Shown here: positions 1 through 64,000 of the stretch, piece by piece
Layout: each line of letters begins with the position of its first letter
How positions within the stretch are numbered: the stretch's first letter is position 1
Source of the DNA: Ctena decussata
Lineage: Eukaryota; Mollusca; Bivalvia; Lucinida; Lucinidae
Assembly: GCA_963989385.1 (NCBI GenBank)
Contig: OZ022502.1
Location: 8,152,501-8,216,500 of the forward strand
Direction: 5' to 3'
Length of the DNA: 64,000 nt
Notes under the pieces: model-generated
The model's input: the letters and a program-made list of their open reading frames with translations, nothing else
Database searches by the model: none
Told to the model about the DNA's origin: nothing
Made by a program: the position numbers and the translations under genes

Positions 1-751
1 CATCATATTAGCATAATCTAAAGGGCTGAAAAAATGAAATAAAATAATAAAAAAATCTTCCTTTCCGGTTTACTCGTGGATTTCAGATTTCAACATAGTA
101 GGAGAAAGTTAAGTAATTAGACTCGTTTATTTCGTGTTTTCAGAAACAAATATTTTAACAAAATTTCGTTAGAGAATATGTAATAGTGTCATAATTAATA
201 ATACAAGTTTTGAGAAAATACATGTTTTTTCGATGTGGAATGAAAAATTACCTTCAAATTAAAATGCAAATTACCTGTTTCCTCACGACCTGTAAGAATA
301 TCGATTTTGATCACGTGTGTCATCATGTGATCATGTACAGGTATTTTTCTTATTCGCGCACGTGATTGTGACGTATGAATTAATTATTCTTGTCCAATAA
401 TGCGATTTCGACCGCGGTCCGGCATCGTTCAAAATTTAACTTATTTTTTTGTTTAAAGTCACTTTTATCAAATACTATTATCTAAACTCTATTTCGAATG
501 TATAGTTAGACCACGTCGAAGGTATTGCATGAAATGTTTCACCAAATCATTTTTTGTTATTATTATCAAGGGAGTAAATCTTTAAGAAAAGTTTAAACCT
601 ATATTCAGCAGTGCAATTGTTGGTGAGCCACATACTCTTACATGCTGCTGCATTAATGAGGGTGCAACAATAAATACAAAGTAGAAAAATTCACAAGCAT
701 TGCTTGCTGATAAGTAGTGTTTGCCCCTTTTCGGCCAAAACTTAAACTAGC
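1..751. other. AT-rich intergenic DNA, no gene seen
   Basis: No open frame with recognisable coding character, no exon-like signal and no repeat structure that I can define. AT-rich host sequence left of the palindromic satellite. Confidence 0.5.
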
Positions 752-934
752 TGGCAATATCAATTTTACATTAAAATCGCTGCTGTCAGTCAACTGGCAA
801 TAGCGATTTTACGTTGAAATCGCTGTTACCAGTCAACTGGCTATAGCGATTTTACATTAAAATCGCTATTGCCAGTCGACTGGTAATAGCGATTTCAACG
901 TAAAATCGCTATTGCCAGTCGACTGGCAATAGCC
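752..934. repeat. 43-bp palindromic tandem repeat, 4.3 copies
   Basis: Units beginning CTGGCAATAGCG-like start at 752, 795, 838, 881 and 924, exactly 43 bp apart. Each unit is itself an inverted repeat (CTGGCAATAGCGATTTTA facing its complement over a 2-3 base centre), so the array is a run of hairpins. Units differ by a few substitutions. No coding content. Confidence 0.9.
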
Positions 935-1560
935 ACTCCGATTTTGTTTTCCTTATTTTTTTCTGTGATTCCTTATGAAATTAACATTTTTCAGTGATAA
1001 TTCATCGATAATTTCGAAAGTAGGGTAAGATGGGGCAAAACGCCCATGCGGGACTAAACGCCCATACCTTTTATATCAATATCCCTATGGTTTATGGAGT
1101 AAAGTGTTACTGAAACAAAATGTGTCAGACGGTAGGATTCCTTATAAACAGACACTTTGAAAAAGCGCATCTACTTGTCGCTTTTTATCATGAATTTAAA
1201 GATTTTGCGCAGTTTCTTGTAAATCGGATTGACTGAATATTTTCTTGCAGTTTATCTTGGTGGGAGAACTTAAACCTTTGCGACAGTCTGTTTGCAAGGT
1301 AAAGTCTAATCAGTGTTTACTCTGTCACGAAACCTTATTATGTGCATATATTAAAAATGTATTTATAGACTAGCAAATAATGCCCATGTGAGACAAAAGG
1401 CATATACTCCGTCTACTCTGACAAAGCATGTATCAATGCTCTTTTGCAAAAACTACAGCAAACTGTGGGTGTACAACACAAGGTGACATTGTATTGAACT
1501 AAATATCAAAGACTGGGCCTCTGAAGCTGGATGAGTCGCGTTAGATGATGAAAAATAAAA
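935..1560. other. Intergenic, repeat-derived
   Basis: No gene. The part near 941-1015 resembles 28390-28470, so it belongs to a dispersed repeat. GGGGCAAAACGCCCAT-like motifs occur around 1030-1075. Confidence 0.4.
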
Positions 1561-1712
1561 AAAATATAGGCAATGATCAGGAATTAATACAATCGAATTC
1601 CACATTCCGCTCTAAAAACCAATAGGGAAAGAAGCACATACACACAGAAATAGACACAAGCTTACGTAAGACACGCACAGTAAACCGAATGAGCAGTTAT
1701 TTCCCAAACAGA
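1561..1712 (+). repeat. Dispersed repeat, left flank copy
   Basis: Matches 20805-20946 in the same orientation, with shared blocks such as GGCAATRATCAGGAATTAAT, GGGAAAGAAGCACA and AAGACACGCAC. The two copies flank element 1 as direct repeats. The left copy is broken at its right end by the MITE fragment in which element 1 sits. Confidence 0.75.
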
Positions 1713-1753
1713 TGAGCCGCGATACGACAAAACCAACAAAGTAGTTGTGCGCC
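1713..1753 (+). repeat. Fragment of ~240-bp palindromic MITE (family A), insertion target of element 1
   Basis: Starts TGAGCCGCGATACGACAAAA and runs to the TGCGCC that forms the left target duplication. The sequence continues as CAGCG after the right duplication, as in intact family A copies, so the Polinton inserted inside this MITE. The remainder of the MITE is missing or diverged on the right. Confidence 0.8.
1748..1753. repeat. Left 6-bp target site duplication (TGCGCC)
   Basis: TGCGCC immediately precedes the terminal AGTAGTAAAGG and recurs exactly after the other terminus at 20188-20193. Six-bp duplications are the Polinton/Maverick signature. Confidence 0.95.
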
Positions 1754-2022
1754 AGTAGTAAAGGACGGCACTATGGCCACGCCCGTCCGGAGACTAAGTC
1801 CGCAACTTGGGGCAGTCTTGGGCCGGGCGTGGCCATAGATGACATCGCTTTAGTAAGCTTGAAAAGGCTAGTTTGAAATAACTTAGTCTTTTTCAAGAGT
1901 AAAAGTCTATGTAATATGGCATAGGAGATGTCTTAAGAGGCTATACAGTAATATGCGTCTGCTATGAGTCTCTTGGCCCTGTATCTCAAGACCTCACTAT
2001 ACCAGAGGCATAACTCTATAGC
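1754..2022 (+). repeat. Left terminal inverted repeat of element 1 (269 bp)
   Basis: Reverse complement of 19919-20187 with no difference found by eye. Contains an internal hairpin at 1771-1838 and the first copy of a 90-bp repeat at 1938-2027. Confidence 0.95.
1771..1838. repeat. Subterminal hairpin within the TIR
   Basis: CTATGGCCACGCCCG (1771-1785) faces its exact complement at 1824-1838 across a 38-base spacer. Because it lies in the TIR it is present at both ends of the element. Confidence 0.9.
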
Positions 2023-2169
2023 GTCAGTTGATGGTATGAGTTGCTGTGGCATACTCTTGTTCATTCTGTTCAATTTCTGAGGCTTTACAGTAATATGCGT
2101 CTGCTATCAGTCTCTTGGTCCTGTATCTCAGGGCCTCACTATACCAGAGGCATAACTCTATAGCGTCAG
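1938..2169 (+). repeat. Duplicated 90-bp block straddling the TIR edge
   Basis: Block 1938-2027 recurs at 2080-2169 (offset 142) with several substitutions. Copy 1 lies mostly in the TIR and matches the right TIR exactly. Copy 2 is outside it and has diverged. Confidence 0.85.
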
Positions 2170-2379
2170 TACTTGTTCCTTGGGGATTATAAAATCTTGT
2201 ATCTCAAGATTTTAATGTTCTGGACTGAAATTATTTCTTACTAGCCTTCTAAAGTTTACCTGAAAAAATAACAACGACTGTATTTTTTCAATAACAGAAC
2301 TTTAATTACCCCGCTAACGAACTAACTGACGATTGACAAAGGATTAGGGTCGTCCCTCTGCCATCGTTTACAAACATAT

Positions 2380-2970
2380 TTACAACATCGTATACATTGG
2401 ATATTTCTTTGATAAACAATTGGTATATCTTAAGCATTTACAACTTTGAATCCTATGTTCAAAGAACTGGTCTGGTGGCGTTATTGTCTTTTTCACTGAT
2501 AAGTATAGTCTTCCATAATTCAAACTGAACCACATTTCAATGTCTCTGTCATTTTGGTATGGATCTTCTCCTGTTCCCATCAGGTTCTCGTGAATGGCCG
2601 TCTTCAGATCTAGTCCTCTGCTTAGCTGATGTAATATGTAGATACAATACATTCCACACACTTTACTCCATGGACTCTGAAGCATCTCTGTATTTTCTAT
2701 CCACGTCTTGGTATTTCTTTGTATGAATGGTAGAATGTAGTCTTCTAATGGTGGTTGTCCATATGAATCGAAGTAAATCGCCTTGTCATCTTTGAAGTAT
2801 AAGGCCACCCAATGTTCTCCTGGTTGGTCCGAGTCATCTGTATTAATGATGTATGCTTTCACATCCAGTGGCTTCTTCTGTGGCAGGAGATCCTTCGAGA
2901 CTACTTTGGCGTTCAAATGCATAAGTTGAGACGCCTTGGTCAGAAGGGCCGTCAGTTCTAGCGTATTCAT
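2380..2970 (-). CDS. Adenain-type cysteine protease (Polinton PRO)
   Basis: A 196-aa maturation protease of the adenovirus/ULP1 class, expected to cleave virion precursors during assembly. Visible catalytic pattern: His53 in GEHWVALYF, Asp68 in IYFDSYG, Gln98 upstream of the nucleophile, and Cys105 in WSKVCGMYCIYI. The order and spacing are as in adenain (His, Asp/Glu, Gln, Cys), and the length is close to adenovirus proteases. It is the last gene of the leftward virion block. Its first ~43 codons overlap the 3' end of the 246-aa gene upstream in another frame. Candidate substrates are the Gly-rich basic proteins in the same block. Family assignment is firm; activity is inferred. Confidence 0.93.
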   Translation of the reverse strand: MNTLELTALLTKASQLMHLNAKVVSKDLLPQKKPLDVKAYIINTDDSDQPGEHWVALYFKDDKAIYFDSYGQPPLEDYILPFIQRNTKTWIENTEMLQSPWSKVCGMYCIYILHQLSRGLDLKTAIHENLMGTGEDPYQNDRDIEMWFSLNYGRLYLSVKKTITPPDQFFEHRIQSCKCLRYTNCLSKKYPMYTML

Positions 2971-3583
2971 CCCTGTTGTAGGAGTCTAAGATTCTCAGTT
3001 CCCAGTATTTTTTCCAGTCTTCATTCAGTGGAGAGCAGTATTGGTTTTTCTTCAGAAACATCCAGTTTTTATAGGCTTCCACGGCTTCTTCCGGCGTGAG
3101 ATGACTCATGCCTCTTGCATCTCCAGTGTCTTTTAAGCCAAATTTTAGGCACAGTTCATGGTTCCAGTCTTTGATGACATCGTAGATGTTGAGACATTCT
3201 AATGCCGGTTCGTGATAGTGTAAGTCTCTTATCCAATCATCTCCGGCTCCTAGACAGAGCATGTGATTTTTCTGGCTGGGATGATCTATTCTGCAACCTT
3301 CACACTCGTGTTGAGCATATTCTCTGACAGCTATTCTCAGGTTCTTTAGCATCGCAAATATCAAAGCAGTCTTGTCTTTGCCAATAAATGTTTTTGGTGG
3401 TGGTACATCAAATTGTTCTAGCAGTTTTCCATTTTTATCACACACAGATCTGATCTTTGGGTGTAACAGCTGTTCGAGTTCGTCCTCCAAGGAACCAATT
3501 TCGTCAGAGTAGGATCCATGTAGTTGTTCGTAGCATTCCACTCTAAACTTTAGTTCTTGTTCTACGAAGTATCCTTTATTCAT
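2843..3583 (-). CDS. Unrecognised virion-block protein
   Basis: A 246-aa protein I do not recognise. The middle carries an HECEGCRIDHPSQKNHMLCL stretch with Cys and His spaced like a small metal site. The C-terminal third is hydrophilic and Ser/Thr/Glu-rich. It sits between the major capsid gene (5 bases upstream) and the protease, and its 3' end overlaps the protease start in a different frame. Start chosen as the first ATG, just after the capsid stop. Its position suggests a structural or assembly role, but that is inference. Confidence 0.7.
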   Translation of the reverse strand: MNKGYFVEQELKFRVECYEQLHGSYSDEIGSLEDELEQLLHPKIRSVCDKNGKLLEQFDVPPPKTFIGKDKTALIFAMLKNLRIAVREYAQHECEGCRIDHPSQKNHMLCLGAGDDWIRDLHYHEPALECLNIYDVIKDWNHELCLKFGLKDTGDARGMSHLTPEEAVEAYKNWMFLKKNQYCSPLNEDWKKYWELRILDSYNRDEYARTDGPSDQGVSTYAFERQSSLEGSPATEEATGCESIHH

Positions 3584-3587
3584 GGTC

Positions 3588-4910
3588 TCAGTAGTCTGTG
3601 ATGACTTCTCTCAAACCGTTGATTTCTATTAGGTTGTCAAACTCTGCATATACTATGACGTTGATGGTCTTGCCGAGTGCTCTAGCAAACTGAAGTTCCA
3701 CTCGCAGGTTGCCGGTTTTTATAGGATGTAGATGGCTCTGATCGGCTCCTTGGTCTGGCGTGAAATCGTATCCCCAGAAGCAGTATCCACCTTTGTAGTC
3801 GTCGTAGTCGATGTTACAATTCTGAATCTGATTTTGACTGCCCAAAGCTTGATACAGAGACATGTAAGATCTGAGATATTGATCCAAGTTAAATTTCGGT
3901 TCAAATGGTTTTCCATAAATGCTGTGACCGTCACAACTCACTTCAAGTTTGCTGAGACCGAAATGTTTGAAGTTGAAAGGATTTGTGGCGAACGATCCAT
4001 TGAATGTTGCATTATCTACCATGCCAATGAATAATCGTTTTGGAAGTTGTCCCTGAAACAAGTGGTCCTCGACTTTTGATCTAAGACCGGTGCCTATGGT
4101 AAATGTCTTAACTTCTACACGCCGTATGGGAAATTTTGCATTGTGATGTGCAATAGTTTGATTGAGATCATTGGCTATGGCTGGCAAAAGTTGAACATTG
4201 CGAACCGATAAGACTGCTGCATCGATCTTAACCATAACAGGGTACTCATCCTTAGACATGATACAAAATTGAGGAGAAGCACGATTGAGACGAAGTCTTA
4301 ATTCTATTCCATTAGGTAAATATTTTTCCTGCATGGCCAAATCTAGATGTAAACGCCCTTGAAGTTCCTTAGGGTTACTTAGTTCAAAAGGGGTTATACG
4401 GGCTGTTACATTGCCATGACCAAAATCTTCAAAGTGACCAGGTTCATCTTCGTACCAAAATTCTGCAGCTTTAAGTTGATTGTCTTTCACATCAGATCCA
4501 AAAGAAAATAAGTTTTCAATGTAAGCCCTGTAGGGATACGTATCCATATTACTGGTCACCAGTTTATTGTTAAGATATAGATCAATTCCACTAAACATAC
4601 TGTGAAAGAAGTTGTTGATGGGAGCAACTTTTTTATCGTTCTCAAGATTGTCACCGTTTGCTCTCAAAATCCTGAATTTCAAGTACAAATAAGTTTGTGA
4701 TAAATCAGTGTAATATTCCGTATGGCCTGGTACCACAAATTCGATGGGTGCATGATAACTGTCTAGAGAAGCTATGGGATGATAATCTATCCACTGAGAA
4801 TCTTGCATGGTGGTCAGAGTTGGAGGAACAGTTTGCATGTCTATTTCAGACTTGCTACATTCACAAGATCCACTTTGCATCATTTTCTTAGTCAAAAATA
4901 TCGCGGTCAA
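3588..4910 (-). CDS. Major capsid protein, double jelly-roll (hexon-like, Polinton PY)
   Basis: A 440-aa protein of the F54H12.2-like family widespread in invertebrate genomes, which corresponds to the Polinton major capsid protein. Recognisable features are the N-terminal HTEYYTDLSQTYLYLKFRI strand region, NNFFHSMFSGIDLYLNNKLV, and a C-terminal GNLRVELQFARALGKTINVIVY segment. The rest is beta-rich without signal peptide or TM. It would form the trimeric capsomer of an icosahedral particle. It overlaps the pX-like gene upstream by 23 bases. The start may be an internal Met (10 or 11, or MQTVPPTL), because the first residues are poor in structure. Confidence 0.9.
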   Translation of the reverse strand: MTAIFLTKKMMQSGSCECSKSEIDMQTVPPTLTTMQDSQWIDYHPIASLDSYHAPIEFVVPGHTEYYTDLSQTYLYLKFRILRANGDNLENDKKVAPINNFFHSMFSGIDLYLNNKLVTSNMDTYPYRAYIENLFSFGSDVKDNQLKAAEFWYEDEPGHFEDFGHGNVTARITPFELSNPKELQGRLHLDLAMQEKYLPNGIELRLRLNRASPQFCIMSKDEYPVMVKIDAAVLSVRNVQLLPAIANDLNQTIAHHNAKFPIRRVEVKTFTIGTGLRSKVEDHLFQGQLPKRLFIGMVDNATFNGSFATNPFNFKHFGLSKLEVSCDGHSIYGKPFEPKFNLDQYLRSYMSLYQALGSQNQIQNCNIDYDDYKGGYCFWGYDFTPDQGADQSHLHPIKTGNLRVELQFARALGKTINVIVYAEFDNLIEINGLREVITDY

Positions 4911-5367
4911 ATTTTAGATTTGAATATTTTTTCCTAATGGCTCTGTTTACAGAATTCTTTCTGCCTCTACCCTTTTGCAGTTTGTTGTGAACAGTTCGAC
5001 GATTTGTCTTAGACTGAGTTTTTCTACGTTTCTGACTTGATTTTATACCTCCCGAAGCCAAATGATCCAAAGCAGATTTTCCCAAAGATTTTAAAGCTGA
5101 TTTACCTCTACTTTTTAAAACTTGTTTGATATTTTGACCATCCAAGATGTCGCGAAGTGCATGAATTCCTTGATCTTTGGCTACATGTTTGATACTTTGT
5201 AAACCTGCTTTTGCAACAGGTTTTAAGATTGGCATGACCGTTCTCAAGGCAGTTTTAAACATGGACCCTAAACCATAACCGTACTGTCTCGATACACCTC
5301 TGTAAACTGGAAAGTTATTTCCACCCGACCCTTGTTGACACACTACACCACGAGTTTGGAAATACAT
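4888..5367 (-). CDS. Basic core protein, adenovirus pX-like
   Basis: A 159-aa strongly basic protein. The YGYGLGSMFKTALRTVMPIL segment (about residues 28-48) resembles the adenovirus late core protein X family: a Gly-rich start followed by an amphipathic stretch. The C-terminal half is rich in Arg, Lys and Ser (KSRGKSALKSLGKSALDHL, then RRKTQSKTNRR), as expected for a genome-condensing protein. It lies between penton-like and major capsid genes, with an A-rich leader directly before the ATG. Gly-containing junctions near the N-terminus could be protease sites. Family call is moderate. Confidence 0.75.
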   Translation of the reverse strand: MYFQTRGVVCQQGSGGNNFPVYRGVSRQYGYGLGSMFKTALRTVMPILKPVAKAGLQSIKHVAKDQGIHALRDILDGQNIKQVLKSRGKSALKSLGKSALDHLASGGIKSSQKRRKTQSKTNRRTVHNKLQKGRGRKNSVNRAIRKKYSNLKFDRDIFD

Positions 5368-5375
5368 TTTTTTGG

Positions 5376-6218
5376 CTAATTATCTTTGAGTCTGAAATGT
5401 AACTTGATCAAAGACTTTCCCGTGATAAATGGAATATCTATTCCCGTATCGCCTTTTATACTCACGTGAACTTGATCTATGAATGATTTTGCCACCGGAA
5501 CGTAATGCAAGTTGACAAACTCTTGATGAGAATGATGAGAGCGTTTTGAAATCTCAAATGGAACAACTCGCAAAATAGGAGCAGTTATGTCACCTACGTA
5601 AGTGTAACTGGCAATATCCGAGTAAACGTACAGTTGATTATTAGCCGTGTTTAAATCTACTTCGTATCTAAAAGCATGTCTTTCGTTTCCGATGGGTCTT
5701 TCTGACATTTTTGGATTTACCCCTAATTTCTCCCCAAGTAGTTTTGGGAATATCAGTCTGACGACTTTTGGATTGTTGTAAAATATTTTGACACGTTTAC
5801 TGTTATTGCCATAACTCATTTCTATCGAAGCATTAACACTTCTCAAAGCACTTCCGAAACGTGTATCGATGATGCCTTGTATTTCTTCCACCAAATGTTG
5901 TGGACTGCTGTAATTTCCTTTGGGAATTTTCAACTCGTATTCTGCGCAGGTGTTGTCTTCCGTACAATCCTCGCTCATATTTTCTACTCCGAATTCTTGA
6001 GCTAAGACTTTATCGTAAAATCTCAAGTAGAAAAAATTGGTTTCATCCGAAATATTCATGATTTGAGTTGGTGTAATCATTTCTACCAAAGCAACTTCCC
6101 ACTTTTCTTTTTCGATGTTGATGGGATGATCTAATCTGACAGTAAAAGAACTTTGTGTATTGTCAGGAAAAGTCGTCATTGAACTGTCACTTAACAATGT
6201 CAAATAAAACCCTGTCAT
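5376..6218 (-). CDS. Penton-like minor capsid protein (Polinton PX)
   Basis: A 280-aa protein expected to occupy the fivefold vertices. It opens with FYLTLLSDSSMTTFPDNTQS and then WEVALVEMITPTQIMNI, the pattern typical of adintovirus/Polinton penton proteins, followed by a KIPKGNYSSPQHLVEEI segment and beta-rich sequence. No signal peptide or TM. The start codon overlaps the stop of the upstream two-TM gene, and the capsid and pX-like genes follow. Assignment rests on family resemblance and gene order. Confidence 0.85.
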   Translation of the reverse strand: MTGFYLTLLSDSSMTTFPDNTQSSFTVRLDHPINIEKEKWEVALVEMITPTQIMNISDETNFFYLRFYDKVLAQEFGVENMSEDCTEDNTCAEYELKIPKGNYSSPQHLVEEIQGIIDTRFGSALRSVNASIEMSYGNNSKRVKIFYNNPKVVRLIFPKLLGEKLGVNPKMSERPIGNERHAFRYEVDLNTANNQLYVYSDIASYTYVGDITAPILRVVPFEISKRSHHSHQEFVNLHYVPVAKSFIDQVHVSIKGDTGIDIPFITGKSLIKLHFRLKDN

Positions 6219-6493
6219 GGTGCTTGTTTGGAAGTTTCTTCAAAACCACTACGTTTTCTGAATTTTAACCCTGGGGAAGGAAGAATATAACCGACAGAGC
6301 TGCTCAATAAAATCAACCACAATTCTTTATCTGGACTTTGAAGACTGATTTGAACTAGAGAAGTGATGATGATGGCATAAACGATAATGATTTGAGATAA
6401 AAATGTCAATCTATTTTTGGGTAACTTGGCTAAACTTTCAGAAGATTGCAAAGAATCCGTGTCCCTTCTTATGACTGAAGATTTAAAATTCAT
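6215..6493 (-). CDS. Small two-TM membrane protein
   Basis: Starting at ATG 6493 gives 92 aa with two hydrophobic spans (LTFLSQIIIVYAIIITSLV and ELWLILLSSSVGYIL) separated by a short polar loop, and a basic tail. The open frame extends to an upstream ATG at 6595, but that part overlaps the integrase 3' end and is not membrane-protein-like, so the internal Met is preferred. Proteins of this layout recur beside penton genes in Polintons. An internal virion membrane or entry-related role is inference. Confidence 0.7.
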   Translation of the reverse strand: MNFKSSVIRRDTDSLQSSESLAKLPKNRLTFLSQIIIVYAIIITSLVQISLQSPDKELWLILLSSSVGYILPSPGLKFRKRSGFEETSKQAP

Positions 6494-6503
6494 GTTCGTG
6501 TTT

Positions 6504-7577
6504 TTATACAAGATCGGATTCCAAAATCCAACTGTCAAATTTGGATGGATAACCTTTCCAGTGAACTTTAATTTCTTTGACCCACTTTTTCCCAACTTTT
6601 CGTTTACGACGATCTAAGACAGATTCTATTTCGTAAATTTGATCTTTGTCCACACGTTGTAATTCTTGCGAATAAAAAGTACCTTTTATGAGTTCCCCGT
6701 CTAGATCTTCTATTTTATAGGTAACGGGACTCTGACTTTGTATGACACCCCTAACCTTAAACAATTCTTGCGTCCAGTTTGGTAAATAACCTTTTTCAAA
6801 AGTGCGTTTTGTTTTGTTGATGCGCACAAAATCACCCACTCTTAATTCAGGACTTGCAACTTTTTGCTTTTTGCCGTACAAAATTTGGGATACTTGAACT
6901 TCATTTTTGACATCGACAGATGCAGGCGTACGTTTAATGCTGCGATGATAAGCATGATTGTACCCGTGAACTAATTTTGGAAGTACATCGACATATTTCA
7001 GTGTACGATTATGAGTAAAATATTTCCACATGCGACTTTTCAGAGTTCTTTGAAACCTTTCTACAATACTTGCTTTTGTTTCTGGATTTTCTGTCGTGAA
7101 AAAATGAATATTTTTAGATTTCAAGAACTTTTGAAACTCTTTATTTTTGAATTCCGTACCTTTATCAGTTTGCAAACTTTTTGGAATACGTCCATGTTTC
7201 AAAACAGATTTAAAAGCTTCCACCAAAGTTTTTCCAGATTTGTCTTTGATCGGTACAACCCAGGCGTATTTTGAAAATACGTCTATCAAACAGAGCAAGT
7301 AACGATATTTGTCGTTATATTTTGCCATACTAGATACGTCTGCCAAATCTCCCTGCCATTGATAATCTATTCCTGCCACCACAGTTTTGCGACGCACAAA
7401 TTTTCTACGTATGGATTTGTGCAAAGTGTAAGTTTGTTGTTTTCTTAACCAAGTTTTCACATCGTCAAGTTTGATTTTCTTTGAAATTTTCTTTGCTGCT
7501 TTATACAAAGCTTGCAACCCCGTATATCCCACGGGACTTTTAGGATCGTAATAAAGTTTTGATAATAATTTATTCAT
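6504..7577 (-). CDS. Integrase, retroviral type (rve) with C-terminal chromodomain
   Basis: A 357-aa DDE integrase that inserts the element and makes the 6-bp duplications. Catalytic residues are visible: Asp77 in WQGDLADV, Asp138 in LQTDKGTEF and Glu173 in ASIVERFQR (34 residues between the last two, as D,D-35-E). An SH3-like ELRVGDFVRINK segment follows near 245. A chromodomain spans 314-357 (YEIESVLDRR to KVHWKGYPSKFDSW), with the aromatic residues expected for methyl-lysine binding, so target choice may favour marked chromatin. The start codon overlaps the stop of the upstream gene (ATGA-type junction). It appears intact. Confidence 0.95.
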   Translation of the reverse strand: MNKLLSKLYYDPKSPVGYTGLQALYKAAKKISKKIKLDDVKTWLRKQQTYTLHKSIRRKFVRRKTVVAGIDYQWQGDLADVSSMAKYNDKYRYLLCLIDVFSKYAWVVPIKDKSGKTLVEAFKSVLKHGRIPKSLQTDKGTEFKNKEFQKFLKSKNIHFFTTENPETKASIVERFQRTLKSRMWKYFTHNRTLKYVDVLPKLVHGYNHAYHRSIKRTPASVDVKNEVQVSQILYGKKQKVASPELRVGDFVRINKTKRTFEKGYLPNWTQELFKVRGVIQSQSPVTYKIEDLDGELIKGTFYSQELQRVDKDQIYEIESVLDRRKRKVGKKWVKEIKVHWKGYPSKFDSWILESDLV

Positions 7578-8398
7578 TGTTCATCATAAGATAACCATTT
7601 TCTGGGTGATTCAAACAGTTCTTCTTTTATAGGTTTGATAGAACTGGGTGTAAACAGTTCGTCTCTGATATGTTTTCTAGTGGCAGACAAACTTTGAGAT
7701 AAGTCTTTCTTGATGTGTTTTCTAACCGATTGTGTAACGGGACTTGTTCTTTTTTTAAGAGTAGGCATGCGTCGATGTTTGGTTTTAGGAGTGACATACT
7801 CTTCTTCATCTTCGTGCTGAAGAGGAGTACGATGCATCCATTCCCATCGTTTCTTATTTCCCACAAAATCTTGAGGCACGTTCATGTCTCTAAGAGCCTC
7901 AGCAAAAGGTTCCCAACCCCTGGGCTCAGTGTCTTTTCTCTGTCTTAAAACATCATTGACTAAATCTATGATATTAGACCCTGCAACCGGTTTGCCATAC
8001 ATCTTAACCGTTCCGTCTTCGTCCCAAGATAAGTTAGGATTATTTTCTAACCAAGATATCAATAATTTAGCTTTCTTTCGCATCGTGGTAGGAACACTAT
8101 CAAAAATACGTTGATTAATTTTCGATTCAGGCTCTACTGGGAGAGAAAGTTTTGTTTCTGTCAGTGCTTTGCGATGTGCCGTTTTAAATTTATGTAAAGT
8201 TTGACCAAATAATTGAGATTTTTCTGCCTCTGACAAATCTTCGTTGGCCATGACCGAAGACAAGTCTCTTTGAAGACTGGCCGTCGCAGAAACATTTGGA
8301 TCGGGTGGAAGTCTTGGTTTTTGAATTTGTTCTTCTTTCCAGCGTTTCATGTCTTCCCAAAGTTTAAATGGTACCACGGCCATTTTACGCCCTTCCAT
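7574..8398 (-). CDS. Conserved Polinton protein of unknown function
   Basis: A 274-aa protein. The N-terminus (MAVVPFKLWEDMKRWKEEQ after a short leader) and the middle segment (KKAKLLISWLENNPNLSW, then GSNIIDLVNDVLRQ) are of a kind I associate with invertebrate Polintons, but no function is known to me. The C-terminus is basic with repeated VRKHIKKDL and TRKHIRDEL units, suggesting nucleic-acid or capsid contact. Packed between the integrase (4-base overlap) and the pVI-like gene. The start at 8398 or the ATG five codons later are both possible. Confidence 0.75.
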   Translation of the reverse strand: MEGRKMAVVPFKLWEDMKRWKEEQIQKPRLPPDPNVSATASLQRDLSSVMANEDLSEAEKSQLFGQTLHKFKTAHRKALTETKLSLPVEPESKINQRIFDSVPTTMRKKAKLLISWLENNPNLSWDEDGTVKMYGKPVAGSNIIDLVNDVLRQRKDTEPRGWEPFAEALRDMNVPQDFVGNKKRWEWMHRTPLQHEDEEEYVTPKTKHRRMPTLKKRTSPVTQSVRKHIKKDLSQSLSATRKHIRDELFTPSSIKPIKEELFESPRKWLSYDEQ

Positions 8399-8409
8399 TG
8401 CAATTTTTT

Positions 8410-8793
8410 TTACTGACCAAGAATAGATCCTAAGACTGAACCAAGCAAAGGTTTTAAAAGTAAACCCAGGAGTGCACCACCTTTCTGATTGAGAATTTTT
8501 TTCTTGTTTGCTAGTGCAACACGTTTTGTAGACAATAATCGAATATCATTCTTCCTAGAACGTAATTGTTCTTTCTGAGCTTTTGTGAGTTTGACATTGC
8601 CTTTTATAAGATTTAAACAACATTCCCCTACACAGTCTAATATCTCTTTTGGACAATCATTGACAATTTTTTGACGAAACCGATATGGAATGTTACATAG
8701 TCCTTCCAGAAAAGGACCATACTTTTTAATCAGTGAACCTCTTTTCTTTTTGATTTGTGTTCTTTTCTTACGTGCAGCCATGATAGCAGTCAA
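8410..8793 (-). CDS. Small basic protein with C-terminal hydrophobic Gly-rich helix (pVI/pX-like)
   Basis: A 127-aa protein with a basic N-terminus, Cys residues in the middle, then LTKAQKEQLRSRKNDIRLL and a KKILNQKGG junction followed by a hydrophobic Gly/Leu tail (ALLGLLLKPLLGSVLGSILG). The tail resembles membrane-active peptides. The QKGG junction fits the loose adenain consensus ending in Gly-Gly, so the tail could be released by the viral protease. The core motif recurs in the next gene (8832-9782), so the two are paralogues. Start may be the second Met (MAARKK). Confidence 0.75.
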   Translation of the reverse strand: MTAIMAARKKRTQIKKKRGSLIKKYGPFLEGLCNIPYRFRQKIVNDCPKEILDCVGECCLNLIKGNVKLTKAQKEQLRSRKNDIRLLSTKRVALANKKKILNQKGGALLGLLLKPLLGSVLGSILGQ

Positions 8794-8831
8794 GAATTAA
8801 ACTAGTAAAATATCATGTTAACCAAGTCCTT

Positions 8832-9782
8832 TTATAGTGAAAGTTTACGTTTAGCCAACATCTGTTTCATGGCAGCTTCAAATCCATGTTTTCTGGCAGT
8901 ACGAAGATATTCGTTTGCAGGAGAAGAACTCCTTCGAGGAGAAGCCCTTAGAGGAGAAAATCTAGAAATTTCTAGAGCAGGTGATTTTGCAGCAGTGCGT
9001 CTTTCACCAATTTTTCTGAGACTAGAGTTTGGAGTAGAAAACTGAGTAGAAAATGGAGAAGGTGTTTTTGCAGGAGTGAATCTTTCACCTATTTTTCTGA
9101 TACTTGAACTTGGAGTAGAAAATCGAGTAGAAAATGGACTTGGAGTTCTTAGACTAGAGTTTGGAGTAGAAGGAGTAAATGGACTTGGAGTTCTTGCAGT
9201 TGACGGTCCTGCAACAGGAGATGGAGGTTTTCTAGGTTTCTTAATTCTTACAGTGACAAACTTATCGTTCACTTTTATTTTTCTCCTTGATTTAGTCTTA
9301 GGGGATTTTTTCCTCTGAGTTTTTTTCTTTGGAGATTTTTTCTTGCCAGTTTTTTTCTTAGACTTTTTAGGACCTTTTCTACCCACTTTCTTTTTCTGAG
9401 AAAACCGTCTAAGTATTTTATTACCGTCCCAACGAATGAGAGATCTGATTATCACCCCACCAAAAAACCCACCGCCACCAGGTTTTAGAATGATTTCTCG
9501 TTTTGTATCTGCATTTACCAAAGGACTTGCTAGTTTTCTAACATCGTCTTTGCGTTTGTCCATGAATTTTTGAGTTTGTTTTGGTAATTTCATTTTATTT
9601 TCAGCTATTTTTCTAGCTGCTAAAGAAAACCATTTGATCATTTCCATCAACCCCGCATTAAGCAAAGTTTTTCTTTTGTTCGAATCATGCTCTCTACTCA
9701 AATTGTAGAGAGCCCTGATCAAGTTTGCCGATGCTTTTTGAGCCATGTCTGGTTTCATTCTGATCCATGTCAGACCAAACAC
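8832..9782 (-). CDS. Basic protein: pVI/pX-like module fused to SPKK-type repeat tail
   Basis: A 316-aa protein. Residues ~65-110 (LPKQTQKFMDKRKDDVRKL, then REIILKPGGGGFFGGVII) parallel the motif and Gly-Gly junction of the preceding 127-aa protein. Unlike that protein it continues into a Lys-rich block (about 128-180) with SPKK/SPKT motifs of the kind histone H1 uses to bind the minor groove. A tail of near-repeats follows (TPSPFSTRFSTP...RKIGER, then TPSPFSTQFSTP...RKIGER). Probably a genome-condensing core protein; the TPSP repeats are good kinase sites. The role is inferred from composition. Confidence 0.78.
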   Translation of the reverse strand: MFGLTWIRMKPDMAQKASANLIRALYNLSREHDSNKRKTLLNAGLMEMIKWFSLAARKIAENKMKLPKQTQKFMDKRKDDVRKLASPLVNADTKREIILKPGGGGFFGGVIIRSLIRWDGNKILRRFSQKKKVGRKGPKKSKKKTGKKKSPKKKTQRKKSPKTKSRRKIKVNDKFVTVRIKKPRKPPSPVAGPSTARTPSPFTPSTPNSSLRTPSPFSTRFSTPSSSIRKIGERFTPAKTPSPFSTQFSTPNSSLRKIGERRTAAKSPALEISRFSPLRASPRRSSSPANEYLRTARKHGFEAAMKQMLAKRKLSL

Positions 9783-9788
9783 ACCATT

Positions 9789-10472
9789 TTATACTGGAAA
9801 ATACACAACTGGACCCTGTTGATCCGATTTTGTATACCAGTTTGTAAAAATATCTGTTCTAAACCTCAAATGATTTGGTGTGTCTGGTTTTAAATCAATC
9901 AGTAAATAACCGTGTGGCTTAGAAGTGGCATCGTTGAAGGCAGACATCAAGTGTGGAGCTTGAAGTTGTTGTGCCAAAACTTTAATTTGCATTTTGTCTC
10001 TTGGACTTTGAAACAAAATCAAGTAATGGGCATTCAAACTGATGGTACGTGTCGATTTACTCTGCTGAAACAAGTTTTGTGTGATGTACACAACACTTGC
10101 ATTTCTGTGATGACCTTTCCTCGTGAACCAAAGTTTAATTTTTTCTTCGTCTTTGTCGCCCAACATATCGTCAAAGACAGTCAAGTGAGTTTCACTCGTG
10201 TCTGTGACAATATCGTCGTCGTCATTTGGAATTCCTAAAATAAATCTGATGTTTAAATCTTTGCGTTCTTGCAAGATATTGTACACAGGTTGCCATTCTT
10301 TGTAACACCACACGATACGTTGTGGTAAAATATCAAACAAGTCTTCTTTGTACTGAATCAGTTTTTTAACAAATTCAGTTTTTCCCGATCCACTTGGACC
10401 CGATATAAAAATATTAGCAGGATGTTTAAAAAACAAACTACCAATATTTTCGTCTTGAACTGTTACCGACAT
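9789..10472 (-). CDS. DNA-packaging ATPase (FtsK/HerA, A32-like)
   Basis: A 227-aa ATPase that would drive genome packaging into the capsid. Walker A is GPSGSGKT (residues 25-32) and Walker B is LTVFDDMLG. A downstream ITQNLF segment is the Gln-containing sensor region typical of A32-like ATPases. The length is normal for Polinton ATPases. It is the first gene of the leftward virion block. Upstream is a TATATATA sequence about 40 bases before the ATG. It appears intact. Confidence 0.93.
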   Translation of the reverse strand: MSVTVQDENIGSLFFKHPANIFISGPSGSGKTEFVKKLIQYKEDLFDILPQRIVWCYKEWQPVYNILQERKDLNIRFILGIPNDDDDIVTDTSETHLTVFDDMLGDKDEEKIKLWFTRKGHHRNASVVYITQNLFQQSKSTRTISLNAHYLILFQSPRDKMQIKVLAQQLQAPHLMSAFNDATSKPHGYLLIDLKPDTPNHLRFRTDIFTNWYTKSDQQGPVVYFPV

Positions 10473-10512
10473 GATTGAAAGATAAAATGAGAAAGAATAA
10501 TGAAAGACATGT

Positions 10513-10522
10513 GTATATATAA
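10513..10522 (-). promoter_or_regulatory. TATA box for the leftward virion block
   Basis: On the minus strand the region reads TTATATATAC about 41 bases upstream of the ATPase ATG. It is the only TATA-like element between the polymerase stop and the virion genes. An AATAAA-like polyadenylation signal for the polymerase transcript lies nearby (AT-rich stretch near 10525-10535). Confidence 0.6.
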
Positions 10523-10634
10523 CATATTTTTATTTTTTTACTAACAACATATTGTTTTACTAACATTCTTTACAAATAATTTTTCTTACTGAAAACACTG
10601 TTTCACAACAGTCTCTTATCTGATTTTCTTTGGT

Positions 10635-13600
10635 TTACAGTACATATCCATACGGAACAGTTTCTCCACTTTTTAAAATCACACGTTTGTCATAAGTAAA
10701 TCTATATGTCTTAGATTGTCTCTCAGTCGTAATTTTTCTGTCTTTATGTTTTCTTATACGGTGCTGATATTCCACAGATTCTTGAAAGTCCCTCTTCTCA
10801 CTATGGGCCCATTCCATCATGTTGTAGAAATGGATTACTTGTGAAGTATTGTAATCCAGGGTCAGTCCTTTGACTTTACAGGTAGACTTGCGTTTCCCAG
10901 TATCGTGCTCCACATACTCGTAGCCATAATTCTTCGGTCCCATACCCACAAACTTGGTGATTTTCGCAGTAGGTAGTTCGTCTGTCCATTCGCCGAGTCT
11001 GTTGTTGATGATCTCTGGATTCCATAATTCTGGTTTGTGAATGTAGATGACAGAATCCGTATCGAAGTACAACACACGTTTGTCAAGTTGATGCAGGACA
11101 CTGTATAACTTCAGTCTGGCTTGTGCTGTCACAAAGGATCCTACCACCACGTTGCTGCAAGCATGAGGTTCTACAATCGATTCCAGATCTTCCCAGTTGA
11201 CTAACAAAAACTCTTCTCCAAACACTTCGACATTCTTCACTTTCTTCAATGGATTAGTCACCAGTTCAAAGTAGTCAGAAGGATCTGACACATATTCTGT
11301 TTTGGTCATGTTGTCTCTCTGTGCTAATTTTCCCCACAAACTGTTTAAACTGATTTTGCTGATTCCACGTCGACCTTTGTTCTTTTCCACCTTCTCTAGT
11401 CTGATACCTTCTGCTTCGAAATAGTCCTGTTTGAATTTGATCTTGTCCAATTCTGTCTTGCACCAGTCGGGATAGCCACTTGACTCTTGTTTAATCTTCA
11501 GGAAAGTATCGATATATCCAGCAAAGATACCTCCTTGTCCAGTTGACTTGTCGTACTGTGAAGATTGGGGAAAATGCCATACTTCGTACACATCTTTCAG
11601 CTGGTAACCCAGTTTCATCGCCTCAAACAATTCGATGCTCACCCAAGTTCCCACTAATTCTCTGTCTTCTTCTCTGTCGTGCGTACATAATTTCGAATTG
11701 TCAGATGTCTCTGCACAACTTCTACAGAGTGGAAACAGTAATTTGTTGTTGCACTTGTACGGTAATACCGGATGATACAAGTTTCTGGGTGGTAACACTT
11801 TACATTTGATCAGTCCAAAATATTGATGTATATTGTCTCTGTCGATGTCTTCTTGTGAATAAATTTCTGGATGTCCAATAGGGAAGATTCCGTACTTGCA
11901 GATGTATGGATAAAGTGAACACACATCGATATACTTAATTTCCTCGTCTCCTTCAATTTCGTAAAACAGTCTTGTAGAATTCGTACGTCCTCCAAATAGC
12001 GCATCTCTGGGTTTGAGTGGATCCAAGTTGGTAAATTCTGCATCCACCATCTCCTTAAAATCTTTGTCGTCTTGATAATATTGATCGTAATCGCATTCCC
12101 ACATTTCTATCACTTGATACCCAGCTCTTTTCAATTTCTCGGTCTTCTCCACAGTCTGTTTGTATAGCTGGTACATCGTCTGGCAGTTGTAAGTATTGAT
12201 CTTAGTTCTGTCGGGGAAATGTTTGGGACACCCGTGCCAGTAACATCCATGGAACTCGTACACTGTTTCTTTTTCTGGATCGTACCCATCCACATAATGT
12301 CCAAAAACTTTCTGTTCACCACCATTCAAAGCGTGACGAATTTGGATGTGATTCTTTCTAGCCACGGCTTGAATCCAGCGCACAGCTTTGATAGAATACT
12401 TCTTTTGGTTGGGATAGCCTTCTGGTGGAATGATGGCCACAGAGTTTTCAGGCATGTGATTCTTCCTCCATACTTGGGAACAAGCTTGAGCGATCGTGCA
12501 TGCATTAGAAAAAGGATCCAAGTCGCTGATATCTATCGATTGTTTTCTAAAACATGAACAACCTCTCCTCAGGATATCTACATCGCTGCGACAGTATTCT
12601 TCCATTTCACTTCTGAAGTCAAAGATGGCATTGGATTCCACTTTCTGCTTGTGCCATTCCAGGAAAGTTTCTCTGTCTTTGACCGACATCTGTCCAGGAT
12701 TGTACATCTCCACGGGAAAGTAAGGTCCCACGTAATTCTGGTTGGCATCAACATTTGCCAAATGTGGGAAATAGCCTTTCTTCATCTGTGTTAATCCAAA
12801 GGTATCTGGAAAATTGGCTAATCTCATATGCAGAAAATGATACGAGTCCAAGAACTTGACTTTGGCAGCAGTCATCGTCACGATAGTATTTCCATTCATA
12901 ATCACATCGGGCTTAAAAGTTCCATTTTCTAGTATGTAGCGTAGAATAAATTGTCCATCGTATCCTCCAAAATTATGTGCAATAACAGTCACTCCTTCAT
13001 TTTCTTTTCTAAATAACCAGGAACAGAAATCTGACAACGTATTTTCGCCTTCAAAGATCATTTCTCTTCCAAACTGACTACAATTGTCACAATGCCGATC
13101 TACAGGTAAATTAACGCAATGGTCACACGCTTTGTTTGTGAACTTATTACAAATTTTACATGGCTGTTCAATAGGTAAATCCATACACTGATCACAAGCT
13201 CTATGTGCAATACAAAAGTTGACAATATGTTCGCCAGAGTCTTGCTTGGATTCAAAGTCAAAAAATATGAATTGAGGTTGAATAACGGTACCTTTCTCTT
13301 CATCGATGATATCGTCCTTCTCGGCATCTTCTTCCAACACTTCGGTCTTGGGTTTGCACACGTAAGGTTGAATATAACATTGATGTTCGGCTCCAACAAT
13401 CAGTTTACAAAATTTACATTTCTTCTGTCCTGGACACACGTGATTTCTTTTATATCCTATAATCCTATTTCCACATTTCTCACAATTATGCACAAGTTGA
13501 CAAATAGATTTTTTCTGTCCTGGTTTGACTAATGTATGATTAGCAAAACAAGATGCACTATGAAATGTTCTCTTACATTTTGTACAGTACTGATTTTGTT

Positions 13601-14732
13601 CGTGAAGACATGGCGTTGCACTATAACAACTAGTACATCCATTCAAACAAGCATGATCCTCTCTATGATTAAATCCCTTGTCACAAAACTCACAATAATA
13701 ACTACATCCTTGAAATCCTTTGACATTGGTGATAGTGTCATAGTGATCTGTGCCATTGTAATAGATATGAATTACTTTTGTTTTGTCACTAGGTCTAAAT
13801 CCAAGTGGAAACAATAATCCGTCTTTAGGATGCTGTGAATGTACTTTGATCAAATAGTCAGGAGCTAACACAGTTTGAAATTTCTTGTATTCTTCAAATC
13901 CACAAGGTTGATTGTGAGGAATCTTAGCACGATCTAATAATTTCATGGCTTCTCTAGTTTGTAGCGGTCTGTCAGAATTTCTCAGATGATGCCAAGTTTT
14001 CTTCCATGAGTCAGATGTGTCCCTGTCGGCATGATGTTTTCCTACCACAACAGCTCTAGCCATACACATGACATCTTTGGTGTTGTTGATTTGAACAATA
14101 CTATGTTTCATCTTTCTCATATTGCGTGATTCAAAGTAAAGTCCATGGTGTAATGCCTTTCTTCCACTTCCAGTTGGTAACTTGGTGTGTGTCACTTCCA
14201 AGCTCATCTGTCCATCATTGATTTTAAAATCTTCATTGGATTGCAACACTTTCTCGATTTCTTGAGTCAAAGATTCCCCAGTCAGACTCGTCACATCTGT
14301 AAATGGTACAAAGATTCCTAATTTCAGTCCGGGATGGTAAATGCTCATTCGAATCCTGTCATTGCCTTGAGCTTGAGAATGGGACTTGATGTCATCCACC
14401 AGCTGTTGAAACATCCGAGGTACAAATTCCAGCGGTGATACATCTTCTGGAAATTTATTGACATCCACATTGTACACATTGGCTCTTGTTCTGAAACGTC
14501 TCGACTCACGTTCTCTAACAGGCTTGATTACATAGTACTGTTGGTAATCGTCTTCTTCATCGTCCGAATAAATCACCATAGGCCTTTTTCTTGGTGGTGA
14601 CACCTCATCTTCAGATTCTTCACTGTCGGAATAATCCACAAGTTTCACCTTCTTTGGCGATGGTAACTCGTCCTCCTCAGAGTCTGATGAAGTGGGTGGG
14701 GTACGTATTCTCTTCCAATGTCTCTTTGGCAT
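10635..14732 (-). CDS. Protein-primed-type DNA polymerase B of element 1
   Basis: A 1365-aa replicative polymerase, intact. The N-terminal ~80 residues are acidic, Ser-rich and disordered. A Polinton-type N-terminal region follows (about 85-330), then a Cys/His-rich stretch (344-553) with several zinc-finger-like pairs that breaks around the exonuclease. Exonuclease motifs: FDFES (Asp492, Glu494), HNFGGYDGQF (Asn587, Asp592) and YCRSDVDIL (Asp717). A segment at 811-835 (VDGYDP, then YEFHGCYWHGC) has the D...ExxGxxWH pattern of Vsr-like nucleases. Palm motifs: YIDVCSLYP (Asp936), SKISLNSLWG (Lys1126 to Gly1134), YFDTDSV (Asp1224, Asp1226) and GPKNYGYEY (Lys1267). Transcribed from its own TATA box. 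Confidence 0.95.
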   Translation of the reverse strand: MPKRHWKRIRTPPTSSDSEEDELPSPKKVKLVDYSDSEESEDEVSPPRKRPMVIYSDDEEDDYQQYYVIKPVRERESRRFRTRANVYNVDVNKFPEDVSPLEFVPRMFQQLVDDIKSHSQAQGNDRIRMSIYHPGLKLGIFVPFTDVTSLTGESLTQEIEKVLQSNEDFKINDGQMSLEVTHTKLPTGSGRKALHHGLYFESRNMRKMKHSIVQINNTKDVMCMARAVVVGKHHADRDTSDSWKKTWHHLRNSDRPLQTREAMKLLDRAKIPHNQPCGFEEYKKFQTVLAPDYLIKVHSQHPKDGLLFPLGFRPSDKTKVIHIYYNGTDHYDTITNVKGFQGCSYYCEFCDKGFNHREDHACLNGCTSCYSATPCLHEQNQYCTKCKRTFHSASCFANHTLVKPGQKKSICQLVHNCEKCGNRIIGYKRNHVCPGQKKCKFCKLIVGAEHQCYIQPYVCKPKTEVLEEDAEKDDIIDEEKGTVIQPQFIFFDFESKQDSGEHIVNFCIAHRACDQCMDLPIEQPCKICNKFTNKACDHCVNLPVDRHCDNCSQFGREMIFEGENTLSDFCSWLFRKENEGVTVIAHNFGGYDGQFILRYILENGTFKPDVIMNGNTIVTMTAAKVKFLDSYHFLHMRLANFPDTFGLTQMKKGYFPHLANVDANQNYVGPYFPVEMYNPGQMSVKDRETFLEWHKQKVESNAIFDFRSEMEEYCRSDVDILRRGCSCFRKQSIDISDLDPFSNACTIAQACSQVWRKNHMPENSVAIIPPEGYPNQKKYSIKAVRWIQAVARKNHIQIRHALNGGEQKVFGHYVDGYDPEKETVYEFHGCYWHGCPKHFPDRTKINTYNCQTMYQLYKQTVEKTEKLKRAGYQVIEMWECDYDQYYQDDKDFKEMVDAEFTNLDPLKPRDALFGGRTNSTRLFYEIEGDEEIKYIDVCSLYPYICKYGIFPIGHPEIYSQEDIDRDNIHQYFGLIKCKVLPPRNLYHPVLPYKCNNKLLFPLCRSCAETSDNSKLCTHDREEDRELVGTWVSIELFEAMKLGYQLKDVYEVWHFPQSSQYDKSTGQGGIFAGYIDTFLKIKQESSGYPDWCKTELDKIKFKQDYFEAEGIRLEKVEKNKGRRGISKISLNSLWGKLAQRDNMTKTEYVSDPSDYFELVTNPLKKVKNVEVFGEEFLLVNWEDLESIVEPHACSNVVVGSFVTAQARLKLYSVLHQLDKRVLYFDTDSVIYIHKPELWNPEIINNRLGEWTDELPTAKITKFVGMGPKNYGYEYVEHDTGKRKSTCKVKGLTLDYNTSQVIHFYNMMEWAHSEKRDFQESVEYQHRIRKHKDRKITTERQSKTYRFTYDKRVILKSGETVPYGYVL

Positions 14733-14783
14733 GTTGTCTTGTCACTGTTCAAACTCAGAATGTCAGGAGATCTGAATATTTGA

Positions 14784-14791
14784 CTTATATA
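14784..14791 (-). promoter_or_regulatory. TATA box for DNA polymerase B
   Basis: The minus strand reads TATATAAG about 52 bases upstream of the polymerase ATG, with nothing coding between. It directly abuts the AGGCGAGAC repeat array on its upstream side. Confidence 0.75.
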
Positions 14792-14813
14792 TCTATCAGC
14801 ACCAAGATTAGTC

Positions 14814-15105
14814 AGGCGAGATACATGGTACATGACTTATCAGGTTAGACTACATGTTCTATGGAATTCTTGTGATACAGGCAAGATTCATAGTATTTGA
14901 CTTAGCAGGCGAGACAACAGGAATTTTCGTGGTACAGGCGAGACATGGGCTTTACGGAATTTTTGTAGTAAGGCGAGACAACAGTCTTAAGGAATTTTTA
15001 TTAACTAGCAGGCAAGACTACATGCTATATGGAATTCTTATCACCAGGCGAGACACATAGAATTTTTGTGCTACAGGCGAGACACTAGTTTTACGGAATT
15101 TTTGT
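14814..15105. repeat. Irregular array of AGGCGAGAC repeats upstream of the polymerase promoter
   Basis: AGGCGAGAC or a 1-2 base variant starts at 14814, 14842, 14879, 14907, 14936, 14971, 15010, 15046 and 15075, with spacings of 28-39 bases. Most units are followed by a GGAATTTTTGT-like half. The array sits between the polymerase TATA box and the GC-richer island, in the turn between leftward and rightward transcription. This is a plausible site for an origin or enhancer. Confidence 0.85.
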
Positions 15106-15119
15106 TATTTTTAAAAGAA

Positions 15120-15420
15120 GTGCAAGAAGAGTGTGCTGTTCAGCACCTTGTTCTTCCCCGGTCGGTTACCCTATGCCTGGGAAGCCCTGGCGATTTGAAG
15201 CCATATCTACATGATCACAAGTCCTGAATGTCACTGTGGACCAGAGACCTGCCAGCGGAGGTTCAGTTTACTGGGATAGTGTCCCGACCCCTTAAGCCAT
15301 AAGGCTTCTACTGTTTCACATGTAATCGATAGACTTCGCATCTGCGGGCCCAGGCGGTATAACCGTTGTGCACACCAGTTCCAGTCCAGTGGTGACCGGC
15401 AAACCAGCAATATTAATATG
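15120..15420. other. GC-richer island without an open frame
   Basis: Non-coding on both strands and clearly less AT-rich than its flanks. It contains several short hairpins, e.g. GTGCTG-TT-CAGCAC near 15132 and AAGCC-ATAA-GGCTT near 15295. Loose matches to Pol III A-box (15346-15357) and B-box (15377-15387) patterns are present but weak. No assigned function. Confidence 0.4.
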
Positions 15421-15848
15421 CGAGTTCCTAATATATATACCTATACATAAACCAGTTTACTTGAAACAAGATTGGACATTTGCATATCATGTATATCTGA
15501 TTTTAATAAAAGGTCATGTTACTTTTTATAGTAACACATTTTAGAATATAAAAATTAATTAGAGAATAATAAAATCTACATTTTGGTGTTTATTTTATCA
15601 AAATCGGCCGAAAAATAACGAAGTTATTCAATTTTTTCATATTATGGTGTTATTACAAGGGAGGTAAATCTGGATTGACTTTCTTTTATTCTATAAATAG
15701 ATTATTCAAGTAATAGCTTTCAGAAAAAATGATACAAATGAAAGGCGAATACGTGCATATGTGTATCACTTCTGTTATGAGTATTATTATATGTTAACTA
15801 ATAAACTATTGAAACAACCCAAAACAACAAAAAATGTCGAGCATGCAC
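15421..15848. other. AT-rich non-coding spacer in element 1
   Basis: No gene or clear repeat; low-complexity AT-rich sequence preceding the NRF-1-like repeats. Confidence 0.4.
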
Positions 15849-16130
15849 TGCGCATGCGCGGAATTTGCAGGGTAAGAAAACTGTAATAACTCCAGATTGC
15901 CTTGACGGATTTTCATAATTCTTTTTTTATTGGAAAGAACAAGTCAACACCTACCAAATGAAATTAAAATAAATTGTCACACTGCGCATGCGCGGAATAT
16001 AGAGGGTAAGAAAACTGTAATTACTCCATTTTGCCTTGATGGATTTTCAAAATTCTTTTTTTATTTGAAAGAACTGGTCAAGGCCTAGCAAAAAATATTT
16101 CAAAATAATTAACCACAATGTGCATGCAGA
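15849..16130 (+). repeat. Tandem ~134-bp repeats carrying NRF-1-like palindromes
   Basis: TGCGCATGCGCG occurs at 15849-15860 and 15983-15994, each followed by a conserved tract (GGGTAAGAAAACTGTAAT, then TCCA..TTGCCTTGA.GGATTTTC). A third, mutated copy of the palindrome (TGTGCATGCAGA) sits at 16119-16130. The period is 134-136 bp. TGCGCATGCGC is the canonical NRF-1/ewg binding palindrome. The array ends about 20 bases before the TATA box of the rightward genes. Confidence 0.85.
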
Positions 16131-16141
16131 GAATCAAGACA

Positions 16142-16149
16142 TATATAAT
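16142..16149 (+). promoter_or_regulatory. TATA box for the first rightward accessory gene
   Basis: ATATATAA about 40 bases before ATG 16187, directly downstream of the NRF-1-like repeats. Confidence 0.7.
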
Positions 16150-16186
16150 GTGTACATTTCATTTTTTCAGTTCATAAAGTTTCAAG

Positions 16187-16846
16187 ATGTCTGAAGAACT
16201 AGTCGATCTGGGTGTGTTACCAACTGAAATTAGAAGTATAATCTACTCAAGGCTCGTCAATATTTCGAGGAAAAGTAAAAAGTTTAGAGACGAACTTCAA
16301 CTGACGTGGTTTAACATGTGTTTTCAAAGAGCTCTGTCTTGCAACAATTTTTACCAGAGCCTAGCACAGCTATTATATGACATCGATGGAATATCGAATC
16401 TTGACCAGAACATGAGATTATACTTTCACAAACGCATGATGGAAGTGTTGAAGGATACTCATTCTAGACATGACCGATGGATCTTTACGATTTACAATTT
16501 CAACAAGGAAACATGTGAACAGTTTTTTGAAAACTTGTTTCCTTTCCATTATGACATTTACGTACATGGAAAAATCGTGAATGGACATCTGACTGGGCTT
16601 CTAGTATTCTTTCAGAGTTTAGCATTTTTTTACTACTTACCATTTCTTTACCAGTTAAATTTTCCTGCACCTATGAACGATTTGTTATTATCAACCTGGG
16701 AAGAGCATATAAACAGTTTGCATGGTCGTGATGTGTCATTTGGAAACAGAGACGCATATGAACAAGTTATCGAGAGTGAAGAGAGATTATTACCATTACG
16801 TTTTCCAACAGTCTATTCAGACCTGCTACTTGGAATAAAACAATGA
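16187..16846 (+). CDS. Accessory protein, possibly Bcl-2-like (tentative)
   Basis: A 219-aa, probably all-helical protein. No firm family match. The segment around residues 110-150 (CEQFFENLFPF, then KIVNGHLTGLLVFFQSLAFF) has the layout of a Bcl-2 family BH1 region leading into a hydrophobic core helix, preceded by several amphipathic helices. Bcl-2 homologues have been reported in adintoviruses. However, no convincing BH3/BH2 signature or C-terminal TM anchor is visible, so this is only a hypothesis. Driven by its own TATA box. Its stop overlaps the start of the next gene (ATGA). Confidence 0.6.
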   Translation: MSEELVDLGVLPTEIRSIIYSRLVNISRKSKKFRDELQLTWFNMCFQRALSCNNFYQSLAQLLYDIDGISNLDQNMRLYFHKRMMEVLKDTHSRHDRWIFTIYNFNKETCEQFFENLFPFHYDIYVHGKIVNGHLTGLLVFFQSLAFFYYLPFLYQLNFPAPMNDLLLSTWEEHINSLHGRDVSFGNRDAYEQVIESEERLLPLRFPTVYSDLLLGIKQ

Positions 16847-17301
16847 ACGTGATCAAGAAATCTCCTCCAGTATCGTTAGGTCGAATTTTACAGTTTGACA
16901 TTTATCGAGGGTCACTTGAACACACACTGTCCTTACAACCTACAAGTTCAGAATTTCTGAAGTCAAAAGATGGACTCAGAACGTGGTTGGGACGATATGA
17001 AACATTCATGACCTTTCGACAAGCCATGTGTGAAACAGCTTTGATAATGAACACTATTTTAGACGCATCGCCTGTGAAGTATAGGCAATGGCTACTTCAT
17101 GTGGCAAACAACGAGGACGTGATTACTTACCTTTGCAATGTACTCAAAGATGTTGAAGAGGCTTCGAGAGAACAATCTATGGATATCGACTCAACAACAA
17201 CAACAACAGAAAATATGGAAATTGAACAGGCATCACAGGAAGAACCAATGGATATTGATATGGATGAATTGACTGCAAAATTTGAAGCTTTGACACTATA
17301 A
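16843..17301 (+). CDS. Accessory protein with WxLHVANN motif (paralogue 1)
   Basis: A 152-aa protein overlapping the previous stop by 4 bases, so probably translated from the same mRNA. Residues ~80-105 (YRQWLLHVANNEDVITYL) recur in the next protein (NWKLHVANNSKVIDYL). The C-terminal third is acidic and carries two PMDID/SMDID-like units separated by a Thr run; it may be disordered. Function not recognised. Confidence 0.65.
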   Translation: MNVIKKSPPVSLGRILQFDIYRGSLEHTLSLQPTSSEFLKSKDGLRTWLGRYETFMTFRQAMCETALIMNTILDASPVKYRQWLLHVANNEDVITYLCNVLKDVEEASREQSMDIDSTTTTTENMEIEQASQEEPMDIDMDELTAKFEALTL

Positions 17302-17349
17302 AGTGGAACTGTTTGTCTCTTGCAAAATCATTTATCTTACGGCAAGCAT

Positions 17350-17641
17350 GGAGACAAAGTGGTTTGAAATTCCTCTGACACAAATTCTGAGATTTAGACC
17401 TTACAGAAAATTACTAGTTTGTGTTTACATACTACATTCACATGAGAACATTACTTTAGATGAAATTCAGATGAAATTAAACACAGAAGAATATTTCAAA
17501 GATTTTAAAAGACTCTGGTGTTCGTGTGCGAAACAGGAATTATCAGAGGAGACGGTCTTTACATTTGACAACTGGAAACTTCATGTGGCCAACAATTCAA
17601 AAGTGATTGACTATCTACAGTCGAAGACAAGGCGTATATAA
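17350..17641 (+). CDS. Accessory protein with WxLHVANN motif (paralogue 2)
   Basis: From ATG 17350 the product is 96 aa, ending in the LHVANNSKVIDYL motif and a basic tail. It lacks the acidic C-terminal extension of its upstream neighbour and looks like a tandem duplicate of its core. The reading frame is open back to 17303 but the first ATG in a reasonable context is 17350. The TATA box of the next gene overlaps its last codons. Confidence 0.6.
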
Positions 17642-17643
17642 GG
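17637..17643 (+). promoter_or_regulatory. TATA box for the zinc-knuckle gene
   Basis: TATATAA followed by GG, 52 bases before ATG 17695, overlapping the 3' end of the upstream gene. Confidence 0.7.
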
Positions 17644-17694
17644 ACTACAACTAGATCTGCGAGTCATTTCAGCTCTGACTTTCAAACTGTCAAG

Positions 17695-18328
17695 ATGGAA
17701 AGTAAACCTGTGGATCCAAGACTTAATAAATACAGTGATGCCAACAGTATTTATTATCACTGCACAGCATTGAAGAAACTTTTGAAAGAGAATGACAGAA
17801 AATTAATTCAGCCATTGGAAATTTCACTAAAAGAACAAGGCCTGTTGAAACCACCCTATGGTTATTGCTACAATTGTGGGTCGGTGGATCATTGGACTGC
17901 CTCGTGTACCGAGGAGAAGAAGAAAACTACTACAAATAAACCACCCAATGGGAATTGTTACAACTGTGGTTCACCTGATCATTGGACTGCCTCATGTACC
18001 GAGGAGAAGAAGAAAACTACAAAGAAGCCACCGTATGGTACCTTGTTACAACTGTGGCTCGCCTGATCACTGGCTACCCTCATGTCCTCATACCGACTTA
18101 CAAGATGAAAGCTCGGGATCACCACAACCGGCCGAGAAGTCAGAAACTACGAGGAAAAGACGCCATACTGATGATGACTCTGATGTACCCAGTAAAAAGA
18201 AGTCAAGAACGGCTTCACCAGAACCGACAAAACCTACTGCTAGACAACATAAGAAGAAGAAATACTGTGTTGTGTGCAAAGAAGACACTCATATGATGAA
18301 AAACTGTCCTGAAATAGTGAAAAACTAG
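17695..18328 (+). pseudogene. CCHC zinc-knuckle protein gene with a frame break
   Basis: Nucleic-acid-binding type protein. Three CX2CX4HX4C knuckles lie in tandem ~25-30-residue units: CYNCGSVDHWTASC, CYNCGSPDHWTASC, then a third copy just after the frame changes. A Lys/Arg-rich segment with an NLS-like KKKSR follows, and a fourth knuckle (CVVCKEDTHMMKNC) is at the C-terminus. The first frame ends at 18066; the continuation to 18328 is in the frame one base over. The change falls around 18040-18046 inside the third repeat. It could be a true mutation, an assembly error or frameshifting. CCHC repeats recall retroviral Gag but no other Gag feature is present. Confidence 0.75.
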
Positions 18329-18449
18329 TGACTAGATAAGAGACCTAGTGGATAGACAATATCTAAACGATATTGTGTGTCTACTGGACAGTGACTACTA
18401 TTGTGTTCATAATGGATTAGTTTTCATAGTTACATGTAAGGTTGTATTC

Positions 18450-18455
18450 AATAAA
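18450..18455 (+). terminator. Polyadenylation signal AATAAA for the zinc-knuckle transcript
   Basis: AATAAA 122 bases after the stop at 18328, followed by a T/G-rich tract. It shows that the zinc-knuckle unit uses a conventional 3' end, unlike its neighbours. Confidence 0.6.
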
Positions 18456-18520
18456 ATTGTTTTTAAAGTATTTGTTTTTTGTTATTTCATAAGGTTACTC
18501 TTTAAACGAAAGAGTTGGGT

Positions 18521-18536
18521 AGCCCTGAAAAGGGCT
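18521..18536 (-). terminator. Histone-type 3' stem-loop (gene 18560-18754)
   Basis: The minus strand reads AGCCCTTTTCAGGGCT, a 6-bp stem with a TTTC loop matching the replication-dependent histone mRNA stem-loop, followed by ACCCA. It begins 23 bases after the stop codon. A purine-rich AAAGAG follows about 17 bases further, in the place of the histone downstream element. Confidence 0.85.
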
Positions 18537-18548
18537 GTTTGGGTGTTC

Positions 18549-18575
18549 TAAGTCTTCACTTACTGTGAAGACTTA
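18549..18575. repeat. 11-bp-stem hairpin over the stop of the small leftward gene
   Basis: TAAGTCTTCAC and its exact complement flank the 5-base loop TTACT. It contains the stop codon and last codons of the 64-aa gene and lies just upstream of the histone-type stem-loop. Confidence 0.85.
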
Positions 18576-18754
18576 GACACAGGTTTTACAATCCCCACAA
18601 CAGGATTCGTCTTTGATAAGTCGATCCCTCTCCTCCTCATAAATACTTCAAATCCCATCTTATTTTGCTGCCTTTCAACTTCTTTCCAGTCTTTCTTCTT
18701 AAAAGCTTTACACAGTCGGCTGAGATCAAAAGGGATATACTTTGACAAACCCAT
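18560..18754 (-). CDS. Small basic accessory protein (64 aa)
   Basis: A 64-aa protein starting MGLSKYIPFDLSRLCKAF, with a Lys/Arg-rich middle (KKKDWKEVERQQNK and FMRRRG). Not recognised. It is supported as a gene by its setting: TATA box about 30 bases upstream, a CCAAT sequence and the GACGTGAAAGA motif beyond that, and a histone-type stem-loop just after the stop. A small basic protein in a histone-like transcription unit invites comparison with chromatin proteins, but no histone fold or protamine pattern is visible. Confidence 0.7.
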   Translation of the reverse strand: MGLSKYIPFDLSRLCKAFKKKDWKEVERQQNKMGFEVFMRRRGIDLSKTNPVVGIVKPVSKSSQ

Positions 18755-18782
18755 ATTTGAGAATGAAGTTGTTAAAGGCAGT

Positions 18783-18791
18783 TAAATATAT
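18783..18791 (-). promoter_or_regulatory. TATA box for the 64-aa gene
   Basis: The minus strand reads ATATATTTA about 30 bases before the ATG, leaving room for a very short leader. Confidence 0.65.
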
Positions 18792-18807
18792 GTATTGACT
18801 CATGGCG

Positions 18808-18842
18808 GACGTGAAAGAGAGCATAGCCTCTTGACCAATCAA
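18808..18842 (-). promoter_or_regulatory. Shared GACGTGAAAGA motif and CCAAT box
   Basis: GACGTGAAAGAGAGCA (18808-18823) recurs as GACGTGAAAGAAAGCA at 19335-19350, 15 of 16 identical. A CCAAT box (GACCAATCA, about 18833-18841) lies further upstream of the same TATA. This is a histone-promoter-like arrangement of CCAAT plus TATA. Confidence 0.6.
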
Positions 18843-18911
18843 AACTATGCAAAGTAGTTATGGGGTTTTATGCAACAATCAACAAAGTATTTCTTTCTGA
18901 TAAGTTGTGGT

Positions 18912-18927
18912 GGCCCTGAAAAGGGCC
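18912..18927 (-). terminator. Histone-type 3' stem-loop (gene 18952-19281)
   Basis: The minus strand reads GGCCCTTTTCAGGGCC, an exact match to the animal histone mRNA stem-loop consensus GGYYCTTTTCAGRRCC. It starts 24 bases after the stop codon, is followed by ACCACA, and then by CAGAAAGAAA about 12 bases on, matching the U7 snRNA-binding downstream element in type and position. Confidence 0.9.
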
Positions 18928-18951
18928 GTTTTGAGGTTTTAATAAACCTTT

Positions 18952-19281
18952 CTATGAGCAGGGACACCGCGAGGGCCTGCCACCACAAGCTGGACAGCGT
19001 ACTGACCAGCTCGTGTAGGTCACAGTCCTCTCTGCCGGCAGATAGAATGGTGGCTGGTCCGCCTCCCTCTCCCAATCTTCACCGGATGGTCGTTCTTCAG
19101 GCTCTTGCTTCACTTCTTCGGGCTCTTGCTTCACCACAGCCATCTGTCTGTCGACCGTCACCATCCTTCTTACGATGCCTATCAGCTCTACGAGCCTCTC
19201 TGCACTCTCCATTACAGACCTAGTCTGTGTCTCCAAAGCATCGAGATATTCGTCGCTCAACATCTTCTCTGTGTATAGCAT
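18952..19281 (-). CDS. Accessory protein with tandem VKQEPEE units and Cys-rich C-terminus
   Basis: A 109-aa protein. Residues 1-50 are helical (EYLDALETQTRSVMESAERL). Two consecutive VKQEPEE units follow, each a psi-K-x-E sumoylation consensus, then a polar linker and a C-terminal SVRCPACGGRPSRCPC whose four Cys could bind one metal ion. No family recognised. It is divergent with the 135-aa gene at 19418 and its mRNA ends in a histone-type stem-loop. A nuclear regulatory role is a reasonable guess only. Confidence 0.68.
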   Translation of the reverse strand: MLYTEKMLSDEYLDALETQTRSVMESAERLVELIGIVRRMVTVDRQMAVVKQEPEEVKQEPEERPSGEDWEREADQPPFYLPAERTVTYTSWSVRCPACGGRPSRCPCS

Positions 19282-19315
19282 AAAGACAATGTGACGAAGT
19301 GGGTCAGTGTTCCAG

Positions 19316-19389
19316 TATTTATTCTCTCAACACCGACGTGAAAGAAAGCACTTTTCTAAGTAGGTCAATCCGGTCTTGGGAGTATAAAA
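19316..19389. promoter_or_regulatory. Divergent promoter between the 109-aa and 135-aa genes
   Basis: Leftward TATA-like AGAATAAATAC (19314-19324, minus strand) about 35 bases before ATG 19281. Rightward TATAAAA (19383-19389) about 29 bases before ATG 19418. GACGTGAAAGAAAGCA (19335-19350) lies between them and could serve both. Leaders would be very short on both sides. Confidence 0.65.
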
Positions 19390-19417
19390 TGGCACTGACC
19401 TACTTACAACTTCAGTC

Positions 19418-19825
19418 ATGCAGCAACTACTGACCTTAGACGATCTTATGAAAGAACCAGACCTTCTATCGACGGCAATTAACTCAATTGCTACTGATGC
19501 ATCGTTAACTCAACAACAACAACCGAACGTGCAGACCTATTACTACCACCCACAGCAATCACAACTGCAACAAACACAGCCACAGGTGTCACAGCCAAAG
19601 ACGGGAGCTGTAGAAGTCTTGCTCAAAGAACTCAATGATCTCAAGAAAAGAGTACAGCAGTTAGAGGACCAAAAGCAACAACGTCCCATGGAATTAAATC
19701 CGATCAGAATACCATTAACTATAGAAGTAATGACACCAGAATCGTCTGTGACCGTACCAACTCAAAATGGACTTGGGGCGCATAGCAAGAACATAGATAA
19801 TTCAAAAAGAAAGAAGAAACAATAG
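19418..19825 (+). CDS. Gln-rich coiled-coil accessory protein
   Basis: A 135-aa protein. It has an N-terminal acidic/hydrophobic stretch (LLTLDDLMKEPDLLSTAI), a Gln/Tyr-rich middle, a short coiled coil (VEVLLKELNDLKKRVQQLE, about 66-85), and a Lys-rich C-terminus (KRKKKQ) that could be a nuclear localisation signal. This organisation resembles small transcriptional regulators, but no DNA-binding domain is recognisable. Its mRNA ends in a histone-type stem-loop 27 bases after the stop. Confidence 0.7.
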   Translation: MQQLLTLDDLMKEPDLLSTAINSIATDASLTQQQQPNVQTYYYHPQQSQLQQTQPQVSQPKTGAVEVLLKELNDLKKRVQQLEDQKQQRPMELNPIRIPLTIEVMTPESSVTVPTQNGLGAHSKNIDNSKRKKKQ

Positions 19826-19852
19826 ATTCTTCTTAGCTATAACCACACAAAC

Positions 19853-19868
19853 AGTCCTTTTCAGGACT
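19853..19868 (+). terminator. Histone-type 3' stem-loop (gene 19418-19825)
   Basis: AGTCCTTTTCAGGACT followed by ACCAA and, about 12 bases later, CAGAAAGAAT. Loop and flanks match the histone mRNA pattern; the second and third stem pairs differ from the consensus but remain complementary, i.e. compensatory change. Confidence 0.85.
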
Positions 19869-19918
19869 ACCAATTACATCAGAAAGAATACCCTACTGAT
19901 TGCCCTAATACTAAGGAA

Positions 19919-20187
19919 GCTATAGAGTTATGCCTCTGGTATAGTGAGGTCTTGAGATACAGGGCCAAGAGACTCATAGCAGACGCATATTACTGTATAG
20001 CCTCTTAAGACATCTCCTATGCCATATTACATAGACTTTTACTCTTGAAAAAGACTAAGTTATTTCAAACTAGCCTTTTCAAGCTTACTAAAGCGATGTC
20101 ATCTATGGCCACGCCCGGCCCAAGACTGCCCCAAGTTGCGGACTTAGTCTCCGGACGGGCGTGGCCATAGTGCCGTCCTTTACTACT
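19919..20187 (-). repeat. Right terminal inverted repeat of element 1 (269 bp)
   Basis: Reverse complement of 1754-2022, ending CCTTTACTACT at 20187. Confidence 0.95.
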
Positions 20188-20193
20188 TGCGCC
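20188..20193. repeat. Right 6-bp target site duplication (TGCGCC)
   Basis: Exact copy of 1748-1753, directly after the terminus. Confidence 0.95.
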
Positions 20194-20459
20194 CAGCGAA
20201 CATGAGGACTCACAGAAGAAGCAAAACACTGAAATTCTGGAGCAGAAGAAACCTACCAGTTAAACCACGATGGGCCCGACCCAAGACGTCCCAGTACGGA
20301 TGTCAGACACCAACCGTCTGTGTTACTATTATGTTAGGTGTAGGATGTCGCCTTCATAAAGTACGAGGCCCGACCCACTGTCGTGCAATGGAAAAGGTAA
20401 GGGAAATGGTTAACCTTGATTGGGTTAACTACCAAGCATGCCGTTTGTCGCAAAACATA

Positions 20460-20694
20460 TGAGCCGCGACACGAGAAAAACAAAGTGGTTGTGCACCAAG
20501 CGCCGACTCAGATCAGCCTGGACATCCGCCGAATCCACTCAGACTTTTCGTTAAACGCTAAAAGGGTAGCTAAGGATCAAAGCTACCTCCATGCGGACAG
20601 CGAAGACTCTGATCAGACTGGGCGGATGCCCAGGCTGATCTGAGTCTTCGCTGGGCGCACAACCACTTTGTTGGTTTTCTCATGTTGCGGCTCA
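20460..20694. repeat. Palindromic MITE family A, copy 2
   Basis: Begins TGAGCCGCGACACGAGAAAA and ends with the complement (CATGTTGCGGCTCA). Internally it repeats ATCAGCCTGG, CTGATCAGAC and GTAGCT modules, so the whole unit is a long imperfect palindrome. Confidence 0.85.
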
Positions 20695-21485
20695 TATGTG
20701 TTATAACCAGTCATTTTATATCGAATTATTATCCTCTTAAAATAAAAAAGGAAAATCATTTTTAGCAATTATTTTTTCTGAATTCATTCACCAAAGTAAA
20801 AAGATAGGCAATAATCAGGAATTAATAAGTAATCAAATCCCACAGCCCGCTCTCAAAGGGAAAGAAGCACACACACACGGAAAAGGTGACACAAGTTCAC
20901 GAAAGACACGCACGCTAAACTGAATGAGCAGCTCTTTCCCAAACAGGTGGTCATTCAGCTACCCTAATCAAAAACGGCATCAACATCTATTTTTACGAGT
21001 ATCTATTTTATTTTTAACTAACAAAACAAAATGCAGATTGAACAGAAAAGCAGGTGACCAAACCGTCAAAGAACATAGACAAGCGGACATAGCACAATGT
21101 AACATCAGGGAACCACAACAGAAGTACCGCCTTGGAACGGTCAGCAATAGATTGCTGGGGTTGCGGGGGGGGGGGGTGGCTTAAACATGTTTTCCTGGAT
21201 CAAAACCTCGCTCTTTGCTTCTGCAGTGGTTCGAAACATTTAGTTAGCTGCTTGGTCTGCAAGAAGAATTCTTAACCCATCAATGAATCATCATCGGAAA
21301 CAACAAATCACGTATAAGACCTATGACGAACCAGAGATGAGGACTCGACGGAAATAACGTATTGCGACACCAGGGGACCCCCCTGGGAAGTCAAACAACA
21401 CCACTGAAATACCGCAAAAGAAAACAATTAGTTAGACCCCGAATAACCAAGCAACGGACAAGGCAAACTCCGGCCCCAACCAGTT
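20695..21485. other. Repeat-derived intergenic DNA
   Basis: Holds the right copy (20805-20946) of the repeat seen at 1561-1712. A CCGCCTTGGAACGGTCAGCA segment near 21126 has a relative near 28690, and there is a short G run near 21166. No gene. Confidence 0.5.
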
Positions 21486-22260
21486 TTATGTCGGGCACAT
21501 CATTGAGTCTGATACCTGACCGACCGGCGTGCAATTAAAGGGGGAAGCAAAGATATTAACCGTGATTGGGTTAACTACTATAAAGGCAGACTGTAGCATA
21601 TCATGTTTGTAACGAACGACAATTTTTCTGAACTGATCAGAAAAATCAGAGCTACCTGCAATATTTTTGAATTTATAAACTAAGTCACCATAAAATTCTG
21701 GTTCCGATAGGCCCTGTTGCAAAAGACCTTGACCGACCTTGAATTTAGAAATCAATTCATAGTATCGGCAATAGAATTTTGAAAAAGCTTTTCGAAGTTT
21801 ATGATACCGATATCCCTGTTGGAGAAGCTTATCAGTTAAAATTTTATTACGGGCATTGAAGTCAGTCACATGACTAGACACTCTAGCTAACCGAGTAAGT
21901 TGAGAAATGTAAACCCCATATGGGGTAGAACGGGGAACATCACCATCCGAAAACGGAAAATTCACTTTGTCAAAATCAAAGTCATCGCGTTTATCATAAA
22001 TATTGGTTGAGACATAGCCTGGGTCCAGTCGTCAATATTATTTTAATCCTATCCTAATAAAGAATAAATGAAATGATTATTATTAACCTTTTGTAAATAT
22101 TGACATTTTTGACAATAAAATACAAAAAAAAAAAAAAAAAAAAATAATAATAATAATAATACAATAAAAGAAAAAAGAAAAAGAAAATCAGACTGGAACC
22201 CAGGCTAGCTGAAACGAATCCTTTTGAAATAGATAAATGTAAATCCAATAAAAGCATCGC
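21486..22260 (-). pseudogene. Penelope-like reverse transcriptase C-terminal fragment, interrupted by a MITE
   Basis: The minus-strand frame carries DLHLSISKGFVSA near 22225, then after a ~180-bp insertion YVSTNIYDKRDDFDFDKVNF and FPFSDGDVPRSTPYGVYISQ. It continues through GYRYHKLRKAFSKFYCRYYE and LSEPEFYGDLVYKFK. This is the conserved C-terminal part of a reverse-transcriptase family abundant in invertebrates; I think it is Penelope-like, but the clade is uncertain. No start, no RT core here. A second fragment of the same family lies at 26960-27425. Confidence 0.7.
22021..22210. mobile_element. MITE-like insertion inside the RT fragment
   Basis: Short inverted termini of the CCTGGGTNCCAGTC type (minus strand: GCCTGGGTTCCAGTC at one end, GACTGGACCCAGGC at the other) enclose AT-rich sequence with A and AAT runs. 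It separates two pieces of one RT reading frame. Confidence 0.65.
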
Positions 22261-22350
22261 AAACGACTGCGTGATACCCCGCCACTGCAAACTTTTTTCA
22301 CACACCGATTTTTCCAGATTTAAGCATGTATATAGCCGGGGAGGCAGGCG

Positions 22351-22672
22351 GAGATAACTCCCATGGGGTAAATTTGAGCATCACTGGAGGTTTCCTCACT
22401 TTGATCATTTGCTGAAAGTTTCAGAAAAATTGCTTCAAACTCTGATTTTATATGGAATTTTTCATGATTTTATAAATGTATATAGTCCCAGGGCAGGGGC
22501 AGATAACTACCGATGATAAAATTTCTGAGCTGATACAAAGCTTTTGTTACTTCGATCATGTTTGTGAAGTTTCATCATGATATTCCAAGTAGTAAAGGAA
22601 CTAGAGGCCAGAAACCAGTTTTTGTACATTGACAAGTGCCATCTCTGTCAGAAATTAACGAAATTTGCCCAG
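22351..22672 (+). repeat. Dispersed ~320-bp repeat, copy 1
   Basis: Matches 26570-26894 in the same orientation (shared ACTCCCATGGGGTAAATTTG, TGATCATTTGCTGAAAGTTT, CAGGGCAGGGGCAGATAA). No coding content. Confidence 0.8.
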
Positions 22673-24698
22673 TATTCTAACACAGTGCGCCTATAGAAGC
22701 AATGGAAAATTTCCGTGTTTTATTCTGCAACAATTCACTTTTAGGAGCGCGTGAGTCTAATTGCTGACGTCACTGGCAATACTGACGTAATTTTGTAGAC
22801 GGTGTAACGTCGCCTTTTCTTTCTCATAGGGAACTTTATGCTTCAATACGGCGGAAATTACCGATAGCGACTTACGGGTTTATCCGAGAGCTTACCTGTT
22901 GAAATTCTGTCCAGTGCTATATGCAATTACATTGAAATATAATGTAAAATGTTAAATAAAATATATATATGATAGTACGACAATTTTTTATAAGTTATGA
23001 ACATAAACTTCAGTCTTTGCTCGTTAATATGGTGTAAAAATATATAAAATAACTTCATATTTTGATTCTTCCATTGGCTTTTGAAGTTTGAAGCTTCAGT
23101 CACTTGAAATTATATACGAATCATGTCGAAAATGCCCAAGAAGCTATGTTCAGCCTTAAATTTGAAAATGATCGCATTTTCTATAAAACTTTTATAAGTT
23201 ATCATCATCGAGAGATTTTTATAAGGTTTACATTGGTGTAATTCATTATAAAATAAGTACACTATAAGTATCTTCCATTGATCTCTAAACATTCAAAAAG
23301 TCGTGTTTCGATAAACCTCGCTCATAATTATGTCTCAAATAGTCTAAGTCCAAATCCGCTTATATTGCGTAAAGGCTAAATACCACATCCTTTTTTGGTA
23401 TTCGTGTTTTGTTTATATATTTCATGTGTGCTTTTTATGATCTACATGTAATTAAGAAAGGAACACTATTTATATAGTCTGATTAAGATAGAAAGAAAGA
23501 AAGAAAAACGCAAGAAAGGAAAACAGAGAAAGAAGTCAATAAACTCTTAAACGTGACAATCAAACGTGAAAAAAAAACGGTTAATCGACTAATTGTAGTT
23601 TTTTTTTTTAATTCTTAATAAGCTAAAAAGGTCAACTATGAAAACAAATAATTACATATCTTATAGTAATGTTAATTTAATCTATTAGTTATTATATGAT
23701 TTCTAGTGTTTGTGCTAACAGTTTTGATTGAAATTTATTCGAGTGTGGTGGGGCGTATTTATCAAAGAAACCGAAATATGTTTTGTCTATCACAAGGTAG
23801 GATCTCAGAAGCCACAGAATCGTATTTTTATTGGCTAGCTAACTGACAGATTTGCACATTTATTATTAGGAGACATGGAGAATATTTAATATATGACTGT
23901 TTTAAGGTAAGCTAGAAAGGATTATTTAAAGATAAAATTTTTGTGTTATTTTTGGTATTTCTGCTAAAATGAGTACTTACGATAAAAAGCCTGTGCATCT
24001 GCGTAATGTTATCAGCCCTGATATGTGCAAAATGATAACACCAAACAGTGTCTGAACAGTTTGCGCAAGCTGATCCGAATACGTTGATAATACGCTATGT
24101 ATACAGTATAAGTAACATGTAAATTACGCGCGCATTAATTGATTATCGATCATAAAATCCGATATTACCTCCTATCATCATCTCATTAAAGTTTGAAATG
24201 AACTCATCATGAAATAACCAAAGATAAATGCTAAAAAATATAAAGCTGCAACATTCAATTTATGGAATTATTTATTCACAGTTTCGGGCATGACTTACAA
24301 TATACATTTTAGTTTAAACAACATAGATTGATCAATATGCAAACTGACTCAGATCAGCTTATGCACTTGCGAAACACTGGTCTGAGTCTATGATCATTTC
24401 ATGAATAATTTTTGTTTTTGTCAATTTTAGTATTAGTTTGTATAACCCAACCCGTTTCTGCACAAACCGAACTGATCCAAATTTCTGATCAAAATATTTT
24501 AAACATGTGTGATCAAATCAGGCTGTGCCTGTGCGCAAACCATTTAGAATTGGCAAGCTGTTCTCATGTTGTAATTAAATTCAGTTAGAATTAAAAACAG
24601 TTAGAAATACGAAGATACAAGGCACTAGTCAGCGGTCTGGCTGCGCCGGCCAAGGCCGGGCCACTTTTTTCTGGTCATTTTTCATAATTTTCCTCGTA
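22673..24698. other. Long AT-rich intergenic stretch
   Basis: No coding frame, exon or defined repeat family recognised. Minor simple-sequence tracts, e.g. GAAA repeats near 23490-23520 and T runs near 23605. Confidence 0.45.
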
Positions 24699-24900
24699 CG
24701 AGCCGCGACACGATAAGCCAGCAAAGTGGAATGTGCACCCAGCGAAGACGCAGATCAGCCTTGGCAGCCACCCAGGTAGCTTATACTCTGAGCTACCTCC
24801 ATGCCGATATTGAAGCCTCTGATCAGATTAGGCGGATGCTCCGGCTGATCTGAGTCTTCGCTGGGCGCACATGCAGCTGTGTTTGTCATGTCACGGCTCA
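24699..24900. repeat. Palindromic MITE family A, copy 3
   Basis: CGAGCCGCGACACGATAAGC at the left and CATGTCACGGCTCA at the right. Shortened internally compared with copies 5 and 6. Confidence 0.8.
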
Positions 24901-25126
24901 TTTAATTGTTTGCTAAAGTCATCGACTGAGAAGCCTACTGAGCCGCTGTTGTCGACACGCCATCTGTCTGAAGGTGTGAAATTCGGTCACATGTCTTGTC
25001 AAAACAATGCAATTTCAAATTTAACACTCGCTAACGGCAATGAAAGTCAGAAATCGATATTCAATCCGATGTGTATTAAAAATCGTCTTATGATGATTTT
25101 TTAACAGTATGAAAATAGTAATTTTA

Positions 25127-25322
25127 GCAGCGTCGCAACAAAACGAACACAGTTCCATAGCGCCCTACGAAGTCTTAGATCAGCCTGGGCAGGATAACCA
25201 ATGGGCTAAGCTACCTCTTCGCGGACAGAGAAGACTCTTATCAGACTGGGCGGATACCCACGCTGATCTGAGTGTTCGCAGGGCGCCATGCCATTTTGTT
25301 TGTTTTGTCGTGTCGCGACTCA
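25127..25322. repeat. Palindromic MITE family A, copy 4 (degraded)
   Basis: Left end diverged (GCGTCGCAACAAAACGAACA); right end TTTGTCGTGTCGCGACTCA. Internal ATCAGCCTGGGCA and CAGACTGGGCGGAT modules kept. Confidence 0.7.
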
Positions 25323-26566
25323 TTTATTATTTTTTGTTTTGTTCACAGAAAAGGCAGCTTTTAAATACTAATCCTAAATGTTTAAACTTAAATGTTTTTT
25401 AAATAACGCAGCTTAGCAGAAAGCCGAAAGACGGCATGTGCATAAAACTTTTGAACAGTTTTGTCAAACCAGAAAGTCAAAAGAAAAAAAAGTTGTCGTT
25501 GCTGTTGAGTTGTGGTTTAACGTCCCAGAAAATAATATTTTAGTCATGTCCAGATAATGCTTCTGAATTTGCGTGACTACTAGAATAACTCGGCCTGCGA
25601 TAAATGACACTAAGGTCTAGCAGCCGCTGCCGCAGAAGCATCAGGGAGCCAATATATATTTCGCGAGCCCCAATGCGCGGGACAAAAGAAAAAAAATAAG
25701 AAACGAAAAAAAAAAAAAAAAAAAACATGTGGGTGGATGGGTATCTGTATCAGGCTCAATCTTTCCATAAAGCTGAGACCGTCAAAGAGGGATCGAAATA
25801 TCATAATTTATTATAAGTATAATTGTTTTATGTTTTTGTTGTCAGAAACTAAAACGACCAATAATCAGATCTATTTTTCTCGCCAATCCTTACGAAATTG
25901 ACCTAAATATGTGAAAAAAAAGAGACTTATTACAACAAAAGTGAGCAAATGAGAAAAGTAAATTGATTTGATCTGAGAAAAAGAAAACCCATATTGTTAA
26001 AAAATTAAAAATGTTTCCATCCATCTCCTTCGTTTTGTTATTATTCTGATCAAATATCAAACACAGTGATGACAAAAAACGGCTGCAGAGAATTTCAACA
26101 CCTGTACAGATCCGGGGATATGGACATCGATATGACATTCCTAATATCGATTAATACCTATCGCTTCGCGGGTCTAAGGGAAATAACTGCATTCACATTA
26201 ATACTCGCTCCAGGTAACAGGTAACCGAGTACACTACTTAGCGCGCCTTGAAGACATAAGCTCCAGTTGAAAAGCACCATAAAAATGTACATTTATATTA
26301 GATACAGTTTAGAAAATTAGCGGGAACATTAACTCGCTGACAAGATGGTTGGGAGAATTTGAATGAAATAATAGTTTTTCAGCGTTTTTGAGTGTTAGAA
26401 TCGAAATAGTTCAGCTGTAGCATTGAATTGTCGGCCAGTTGTAAGTAGATATATTACTCGCGCTCCGCGCTCGTGATATGATCTTCTTTACAACCGACCT
26501 CCAAACGTATATTATTACTCAACAATTCACTGCTAGAGCTGATCGATTTCTTAAACAATCCCAAGC
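25323..26566. other. Intergenic DNA, no gene seen
   Basis: AT-rich, with an A run near 25700-25722. No recognisable gene or exon. Confidence 0.45.
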
Positions 26567-27090
26567 GAGACATAACTCCCATGGGGTAAATTTGAGCGTT
26601 ACTGGAGGCTTTCATCACTCTGATCATTTGCTGAAAGTTTCAGAAAATTGCTTCAAACTCTGATTTTATATGGGATTTTTCATGATTTTATACATGTATA
26701 TAGTCCCAGGGCAGGGGCAGATAAACCCCGATGATAAAATTTCTGAGCAGATACAAAGCTTTTGTTACTTCTATCTTGTTTGTGCAGTTTCATCATGATA
26801 CTCCAAGTAGTAAAGGAACTAGAGGCCAGAAACCAGTTTTTGTACATTGACAAGTGTCATAACTCTGTCAGAAATTAACGAAATTTCCCCATTAACAATC
26901 CCAAGCGAGACATTCTCGGTACAAGTGCATATGCAAAATTTGAAGGAAATCCGTTGATAAGTACTTAAGTTATCGAACGGAAACGAAGTGCGGACGGACA
27001 GACGGACGTACGTACTGCGGACGGACGGACAGACACACGGACAGCCAACGTGAAAACATAATACCCCGCCACTAACGTGTGGCGGGGTAT
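26567..27090 (+). repeat. Dispersed repeat copy 2 with GGACGGAC-rich tail
   Basis: 26570-26894 matches 22351-22672. It is followed by a GGACGGACAGACGG-type tract and a hairpin ATACCCCGCCAC / GTGGCGGGGTAT at about 27061-27091. Confidence 0.75.
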
Positions 27091-27091
27091 A

Positions 27092-27425
27092 AAAAATGGG
27101 GCTTCAGTATAGGCTGCATTAGCTTTGTTTAACTGCAGCTCAGGTGGATAAATTCTATTCACCATGACTTCAAAGTAAGGATTTCAATATTTAAAAGATC
27201 ATCTAGATATCTAGATGTAGAATTAAAAGCCTGCATAATTTCAGATTGTTTATCATTAGAAAGAGAAGCCATGAAATCTCTTTCATAGCAAAATAAAAAT
27301 AAATCCACTACAAGAGGAACTCAATTAGTACCTATCGGAATACCAACAATTTGTCTGTATAACTTAGTACCAAATCTAATGTAAATGTTATCTAAAAGAT
27401 ATTTTAAGGCTTCCACACATATCGA
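27092..27425 (-). pseudogene. Penelope-like reverse transcriptase core fragment
   Basis: The minus-strand frame includes YLLDNIYIRFGTKLYRQIVG, then IPIGTN (RT motif 4 region), and FNSTSRYLDDLLNI with the YLDD catalytic box near 27199-27210. It continues with an NRIYPPELQLNKANAAYTEA segment in a shifted frame. Several stops and frame changes. Same family as 21486-22260. Confidence 0.7.
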
Positions 27426-27964
27426 AGTACATGTATAAACTACATTTGGTCGCTAGCAAAGTTTACATGAGCCCCTTCGGGGTTCACTTACTTTGCACGC
27501 GACCCAGTGGTGTTTATACTTCGATAAGCACCAGAAAAATGAAATTCATTCCCTGAGTATTACTCTTCATTGTTAAGCATCTAAAACAAAACTTTAAAAG
27601 TTTGAGTTATTAAGCTGCCAGGCGGTGTTTCCGTTGCCGGATTGTAAAGGTTTTTGTTAAGACACAACAAGAATGTAATTTGTTCAACGTTTACAGTGTA
27701 AAAGTCTCACTTACAGTCTCAATATCTCGATACAATATATCAAAGTATCAAATATATCAAAGTACCCTCTTTTATCAAAGAATGGATTTTGAACGCATTT
27801 CCTATTTTTCTGTACATTTTAACTATTGCTATCTCGAACTACTTATATCTCAAGGTAAATTTTCTGGGACCAGAAAATTTACTTTGAGATATTAGTAGTT
27901 TGAGATAAATTTCAACTTCGAGATATCGAGACTTTAGAGTATATACTTTTTTTCCTTTAATATT
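27426..27964. other. Intergenic DNA with a hairpin
   Basis: Contains an inverted repeat at about 27820-27935 (GAACTACTTATATCTCAAGG facing its complement across GGGACC). No gene. Confidence 0.5.
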
Positions 27965-28201
27965 TGAGCCGCGACACGACAAAACCAACAATGTGGTTGT
28001 GCGTCCAGCGCAGACTCAGATCAGCCTAGGCATCCGCCCAGTCTGATCAGAGTCTTCGCTTTCCGCATGAAGGTAGCTTAGTCCCTCAGCTACCCTTTAA
28101 GCGCTTAGCAAAGAGTCTGATCAGACTAGGTGAATGCCCAGGCTGATCTGAGTCTGCACTGGGCGGACGACCATATTGTTGGTTTCTCGTGTCGCGGCTC
28201 A
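27965..28201. repeat. Palindromic MITE family A, copy 5 (near consensus)
   Basis: TGAGCCGCGACACGACAAAA at the left, CTCGTGTCGCGGCTCA at the right, 237 bp, full internal symmetry around the GTAGCT core. Confidence 0.9.
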
Positions 28202-29722
28202 TTTAGGGTAATTACTGAGGTAGACTGTCGCAGAGAAGCACGCGGATCAACATGCTTCAAACATCTCCTACGTCTTTATTAAATTAACAGATTCCAGACA
28301 CAAAGTAGAAACATCTTAATGTGTTAATATACATGTACTAAGAGATCAAGTGTTTTTCCTCATGTTCCGAGCACGAGCACCTCCGTGTGACCAAAATTTC
28401 TTTACCTCTTTCTTCTGTAATACCTTATGAAATAAACATTTTTCAGCGATGATTCATCAAAGAATTAGTAAAGTACATACTTAGGAAAATTCTCAAGAAT
28501 TGACTAAATTCAATCCCAAATCCCATGTAAGACACCACCAAAGACATCACCAGCGACAACAGATAAACAGCCATATCCCATGTAGGTGTTCACCTTGCTA
28601 GCCTCAACATAACAAACAATATATGAATAATAGACATAGCAACAAACAACATAAAAAAACAACAACAGAAAAAGAACCAAAACAGAGGTGCCGCCTTAGG
28701 ACGGTCAGCAATGAAATTACTGGGGTTTGGGGCGCGTCGCCGTAAAACGAAATTTCCGACCATAAAACCGACGATTTACCTCCTCAAATGACAATTTTGT
28801 GTACACATTGTTACTCACAGGGTAAAAAAGTTGATCAGATCTGATCAGTTTTCTAATGGAGAACTATAAATAGATTTTACCCAGTGTGTTAGACTGTACA
28901 GTTATCCCCTAAATCATTACAATGCATATCAATATACTGTATGGTGAAGAAGATACAGAAGTAAGACATTGACTTATATAAAGTCTGTCTTCCAAACTAT
29001 ACATACCCTCATTTTTGCTTTCAGTCGGCTGTAAATATCAATCAACAATGCAGCATTATAAACTCTATTCAAAAAAAAAATAATAAATAAATAAATAAAT
29101 AAAAAAAGTGAAGGAAAGAATGACACGTTAGTATGAGAAACGACTGACTATTGCTTATATAGGTTCATACAAGATAAGAAAAGAAACATGTTTACGAGAA
29201 AAGACGGAAATAAGACAGAAAAAGAATAAGATATAGAAAATAGAATTGTATTAATTGTATTACTGTATTCAAATCGTTTTGATTTTACCAAAACATCTTG
29301 AACTGCTAATAATATTTGTCGCTTTTCCGTTTCGGAAAGTTGTTCTCTGCCAAAAAGAAGTATATTAAAGTGACTAAATCTGCAATTCTGACCATTTTTT
29401 GGAAATTTTTCCTTTCTCTTTAAATCATTTGTAAAAGTAGCATAAAGTTATGCTGCCATCATAAACCTTTCCCAAAACCTGTAAACTGCACAGAAAAGTG
29501 AATAATCTTCATGAAAACAGGTGCAAAGTTTATAAGTCTGGTGAAATTTATATCCCCATCGAAGCTATATTTATGTATTCTTGAAAATTAAGTAAAGCAA
29601 TTATGGCAATGAAAGATTAAAAGTTACAGACTTTGCAGCTTTAAGGATAGGCTGGCAAATATGAACAAAGGGTCTCAAGTTCTTTACAGATTTTGAGTTT
29701 ATACTCATTTTTTATAAGTATG
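28202..29722. other. Intergenic DNA, no gene seen
   Basis: Repeat-like segments near 28390-28470 and 28680-28740 have relatives near 941-1015 and 21120. An (AATA)n tract lies near 29083-29102. No exon recognised. Confidence 0.45.
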
Positions 29723-29764
29723 CTGTTATGCAGATCTGGGGATATTGAGAGTAATCCGGGTCCA
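29723..29764 (+). other. 2A-like ribosome-skipping peptide in LINE 1
   Basis: Reads LLCRSGDIESNPGP, matching the 2A consensus D-x-E-x-NPGP, in the same frame as the downstream endonuclease ORF. A TGA follows four codons later, so the connecting frame is broken here. 2A-like peptides are established in APE-type non-LTR elements of several animals. Confidence 0.8.
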
Positions 29765-30892
29765 ATTAGTCAAATCTGAACCAAGCGTTGACTATTCTAG
29801 TAAAAGCTCGGTCAGTGATTCTGCTTCAGAACTGAGTTCTCAAATATTTCAGAACTACCTGTCGTTAGTTCATTATAATGTACAAAAAAATTTTTACCCA
29901 AGCTTGAAATTATCGAAACAGAGTTTACTAAATTTGATGTACTCTGCTTAACTGAGACTTGGCTGAGTCGGAACGTATCGGACAACAAAGTTCTGATGAC
30001 CAGCTTTAAGACCCCGATCCGATATGACAGACCAGATGATGCGCATGGTGGCGTTGCGGTATATATTAAAGAAACTCTATACTCCAGACGACGTAGTGAC
30101 CTAGAAATTCATGAACTTGAAAGTGTTTTGGTTGAAGTCAAACTTAAACACCGTTCAGTTTTAATAGGTACATTTTATCGACCTCCGGATTCCGACGCGT
30201 CAGCTTTTGATGATATTGAAGCGTCGATAGATTTAGCATTTGACACTGGCATAAAGGATATTATAATAACAGGAGACTTTAATCTCGATTATCTAAAACC
30301 TACAACACGCAGGAAAATTGACGGTATTTCAATTCAGTATAATTTGCATCAGATAATAGATGAAGCGACTAATTTTACTGAACATTCAGCCTCATTAATT
30401 GATATTTGTCTTGTAAGTGATCCAAGAAATGACGTTCTAAGTGGTGTCGGTGAACCATTTGTTTCTCAAAATATTAGGTACCATTGTCCCATATACTGTT
30501 TTTATAATGTACAGAAAGTCGAAGTTAATGATTTTATCAAACGTAAAATTTGGTTAAAATACGATCGTGGTAATTTTGACAGTTTACGAAACGAAATAAA
30601 TGATACGAATTGGGAGAATCTAGCTAACGTTGATATTAATACTTATGCAACGAATATTGCCGAACACATTAGAACAATATCTGAAAAACATATACCCAAC
30701 AAGTTTGCTACTATACGCACTTCTGATCCGCCTTGGCTTGATTCAAATATCCGTAAGTTAATTAATAAAAGACGACGACTGTTTAACAAAGCCAAACGAA
30801 CCAAAACTAATGAAGATGCTACTAAATATAGACAATTTCTAATCAAAGTAACAAAGTGTATACGCCAGTCTAAGAAAAAAACATTCAGATAA
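29765..30892 (+). pseudogene. LINE endonuclease domain (APE type), broken
   Basis: Frame pieces encode an exonuclease/endonuclease/phosphatase fold: CLTETWLSRN near 29943, then from 29996 DDAHGGVAVYIKETLYSRR, LIGTFYRPPDSD, ITGDFNLDYL and a C-terminal linker ending DPPWLDSNIRKLINKRRR. These match the order of APE motifs in non-LTR retrotransposons. The first part is in another frame from the rest, changing near 29885 in an A run. Confidence 0.85.
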
Positions 30893-31136
30893 GCTTTCAG
30901 AAAAACTACTAACGTCCTCACTTACTAGTAAAGACTGGTAGAGGATCTTAAAATCTTTATTAAAGCCCACTCATCATCTGTTATACCTCCCCTTAATAAA
31001 AACGCAACAATCTTTTCGAGTAATGTAGAAAAAGCAAATGTTTTTAATGATTACTTTACAAGTCAGTGTCAGTTAAATGATGACAATACATTTCTTCCAG
31101 ATATGAATATTTCTAACGATATCCCCATACTAAAAA

Positions 31137-32516
31137 TATAGTTCTTACACCCGACGAAGTTAAAGACACCCTTCAATCACTAAAATTAGGTAAAGCGTCT
31201 GGGTCTGATGGCATAAATAATCGAGTTTTGAAGGAATTATCGTTCGAACTTGCTAGTCCTTTATGTTCATTGTGTAACTTTTCCCTATCAAACAGTGTTG
31301 TGGCGTCTACTTGGAAAGAAGCCAATGTGATCCCTATTTATAAGAAGGATGACCCTTCTGAGGTATCAAATTACAGACCGATTTCATTGCTAGACGCAGT
31401 AGGTAAAGTGTTTGAGAAGTTAGTCCACAAGCATATGTTTAATTTCCTTAGTTCCAATAGGATAATATCTAGTATTGAATCTGGTTTCGTACCTGGGGAT
31501 CCTACTGTTAATCAGTTGATTAGTACGTACGACATTTTTGTAAAGCTTTAGATGAAGGCCAGGAGCTTCGATCAGTGTTCTGTGATATAAGCAAGGTTTT
31601 TTACCGGGTATGGCATAAAGGTCTTTTATTGAAACCTAGGTGTGTCGGCATAAGGGGTTCTCTTTTGAAATGGTTTTCAAATTATCTCTTGGATAGGAAA
31701 CAGCGTGCTGCTCCTCCAGGTGCATCTTCAGATTGGTCATCAGTAACAGCAGGTGTTCCACAAGGTTCTATACTCGGCCCTCTCTTATTCCTTATTTTCA
31801 TAAACGATATTGTTGTTGATCTAGATACAAAAGTGAGGTTATTTGCCGATGATACGAGCCTATATATAATTGTTGATACTCATGTCAGTGCTGCTATGAA
31901 ACTTAGTAGTGATCTCCTTAAAAATACACAACTGGACAACACGATGGTTGGTTACGTTTAATCCTTCCAAATATCTAGGAAACGATTTGCTATTGACCAC
32001 CAACCTTTAGTCATGAATGACCAACAAATTTTTGGAAGTGTAATGTCATAAACACCTCGGATTGTTGCTTTCCAGTGATGGTACTTGGCACGACCACATT
32101 GATCATATTACATCAAAAGCTTGGACAGGGATAAATGTCATGCGTAAACTTAAGTTTGTTTTGGATCGGAAATCGCTCCAAACTATATATTTTGTCTTTT
32201 GGAAAATTCAGATATTATTTGGGATAACTGTACTCGATATGAGAAAGATGAGTTGGACAAGATTCAGTTGGAAGCTGCAAGGATAGTATCGGGTACAACT
32301 AAATTGTTTTTTCTGCTTCTTTATATTTGGAACTTGGATGGGAAAGTCTCTCTTCTAGAAGGCGTAAACATAAATTAGTAATGTTTTATAAAATGATGCA
32401 TGGCCTTTGTCCGAATTATTTGACTGAGATGGTACCTGAGCGAGTAAATCAAATTTCTTCCTATAAACTTCGAAATTCGGACGATTACCTTACAATGCGT
32501 ACATACTCGTAATTAT
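31137..32516 (+). pseudogene. LINE reverse transcriptase, broken into several frames
   Basis: Pieces in order: LTPDEVKDTLQSLKLGKASG (31147 on), EANVIPIYKKDDPSEVSNYR PISLLD, then from ~31545 SVFCDISKVFYRVWHKGLL, VTAGVPQGSILGPLLFLIFI and LFADDTSLY with the FADD box at 31842-31853. Next, after another frame change, HIDHITSKAWTGINVMRKLK and SLSSRRRKHKLVMFYKMMHG. At least three frame breaks, so non-functional. Confidence 0.88.
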
Positions 32517-32620
32517 ATTTTAATTCGTTTTTGCCCTCTGTTGTAAGGGAATGGAATGCTCTGCCTCCGGCAAGCAGAGATGCAAATTCTGTAGAGTCTT
32601 TTAAAAGGTCTTTAAATACA

Positions 32621-32843
32621 GGGGCCGTATTCATAAAGCCATTTAAGTCGTTGCTATGCGGTTGCTAAGGCTAAATATCTATAAAGGAGATTCCCTACAA
32701 CTATGAAATTTGGTCTGGAGGAACAGTCTTTGTAAGACTGTTCCTCCAGAGCAAATTTCATAGTTGTAGGGAATCTCCTTCCATGAAATTTAGCCTTAGC
32801 AACAGCATAGCAACCACTTAAGTCGTTTTATGAATACGGCCCC
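32621..32843. mobile_element. 223-bp palindromic MITE inserted in LINE 1
   Basis: GGGGCCGTATTCATAAA at the left and its complement TTTATGAATACGGCCCC at the right. Most of the interior is also inverted (GGAGATTCCCTACAACTATG facing its complement), with AACAGTC/GACTGTT near the centre. Confidence 0.85.
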
Positions 32844-32846
32844 AGA

Positions 32847-33213
32847 ACTTACCAGAAAACCCGCTTATTACTTCGTAGGTGAAAGATCTAGCCAAATTCA
32901 TCACGTTCGACTTCGAACAAATTGTAGTGCTTTGAAGGAGCATCTTTTCGCGAAAAATATAATAGCTGACCCTTATTGTTCCTGTGGAGCAGTTGAAAAT
33001 ACTAAGCACTTTTTGCTTGAATGCCCGGCCTTTGATGTTATTAGACAAGATATGATAAATGAAGTAACAAGGATTATAGATCCAACAGCTGATATATTGC
33101 TGTTTGGAAATACGGCTTTAAATGATGAAGCTAACTCAATTATTTTTCAGTTTGTGCAGAAATTTATTCAGAAAAGTAAACGCTTTAACACGAAAAAGTC
33201 TAAAAATGAATAA
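32847..33213 (+). pseudogene. LINE 1 C-terminal Cys-rich segment
   Basis: SSQIHHVRLRTNCSALKEHL, then CSCGAVENTKHFLLECPAF: the CxC...H...C pattern found at the C-terminus of many CR1/Jockey-group reverse transcriptases. Cut from the rest by the MITE. Confidence 0.8.
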
Positions 33214-34483
33214 GAATAAGTTATTTTAAATTTGAATGATCTATTTCCTATATCATGATGTAGTTTTGTATAGTCATACCAATGAATAGTCTGTCAATAT
33301 GATGGGGGTGTTTGGTTCGATCGGTAGGTCCTGTGCTTCTCGCAGGCTTACAGCATACCTTAACTAACAAATATGTTTGAGATATGTCAGCTCTAAAATA
33401 TATCGATTTTTTTTTTTTGTAAATGACCTGTTAATTTTCACTAATTTTCACTCAGTGTGTTACTTTGTAGATGTTCCCTGCGTGGTAAGGTTGGTAAGTT
33501 GGTAAGGATTTCAATATATTCTGGTACAGTATTTGCTTTATTAGTTTATTAGAGTCTCATCCTGGTGTACAACATCACATACATATAATATAATATTATA
33601 CATGTTACAATATAAAAATACACCAAGCCATTCAATATAGAATTATAAGAGACTTATCACAGCAGTACTTATTTACAAGCATCATCATTATAAAATTTAT
33701 GAGAGATATATACAGCCTATCACATGCTCAACTCAGCAGGGAAGCAATCCGATCGAAGAAACTCGTGGTACGCCACCACACACACAAAAGGAGCCAAAAG
33801 ACCGATCCTGTGAGCCATCACGTACTGACTCATCAAGGAACTGGTACCGTACCAAAGCGTCAAGTACTTCTCCGCGTACCACACCCGCATCTCGAGGAAC
33901 ATTGTGCCCAGAGCAAACGGGGGTCCTAGAGTGTGCCTAGTGGATATACAACGGTTACTTCCCTGCTAGTTGAACTTTGAAGTTTCCCAACAATTACTTG
34001 CATACTTAAATGAAGGGGAAAAAGATAAAAAAAGAAAAAAGATAACCAAGACATACCACGGTTATACGTTAAAATAACATTTACGCAACACTGGTCATTT
34101 AAGCACGTAAAGCTAAGAGATACACATAAATACAAAATAAATAAATTAAAAACGAAAAGACCAGTAAATAAAAACTTGATATTGATTCCCGACTGTCAGT
34201 TGTATGCGCTGTATTTATGAAAATTACCCAAAGCCACTGCATGAACGCACAATACATGCATCACCGGAGAAGGAACACCGTCCTAGGCAGGAAGATGTGG
34301 CGGAGCCAATGTCCAAACAGCATAACACCCTACCTGATGTCCAATCTCCGGCTCGCACATCATGTGATCGATTTAAAACAAGCGTCATACAAGAAAGCTG
34401 ACAGACCCAGTATCCATTAAAAAATAATACACGTGAGAAAAAACTACTATTTGTAAAAATAAGCGTTACGAAATTGCAGAATT
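33214..34483. other. Intergenic DNA, no gene seen
   Basis: LINE 1 3' region at the start, T run near 33409-33418, AT-rich remainder. Short open frames around 33700-33930 and 34200-34500 lack any recognisable domain. Confidence 0.45.
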
Positions 34484-35056
34484 TTAAAACAGGTTTTGGC
34501 ACATATTCGAATCATATCTGTATGACTGAATAAAAAAATCATTTTTTTCGCGAAGATTAAGATCAATAAAAGTTGGCAACAATGACATAGCCTTTATGAA
34601 TAAAACATCTCTAAGATCATTATAAGCAGAGCATTCCAGTATCACGTGCATCTCGTCTTCAATTACATTACAAAAATGACACAGCCGCTGGGTGACATCA
34701 ATATTTTCGAACCTTCCCGTTTCTATTCTAATCGGGGCTACACCGCATCTAAACTTTGCAAAAGCTGCTCTATGACAAGCGGGCATAAGCAATTTGCAAT
34801 AATTTTCAGGATTATACTCCGATTTAAATAACCTATACGTACGTAGTTTATTGCGCCCGCTCCCTGATTTTCCAGACTCGCTATTTACTAGAGTATGCCA
34901 TTCTGAGACGTAATTAGCCATCAAAGAGTTTACTATATCAGACGTAAATTTTGTTCTGGAAAAAGCCCTTGTCGTATCAGAATATGTCTCCAGATATTCG
35001 TACACCTTACTCGCTCTTTGAACGACTTTATCATCTTTGAAATTGTAAGGGTCCAT
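34484..35056 (-). pseudogene. LINE reverse transcriptase C-terminal fragment (second family)
   Basis: A 190-codon frame with RAAFAKFRCGVAPIRIETGR and CHFCNVIEDEMHVILECSAY. The pattern (F-x-K-F-R ... IExGR ... CxxC ... ExHxxxxC) is the C-terminal domain of non-LTR reverse transcriptases. No RT palm upstream, so 5'-truncated. Different family from LINE 1. Confidence 0.75.
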
Positions 35057-35576
35057 TTGATTATCAGAATATGTCGCACAAATAGTGAAAAGGGTGTAGT
35101 TCTTGATCAGATGGTCTGATCTAGATTTTCTCTTTTCGCCCGAGTTTCTGGATTAAATGTGGTATTTTTACAGTCATGAGTTCTACGAATATCAGTGCAC
35201 ATTTTAATTATAGCTTTATTGCATTGAACGATCACTATATTTCATAAGTTGAGAAATGTCTTTTTTGGAGATGAATTCAAATAAGCCGAATGGCTTTTTT
35301 AAGATCCCTTCATGTATTTATTATGGTTACGCACCGCTGAGCCGCTTGGGGAACGTCGTTAGGTGAATTGAAACAGAACAGATCAGAAAAGGTTTCTGCT
35401 AAGCTGGCTTAAGCGAAATTCTGAAAACAGCAAAGTATTGCAAAACAATCAACTCCTCAAAAAGACATAATACCGGAAAACGGAAATTTTGAGCAATATT
35501 AGAAAATTGCCATTGACTATCAGCCAGAAAATTGAAAATCAGCACTTAATGCGTCAGAAGTACAGGTAGGGTAAAG
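35057..35576. other. Intergenic DNA, no gene seen
   Basis: No gene or defined repeat recognised. Confidence 0.4.
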
Positions 35577-35783
35577 TCGGGTAACTTTGGACAGCGGGTA
35601 AATTCGGACATACCATTGCAAACAGTGAAAATCTAGATGAGACGGCTCACAATGAGCCATCTCATCAGAATTTTGACTGTTTGCCCAGTTAATTTTGTTT
35701 TAAATCCAAACAACTGACATATAAAGGAAAAAATGCCTCTGTCCGAATTTACCCGCTGTCCGAATCTACCTGACTTTACCCTA
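35577..35783. repeat. MITE family B, copy 1
   Basis: Begins TAGGGTAAAGTCGGGTAACT and ends ACCTGACTTTACCCTA. GCGGGTAAATTCGGACA recurs inverted near each end. Internal ACGGCTCACAATGAGCC hairpin. Confidence 0.85.
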
Positions 35784-37399
35784 TAGTGAACACTCTTTTA
35801 ATGTAGCCCTTTATCAGTTATGCGTTGTGGCAGCTCCTTCTTTTTTGGTGTGGTTACCATAAAACCCGAAATGCTGCGAGTGGAAACTATTGAACAAGAT
35901 CTCCAAGGTACAGGACAGCTCGTCTCTCCTGACAGCGCCTTGCCCATCAGGGCGACGTCATTTCAACGCCATGTTGATGCGACGTAACGGCGTCGCATCG
36001 ACGTCAGGGCGACGTCATTTCAACGCCATGTGCCTGCTGGGAAAACTTTAACGCATGTAATAGGATGCTTACGCCAAAGCCGACGCATTAGACAGTACAT
36101 GTACTTTCGAACAGGCGAAATTAATTCAACTTCTCAGTAGCCACGAGGCTGCAAAAGCTGAAAGTTTGCTGAATTCTTCATATATGTAGCAAAAGTCTCT
36201 ACAAAACATTCTTTCTCGTGGCAATCGATTAAGAGCTTGGGGCGTAGAAAGGAATGCCAGTAGACGTAATAGGTTACTAACGATGACAATTCGAGATCTG
36301 TTCAAAAATAGTTTTGTCTATGTCTGCATAGTATTTAAATAGTTTTATTTTCTGAATCTGTTGCTGCCAAGAAAACCGACAGATGTTGCTAAAGTCATTG
36401 CATTTTTTTTTAGTTTTCTTCGCGCAAAGAATGTATAGCAATTCCGGTCCTAAAAACAATTTTGTCAAATGTTCATAAGTGTCGGACTTTTGATTTCATT
36501 CTCCACAAGTCAATTTTTCTTTTACTTTTGGAGGCCCTAGCATGGTGGATGGGTAAACACTATAGCGCTAACTGGTGTGAGAAGCAGAGTTAAAGGGAAT
36601 CCCTTAGTGAAACTTATTAAAGTACTTGTTACAAGAGTTTTCTAACAATTGAGACAATATATATGATAAATTTGAAACTCCGGTCACCAACCTTTCCATG
36701 TACATTTTCTGAGCATTTATTAGCCTATTAAATTATGATAATAAAAAACAACATGTATTTTCTCGTTTTTTCTTAGGGAAGGTGGTTAGCTGGAACAAGG
36801 AATAAGTTGGCACCGAGGCCTTTACTCTATATAAGTTAAATTGATAATAATGGAGCAAATACGTTCAAAGAAAATAAATTTGCGTCTTTTGTTTACACGA
36901 TATAGACATTAGCTGTCGATATCATGTAAACAAAAGACGCAAGTAATTTTCTTTTCTACGTAGTTGCGCCATTGCCAAAAACTTGTAGGATGGGCAGTCG
37001 TATTTTGTAAAAGTACCTACTAGTGTCCGCAAAGCTGTTTCTTTATATCAGTATAAAACATTTTCATCTGTTTCTCGGCAATAAAAATATTAAATTGACA
37101 AGACAGAGTAGGCCCCCCTATTTTCCTGTTATAGATGATGTTCATAAACCAATAGTTCGTATGTCATGAGAAATTATTCACAGCAAGGTTAGGTCGAGGC
37201 AATTGGCAGAAATTAACAAGTCATACAAATCAAGCCCGGATCCAAACCACCACGAACCAGTGCCACGAACCGGTGGGGCTCTGGATAACTGGTGGGGCTG
37301 TGAGGTGCTGAGCTGCATGTAGGGGTGGGGATGAGGTTGGGTTGGGGCTGGGAGGGAAGTGAGGCTTGAAAAAATATGACAAATGAGAATTTTTGATGA
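35784..37399. other. Intergenic DNA with palindromic repeats
   Basis: 35941-36041 holds alternating GACGTCATTTCAACG and GTCGCATCGACG inverted units, related to 38633-38735. 36870-36955 holds an inverted repeat (AATTTGCGTCTTTTGTTTAC facing its complement around TAGACATTAGCTGTC). No gene. Confidence 0.55.
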
Positions 37400-37490
37400 T
37401 GTCATTTTTGACTCAAAATATATATTGTGATATCTCATTAGAATCGCCTTGCTGAGGCGATTCTAATGAGATGTCACAACATATATTTCA
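37400..37490. repeat. Hairpin repeat
   Basis: AATATATATTGTGATATCTCATTAGAATCGCC-type left arm faces its complement around TTGCTGA; arms about 37 bp with few mismatches. Confidence 0.75.
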
Positions 37491-38632
37491 ATCTAACCAG
37501 GCCCAGGTGTCGGGGCTGAAGCCCCAAAGCCCACCCCCTGGATCCGGGGCTGCAATTTTGATGAAATCACAGATTACATTTTTAAAAGATCAAAGCACAG
37601 TCCTAGTCAGAGACACGTGGTCAGAGATCACATACTTTATGTGTTTTGCGTATTCTCGAAGTAAAGTTTTTTTTAAAAAAAAAAGCGCGATAAAGTCCAG
37701 TCAGAAGTCTCAGAAAAGGGTAGTTTTGTTCCCCGCTCCTCCTTCCAAATCCCCGCCCCGCCCCCTACTTTTCCCCAGCCCACGACACACATCAACACCC
37801 CTGTCTCAAAATCCTGCATAACAAAACTTAGCGTGTGAGGGGAGGTAAGCCAACTAGCCTACTAGACTAACAATTTCTCCTGATGCGACGGAAATTAGGT
37901 TATGGTTGACTAAGTATCTTTTTGTGGAGGGCAAAATTTAGAACGCTGATGATACTGGACGACTGGAAGTTTACCCTTACAAGTTTCCCTGTTTCAGTAA
38001 CAAGACTTTTAACAAGGTGAGTCTTATTGTGTATGTGATTATTATTTTCTGTTGTTGGCTAATGAATTTAACATGACTGCTGAAACGCACTAGACGAGAG
38101 CTGTTGTTTTTGGCAGTGCCACTTTGCAGTGTAGTTAAGAAACCAGATTCATTAGTTCTTGGTGTATGACAACGTTTATAATGTGTTTTAGCCTTTTTAT
38201 TCTTTCTTGTATTCAGAGCACAGTCATACGTTTCGATGTGTCACTGTATAATTGGTAGAACGTAGCCTTCGATAGCATACAAGGGATCCCCAATTATTTT
38301 CTATTACAAGTATAAGCTTTTCACAAAAAAATCTACAGGATAGGGCATATTGTATGAACTTTTTTATTCATTTATTTTCAGAATGGTCTGAATATAATTG
38401 CATAAACAACTGCATATTTTAACCAACTGAAGTTGAAAGCTGAAATATAATTTTAGGTAATGTTATTGAGTTATCTACCTTTTATTATAAACATATCAAA
38501 AGAAACCATATGGTTATCATATCATGTAGTTAGATTGTAACATGAAAAATATATAGGTTATCATAATTGAGAAACACTAGTTTTTATATACAAATGGACA
38601 ACACAAAGATTGAAAATAAAGGTATCTTCCAA
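37491..38632. other. Intergenic DNA, no gene seen
   Basis: C-rich tract near 37730-37800, A/T run near 37670. No recognised gene. Confidence 0.4.
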
Positions 38633-38735
38633 GCAGGCGCATGACGTTGAAATGACGTCGTCCTAACGTCGATGCGACGTAATGACGTCGCATCGACGTT
38701 AGCATGACGTCATTTCAACGTCATATACCTTGTGG
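38633..38735. repeat. CRE-rich palindromic MITE
   Basis: Inverted repeat built of TGACGT-containing modules (ATGACGTTGAAATGACGTC facing its complement, centre near ACGTAATGACGT). Related to 35941-36041. Confidence 0.8.
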
Positions 38736-38904
38736 TTAAGATTCGCGTTTCTGGGCATTGTGCGATAATATTAGTTCATACGCTGTATTGAACGATAAAA
38801 ACGTGGTGGAGAAAAGGAATCAAGGTAATGTTTCCATTACTGACCCTGCTAAGCCTGTCATCAATCACCATATGAACTATAAATAGGACATAGGCAAATA
38901 ATGC

Positions 38905-39055
38905 AGACCAGGGTCCGAGGTTATAAAACTTCAGTATAATCTCAAACTCAAAATAAAGCACACTGATTGGCTGCTTGTGCTCGGAAGGAGCCAATTAGTG
39001 TGCTTTATTTTGAGTTTGAGAATGTACTCAAGTTTTATAACCTCCGGGCCAGGTC
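38905..39055. repeat. Palindromic MITE-like repeat
   Basis: GAGGTTATAAAACTT ... AACTCAAAATAAAGCACAC faces its complement (GTGTGCTTTATTTTGAGTT ... TTATAACCTC) across a ~35-base centre. Confidence 0.8.
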
Positions 39056-39109
39056 AGACGATTTCAGTTTGACATTTTTGATATTATCATTTTCTATGAT
39101 TCATATAGA

Positions 39110-39215
39110 GGTTCTTACAACACGAGTGGTCATTTCAGATGCAATGTATGAAAGAGCCTTAGGCGAGTTTCATAAATGTCACGTGAAATGACCACGAGTG
39201 TAAGAATCTGTTTAT
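39110..39215. repeat. Hairpin repeat
   Basis: GTTCTTACAACACGAGTGGTC ... at the left faces GACCACGAGTGTAAGAATC at the right, with symmetry through much of the interior. Confidence 0.65.
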
Positions 39216-39446
39216 CATACGACCCTTTAAAATAGGATTTTAACACCTTCAAACTGAACATTATTTCAATAAGAAAACGCATTGTTGACATGGACGTTGT
39301 CAATGACGTTACGTTTACGCGCCAAAGTGTTATTACACGTGTGGTCATACGATTTTTATGACACGACATTATCCACTGAATAACATCGACGTCAAATGAT
39401 AAATACCCTTTTCCTCTGCACGCCTGTACCCCAGCTTTGGTCACTT

Positions 39447-40508
39447 TTCTTAACATTTTTATCAAATGATATTGAAAAAACTAAAACTGAAGCACTTCTA
39501 ATATCACGTAAAATTGATAAACCAGTACATCCTCCTCTTTTTATGCTAAATCAACAAGTAAGTGAAGTAGAATATCATAAACATTTAGGTGTATTTTTTT
39601 CATCGGATTGTTCTTGGCATAAACATATGGATTATATTAAGGAGAAAGCATGGACAAGAATTAACATAATGCGAAAATTAAAATACGATCTCGATAGAAA
39701 ATCGCTAGAAACAATTTATGTAGTATTTATTCGGCCTATTCTTGAATATGCAGACGTCCTTTGGGACAACTGCACTCAAACTGATAAACAAGACCTTGAA
39801 AAAATTCAATTGGAAGCTGCCCAGATAGCCACTGGGGCTACAAAACTTGTGTCTATTCAAAAACTTACTGACGAAACTGGTTGGGAGGAGTTAGATTCCA
39901 GAAGGAAAAAACATAAACTTGTGCTGTTTTATAAAATGTTCAACAATATTGCTCCACTATATTTATCGTCTCTGGTTCCGCCACTTGTACAGAGTGTCTC
40001 ACATTACAATTTGAGGAATGCAAATGATCTTCAAAGTGTTTATTCACGTACTACTCAGTATTTTAATTCTTTTTTGCCATCTGTTATCCGAGATTGGAAC
40101 AGCTTACCCTGCGCTGATAGAAATGTAGAGACAGTTGATTCCTTTAAAAGGCATTTAAATCAGCACAGAGAAACTGTACCGAAGTATTTTTACATTGGGA
40201 ATAGAAAATTACAAATTCTGCATAACAGACTTCGATTGGGATGCAGTTCTCTAAACTATGACCTTTTCCTGAAAAACATAGTAGAATCACCATTATGCAG
40301 ATGTGGTGACGTTGAAAACGTCGATCACTATTTTCTTCGTTGTACATTATATAGTGCGCATAGAGTCGAGCTCTTACGTAAGGTGTCAGAATATTGCATT
40401 GTTACACTAGATTCTCTCTTAAAAGGGAATGCTTCTTTGTCAATAGAGTCAAACCAAGACATATTTTTAGCAGTGCAAAGTTATATAGCTTCAACCAAGA
40501 GGTTTTAA
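39447..40508 (+). pseudogene. LINE 2: 5'-truncated reverse transcriptase C-terminal half
   Basis: Open to a natural stop: KTKTEALLISRKIDKPVHPP, VEYHKHLGVFFSSDCSWHKH, MRKLKYDLDRKSLETIYVVF, DSRRKKHKLVLFYKMFNNIA, then CRCGDVENVDHYFLRC. It is the same family as LINE 1 (the same motifs occur there in broken form) but lacks the endonuclease and RT palm. Intact from its 5' truncation point, so younger than LINE 1. A plausible 3' UTR runs to an AATAAA near 41091. Confidence 0.85.
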
Positions 40509-41374
40509 TATTTCTACTTCACCCCGATACGACGTTCTGTATAGCTATCCTGAGTTTTCTATAACTGTCAGTACTTGCTACATACAAACGTCATAGAAAA
40601 TAACAGAAGTACAGTTTTAGTAGTTCCCTATGTACCACGCTACGTACGGTACTGTTTGTTTAAAAGAGACAGCATTTCCAATTTGTTGCTCCCCATTCCC
40701 CTCCCCAGCTCCACCATTCTGCTCACTATACGTATTCTCCTTTCTCTCTCTCATCATTATTTAGATTCATTTTCATCTCTTTTTTATGTCTTCATTTCTC
40801 TTGTTTTCTTTCTATCTAGACATGATTTTCCATCAGTATTTAACACCAATGTTTTTGTATATTTCTAAATGTGAAATGACTTACATTTGTATATCTATTT
40901 ATAATTTACCACAATTAATTAGAAATAGTTTGATTATAAACCTATTGTCATGAAATGTATATATATATGCCATTGTGAAATCACAACTTTATTTGCACAG
41001 GAGAAGAACTAAATAAGCATTTATGATTTCGTTCTGATCCAATTGTTTGTATCATGTTTATATTGTGATCATGTACAGTTTATGATACAATAAATATGTT
41101 TAAACTAAATGATATTGAAAATGTCCTCAAAGGCTACGCATTGCAAGCGACACGTCGTATAGATGCAGCGTCAGCGTTGCATCGATGTCAGTACTGCGTA
41201 ACTTCAGCGAACTTGCCGAAGTCAATACAACTGTTCTGTGCCAGCCAGGATACTTTCACTCGGCTGTTGTTTCGGCTGTTTGTCTTATGCTTCTGAAATG
41301 AATTCAGAGTTTTCTGACATTTCTACTGAACTTTACACACAAACAGTATATTTTCTCAATTTTCTGTTTTGTAG
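40509..41374. other. LINE 2 3' region and sequence before the host exon
   Basis: AT-rich. AATAAA near 41090. A T/C-rich tract (41351-41370) leads to the AG at 41373-41374, which looks like the acceptor of the first coding exon and implies an upstream non-coding exon. Confidence 0.5.
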
Positions 41375-41668
41375 ACGGTGCAATGATGCGGACCACAGTG
41401 AGACGTCTTAACACTTTACGCAGCCATTTCGTCAATACGACAGCGGGACTTCATACGTCACCGAGCATTGTGATTACTCCAAGAACTTCTTTAATTGACG
41501 AGAAGGTTCATATTCGTCTTCAGGGGCTTGAGCCGAACCAGATGATAAGACTTGTTGCGAAAGTCAGGGAGAACAATATCAACTTTCAGTCAAATTGTTT
41601 ATTAAGAGCCAGCGATAATGGTGAAATTGACCTTAATAATGATGCTTCTCTGGGAGGGACATACACAG
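41375..41668 (+). CDS. Host acyl-CoA thioesterase/BAAT-family gene, coding exon 1
   Basis: The ATG is at 41383 after an acceptor at 41374. The exon encodes 95 codons plus one base. The first ~28 residues (MMRTTVRRLNTLRSHFVN) are Arg-rich without acids, like a mitochondrial presequence. Then comes the start of the N-terminal Bile_Hydr_Trans domain (ITPRTSLIDEKVHIRLQGLE, NNDASLGGTYTG). Ends before GTAAAT in phase 1. The joined family is ACOT1/2/4/6 and BAAT; mitochondrial ACOT2 is the closest functional analogue by presequence. An animal gene with conventional GT-AG splice sites. Confidence 0.85.
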
Positions 41669-42159
41669 GTAAATATGGGAGAAAACTTTAGAAGTTCAAA
41701 CATCTTTATTTCACATACTGGGTCACGTTATCCGTCTGATCAAGTTGCGGCCAGTACAAGCTAGCGATGTTTCAAAAATGATGGATAGATTGATGGGTTG
41801 ATCAGTTGATGACTTGGCGGTTTTGCGTTCTTTTCAACAGTATTTCAGTAAAAGCAGGACGACGGGCGCTGAGGGCGATTATGTAAAGCTCTGTGTACTG
41901 AAGTGCCTTCATTGAGACACCACCGACCTCGTAATCCAAAGTCCGGAGCGCTCACCACTCGGCCTCGAGAACGCGACTGTGGATCAGCGAACGCCCTTGC
42001 AGACCACAATTGATATAGAAATGCCATTATTGGTTAACATAGCATGTGAGCGGCTTGCATGCGCGGTTTTGCACCCCTCCCCCTCCCCGTCTCCCCGCCC
42101 GACCTTCAAATTTACAACAAGGTGGGTGGCGCCGAGAAGAAAATGTTGCTTCAGTTTCT

Positions 42160-42350
42160 TCAAGCATGTGCGCCAAGCGAAGGCTCAGACCCGTCTATAC
42201 ATACGTACAGTCTGATCAGAATCTTTGCTCTTTGCCTTATGGATAGCCAGGAATCCAAGGCTCTTTCATGCAGACTGGCAACGAGGACCCTGATTAGATT
42301 GCGGGGATGTGCTGGCTGATCCAAGTGTACACTGGCCACACATGTCATGA
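42160..42350. repeat. Palindromic MITE family A, copy 8 (strongly degraded)
   Basis: GCGCCAAGCGAAGGCTCAGA, CAGTCTGATCAGAATCTTTG and GGCTGATCCAAGTGTACACTGG are decayed family A modules in the right order. Confidence 0.55.
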
Positions 42351-42694
42351 GACACAGTTTTACATGACTCGACTTAAAAACAACGTAAACCTGAACCAGG
42401 CTAGTTGTTATACTAATATAAGTGAAGGCACCACTGGCTTACAATGTATGCCCTTTGTGGACGGAATTACTTTTTGAAATAATAGCATACACATGTAAAT
42501 AGTAGATATTGAATTCATAGTGAACAAAATTTTATAATTCTTTTTCCTGAAATAATTGAACTCATTGTTAGTTAGGTGAATGACTTTCAGGTGGGCAAGT
42601 TTGTTAATTTCCTTCTTGCCTTTCTTCTCAGTGGGAGGTCTACTCTTCAAGGAAAGAATTTGCTCTACTAAGAGCACATTCTTTCCTTTAAGAA

Positions 42695-42909
42695 TAGGGT
42701 CGTGTCTGGTAACTTCGGACTGCAGGTATATTCGAACAGCGGGTAAATTCGGACATACCATTGCAAACTGAGAAAATACAGGTCATAATGAGCCGTCTCA
42801 TCATGAAGGATTGATACTGTTTGCCCAGTTAATTTTGTTTTAATTCCAAACAACTGCCATGTAACTGTCCGAATTTACTTGGTGTCCGAATTTACCTGAC
42901 TTGACCCTA
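42695..42909. repeat. MITE family B, copy 2
   Basis: TAGGGTCGTGTCTGGTAACT to CCTGACTTGACCCTA, same centre (TAATGAGCCGTCTCATCATG) and orientation as copy 1. Confidence 0.85.
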
Positions 42910-42978
42910 GTCTCTTTTTGCAAGGGCTTCTCTCTCTCCAAGCAAGTAAACAGAAGCCACAGATGTTGTTGCCCGTAA

Positions 42979-43198
42979 TAGGGTCACGTCAGCTAAATTT
43001 GGACAGCAGGTAAATTCGGACATTGACATTCACTGTTTCCTTTATATGTCAGTTGTTTGAATCGAAACCAAAATAACTGGGCAAACAGTAAAATTCCTGA
43101 TGAGGCGGCTCATTATGAGCCGTCTCATCTGGATTTTCACTGTTTGCAATGGTATGTCCGACTTTACCTGCTGTCCGACTTTACCTGACTTGACCCTA
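42979..43198. repeat. MITE family B, copy 3 (inverted)
   Basis: TAGGGTCACGTCAGCTAAAT to ACCTGACTTGACCCTA. The asymmetric interior (GTCAGTTGTTTG, CTGGGCAAACAGT) is in the opposite orientation to copies 1 and 2. Confidence 0.85.
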
Positions 43199-43575
43199 TA
43201 GGGCGGGAAAAATCGACGTGTATCCATACTTCTTAAAAGTAAGGTGGAACCACGTTCTACATTAACAGTAAGATGGATGGATGGATGAATGACGCGATTT
43301 TACGTCCTTATCAACAGTATTTCAGTCATATCAGGACGATGGGACGGTGATAATGAAAGGCTGTGTGCAATGAAACTCCATTTACGATAGGAAAGATTCT
43401 CGCCTCAAGCAGGGCTCGATTCCGGTCCGCTAGATCAGTAGGCCAGCGTTACCCGGGCTCCTCAGTAAGATGGAATCTCGTTCTAATAATTTCCTCTTTT
43501 ATTTGGTGTGGTGGAATAGAAAGTATAAATTATATGTGCGGGTACTTGTTGACGAAATGTTTATTCTTCAAATAG

Positions 43576-43830
43576 GTAAAGACCCTATGGGATTATTTTG
43601 GAGCCTAGAGCCATGTCCTGGTGAAGGAAAAGGCATCCGATTGGTCAAAAAAGATGTGACGTCACCAATGGAAATTACTATTCAGGCTATGCGAGAAAGC
43701 GCTATGAGCAAAACGGGGTCTTCTGATGTTATAGCGGAAGATAGGTTGGAAAGATTTTATATGAAACCCGGTGTTAAAAGGATTCCAGTGAAGGAGGGAA
43801 AATTTCGAGGGACAATGTTCATCCCAGAAG
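43576..43830 (+). CDS. Thioesterase/BAAT-family gene, coding exon 2
   Basis: Acceptor at 43575 (AAATAG), donor GTAAAT after 43830; 255 bases, phase 1 to phase 1. Encodes KDPMGLFWSLEPCPGEGKG, continuing the N-terminal domain, then a linker and MKPGVKRIPVKEGKFRGTMF, the strand leading into the BAAT C-terminal hydrolase domain. Frames join cleanly with exons 1 and 3. Confidence 0.88.
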
Positions 43831-44750
43831 GTAAATATCCGGTGGGCACGCAATGATGAAACGTTAAATTCACATTGATGCAGCGTCATGGCGCTGAATC
43901 AACTGAATCAACTTTGATTTAATGTGTTGAAACTGTGATGATTCAGTGTGGTTTCAATCTTTGGTGCTTATTGGGTATGCATGATTCAAGGAGGGTTCTC
44001 GCTAAGAACTTTATTTTTCTCACCCATTGGACAAGAACATCCCTTTCTAGAGGTGTCTGAGATTTTTTCTGTCTCGGCCTGCTATCTCAGCCTAGGCTCA
44101 GAAAGCTGTCTCAAAATGCCAATCATTGCTATATGGTACAGCCCAATTAATAACACTTTAATTCAACAAATCAACATACTACTTGCCATGTAAATTGAAT
44201 GCAGAATATGAAATTGACACTCTGTGATGCACAGGAAGTGTCACTGTAGATTTCTGATTAGCTGTCAATCATGAAAAAATGCATGCACAAGGTGAAATTA
44301 ACACACATGTCCACATGTCAAACTATTAATAGAAAAATAGCTTATAGTTCATAGGAATGGCTTCAATAAGAAGTTAAAGTATTCAATGAATATTCTGTTC
44401 TATAAAATATATAAATGGATGAGAAAAATAATCAATGATGGGATTGAGGCCTCGACAAGGAAATCTCAGGCTCGTTTTCAGATTATTTAAGTCTAATGCT
44501 CGGCAAGCCTCGCATAAGACCAAATAATCAGAAAACTAGCCTGAGATTTCCTTGACTTGGCCTCAACCCCATCATAGATTCTATTAATCTCAGAAAGTTA
44601 GATACATGTAGCTATCATGTCAGCTAACATTATTGGTATAATTAGTTTTGGTAACATTATACTTAAATGCAGTGGCAAACGTCACCGTATACATTTTAAT
44701 ATGATCACACGTTACACTACATCTGTCGTTACGTCGATTCCATGAAAACT

Positions 44751-44917
44751 TTCACAGGGACTCGGGTCATACGGTTTGTCTCTTTGATCCACTGAAAATT
44801 CATATCGGGATGTACCGGGTGGTTATTTTAAAGCTCTAAATAACCACCCGGTACATCCCGATATGAATTTTCAGTGGATCAAAGAAACAAACCGTATGAC
44901 CCGAGTCCCTGTGAAAA
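44751..44917. repeat. Near-perfect 167-bp palindrome
   Basis: Arms of ~80 bp (TTCACAGGGACTCGGGTCAT to CGGGTGGTTATTT) are separated by about 8 bases and differ at only one or two positions. Confidence 0.88.
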
Positions 44918-45234
44918 CTTCATATAAGACAACCCGCCTGGAAACTCCCATTAAACTGGTCCTATGACGAACGAAGTCTCATTTCTTATCATATGATCCC
45001 TCGTTTACATGTAACACGCTTCGTACTTTATATTGCGTAGGATCATGTCCTTGAATGATGCACATTCCAAAGCATTATTCGCGCTTTTCGAAAGCATTTC
45101 AACGTGTACGTGGTAGATAGGCGAGGTAAAGTGTTTATCCGAAGGATAAATATCCGATGGGCACGCATTGTTGCAACGTTAAATCAACACAAATATCATC
45201 ATCCAGGGAATCAAACAGGGAGTCACAAAATATA

Positions 45235-45476
45235 TGGGCCGCGACACAAGAAAACCAACAAAGTGGCTGCGCGCCCAGCGCAGACTCAGATCAGCCTAGG
45301 CATCCGCCCAGTCTGATCAGAGTCTTCGCTGTCCGCATGGAGGTAGCTTAGATCCTTAGCTACCCTTTAAGCGCTTAGCGAAGACTCTGATCAGACTTGG
45401 CGAATGCCCAGAATGATCTGAGTCGGCGCTGGGCGCACATTCAACCACTTTGCTGGTTTTCTCGTGTCGCGGCTCA
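45235..45476. repeat. Palindromic MITE family A, copy 6 (near consensus)
   Basis: TGGGCCGCGACACAAGAAAA to TCTCGTGTCGCGGCTCA, 242 bp. Confidence 0.88.
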
Positions 45477-45727
45477 TATCTCTTTGTACATAATAGTTAA
45501 TCCATACCATCCAGTATTGTGGCTGCCTATTTTCAGAGCCCTAGATAAGAGGGAGTATTTGGTGATAATTAGGGATAATTTTAGTTAATTCTGGATAGAA
45601 ACATATGTTGTGACCCCTCACAACATATGGTTTCAATGAGAAAAAAAGAAAACTATCCCTCAATTATCATCAAATACTCTTCTTATCTAGAGCACTGATT
45701 TTATTAACTCTGTTTCTAATCTTACAG

Positions 45728-45897
45728 GTCCCGGGCCATTCCCAGGACTAACAGACATGTTTGGCGGAATTGTGAGCCTGATAGAAACTCGTGCGGCGCT
45801 CTTGGCGTCCCACGGTTACGCTACGTTTGCCATTTCTTACCTGTATACAGATCATCTACCTCAGAACTTGATGGGAGCCGATGATGAGTATGTCCAG
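45728..45897 (+). CDS. Thioesterase/BAAT-family gene, coding exon 3
   Basis: Acceptor TTACAG at 45727, donor GTAAGA after 45897; 170 bases, phase 1 to phase 0. Encodes GPGPFPGLTDMFGGIVSLIE, ASHGYATFAISYLYTDHLPQ, ADDEYVQ: the first strand-helix units of the alpha/beta-hydrolase domain. The GPGPFPG loop shapes the oxyanion region in this family. Confidence 0.9.
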
Positions 45898-48800
45898 GTA
45901 AGATTGAGTAGGAATGTTATCTTCATTCACGCCTGACAATCAGTCTCATGCGGAACCGGCGGTTAAGCAAAGCAATCCGTTAGATCACTTTCCGGTGACG
46001 TAGAAGAGGAGCCGAAAAAGATAAACAAAACTTACTCAGTCAGATTTTAGAATGTTTTTTCAGAATGATAGGACAGATATCCAAATTCTAAGAATGCTAT
46101 TTTGTTACTTAAACATTGCTCCTTCAGCACACCAAATAATTCTATAATTGGTTCCGCGGTTTTCATGATATTTGTTCCCTCCTCCGAAATGTCTGTTCAA
46201 CAGGTTCAAGGCGATAAAATAACAACATTTTCTGCTCGATCTCAGAAACGAGCTAAAAGCATCCGAATTCATCATTGCATATCAATCTAATATTAATCAA
46301 TATCTGCCATCAACAACGATATTTCAGTGACCAGGTATCAAGCATTGTTCTGAAATCATTGTTGAAAGGAGCGAAATGTTTTGGTTCGGCATTTAATCAT
46401 TAAAAATAGAAGGAAATATGTCAACATCAATCTGCTTATTTTAGTCTGTTTTATGACATAAATTTTATGCTGGATTTTTTTTTAACATTTGCTAGATGTC
46501 AGCTGAGACCTGTAGGATCTATGCAGTTGGAGATTATGTTTTAACAAAAGAAAACAAAAAAAAACAGAACAAAGTTTATCCCATTCCCTAAAGTACTTGG
46601 TGTTTACTGTTTCAATGGTTTTAAATGCATGCTGAATTAAAATTTCTAAGATTAAATTTAAATAATAACATGATTTCACAAAATTTTGATTTTTTTGCAT
46701 TTTGAATGGGAGGCTCCTGTTAAAACTTTTGTGGTTGCGCATGAGAATATTCGGTTGAGCATTGGAATGTATGGAATATCAAATGAGCTTTGGTGCCTGA
46801 TTTAGCTGCGAGGCAGCCTGACTTATATATGAACCACGAAAACATCGATCAACCTGCGACTTGCACAGTTTGGTCTGCTCGATTAGCACTGAAAAGCTGT
46901 TGTATCATTAAACCTACAACTGTAAGGATCTTCTCTGGCAGATAATCTAGTTTTGTCTGACCTGGTCATGTAGCCAGGAAGACATGTTTTTCTTACGACA
47001 ATCATTTAAATAAAATCGTTTACGAGACTAGCCACTCTTAAAAGTTTAGAAGGGCCTAAAATTTAACTGGCGGATGGATGACTTGCAATTTTAGTTTTTC
47101 AGCAGTATTTCAGTAATCTCAGATTTTTCTCTTAAGAAAAGGTATTGCGAAAAATTGGAGAATGTCATGCTATCAGTTATCTACAATTGTATGTTGAGAC
47201 CAAGTGATATGAACAGTTTTAAGTGGTGTTTGGTATATTACATTTATCCTTCAAGTTCAATTACGAGTACCGAAAGAAGGAAATAGTCCTGCACAGATAA
47301 ATCGGCCCTGTGCGTGCATTTGCAGACTTTCTGTGAAATCTTATCGATGCAGCAAGACACTTCACTTATGTAACCACGTTGAAAATTCACTTTAAAGAAA
47401 ATGCATGGTTTTGTTACTACGTCCTCAACGAATATTTATCGGCGGTCAATTTGAAAACCACAAGGTCAATAGTATTGAAGCTGACATGGAGACAATTATA
47501 TTCTGCTCAAAAGGGATCGTGCGCTTGAATTTAAAAGCACGTTTAAATACTTCTAAACATATGCCAGATAATTTTGGTCAAATAAGATGGTCTTGGTCTC
47601 AGTATATCCATAGTAACCCTTTAATACCTGCCACATAAGTTATTCATGCGACCCTAAACATTCGGGAACCCATACCTCAGAAGCCACAAACTCTGATCGA
47701 TTTGACTGATATTTTCACTCAGCTGCAACAAGGTGTGTGCTGCCGTTCTGGAAGTTACCAAGGTCCATCGACGTCCATGCTCGGATCTAACACAATCAAC
47801 CGGAAACCGACCAAGACACATAAAAAAAGAATACAAGATATCAGCCCCAGGCTTTAGAAATGGAAAGTGACTGCTTGTCTGAGACCCGGTGTTATTGCTG
47901 AACATTTATCAACAGAAAAAAGTTTAGATGGATGAGGTCTACTTTCCAGAAAATCAGATCAACTAGGTAATGGTGCCACTTGAAAAGATGTATTGAAAAT
48001 AAATCTTAAAATTTTAACGTATTCTCAGTGATTGCAAACTACAAACCAGTGATGTGGGCTAAACCTTGCTCTAGTAAAAAAAACAGATTCCCTTCTGCAT
48101 ATGACAGTCTCAAAAAGTGGGGTTTCCTGACAGGCTACCCCTTAAAACTGACAGTTCGCACGATCGTGGGGTTAAGGGTTAATTTCAATTAGACTTTCTC
48201 CTAAGTTTCAAATTGACAATCAATATTTCAGATTCGGTAAAGATGTAGTAAAGAAAGCTGGACGGATGAACGCTGCCCAGTTACTGATGCTATGGATACG
48301 TTCCGCTGGGGGTGTGGTTTAACGTCCTTACGAGAACTTAAATACACACACAGTAATGAAAGTTTTGTAAATATATTATTTGAAAGTGTGTATGATATGG
48401 GCACGTCTTATCGCATTTATAAGATTTTAAGGAAAGCTTACAAAACGCATTCACAGAGCCAAAATACCTGTGCAAGACTAAAAATCTTACCCGTGACCCA
48501 TCCATAGACCACGAAAACTGCAAACTGACTACTGAAAAATAGTCAAATTAGTTTTCAACATATTTCAGCGGAGGTCAGTTTGAAACATTACCTGCCATGT
48601 TAATACTCAATGAAATTTCGAGCGGTGATGTGCGGATACCCCTGGCTTTTGTAGCAAGCCATTATATAAGAACCTTTCGATGCACGCCGTATTTTTCCAT
48701 ATTGCCTCGAGCAAAGTCAAAAAGTCATTGCTCGAGGTGTTGCCGAAAACTACAGCGAGTAGCATTAAAACTGAAATAGTCGTTTGCTACGAAAGAGGAC

Positions 48801-50930
48801 AAGGTGCACCGTAATTTTGCTGTATTGCCTCCAACAAAGTAAAAAAGTCATTGCTCGAGGTGATGTCGAACACTTCAACGCGTAGCATTAAACACTTAAA
48901 TGTTATTATGATACTGAAGCAGGACATATGAGTGTTTTCGGGGGTTACTTTTATCAGAAGACAAATCAGAAGAAACAGTATTGGCATAACTAATTTAATA
49001 GTGATCCATGTATAGCTTGAGACGTTTATAGCTTCGTTTAAGCAAAAGAAATTGTGAAGTTTGAGGACGTCAAATGCTGAACCGAAGTATCGCATGCGTA
49101 ACCAGGAAAAAATGACATGGGGACTTCTCTTAAAAATAGGCAAACCAAAAGTGTTGAAATAAGCTAAACAGATATTATATGGAGTCATTTGATATTCCAA
49201 TGACGTAATCAATGCATAATGTTCAACATGTAATGGCTCAAAGCAGTGTTCCTTCATTTCTCTTGCAGTCTGGTTTCAAGCAAATATTAGCCGTCAGACC
49301 TGCATTTGTCAACTTTAGAAACGTCAGAATTATACTGGGCAGTTTTACTGCAATTATTACAGGTTGAAAATAAAATTATCTGTGAAATTAATTTCTTATT
49401 ATTTTTAATGATTACATGCGGAACCAAACTTTCGAGACCAATTATGCATGTATTTCAAAAGAATTCTTGGTTCTAGCAAAATGTAAAGGTATAACATACC
49501 TCACTCTCTGTTTAAAATATCCGCGCACCGTCTAATTTGCAGATCATATGTACATAAATGTCAGATTTAGCGGATAAATGTGTTGCTTATCTCATGTATA
49601 ATCCAGTACGAACAGATGTTTCGGAGGAGGGAATAAACATGACAAAAACAAGACAACGCTTCAGCAAATCCTTTGGCATAAAAAGGTATCAATGTGTTAG
49701 CAACAAAATAGCATTCTCATATTTTAAAGAGCACATTTTCAAAGAAAATAAATCGTCTTCTTACACGAACGGTTATCGTTTGTTTACCTTTTTCGGCTCC
49801 TCTTCTACGTCACCGGAAAGTGATCTAACGGATTGCTTTGCTTAACCGCCGGTTCCGCATGAGACTGATTGTCAGGCGTGTCATTGCAGGTGGTGGTGTT
49901 CCATGTGGCGACCGTAAAATATCTTCCCCTTCTTCATCATAGTGCAGCTTGTATATATTTTCTGATCTTTTGGGATTATTGGTCTCATTCTACATTGGTT
50001 TGAAAACAGTTTCCGCGCGAAGGGGGGTGGGGGGAGCATTGGCACTTTCGCATAATTGCATTATTGCACTTGAAAAGGCACAGTTAAACCGAACCTGCTA
50101 TTGTTTGTTTTTTCATATGTGTTCCTCGCTTCCAGGGGGTCTTCTTTAGCTTATCTGCAGCTGATATTCGTCAATAGGATCACTGGCTTCATTCTAAGTC
50201 GGCCGAATGTAAAATTTTACATCCAAATTTGTGTATACCCTAGCATTTTAGTCCATTTCTCATACACTTCCTTTTAACTATAGTCTTTACTACTGTGGAA
50301 GCTCAAGGCAGGTGCGACAAAGTATTCCGCGGAATTCTTGTTATTACTGCAAATGAACAGACTTAGTTAAACTGATTATGAAAATTTCGTTTCTCTAATG
50401 TGTTCTTTGCTGCCAGAGACTCACTCATCTTTCATATGTTTTTTTATGAAAGTTTAGCATGGTCCCCTGTGTACTACACCTCTGGCTCTGGAGGTGCCTC
50501 CTGTGCTTCAGGGCTCTGTCCTTCCTAATCAGCAAACTTTCGCGAGAGTTTAATTTTCGGGAAACTGCGAATATTGTCGCTACTATCAACCTAGAGAACC
50601 ATTATAACAATCTCAGATACAAAACTTCCCCAGTTGTTGACACTAACTCGCCAAAATAAGCATTCACAAAAACTAAACAATTTTTAGTGCTTTCCATTTT
50701 GTTAGCTTTATATAATGACGGTGTTCGCAACATTCCGCAAATGGTAGAATCCCGAGATTTCAGTACAGAAAACTAACCAGACTTCTCGATATTGTCTTGT
50801 CTCTGTTTCTGGCTGAAATAGGGCACTTAAAGTGCCATGCTTGACTTTCAAATAAATTTTGATTCCTGAAACGTCGGGTTTTGCAATAATGCAGGATTTT
50901 TTAACCATAGAATGTCTTGTTTTACGACAG
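45898..50930 (+). other. Intron 3 of the thioesterase gene, mostly one TIR transposon
   Basis: Five kb between exons 3 and 4, of which 45928-49880 is the TIR element described separately. The remainder is AT-rich without a recognised gene. Confidence 0.8.
45928..49880. mobile_element. 3.95-kb TIR DNA transposon, apparently non-autonomous
   Basis: CACGCCTGACAATCAGTCTC at the left is matched by its complement at 49861-49880. Inverted similarity is near-complete for ~95 bp (through GGTGACGTAGAAGAGGAGCC) and continues imperfectly to ~280 bp (GAATGCTATTTTGTT, CTCCTCCGAAA). Flanked by TCATT at 45923-45927 and 49881-49885. No frame inside has transposase character. The superfamily is not determined. 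Confidence 0.85.
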
Positions 50931-51044
50931 GCAGCAGCGGAGTGGTTCTTTTCCCAGCCCTACATTGATCGTTCGAGAGTGGGTGCCGTTGGTCTGTGTT
51001 TTGGCGGATGCCTGTCTTTGATGCTTGCTGCCCGTATACCGCAG
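50931..51044 (+). CDS. Thioesterase/BAAT-family gene, coding exon 4 (nucleophile exon)
   Basis: Acceptor ACGACAG at 50930, donor GTAAGT after 51044; 114 bases, phase 0 to phase 0. Encodes AAAEWFFSQPYIDRSRVGAV and GLCFGGCLSLMLAARIPQ, with the nucleophile elbow at Cys260 (TGT 50997-50999). ACOTs normally have Ser here (GxSxG); BAAT and dienelactone hydrolases have Cys. About 145 further residues with the Asp and His of the triad are expected but not found before element 2, so the 3' exons probably lie beyond it. Confidence 0.88.
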
Positions 51045-51149
51045 GTAAGTATGTTTTCTGTGTGATGTCTGGTCGAATACATGTCAATCAAATATACTCA
51101 GTTCCAGAATTCTTATGAATTGAATACCCATGGTAGGTAAAACAGAATT

Positions 51150-51389
51150 TGAGCCATGACACGACTAAACCAACAAAGTAGTATGAGCGCCCGGCGAAAG
51201 CTCAGATCAGTCTAGGCATCCGCCCAGTCTGATCAGAGTCTTTGCTGGCTGCATGGAGCCAGCTTAGACCCATAGCTATCTATTAAGCGCACCACGAAGA
51301 CTCCGATCAGACTAGACGGCTGCCCAGGACGATCTGAGTCTTCGCTGGGCGCACATGCCACTTTAATGATTCTGCCATGTTGTGGCTCA
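51150..51389. repeat. Palindromic MITE family A, copy 7
   Basis: TGAGCCATGACACGACTAAA to GCCATGTTGTGGCTCA, 240 bp, CpG sites partly decayed to TpG/CpA. Confidence 0.85.
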
Positions 51390-51666
51390 TTTGCTTACTG
51401 TACAGCTTTTCATGAAACCTAAGCTTTATTGGGACACGTCATGTTTTTCCTCCATCACAACTTCTTAGTTACTCTTTCCAATATGGGGTCAGCTCATAAT
51501 GGAATAAAATGGCCTAAGGGAGGCATTTGATTTCATTTAGAATTAACTTCTATAGGTAAGACACCATACCCAGAAAGGAAAATAGTAGAGTTCCTTCCCG
51601 TGAATTTATCCATTAAATTAGCGAACTAGTAGTGATATATTGGTGGTTTTACAATATACTATTAAT
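51390..51666. other. Spacer containing the probable left end of element 2
   Basis: No exon recognised. AGTAGTGATATATTGG at 51628 resembles the AGTAGTAAAGG terminus of element 1 and is my best guess for the left end. It cannot be confirmed because the right end is outside the window. Confidence 0.35.
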
Positions 51667-51914
51667 AATTAAGCCAGTACAAACCAAGACCAGGCTTAAT
51701 TTCACAATATATGGTAAATATGTTTTAGAATTAAGCCAGTACAAACCAAGACCAGGCTTAATTTCGCAATATATGGTAAATATGTTTTAGAATTAATCCA
51801 GTACAAACCAAGACCAGGCCTTATTTCAATAGTATATCGTACATGTGTTTATAATTAATCCAGTACAAACCAAGACTAGGTCTAATTTCCATAAACGGAA
51901 AATATATAACACAT
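51667..51914 (+). repeat. Four 62-bp direct repeats with internal inverted arms (element 2)
   Basis: Units start at 51667, 51729, 51791 and 51853, exactly 62 bp apart. Each has AATTAAGCC (or AATTAATCC) and, 18 bases on, GGCTTAATT-like complement, around the constant CAGTACAAACCAAGAC. Copies 1 and 2 differ by one base in most of their length. Subterminal position suggests an iteron-like role. Confidence 0.88.
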
Positions 51915-51967
51915 AGTTTATGTAGTGGATGAGATAATCGTCATATGAACGGTTTTAGTGTAATGGA

Positions 51968-53407
51968 TTAATAAATCTCGTAAATAAGTAGAGCAACTAG
52001 TCCTACAACGACGCCCCCGACTATCAGTGCTGTTTTTTGGTTTTCATGTTCTTCAGCAACAGTTTTTGGTGTGGATCTCAGTACTGGATGGGTGTCAGGT
52101 TTTGGTATTTTCAATGACTTTTGTGAGTCAGTCGTGACATTTTTTGTGATAGCCTCATGTTTTGTTTTATATATCTTCTGTGCCTGTTTCTCGGTGGGTA
52201 TCGTTATTGGCATTCCAAGTGCTCCTATTATGGTTTTACCCTGGGCAGCTAAAGGCATTGATCCAGGTTCTACATCAACCTTTGGTTTGTGTGTTGGGGT
52301 CCCACTCACATCAGTGTAAGATGTGGCATTGGCAGGAAGGTTTACGGTTTTGTTCCACCATAACTTTTGATTATGAGTAGAGAGTACAATCTCGTTGTTG
52401 TAATTTTTTATTGTCCCGATTTGCAATTCCATATTGCTTGGAGCCATGTAAAGGCCATAGCCAAAAACATAGTCAACCTTGCTCCGGGCGTACTTCAAAG
52501 TATTTTGATAACGGGTAATTTGACTTGGTAAGTCTATTGGCCTTTGGACTCCATCTTCAACGTTTGCAAGGAATTCCTTCTGGGCATCAAAAGCTGAGCC
52601 TATCCCTAGTATGTCAGATTTAATCTGAGACTGAGAGCCTAGAATGGCCCAACAGTAAGTCCTTATTGAGTCATTTATTCGTTCAACGCCGGGTCTTGTA
52701 AAGCCATCTGATTTGTCGAGAATAAATGTAGTCCAGGCCTTGGGAAAACTTTGTGCAATGTAGTCAATGTGATAAACATTATCAGGATGATTCCTTGAGA
52801 ATGAATATAATTTATTATCATATTCACCTACACCTTTGACCGCCTGGTACCCAGTGTTTGTTACATACCAGTATATAGTCCCTAATCCGCCATTGTCATC
52901 TTGGTTTTGCCTCCAGTCGGTATGAACTGAGACTCCAAACTCGTCACAGATCCTCTCATAGGCCTTCTTGTCATAACTGTTGTCAAACGCATTCCAGCTG
53001 TCATCTGTTGGTAATGCCACTTTCATTTCGAATAATATTCTTCGCGTTTGATAATACACATGAAACAAAAACAATGAACGTGCAAACAGTGGAATAGTGC
53101 CTGTCAGGTGGTCTTGCATAGAAACGCCGCATCCTGTAGTTGCGCACCACAAAGCAAAATTTATCTGGTTTTGCCAAAACTGCATTTGGAGTGAACGCCA
53201 ATTTTGGACGATGGCATCACTTTCAACGTAGGGCAGCACGTATTTTGCGAAGATGTCAGGGAATTTCACATCAAAGCCGCTTGGACTGTCTGAGGCCTGT
53301 TTGACTTCTATTGTTTGGTTAATGATGTCTAGGTTTTTTGTGTTGTAAACTCCAGATGGTTGATATTGTGCGTTGGGGTTGTATGAAAATGCTTTGATTT
53401 GCACCAT
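51968..53407 (-). CDS. Large membrane-anchored virion-like protein, unknown function
   Basis: A 479-aa protein. Most of it is a soluble, aromatic-rich region (FWQNQINFALWCATTGCGVS near 78-97, and a WGYGL/FGYGLYMAPSN region), followed by a Pro/Thr/Lys-rich stalk and a C-terminal TM span (TALIVGGVVVGLVALLIYEI). No signal peptide. Tail-anchored topology in a capsid gene cluster suggests a surface or internal-membrane virion protein. Diverges from the penton-like gene across 38 bases. Confidence 0.7.
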   Translation of the reverse strand: MVQIKAFSYNPNAQYQPSGVYNTKNLDIINQTIEVKQASDSPSGFDVKFPDIFAKYVLPYVESDAIVQNWRSLQMQFWQNQINFALWCATTGCGVSMQDHLTGTIPLFARSLFLFHVYYQTRRILFEMKVALPTDDSWNAFDNSYDKKAYERICDEFGVSVHTDWRQNQDDNGGLGTIYWYVTNTGYQAVKGVGEYDNKLYSFSRNHPDNVYHIDYIAQSFPKAWTTFILDKSDGFTRPGVERINDSIRTYCWAILGSQSQIKSDILGIGSAFDAQKEFLANVEDGVQRPIDLPSQITRYQNTLKYARSKVDYVFGYGLYMAPSNMELQIGTIKNYNNEIVLSTHNQKLWWNKTVNLPANATSYTDVSGTPTHKPKVDVEPGSMPLAAQGKTIIGALGMPITIPTEKQAQKIYKTKHEAITKNVTTDSQKSLKIPKPDTHPVLRSTPKTVAEEHENQKTALIVGGVVVGLVALLIYEIY

Positions 53408-53445
53408 TTTTATAACAATGATTTTTTATATTATCAAATAAAAAA

Positions 53446-54090
53446 ATGCATCTAATAATTTCTGATATGAGCAATCCTGTAATCCTGCAACAGTATATTG
53501 ACAACAGAGATGGATTCAAGCGGGTGGGATTAAACAGTTTTACATACTGTTTGGGTTGGTATAATGTTCATAATGAAGTCATTCAAAAACAAGGCGAGGC
53601 TCCTGTTCGCATAACGCCTGGGTATTATAGTTTTCAGCAGTTAGCAGATATATTTCGCAGCCATAAAATCAGTATGTCTGTAGATGAAACCAACGGAATA
53701 GTGACTTTGACTACACCTATTGAGTTAAAAATAAGCAAAAGACTCAAGAAAATGCTTGGACTCCAGATTAAAGGCCGTTTTTTTCCAAAACACATTTATC
53801 AAGGTGAAAAGCCGCTGGACTTTGCTGTTATAAAATCTTTGTATGTTCATTTGTCGGAAATAAATTCATCATATAATTACTTTAATGGCTCACCGAGTGA
53901 TGTATTAGCAGTCATTCCCATTGAAAATAAAAGCTTTGGTGATATTATCACTGTCCGCTTTGAACACCCAGAACTCAAGCCGTTAAAGACAGGGGCCTTA
54001 TCTGAATTGAAACTAGTTGTTAAAGATGAAAATAAAAACACGGTAGACAATCATGGTTTGCCCATGAGTTGTGTTTTAGAAATAATTTAA
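53446..54090 (+). CDS. Penton-like minor capsid protein of element 2
   Basis: A 214-aa beta-rich protein. RITPGYYSFQQLADIFRSHK, KISKRLKKMLGLQIKGRFF, LYVHLSEINSSYNYF and VLAVIPIENKSFGDIITVRF are the pattern of the minor capsid/penton group in this Polinton lineage. Either the first ATG or the Met at 53467 could start it. The ATG is directly preceded by TATCAAATAAAAAA, almost identical to the sequence before the major capsid ATG. Confidence 0.75.
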   Translation: MHLIISDMSNPVILQQYIDNRDGFKRVGLNSFTYCLGWYNVHNEVIQKQGEAPVRITPGYYSFQQLADIFRSHKISMSVDETNGIVTLTTPIELKISKRLKKMLGLQIKGRFFPKHIYQGEKPLDFAVIKSLYVHLSEINSSYNYFNGSPSDVLAVIPIENKSFGDIITVRFEHPELKPLKTGALSELKLVVKDENKNTVDNHGLPMSCVLEII

Positions 54091-54108
54091 TTTTCATTTC
54101 ATATAATA

Positions 54109-54486
54109 ATGAGCATTTTTGGTGCGAAACTGAGAGAAGATGTTTTAGAAACAACTCTAAATATGGATGGTAAACGCATAATCAATGTAGCTTACCCTCG
54201 AGATCCAGATGAAAATGCGGCGTTTAACGGTCACGTGGTAACAGCAAAGGCTTTAAATGATTTAAGGAAACATTTGCTACACGAAGTGTTACAACGTCAT
54301 ACTGATAATGTTATGAATGGTAGATTAGATATGACCCAGCATCGAATTTCTGGTCTTGCGAGTCCTGTTAATCCTGATGATGCAGTAAATCAAGCCTATA
54401 TTACATCGAGGTTGCAGACCATAACGAATTTACTAAACGAGTTTAATAAACGTATTAATAATTTGGAAAAAAATATAAAACAATAA
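54109..54486 (+). CDS. Tail-fibre-like short protein
   Basis: A 125-aa protein with two copies of a fibre-type repeat: LNMDGKRIINVAYPRDPDEN and LDMTQHRISGLASPVNPDDA, then a C-terminal coiled coil (LLNEFNKRINNLEKNIKQ). The M-x-G/Q-x-I-x-G/N-x-x-x-P-x-x-x-x-D-A motif is well known from phage tail fibres and occurs in some eukaryotic dsDNA viruses. Probably a trimeric host-contact or vertex protein; this role is inferred. Confidence 0.72.
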   Translation: MSIFGAKLREDVLETTLNMDGKRIINVAYPRDPDENAAFNGHVVTAKALNDLRKHLLHEVLQRHTDNVMNGRLDMTQHRISGLASPVNPDDAVNQAYITSRLQTITNLLNEFNKRINNLEKNIKQ

Positions 54487-54489
54487 AAA

Positions 54490-55143
54490 ATGAAACCGCC
54501 AACGGCTCCTTATCAGGATTTGGGAGATGAGAAAATTTATCCGGATTTGTCTAAAGACTGTCAAAACTATCGCTTACAAAAAATATCAGAAATAGAAAAG
54601 CAATTAATAAGAGAAAAAGATGTTAGAAAGGCTTTATATAAAAAATATAAACGCGGAGTCAACCTCACAGACGGCGTTGATACTGCATTGATTTCTGCAA
54701 GTGTCGTTATGGCTGGAATAGGCCTGGCAGTGCCAGTGATGCTGCCTTTAGAAATTGTTGCAATTGTCTGCGGATGCATGGGCGCCTGTGTGAAATTGGT
54801 GAGACGTAAATTAATGTCAAAGGCACAAAAGCACTATGAGATTAAAACTATTGGAGAAAGTAAGTTGAATTCTGTCAAAAATTTGATTTCCAAAGCCTTA
54901 AATGATGGACGGATATCAGAACAAGAATTTAAGATTGTTCTTGATGAGCTGGACAGATATAATGATTTAAAAGATAAAACACACACCAAACAGTCTGGTC
55001 TGAGTGAGCAAGAAAAACAAGCTTTGATAGACAAAGGAGAAGCCAAAGCGCTAGAGCTAATCAAAAAAAAAGATAAGCGCCACATAATTTTGTTCAACAA
55101 ATTTGTGTTTGTGAATGATCCACCACCAAAATATCAAAATTAA
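54490..55143 (+). CDS. Membrane-hairpin protein of unknown function
   Basis: A 217-aa protein. N-terminal coiled-coil-like helix (ISEIEKQLIREKDVRKALYK), KYKRGVNLTDGVDTAL, then two adjacent hydrophobic spans (ASVVMAGIGLAVPVMLPLEI and VAIVCGCMGACVKLV), then a helical, charged C-terminus. This layout recurs in Polintons of this lineage, but its function is unknown. Three bases after the fibre-like gene, A-rich leader. Confidence 0.7.
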   Translation: MKPPTAPYQDLGDEKIYPDLSKDCQNYRLQKISEIEKQLIREKDVRKALYKKYKRGVNLTDGVDTALISASVVMAGIGLAVPVMLPLEIVAIVCGCMGACVKLVRRKLMSKAQKHYEIKTIGESKLNSVKNLISKALNDGRISEQEFKIVLDELDRYNDLKDKTHTKQSGLSEQEKQALIDKGEAKALELIKKKDKRHIILFNKFVFVNDPPPKYQN

Positions 55144-55162
55144 ACACTTCCGGTTGACCTAC

Positions 55163-56476
55163 TTATTTTTTTTTCAAAATCCATTCTTTAGCTGCCGCAT
55201 ATACCAACCCAGCAACAAGCACAACAACAGCCCACAGATTATTACCAAACCAGTTTACAACCTTACCGGTTGCAGACAGCAGCCAAGACACAATTGATCC
55301 AATTATACCCGGCAACGCAGCAGCCGCTTTTCCAGCAAGATTTGCTAGTAGTCTAGCAAGATTATGAAGTTGTTTTTTAACCCATTCTTTCGCTCCACCT
55401 TGCGATGGTTTGGGTGTTGTACCACCGCCTCCAGAAGTTGGAATTACAGCTCCAACTATAACACCAATAATCATACCAAGAGCCGTCAAAATACTAACTA
55501 TCGTTATACCTTGCTCTTTGAATAATGTTTTCAACCGCTCACGCAATGTCGTATCTTTTTTTAAGACTTTGTCAATTGTTTCTTTTATCCTGTTTATTTG
55601 ACCCCGCAACTCTTCTTTGTTTGCACTGGCAGCCTCCAGTCTTGCGGCTCTTTCATCTTCTAAGTTTTTTAAACGAGCCTTTATTTCATTTTTACTGATT
55701 TCATCCTCAGCCTCTTGTAATTTTCTTTTTTCTTTTTCAATTTCTTTATCACGCTCGTTTAGTTTTGCTAAATTATTTGTAAGTTCACCGCGGTTGCGTT
55801 GCAATGCCTTGTCTAATCCTTGAAGTTCCCGGAGTGTTGGTCCTTCTGTTTGTGTGCCAGTGTTTACCCAATCAGTAAGAGATGTTTCCAGTGACTTAAC
55901 GGCCGTCTCTGTACCAATTACCGTATTTGTTAAATCTTGCAGTTCAGTGCCACCTGACATCTCTAGATCCATGTCATTTCGTGTGCTTTCCAAAGCCTGC
56001 CGTACTTGCTGAGATAGCTGTGTTTTACTCCTGTAATCTGGTGAATTCAAATACTGCCGCACTGCTAATGTGCCTCCTGAGCCAGCAACCCTATTATACT
56101 CATTTGCCAGAGTACCAAGAGAAAGAAACTCTGCACCACCTTGTTTTGCAGTAATTCTGATTTCTTTGTCACCAACACTCCATAACAGTGTCTTGCCATC
56201 ATTTGATATCCTAAACTGGTTGTAATCTATCTTGCCCGGGACCATTTTGTATCGCTTTCCTATTTCATCATAAAATGTTTTAACAAGTCGTTTTTTCTGT
56301 TCTTCAACTGCAGACTTTCGGAGTTCACCCCTTAAATCATCAATTGCCCCACTTTGATTCAAAATGATTCGCTGATCGGTTTCATCCGGCACCATCGGTA
56401 ATCTGTCATCTATGTCATCGACGTCATCATAATCATCGTCAAATGTAGGATTCTCAAACTCGTAACCGTCGGCCAT
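55163..56476 (-). CDS. Long coiled-coil membrane protein of unknown function
   Basis: A 437-aa protein. Acidic N-terminus, a domain around 90-140, then a coiled coil of roughly 100 residues (about 210-310, NLAKLNERDKEIEKEKRKLQ and following). A hydrophobic segment follows (ILTALGMIIGVIVGAVI), then a Gly/Pro loop, and a C-terminal amphipathic and TM region (LWAVVVLVAGLVYAAAKEWI). Shape suggests a fibre or membrane spike. Convergent with the membrane-hairpin gene and divergent from the capsid gene. Confidence 0.7.
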   Translation of the reverse strand: MADGYEFENPTFDDDYDDVDDIDDRLPMVPDETDQRIILNQSGAIDDLRGELRKSAVEEQKKRLVKTFYDEIGKRYKMVPGKIDYNQFRISNDGKTLLWSVGDKEIRITAKQGGAEFLSLGTLANEYNRVAGSGGTLAVRQYLNSPDYRSKTQLSQQVRQALESTRNDMDLEMSGGTELQDLTNTVIGTETAVKSLETSLTDWVNTGTQTEGPTLRELQGLDKALQRNRGELTNNLAKLNERDKEIEKEKRKLQEAEDEISKNEIKARLKNLEDERAARLEAASANKEELRGQINRIKETIDKVLKKDTTLRERLKTLFKEQGITIVSILTALGMIIGVIVGAVIPTSGGGGTTPKPSQGGAKEWVKKQLHNLARLLANLAGKAAAALPGIIGSIVSWLLSATGKVVNWFGNNLWAVVVLVAGLVYAAAKEWILKKK

Positions 56477-56518
56477 TATTTATTTATTGAATAAAAATAT
56501 ATTTGTATCAAATAAAAA

Positions 56519-57784
56519 ATGTCTGCCTACGGAAGTAAACTGGACCCCTATAGAAAACTACGAGAACCGCTAGGCGTAAAAGGAATTCGGCAAAGCGTAG
56601 TAATCACTAACAACCCCAGCACTATCGACCAAAACCAGCAGTTGCTTGTGAGATTTCCAAATCTAAGTAATAATGATGTCATCGTCCCAAGAACCGCACG
56701 TCTCGCTTTCACTATTGAACTGACCAGCAAAGATCCCAATGCGACAGTCTTTCAAAATCTTGGTAGAGCCATCGTGAAGAAAACAACCATTAAAATAAGC
56801 GGCAATGAAGTCATGTCAATAGATGACAGCGACATATTTCACTGTTATGTTGACTTATGGAAATCACCATCTGAGCGGATAAACATGGCCTACCAAGGCA
56901 TCGGCAAATCAAACATGTTAAAACACAGAGTCGGGGCAGGAAACGCATCAGCTGACATTGAAGACCAGGCCATTGCTGGCGCCTTCAAGAACAGGTTTTG
57001 CATCCCACTGGACTTTGAACTGCTAGAGACGCATATGCCTTTTTACCAGGCCGGGCTCGGTGATAGGCTAGAGTATGAATTAACATTTAATGACTATTAC
57101 AAAGTAATCAGCTCAACGGATGCCGACAGCAGTTATGCCATCAGCAATATCTGTTTAGAATTCGACATGGTAACCGACTCAAAACTTGCACGAACAATCA
57201 GACAACAGGTCAGTGGCAGAATGGCGATATTGTATGACCGTATTTTGCGGCACAGAAAAATCACAAAGAAAAAGTCTGATACCCTGTGGAATATCAACTT
57301 GAATGTCCCAGCAAGAAGCATGAAGGGGATTTTAATGTTGTTTGAAGACCCGGACAGGACAACCACTGAAGAGTTTTACAATCCAAAAATCACAAAAGTT
57401 GAAATGACAATAGAAGGCATACCGAATCAACTGTACAGCCAAGGCATGCGGCAGTACCAACAGTGGGACGAAATCAATAAATACTTTGCGCTGACATCCA
57501 AACGCGACAAAGAAACCGATAAAGTTGCAAAAGACTTATACTTCAGCGACACTAACATTGAAAAATATCTCACCAAAAGATTCGCTTTATGGCTTGACTT
57601 GCGTTCCACGGATGACAACACCTTGCACGGCAGCGGCAGAAGGATTGAAAATGCCAGTGAAGGGATAACAATCCAAATTGAAAAAGAACAAGGAGCAGAT
57701 GAAAATTTAAATATCTACCTTTTTATAATACAAGATGCGCAAATCAATTTTGAAGATGGAAGATTTAGTGAAGTCAAATATTGA
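56519..57784 (+). CDS. Major capsid protein of element 2 (double jelly-roll type)
   Basis: A 421-aa protein of the second Polinton capsid lineage. Landmarks: VPRTARLAFTIELTSKDPNA, FQNLGRAIVKKTTIKISGNE, DIFHCYVDLWKSPSERINMA, MPFYQAGLGDRLEYELTFND, and a C-terminal LNIYLFIIQDAQINF. It is intact and followed, with a 29-base overlap, by the packaging ATPase, the usual pairing. It shares no visible sequence identity with the element 1 capsid. Confidence 0.85.
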   Translation: MSAYGSKLDPYRKLREPLGVKGIRQSVVITNNPSTIDQNQQLLVRFPNLSNNDVIVPRTARLAFTIELTSKDPNATVFQNLGRAIVKKTTIKISGNEVMSIDDSDIFHCYVDLWKSPSERINMAYQGIGKSNMLKHRVGAGNASADIEDQAIAGAFKNRFCIPLDFELLETHMPFYQAGLGDRLEYELTFNDYYKVISSTDADSSYAISNICLEFDMVTDSKLARTIRQQVSGRMAILYDRILRHRKITKKKSDTLWNINLNVPARSMKGILMLFEDPDRTTTEEFYNPKITKVEMTIEGIPNQLYSQGMRQYQQWDEINKYFALTSKRDKETDKVAKDLYFSDTNIEKYLTKRFALWLDLRSTDDNTLHGSGRRIENASEGITIQIEKEQGADENLNIYLFIIQDAQINFEDGRFSEVKY

Positions 57785-58409
57785 GTTTCCAAAATATCCA
57801 CACTCAGCTGTCATCTCGGGTCAAACGGGATGTGGTAAGAGTTTGTTTGTCCTAGATTTACTTGAAAAAGAATACAAAGGTGTCTTTGAAAAAATAGTCA
57901 TACTTTGTCCCACCGTGGAGTGGAACAAGGCCTACAAAAACCGGAACTGGATTGGTGACGTGCGGCGTCCAAAAGACAAAAACACAATTATAGTAAACCC
58001 CGTGATGCGAGATGGAACAGAAAGACTTCAAGAACTGCTGCGATATTTTTTTGATAAATTTGCTGGCCGACCCACATTGTACATCATCGATGACTGCTCT
58101 GCAACAAAAGAACTAACAAAGAAAAAAGACATGCTCTCACAGCTAGCATTTTCCGGCAGACACGCAGAGCAAAGCGTCTTGGTCATTTCTCAAAGATATA
58201 TTTCTGTCTTGAAAGACCTTCGAGAGCAGGCAAAATGGGTCTGTATGTTTTACACCAAGGACAGAGATAGTTTTGAACATTGCTTGAGGGAAAATGATGT
58301 TGTTCCTGCGGATGAAAGGCAGAAAATAAAAAAAGAATTATCTGAGGTTAAACACCGTAAATTAATATTAAAAACTGACCAACCAATTGGGTATTGGTTA
58401 ATGAATTAG
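57756..58409 (+). CDS. DNA-packaging ATPase of element 2
   Basis: A 217-aa protein from ATG 57756 (an in-frame ATG at 57735 is further inside the capsid gene and less likely). Walker A GQTGCGKS (22-29) and Walker B TLYIIDDCSA, then a VISQRY sensor-like segment. FtsK/HerA A32-like family. Intact. Confidence 0.9.
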   Translation: MEDLVKSNIEFPKYPHSAVISGQTGCGKSLFVLDLLEKEYKGVFEKIVILCPTVEWNKAYKNRNWIGDVRRPKDKNTIIVNPVMRDGTERLQELLRYFFDKFAGRPTLYIIDDCSATKELTKKKDMLSQLAFSGRHAEQSVLVISQRYISVLKDLREQAKWVCMFYTKDRDSFEHCLRENDVVPADERQKIKKELSEVKHRKLILKTDQPIGYWLMN

Positions 58410-58510
58410 CTAAAAGCAAATATAACAATGCTTAAAGCAAAACATAGCGCAAAAATAGCAATGTTTTAAGCAAAAAGCAATGCTTAAAACAAAAATAGCA
58501 ATACTAAAAA
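58410..58510 (+). repeat. Imperfect short tandem repeats
   Basis: AATGCTTAAAGCAAAA, AAAATAGCAATG and AGCAATGCTTAAAACAAAAA variants alternate three or four times after the ATPase stop. AT-rich spacer, no gene. Confidence 0.6.
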
Positions 58511-58617
58511 TGATACTCGAACTAATAACAATTGCTTCTGCCGCTGTGAATATCTCAGTCGGATGTTTGATTTTTTTCATTTATTTTAAGTTAAAATATA
58601 TTTTCCAAAATATAAAA

Positions 58618-59127
58618 ATGAACGCTGAAGATCTATTAGAAAATATTTCACTAGATACACCAGCTGAACGCCAAGATGTGCCAAAACGAGAGAGACTTTC
58701 AGCCATTATAGCCGGAGGTGGAAGTCGGCAATATTTGGGGCGTGAGTTGCAACTCTCAGACATAGATGAAATAACGCCCCAAGAAGTTGATAAGCTTTAC
58801 TGTAGATATGAAGCCAGGCTTGGTGCAAGTATGACTAAGACGTTGGGCAATTCTTTTATTAATTTATATGTCATGGGGGTGTCAAAGTATTTCCATGTGG
58901 AAAACCCACCCAAGCTATTAGAAGATCTAGAAGAAGACCCATTTATCAATCATGCACTGACAAGCGTTTGCTGTGAGCTCTATTATAAGTATGGAATGTA
59001 CCTGGCTCCATTTACAGCAATGCTAACAACTGCAAAGCATATTAATTTTAACAAAAATAAAAATGCCATAGAAAAAAATGAATCAGGAAATTCAGGAAGC
59101 TCAGAAAACTCAAGAACCCCAGAGTGA
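58618..59127 (+). CDS. Conserved element 2 protein of unknown function
   Basis: A 169-aa protein from ATG 58618, chosen over upstream ATGs because the preceding codons are low-complexity and the ATG has the A-rich leader (TATAAAAATG) typical here. Mostly helical: SDIDEITPQEVDKLYCRYEA, LGNSFINLYVMGVSKYFHV, then a segment rich in small residues near the C-terminus (TSVCCELYYKYGMYLAPFTA). Not recognised. Overlaps the next gene by 50 bases. Confidence 0.65.
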   Translation: MNAEDLLENISLDTPAERQDVPKRERLSAIIAGGGSRQYLGRELQLSDIDEITPQEVDKLYCRYEARLGASMTKTLGNSFINLYVMGVSKYFHVENPPKLLEDLEEDPFINHALTSVCCELYYKYGMYLAPFTAMLTTAKHINFNKNKNAIEKNESGNSGSSENSRTPE

Positions 59128-59479
59128 ACCCCAGAAAAGTGAAGGTCCACAAAAACGTGAAGAACCCCTAAAAGAAAAAAACCAAAAACGTGTCGCGGCT
59201 GGTAAAAAAGGCGCTGAAGCCAGATGGAAACAAAAACAAGCCCAAACCCTGGAAGCTGAACCAATCAAAATAACAAGAGAGCCACAGCTACCAGAGCGGC
59301 AACCAACAGTGACTGTTTATAAGAACTATATTCCGCTCTGTGTGATGATCGGAGCTGTAGGCGTTGGTATTTACATGATTTACAGTAAAACTGAAATAAA
59401 ACAACCTCAATCACAACCTAAATCACAACCTAAAATACCTGAGATACAAACGTCGATAGACCCTTTTGAAATGAGATAA
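59078..59479 (+). CDS. Single-TM protein with basic GAEARW motif
   Basis: A 133-aa protein. Gln/Glu/Pro-rich N-terminus, then RVAAGKKGAEARWKQKQ (about 48-64), a TM span (YIPLCVMIGAVGVGIYMIYS), and a Gln/Ser/Pro repeat tail. The basic motif recurs in this Polinton lineage; function unknown. Confidence 0.68.
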   Translation: MNQEIQEAQKTQEPQSEPQKSEGPQKREEPLKEKNQKRVAAGKKGAEARWKQKQAQTLEAEPIKITREPQLPERQPTVTVYKNYIPLCVMIGAVGVGIYMIYSKTEIKQPQSQPKSQPKIPEIQTSIDPFEMR

Positions 59480-59512
59480 TTAAAATTAAAAAAACTATAT
59501 TTTCACAAAAAA

Positions 59513-59746
59513 ATGGCAGCCATTGACGGTAAACAAATTGCAAACATGCTTTATCATGCCGGAGTAGAAACTCTTCTCACTGTTGGGTACTCAGAACTTG
59601 GCAAGAAACTCTTGAGAAGACCTGCACCAAAAGTGGATTTTAATATGGGTGATATTGGAATGCTTTCTATTGATATACTGCTGGCGATGGCCACACGCGA
59701 TATGTTGATTAAGCAGGGTATTATTCCAGCGGATATTATGAAATAA
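59513..59746 (+). CDS. Small conserved element 2 protein
   Basis: A 77-aa protein with a basic hinge (GKKLLRRPAPKVDFNMGDIG) and a hydrophobic segment ending DMLIKQGIIPADIMK. The ending is characteristic of a small Polinton protein family without known role. A-rich leader. Confidence 0.68.
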   Translation: MAAIDGKQIANMLYHAGVETLLTVGYSELGKKLLRRPAPKVDFNMGDIGMLSIDILLAMATRDMLIKQGIIPADIMK

Positions 59747-59781
59747 TTTCTGTTTTAAACTTTTTTATCACGATAAACAAA

Positions 59782-60207
59782 ATGGCTAGTGCAGTAGCGA
59801 TGATGTTAGGAGGTGCCGTGGTCAATGCCTTGGCGTTCACAGGAAGTAATTTTTTATTCTCAAAATTGGGAAAAAACAACGATGCTGAGGCGGAAAGAGA
59901 AAGGCATGATAAAGCAGTCGAACAATTAGAAGCGGCTCAAGCAGCTTGGAGCAAAAAAAGAACCCAGAGATTGGATTTTATCAATGAGGAAATACAAAAA
60001 GAACATCATGCTGAGCAGACTTTTGACAATGTTGATCAGGCTATGAAACAATACTATTACATTACTGGCAAAAAACTTGACCCACTTCCTCAGGAGCCAA
60101 AGTTGAGTGATTATTATGCACCATCCCCAGATCAGCAAAACCGTGAATTGTTGTTTATTGTTGCGGGGATGGCAGCAACCGGGTTTTTGGCTTATAAGTT
60201 GATATAA
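59782..60207 (+). CDS. Conserved element 2 protein with coiled middle and C-terminal TM
   Basis: A 141-aa protein. Hydrophobic N-terminus (MLGGAVVNALAFTGSNFLFS), helical middle (RHDKAVEQLEAAQAAWSKKR, then RLDFINEEIQKEHHAEQTFD), LSDYYAPSPDQQNRELL, and a C-terminal TM (FIVAGMAATGFLAYKLI). Common neighbour of the integrase in this lineage; function unknown. Confidence 0.72.
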   Translation: MASAVAMMLGGAVVNALAFTGSNFLFSKLGKNNDAEAERERHDKAVEQLEAAQAAWSKKRTQRLDFINEEIQKEHHAEQTFDNVDQAMKQYYYITGKKLDPLPQEPKLSDYYAPSPDQQNRELLFIVAGMAATGFLAYKLI

Positions 60208-60249
60208 ATTTATTATTTTTTTTAGTCTTAAAATTGGAATAAAAAAATA

Positions 60250-61071
60250 ATGGGAAAGATTTACTACAGCCCAAAGGGGTTCTGGAAAGGGCTCCCCGCA
60301 GTAGAGAAACTAGCAAAAGAAGCAAAAGTCAGTAAAAAGCAGGCGCTTGAATTTTTAAAAAAGCAGGCGGTGTGGCAAATATATTTACCCGCACCAAAGA
60401 AAATCATACGGCCCAGGTTTGATGCGTCCACCCCAAATGAAATTCATCAGGCAGATTTGTTGTTTTTGCCGCATGATACTGTCAACCGCAAGACATACAA
60501 ATATGCGCTGACAGTCGTTGATATTGAAAGCAGATATAAAGAGGCGGAGCCTCTGACTTCAAAAGACAGCAAAGAAGTTGCGAAGGCGTTTGAAAATATT
60601 TACAAGCGAAAGCTGAACTTTCCCAAGCTTCTACAGGTAGATCCGGGCAGGGAGTTCATGGGCTCTGTGACACAGCTGATGGCGAAACACAACGTAAGTA
60701 TCAGACGTGGCAGGAAAGAGATCCACAGAGACCAAGCTTTGGTTGAGAGGTTCAACAGGACACTGGCTGAAAGGCTTTTTGGTTATCAGTATGCGAAGGA
60801 ATTGGAAAATCCGCACAAACGCAACAGAGAATGGGTAAAAAGATTACCGGAAGTGATCAAAGCCATAAATGCGGAGACGAAAAAAACCCCTCCAGTGAAA
60901 CAGAAACGGACTGTAGGGAACCCTATTTGTCCTGATGCCACTGTAAGATATTTATATCAACCTGGAGAACAAGAAGGGGGCGTACGCCGTGCCACGGACC
61001 CAATATGGAGTGTCAGTATTCATAAGATAAGTCATCACATTGTTCTGCAAGGCATCAGGGTTTATATTTAA
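60250..61071 (+). pseudogene. Integrase of element 2, C-terminally frameshifted
   Basis: 273 codons. DDE residues are present: Asp69 in IHQADLLFLP, Asp131 in LQVDPGREF and Glu166 in ALVERFNRTLAERLFGYQY. The part after residue ~215 is shorter than I expect between the core and the YLYQPGEQEGG segment. The stop at 61069-61071 falls early: the expected tail (APQRGFVTEELLIV) is found in another frame running to about 61149. So a 1-2 base change near 61060 has cut off the tail. No chromodomain, unlike element 1. Confidence 0.85.
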
Positions 61072-61113
61072 TGCTGTCAGCTCCGCAGAGAGGTTTCGTA
61101 ACAGAAGAACTGC

Positions 61114-62160
61114 TTATTGTTGCTGCTGATACCCAAACGCGTATGTTGTGATGCCGTCTGGGGCTATCCAGCGTTTCGTGTCTAGCGGCGAGAGTGTTGT
61201 TTTGTTAATTGTAAGGCCGTAGATCTGGTGCTTTTGGCTTCTTAGCATATTCATTTCGTGGCTGTATGTTTTCCGGTTGAATAGTGCATCTTTGTAGTTT
61301 GCAAAGTTGATGAGTTTATTGATGACATATTTCTTGACACCTTTTGCTTTTTTTATCAGCTGCTCATCAGCCAGCAGAATTGAGTACATCTTGGGACGCA
61401 GCCCGATATACTCAGCTATGGGGGTACTTTGACATTCGTCCTTAAACTTGCCAATTTTTTTCTTGTTTTGCTCACTATAGAGCGGGTGATCCTTGGGGTA
61501 ATCTGAGAAGTCATACTGGGTCCTCATGGTTGCCATATCAGCATATACATCTGGCGTTTTTAGGTCGACCAGCAGGCTGTCTGTGTCGGTGTACAGCAAA
61601 GTACAGTTTCTGCCGTACTTCTGTTTCAGTGTATTGTAATACCAGTCATACATCAGATGCTTGGATAAGTCCAAGACACACATGCCAACATATACTGGTT
61701 TGTTTAGTTTCAAGCGAGTCTTGTGTGTATGCAGGGCTGATAATTCATCAGAAAATATGACAGCCCGGTTGTAATTGGGTTTAGCGATTATTTTTCTTAT
61801 CTGCTCTTTTTCTTTATCACCGCCATTTGTTCGGACAATTTTTATATCAACTCGCTTCCGGAGGTTTTCGCAAGTTTTACCAAATACCGAATTGTTCATG
61901 AGTTTGTAGAAGTCTTTCTCAAAGGGTGATTTGGCTTTTTTTCTGAATTCTGTGTTCATGCGAATATATGGTTCCATCCACGGCGCCTCGTTGAATTCTA
62001 ATATTCTGTGGATTTTCTTGAGTTTCATTCCGAGGGACAGGTATAGCTGCAGATTTCTGTAATGCAAAACATATTTATTTTTGTCTCTGAGATTCGGGAC
62101 CAGCTTCTCGGTGTTGAGCATACTGTTATTTTCAAGAAGGTTTGACTGGTAGTCAGACAA
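61114..62160 (-). pseudogene. DNA polymerase B of element 2, C-terminal part
   Basis: 348 codons with palm motifs B (DFYKLMNNSVFGKTCENLRK) and C (LLYTDTDSLLVDL), then the thumb (YIGLRPKMYSILL). Separated from the middle piece by a frame change at an A8 tract (minus strand, plus-strand T8 at 62167-62174). Its tail overlaps the frameshifted integrase tail end to end. Confidence 0.88.
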
Positions 62161-63103
62161 CCATTCTTTTTTTTACTTTTAATCGCTCCGGGGCAAGTGG
62201 GTAGTCATTATGCAAGTCATGGAGCTCGGCTGGATAATCTAGGTCTACTTCTAAGATGCAGCCCTTGCCTGGTTCATCCGGCGGTTTATCAACCCATTTA
62301 AAACCAGAATAAGGTAGGGGCTGACTCATAGCCCAGCCATAGAGATTATTTGCATCGTAATACATGATGTGGTTGTGCTGTTTGTTAGGATTATAGCCAG
62401 GCACGCTAGGGTTGTTAGCCTTAGCGTGTCTTTTTGAAGTCATGCTGACACCGCCACGCATCCCTTTTTCTGTGAATAGATGCTGATCGTAGTCAGTCAG
62501 GAGCTCCAGTTCAGTACCGGTGTATTTGAGTAAAGCGTCCCAGGATAGGCCAGGGGCTGTATAATAATGCAGCGGATCCAGTTTGTATGCATTTATACAA
62601 GTTCTACGGAATGTTTGGAATACGTCTGCCAGCAGAGTCACATCTGTTTTTAGATAGAGATCATGGTAATCTCCCAGCGTCTCGCAGCTGAAAGTTTCCC
62701 ATACTTTCTGGGCATGTTCGTAATCTTTCTCGGATATACTCTCATCTGTTAGGCTGCTGTGGAATTTCTCAATAGGCGGCAGCTGAGTCTCCAGGAACCG
62801 GTCAAATGAATCCATATATTCGTATGGGTAAACGCCCTTTTGTAATAATATATCAATGTCTGTTGACTGGTGGTTTCCGGTTGGGCCGGGAATATCATAA
62901 CCTTCATCCATTTCTTTTAAGGTGAACTCGATGCCGCAACCTTCTAACACATGGCCAACACTTGATGAGCAACCTTTAAGAATACCGGCAATATCGGACA
63001 CATTAGTCTTGTAAATCATAAGTCCATCAAAAACAAGAGAAGCAACCTCGATGCCTTTTCCATTTAAGTAATCGAAAGCAGCCATCAACGCTTTGTTTTC
63101 CAA
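62153..63103 (-). pseudogene. DNA polymerase B of element 2, middle part, beginning inside a foreign polymerase-like segment
   Basis: The frame opens at 63103 without an ATG and is not a real start. Residues 1-~75 belong to the nested module (ASLVFDGLMIYK with a motif-C-like Asp26, ending FTLKEMDEGYDIPG). From ~82 on it is polymerase B again: LLQKGVYPYEYMDSFDRFLE, LGDYHDLYLKTDVTLLADVF (exo III), YYTAPGLSWDALLKYTG, and palm motif A in IMYYDANNLYGWAMSQ. Ends in the A8 frame break. Confidence 0.85.
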
Positions 63104-63837
63104 CCGGCACAGTATGTGGTTAATCGTGGATCCTTCCAGATTGTAATTTGTATGTTTGTTTTCTGTGCATGTTCATACATCTCCGGATTAAGCTGGACAA
63201 CAGCGTTTATGATACTGCGCATTCCAGTATAATAATCGATGAACCACCGTGGATCATCTGGGTTCAGATTTTCTTGCTTGCCATTCATTATTGCTAAGAG
63301 AATTTTTTTTGCTTCATCCCGGGTGATGCCGCGGTTCTTCATGAGATCCTGCAACATGGAATCACGGTGCTTGATGTAAGCATCCAGGGCTGCGCAGTTT
63401 ATCCCGTGTTTGTGACAGTACCAGGAAAGTAGCGTTGGGTGCGCATTTTTCATGTCGATGTCAAACATGCTGTCCTTGCATATTGTATGACGGATTTTCC
63501 GGCTCATATTTTGAATGCCTAGCTTTTCAGCTGTCCAGTATCGACCAAACCCATGTCGCTGCCGGTATGACATTGGTCGTTCTCCATTCTGGTTTAACAT
63601 GGAGAGATAATTACGAAGCAAGCTCAGCTGAGTTTCCTTGTCAGTATTTTGTCCATCCTGGAAACTGCTGCCGAGGTCAAACTGGTTGCTGTGATCTAAT
63701 ATGTAGGCTAGCTTACGCCTGTCGACACACTCCCGCAGAACGATGGGTCGACTATCTTCAGAACTAAAGCTGCCGTAAAGTCTTTTCTTGATTGGCTGGG
63801 GATTAAATGTCTTCTGGGTGATTTTAAAGTCATTTTT
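62860..63837 (-). other. TV-Pol-like (family-A-related) polymerase core nested in polymerase B
   Basis: Between the polymerase B segments QLKFLDSFQFMASSLAKLVD and DILLQKGVYPYEYMDSF lie about 980 bases that polymerase B of this lineage normally lacks. They encode a different, ordered set of motifs: YRQRHGFGRYWTAEKLGIQN, SRKIRHTICKD, FDIDMKNAHPTLLSWYC (motif-A-like, Asp176 of the first frame), ITRDEAKKILLAIMNGK (motif-B-like Arg and Lys), and across a frame break LVFDGLMI (motif C). I read this as the transposon-virus polymerase (TV-Pol) family described by Iyer and colleagues. That family call is from memory and needs a profile search. Confidence 0.62.
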
Positions 63838-63987
63838 GTCAGTTGCATCAACTAACTTTGCCAAAGATGATGCCATAAACTGAAAGCTGTCCAGAAATTT
63901 AAGTTGACCAACGCTGAAAGAGATGTATTTTTCTGTGTTGTTTGGAATGCACGATAATCTGCCCGAGATTTTATCAATCTCTTGCAT
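63085..63987 (-). pseudogene. DNA polymerase B of element 2, N-terminal piece (cut by window end) running into the nested module
   Basis: Residues 1-~50 are polymerase B (CIPNNTEKYISFSVGQLKFL, exonuclease-region). The rest is the nested polymerase-like module. The coding frame very likely continues upstream beyond 64000, so the Met at 63987 is not the true start. It stops at 63085 because of a frame change near 63125-63132; the module continues in the other frame. Confidence 0.8.
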
Positions 63988-64000
63988 GATTAAATGGCTG

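Follow-up and report, generated by a model that had tools for sequence, protein, structure and literature searches.

The window, i.e. the whole 64,000-nucleotide stretch of Ctena decussata DNA analyzed here, contains an 18.4-kb Polinton/adintovirus (element 1) with matching termini and the duplication TGCGCC at both edges; a 6-bp target-site duplication is a hallmark of Polintons. Like adintoviruses and Polintons (Mavericks), element 1 combines a type-B DNA polymerase (PolB), an rve integrase with chromodomain and terminal inverted repeats with a packaging ATPase and a match to an adenovirus-type protease, the latter two scoring above their Pfam cut-offs:

1748..1753, no strand: target-site duplication TGCGCC, left
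1754..2025, plus strand: left terminal inverted repeat of element 1, beginning AGTAGTAAAGG
2380..2970, minus strand: adenovirus-type protease, partial (Peptidase_C5 23.5 bits, cut-off 21.3, residues 37-70 only)
3588..4910, minus strand: candidate capsid ORF (30% identity to an ORF of the distant relative L002, E 2e-64)
6504..7577, minus strand: integrase of retroviral type carrying a chromodomain at its C-terminus (rve 52.6 and Chromo 29.5 bits, each exceeding its cut-off)
9789..10472, minus strand: A32-like packaging ATPase (Pox_A32 26.8 bits, cut-off 22.8)
10635..14732, minus strand: type-B DNA polymerase, 1365 aa (Pfam DNA_pol_B_2 157.2 bits; homologues found)
19916..20187, minus strand: right terminal inverted repeat of element 1
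20188..20193, no strand: target-site duplication TGCGCC, right

The ORF at 3588..4910 is presumably the major capsid protein, an assignment by size and position only; neither this ORF nor its L002 counterpart gave a Pfam match, and no capsid family was matched.

The accessory region of element 1 contains three ORFs, each followed by a hairpin:

18450..18455, plus strand: AATAAA, a conventional poly(A) signal within this accessory region, 122 nt past a zinc-knuckle ORF
18498..18503, minus strand: AAAGAG core, candidate histone downstream element of stem-loop 1, 17 nt beyond the stem
18521..18536, minus strand: stem-loop 1, AGCCCT-TTTC-AGGGCT, 23 nt past the TAA of the 64-aa ORF
18560..18754, minus strand: g64, 64-aa ORF without Pfam match
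18808..18823, plus strand: GACGTGAAAGAGAGCA, motif between g64 and g109, common with 19335-19350 (by reading)
18891..18899, minus strand: CAGAAAGAA, candidate histone downstream element of stem-loop 2
18912..18927, minus strand: stem-loop 2, GGCCCT-TTTC-AGGGCC, 24 nt past the TAG of the 109-aa ORF
18952..19281, minus strand: g109, 109-aa ORF without Pfam match
19335..19350, plus strand: GACGTGAAAGAAAGCA, motif between the divergent g109 and g135, common with 18808-18823 (by reading)
19418..19825, plus strand: g135, 135-aa ORF, no Pfam family at its cut-off
19853..19868, plus strand: stem-loop 3, AGTCCT-TTTC-AGGACT, 27 nt past the TAG of the 135-aa ORF
19880..19888, plus strand: CAGAAAGAA, candidate histone downstream element of stem-loop 3

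Pfam analysis revealed no histone match in g64, g109 or g135. Protein homologues were found for g109 (10) and g135 (19), and fold predictions for these two, at low to middling confidence, gave helices and disorder only. The g109 protein has a predicted long helix, an acidic stretch with VKxE-type repeats and a Cys-rich C-terminus; that of g135 has short N-terminal helices, a Gln-rich linker, a predicted helix at residues 62-86 and a basic C-terminus. We infer that all three are probably early regulators.

The histone stem-loop is the mark of replication-dependent histone mRNAs. An earlier note on this DNA had claimed such stem-loops 23-27 nt past the stops at 18560, 18952 and 19825 on both strands, and all three were recovered at these places, each on the coding strand of the preceding gene. 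With the Rfam Histone3 model (RF00032, gathering score 34), stem-loop 2 scored 39.0 bits (E 6.2e-8, 18932-18886, minus strand), above gathering. Stem-loops 1 (29.6 bits, E 2e-4, 18541-18496, minus strand) and 3 (27.9 bits, E 9e-4, 19848-19892, plus strand; E for both over 4227 families) fell below it, so that one of three passes the curated cut-off while the other two have E<1e-3. These three matches span 1.35 kb; no fourth was found within the 64-kb window at E<=5, and element 2 (from about 51,968 to the window end and continuing past it) contained none. The two hairpins under the Rfam cut-off would fit chance formation, a reading to which we give virtually no weight in view of the Histone3 E-values and the controls. 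The specific motif occurred three times in the window versus 0 in 100 shuffles, and 400 simulations gave no such cluster, with a mean of 0.0075 loose motifs per element and a maximum of 1 versus the 3 observed. Across the host genome (1.66 Gb), 382 exact motif matches were counted versus 0 for the reversed control pattern. Elsewhere in the window the loose motif matched once, outside element 1 and with a different loop (CAGCAA-TCTA-TTGCTG).

In all three cases the orientation of the TTTC loop, of AAAC before the stem, of ACC after it and of the purines further on matches the coding strand. The purine-rich element that had also been claimed lies at the proper distance in the window and is absent in some copies of the element: the AAAGA(A/G) core begins 17, 15 and 14 nt beyond stems 1, 2 and 3, and CAGAAAGAA begins 12 and 11 nt beyond stems 2 and 3. 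According to the available text of PMC7026596, the AAAGAG hexamer is identical to the purine core of the mouse histone downstream element (HDE). As background, 6 of 388 ACC sites in element 1 have such an AAAGA(A/G), a count that should include the three of the window.

A comparable arrangement was present on the contig of a far relative (L002), whose PolB is 38% identical in the best segment. Its Histone3 match (35.8 bits, above gathering) lies 28 nt past the stop of a C2H2 zinc-finger ORF that is unrelated to the three genes of the window, though the arrangement is alike; the hairpin has a TATC loop with AAAGAG 15 nt on, and the asymmetric features again follow the coding strand. Since the contig has no mapped termini, the stem-loop gene could be flanking host DNA. 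Short palindromes amid closely packed genes could also act at the DNA level or as generic hairpins, by stopping transcription, insulating convergent genes from each other or serving replication. We consider this very unlikely, as the asymmetric features track the coding strand in 3/3 loci and in L002 with its TATC loop, and none of the other listed window palindromes (6 bp with 4-nt loops) has AAAC together with both a T-rich loop and ACC.

Two of three contaminant Polinton contigs had no stem-loop (L001, which breaks off inside a gene at either end, and L003, which comprises little beyond PolB). In IMG/VR the scans made revealed no relatives of PolB, the integrase or g135, and a phage collection contained no relative of PolB. 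Searching IMG/VR with three motif patterns that include a TTTTC stretch returned 0 matches; the motif with a TATC loop gave 7 stretches, which were taken as chance, as 0/7 scanned were Histone3 matches. As far as the available text of PMC11071296 goes, some adintoviruses and a clam adomavirus have zinc-finger regulators termed 'Ziftr', which the L002 stem-loop gene resembles in being a C2H2 zinc-finger ORF; the term 'stem-loop' is absent from the main text of that paper. That animal adintoviruses from at least two lineages run early regulatory genes through the histone mRNA pathway is a tentative extension, which we place slightly short of an even chance.

The host comparison was made on two of the histone genes, H3 and H2B. 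The 3' ends of these two host genes scored 35.2 and 36.2 bits with Histone3, and thus carry a kindred element; their hairpins have a TTTT loop, an ACACA flank and other downstream sequence, versus TTTC and ACC in the viral genes. The RNA-binding domain of the host stem-loop binding protein (SLBP_RNA_bind, PF15247) was found in two pieces of 62.1 and 40.5 bits, both above cut-off, one of them with an internal stop as read without introns. A host U7 snRNA was not found with RF00066, but the same search detected 0/14 controls. A 9-base U7 stretch was inferred from the downstream elements, which makes its pairing score circular, and the score was not counted as evidence. Across the whole genome, RF00032 yielded no more than 75 scored candidates, with viral and histone copies unlisted, and these counts were not used. 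Each scored 32.2 bits; 74 belonged to a single host array and one lay elsewhere on the same contig. This array was rejected as the histone cluster, as the one unit read is not of that kind and the histone array is located on another contig.

The 382 motif matches, at approximately three per copy, indicate that the host genome probably contains more than 100 copies of the element, and RNA evidence should therefore be easy to obtain. Fifty copies, which have a common ancestry, were read: 30 near-identical ones, including that of the window, and 20 picked as diverged. The exact 16-mer hairpins were kept in 43/50 (g64), 46/50 (g109) and 48/50 (g135) copies, and all three together in 41/50 (28/30 near-identical, 13/20 diverged). 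In the diverged subfamily C all three hairpins were unchanged in 6/6 aligned copies (L091-L095, L098) at identities of 0.52 for g109, 0.55-0.57 for g135 and 0.68-0.71 for the non-coding DNA outside, where 10-12% of 16-nt windows were identical; the 64-aa gene is 85-87% identical, so that the g64 hairpin lies in a better-kept stretch. Copies with less divergence (L083, L084 and L086, spacers 0.93-0.94 identical) were little informative. In L079 the hairpin after g109 carries a single change. Damaged stems occur in some old copies (L079, L081, L097), and the stem-loop family is common to host H3 and H2B, as might be expected for functionless relics of captured host histone 3' ends. This origin appears extremely improbable given the unchanged hairpins in six copies with approximately 70% identical spacers, the three different stems, and a loop and flanks unlike those read in host H3 and H2B.

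Between the three stem-loops and that of L002, changes are compensatory in 2/6 pairs. In the covariation test on these four sequences, 22/500 shuffles reached the covariation score, 96/500 matched the number of changed pairs and 421/500 the number of pair types. The compensatory changes described in the earlier note are thus present, but as an argument for selection they are weak on four sequences; because the stems hardly vary among copies, it is conservation amid diverged surroundings, not covariation, that speaks for selection.

Stem and loop were better kept than the downstream purine element. AAAGA(A/G) was missing after 8/43 g64, 4/46 g109 and 4/46 g135 stem-loops followed by AC, and the post-stem triplet was ACT instead of ACC in 7/43 g64 and 1/46 g109 copies, and ATC or AGG in 2/48 g135 copies. 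In the subfamily C copies listed, the g64 stem is followed by ACT, not ACC, and has no AAAGA(A/G) core. This pattern would suit hairpins that titrate SLBP or raise translation without U7-directed cleavage. We regard such a role as improbable, because AAAGA(A/G) is found 14-17 nt on in 3/3 window loci and in L002 versus 6/388 ACC sites, and because the hairpins sit directly past the stops, as they do in histone genes (host H3 and H2B).

Taken together, the sequence data suggest that the virus borrows the cell's DNA-replication-linked route of message making: the mRNAs of g64, g109 and g135 probably end in the histone manner, via SLBP and U7, rather than by polyadenylation. The cis-architecture that had been proposed for these viral-type genes is upheld by the covariance model, the copy comparison and one distant relative, and it resembles metazoan histone mRNA 3' ends (RF00032; SLBP, U7 snRNP, CPSF73) in the 6-bp stem, TTTC loop, A-rich 5' flank, ACC 3' flank, position past the stop and distance of the purine element. 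Unlike metazoan histone mRNAs, the genes of element 1 are non-histone, loop and 3' flank differ from those of host H3/H2B, and processing is predicted from sequence. In the proposed mechanism, the stem-loop would form in RNA polymerase II transcripts immediately past the stop codon and be bound by SLBP of the host; the host's U7 snRNP would base-pair to the purine element, with CPSF73 cleaving a few bases beyond the stem. The products would be short messages without poly(A), made and translated mainly during the cell's DNA replication.

The transcripts could instead have dual ends, being usually polyadenylated in resting cells or from integrated copies and following the histone route only in S phase or infection. 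The g109 gene has ATTAAA 9 nt past its stop, upstream of its stem-loop, so that poly(A) use is possible there; L002 has AATAAA 70 nt past the stem, and human H2AC18 and H4C11 pre-mRNAs have both kinds of signal according to the accessible part of PMC9756948. Neither AATAAA nor ATTAAA was found up to 250 nt from the stop of g64 or g135, and we consider dual ends unlikely, albeit the least unlikely of the alternatives. If exclusively histone-type ends are indeed used, the messages would exist only with SLBP, and the virus or transposon would read host S phase directly via 3'-end processing, thereby tying its genes to the cell cycle in a manner novel for a virus and keeping its regulators apart from poly(A)-type late genes. 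Such transcripts would escape poly(A)-selected RNA-seq, and the hairpin would offer an easy means of finding early genes in Polinton sequences.

In line with the earlier note, which knew of no such report, no previous description of histone-type 3' ends in Polintons or adintoviruses was found in the accessible text of the open-licence literature, and element 1 differs in this respect from the adintoviruses and Polintons described there. A viral RNA has been named Histone3 before: for SARS-CoV-2, the available text of PMC7786107 gives a prediction inside a coding region with 14.7 bits, lower than both the 34-bit cut-off and the 27.9-39 bits scored in element 1.

Three genes of the 18.4-kb Polinton/adintovirus element 1 are followed by histone-type 3′ stem-loops. 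The element carries AGTAGTAAAGG at both termini (1754 and 20187), and is flanked by TGCGCC duplicates. Its predicted products, namely a DNA_pol_B_2 polymerase, an A32-like ATPase, an rve integrase with chromodomain, and an adenovirus-type protease (partial match), make up the Polinton/adintovirus gene set. The chromodomain integrase is described as an adintovirus feature (PMC11071296). The three genes are ORFs of 64, 109, and 135 amino acids (g64, g109, g135).

Features of element 1 (window coordinates)
1748–1753 and 20188–20193: TGCGCC duplicates flanking element 1
18536–18521, minus strand: hairpin AGCCCT-TTTC-AGGGCT, 23 nt past the g64 stop; Histone3 29.6 bits, E 2e-4
18927–18912, minus strand: hairpin GGCCCT-TTTC-AGGGCC, 24 nt past the g109 stop; Histone3 39.0 bits, E 6e-8
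19853–19868, plus strand: hairpin AGTCCT-TTTC-AGGACT, 27 nt past the g135 stop; Histone3 27.9 bits, E 9e-4

The stem-loops claimed in the earlier note were thus recovered 23–27 nt past the stops, at 27.9–39.0 bits to the Rfam family Histone3 (E-values computed over all 4227 Rfam families). All three lie on the strand of their ORF, with AAAC 5′ and ACC 3′ of the hairpin. In the covariance-model check proposed earlier, the curated Histone3 cut-off of 34 bits was passed by the g109 hairpin only (1/3); those of g64 and g135 fell below. The Rfam scan gave no fourth Histone3 match at E ≤ 5 in the whole 64-kb window. Three 3′ ends were read from the host histone array (contig C14), one from H3 and two from H2B, gene names that we presume from the C-termini. 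These ends (AACGGCCCTTTTTAGGGCCACACA) scored 35.2 and 36.2 bits, so that the scores of these genuine histone ends fall within the range of the viral hairpins. The latter differ from them in loop (TTTC) and flank (ACC), which argues against recent capture from these host H3/H2B genes, the histone types covered by this comparison.

The purine-rich downstream element that had also been claimed is present at all three loci, with AAAGA(A/G) starting 17, 15, and 14 nt past the stems of the g64, g109, and g135 hairpins, respectively. Across element 1, it follows at a distance of 12–19 nt after 6 of 388 ACC sites, a tally that should include the three hairpin loci. AAAGAG is described as the purine core of the U7-binding element in mouse histone H2a (PMC7026596). 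No AATAAA or ATTAAA was found within 250 nt of the g64 or g135 stop; an ATTAAA lies 9 nt past that of g109. A neighboring zinc-knuckle accessory gene (17695–18328, plus strand) has an interrupted reading frame and an AATAAA 122 nt past the ORF stop.

The specific hairpin motif occurred three times in the window versus none in 100 shuffles. When the motif was loosened to a perfect 6-bp stem of any sequence with loop TNT[CTA] and ACC behind it, element 1 had three matches, whereas 400 simulated elements averaged 0.0075 and never had more than 1; one extra match (loop TCTA) lies in the window outside element 1. Genome-wide (1.66 Gb), the motif RGYCCTTTTCAGGRCYACC occurred 382 times versus 0 for the reversed control.

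At least 150 genome matches to g109 were scored, fragments counted, at 100% down to 47% identity. Fifty element copies were read, comprising 30 near-identical ones (L019–L048, including the window's own L040) and 20 picked as diverged (L079–L098). The exact 16-mer hairpins of g64, g109, and g135 were found in 43, 46, and 48 copies, respectively, and all three together in 41 (28/30 near-identical, 13/20 diverged), most of them after an ORF of matching size class. AAAGA(A/G) was absent after 8/43 g64, 4/46 g109, and 4/46 g135 hairpins (counting those followed by AC). Past the stem, ACC was replaced by ACT in 7/43 g64 and 1/46 g109 copies, and by ATC or AGG in 2/48 g135 copies. With a relaxed filter (one unpaired position allowed, AC required 3′), 15 of the 20 diverged copies had three hairpins and five had one or two; damaged stems were seen in the old copies L079, L081, and L097.

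The alignment against the window sequence covered ten diverged copies out of the 20, and not L090, L096, or L097, the last of which has damaged stems. In the six aligned copies of subfamily C (L091–L095, L098) the three hairpins were identical to those of the window, at identities of only 52% for g109, 55–57% for g135, and 68–71% for non-coding sequence outside the hairpins, where 10–12% of 16-nt windows were identical. The g64 hairpin lies within a better kept stretch, as g64 itself is 85–87% identical. The intact hairpins of L083, L084, and L086 say little because their spacers are 93–94% identical; L079 showed a single change in the g109 hairpin. These element copies are non-independent, as they have a common ancestry. 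The compensatory stem changes previously taken to argue for selection do exist, in 2/6 stem pairs among four stem-loop sequences (the three of element 1 and that of the distant relative L002), but they make a weak case: shuffles matched the observed covariation score in 22/500, the number of changed pairs in 96/500, and the number of pair types in 421/500 cases. Conservation provides the stronger argument.

In histone mRNAs, SLBP is established to bind the stem-loop and CPSF73 to cut between it and the downstream element (PMC7026596, PMC9756948, PMC1924863). In the simplest reading, host SLBP and U7 would process the g64, g109, and g135 transcripts like histone pre-mRNA; these would then be bound by SLBP, cut, devoid of poly(A), and timed to S phase. 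An SLBP domain is encoded in the host genome; U7 was not found in a genome search that detected none of its controls either. At the level of search listings and the openings of abstracts, the open-licence literature yielded no earlier report of histone-type ends on Polinton/adintovirus genes. One paper gives a Histone3 match of 14.7 bits for SARS-CoV-2, which is weaker than those of element 1 and lies within coding sequence.

A host tandem array (G000:C4, about 9,057,373–9,220,948; spacing mostly ~1.95 kb; 74/75 scored Histone3 matches, all at 32.2 bits) is perhaps a second case of a non-histone gene with a histone-type end: in the single unit read (L012 1575–1895, minus strand), the hairpin follows a 106-aa ORF without Pfam family.

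In a Pfam search, no family reached its cut-off for g64, g109, or g135. Protein homologues were found for g109 (n = 10) and g135 (n = 19); one homologue of g135 and one of PolB came from MAGs of Candidatus Thiodiazotropha, which are lucinid symbionts, and a number of named PolB relatives from bivalves, which points to a bivalve as the likely host. As the predicted models of the g109 and g135 proteins contained only helices and disorder, we infer a 'regulatory' nature from size, charge, and Gln-rich and VKxE-like stretches. A 16-base motif, GACGTGAAAGA(G/A)AGCA, recurs in the two intergenic spacers that precede the stem-loop genes (18808–18823 and 19335–19350) and is a possible common promoter element. 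Repeat units of 14–61 bases, several beginning CAGGCGAGA, lie near the PolB start (14813–15107). The window also contains part of a second Polinton-like element, which differs in type from element 1 (51968–64000, continuing past the window end) and encodes an A32-like ATPase, an rve integrase without chromodomain match, and a weak capsid match under the cut-off; its visible part gave no Histone3 match in the Rfam scan.

A PolB scan of prokaryote assemblies returned 98 stretches, three of which encode relatives on contigs taken as contaminants. The Rfam scan gave no Histone3 match on two (L001, L003). On the third, L002 (best PolB segment 38% identical to the window's, probable capsid protein 30%), an 89-aa C2H2 zinc-finger ORF is followed, 28 nt past its stop, by a Histone3 match of 35.8 bits with loop TATC and AAAGAG 15 nt past the stem. 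By eye, this ORF showed no likeness to g64, g109, or g135. It likely belongs to its Polinton element, short of proof since L002 has no mapped terminus. Beside it, L002 encodes a divergent 168-aa TATA-binding protein (7189–7695, minus strand; PF00352 E 1.2e-27, best PDB TBP E 7e-20) that is possibly virus-encoded.
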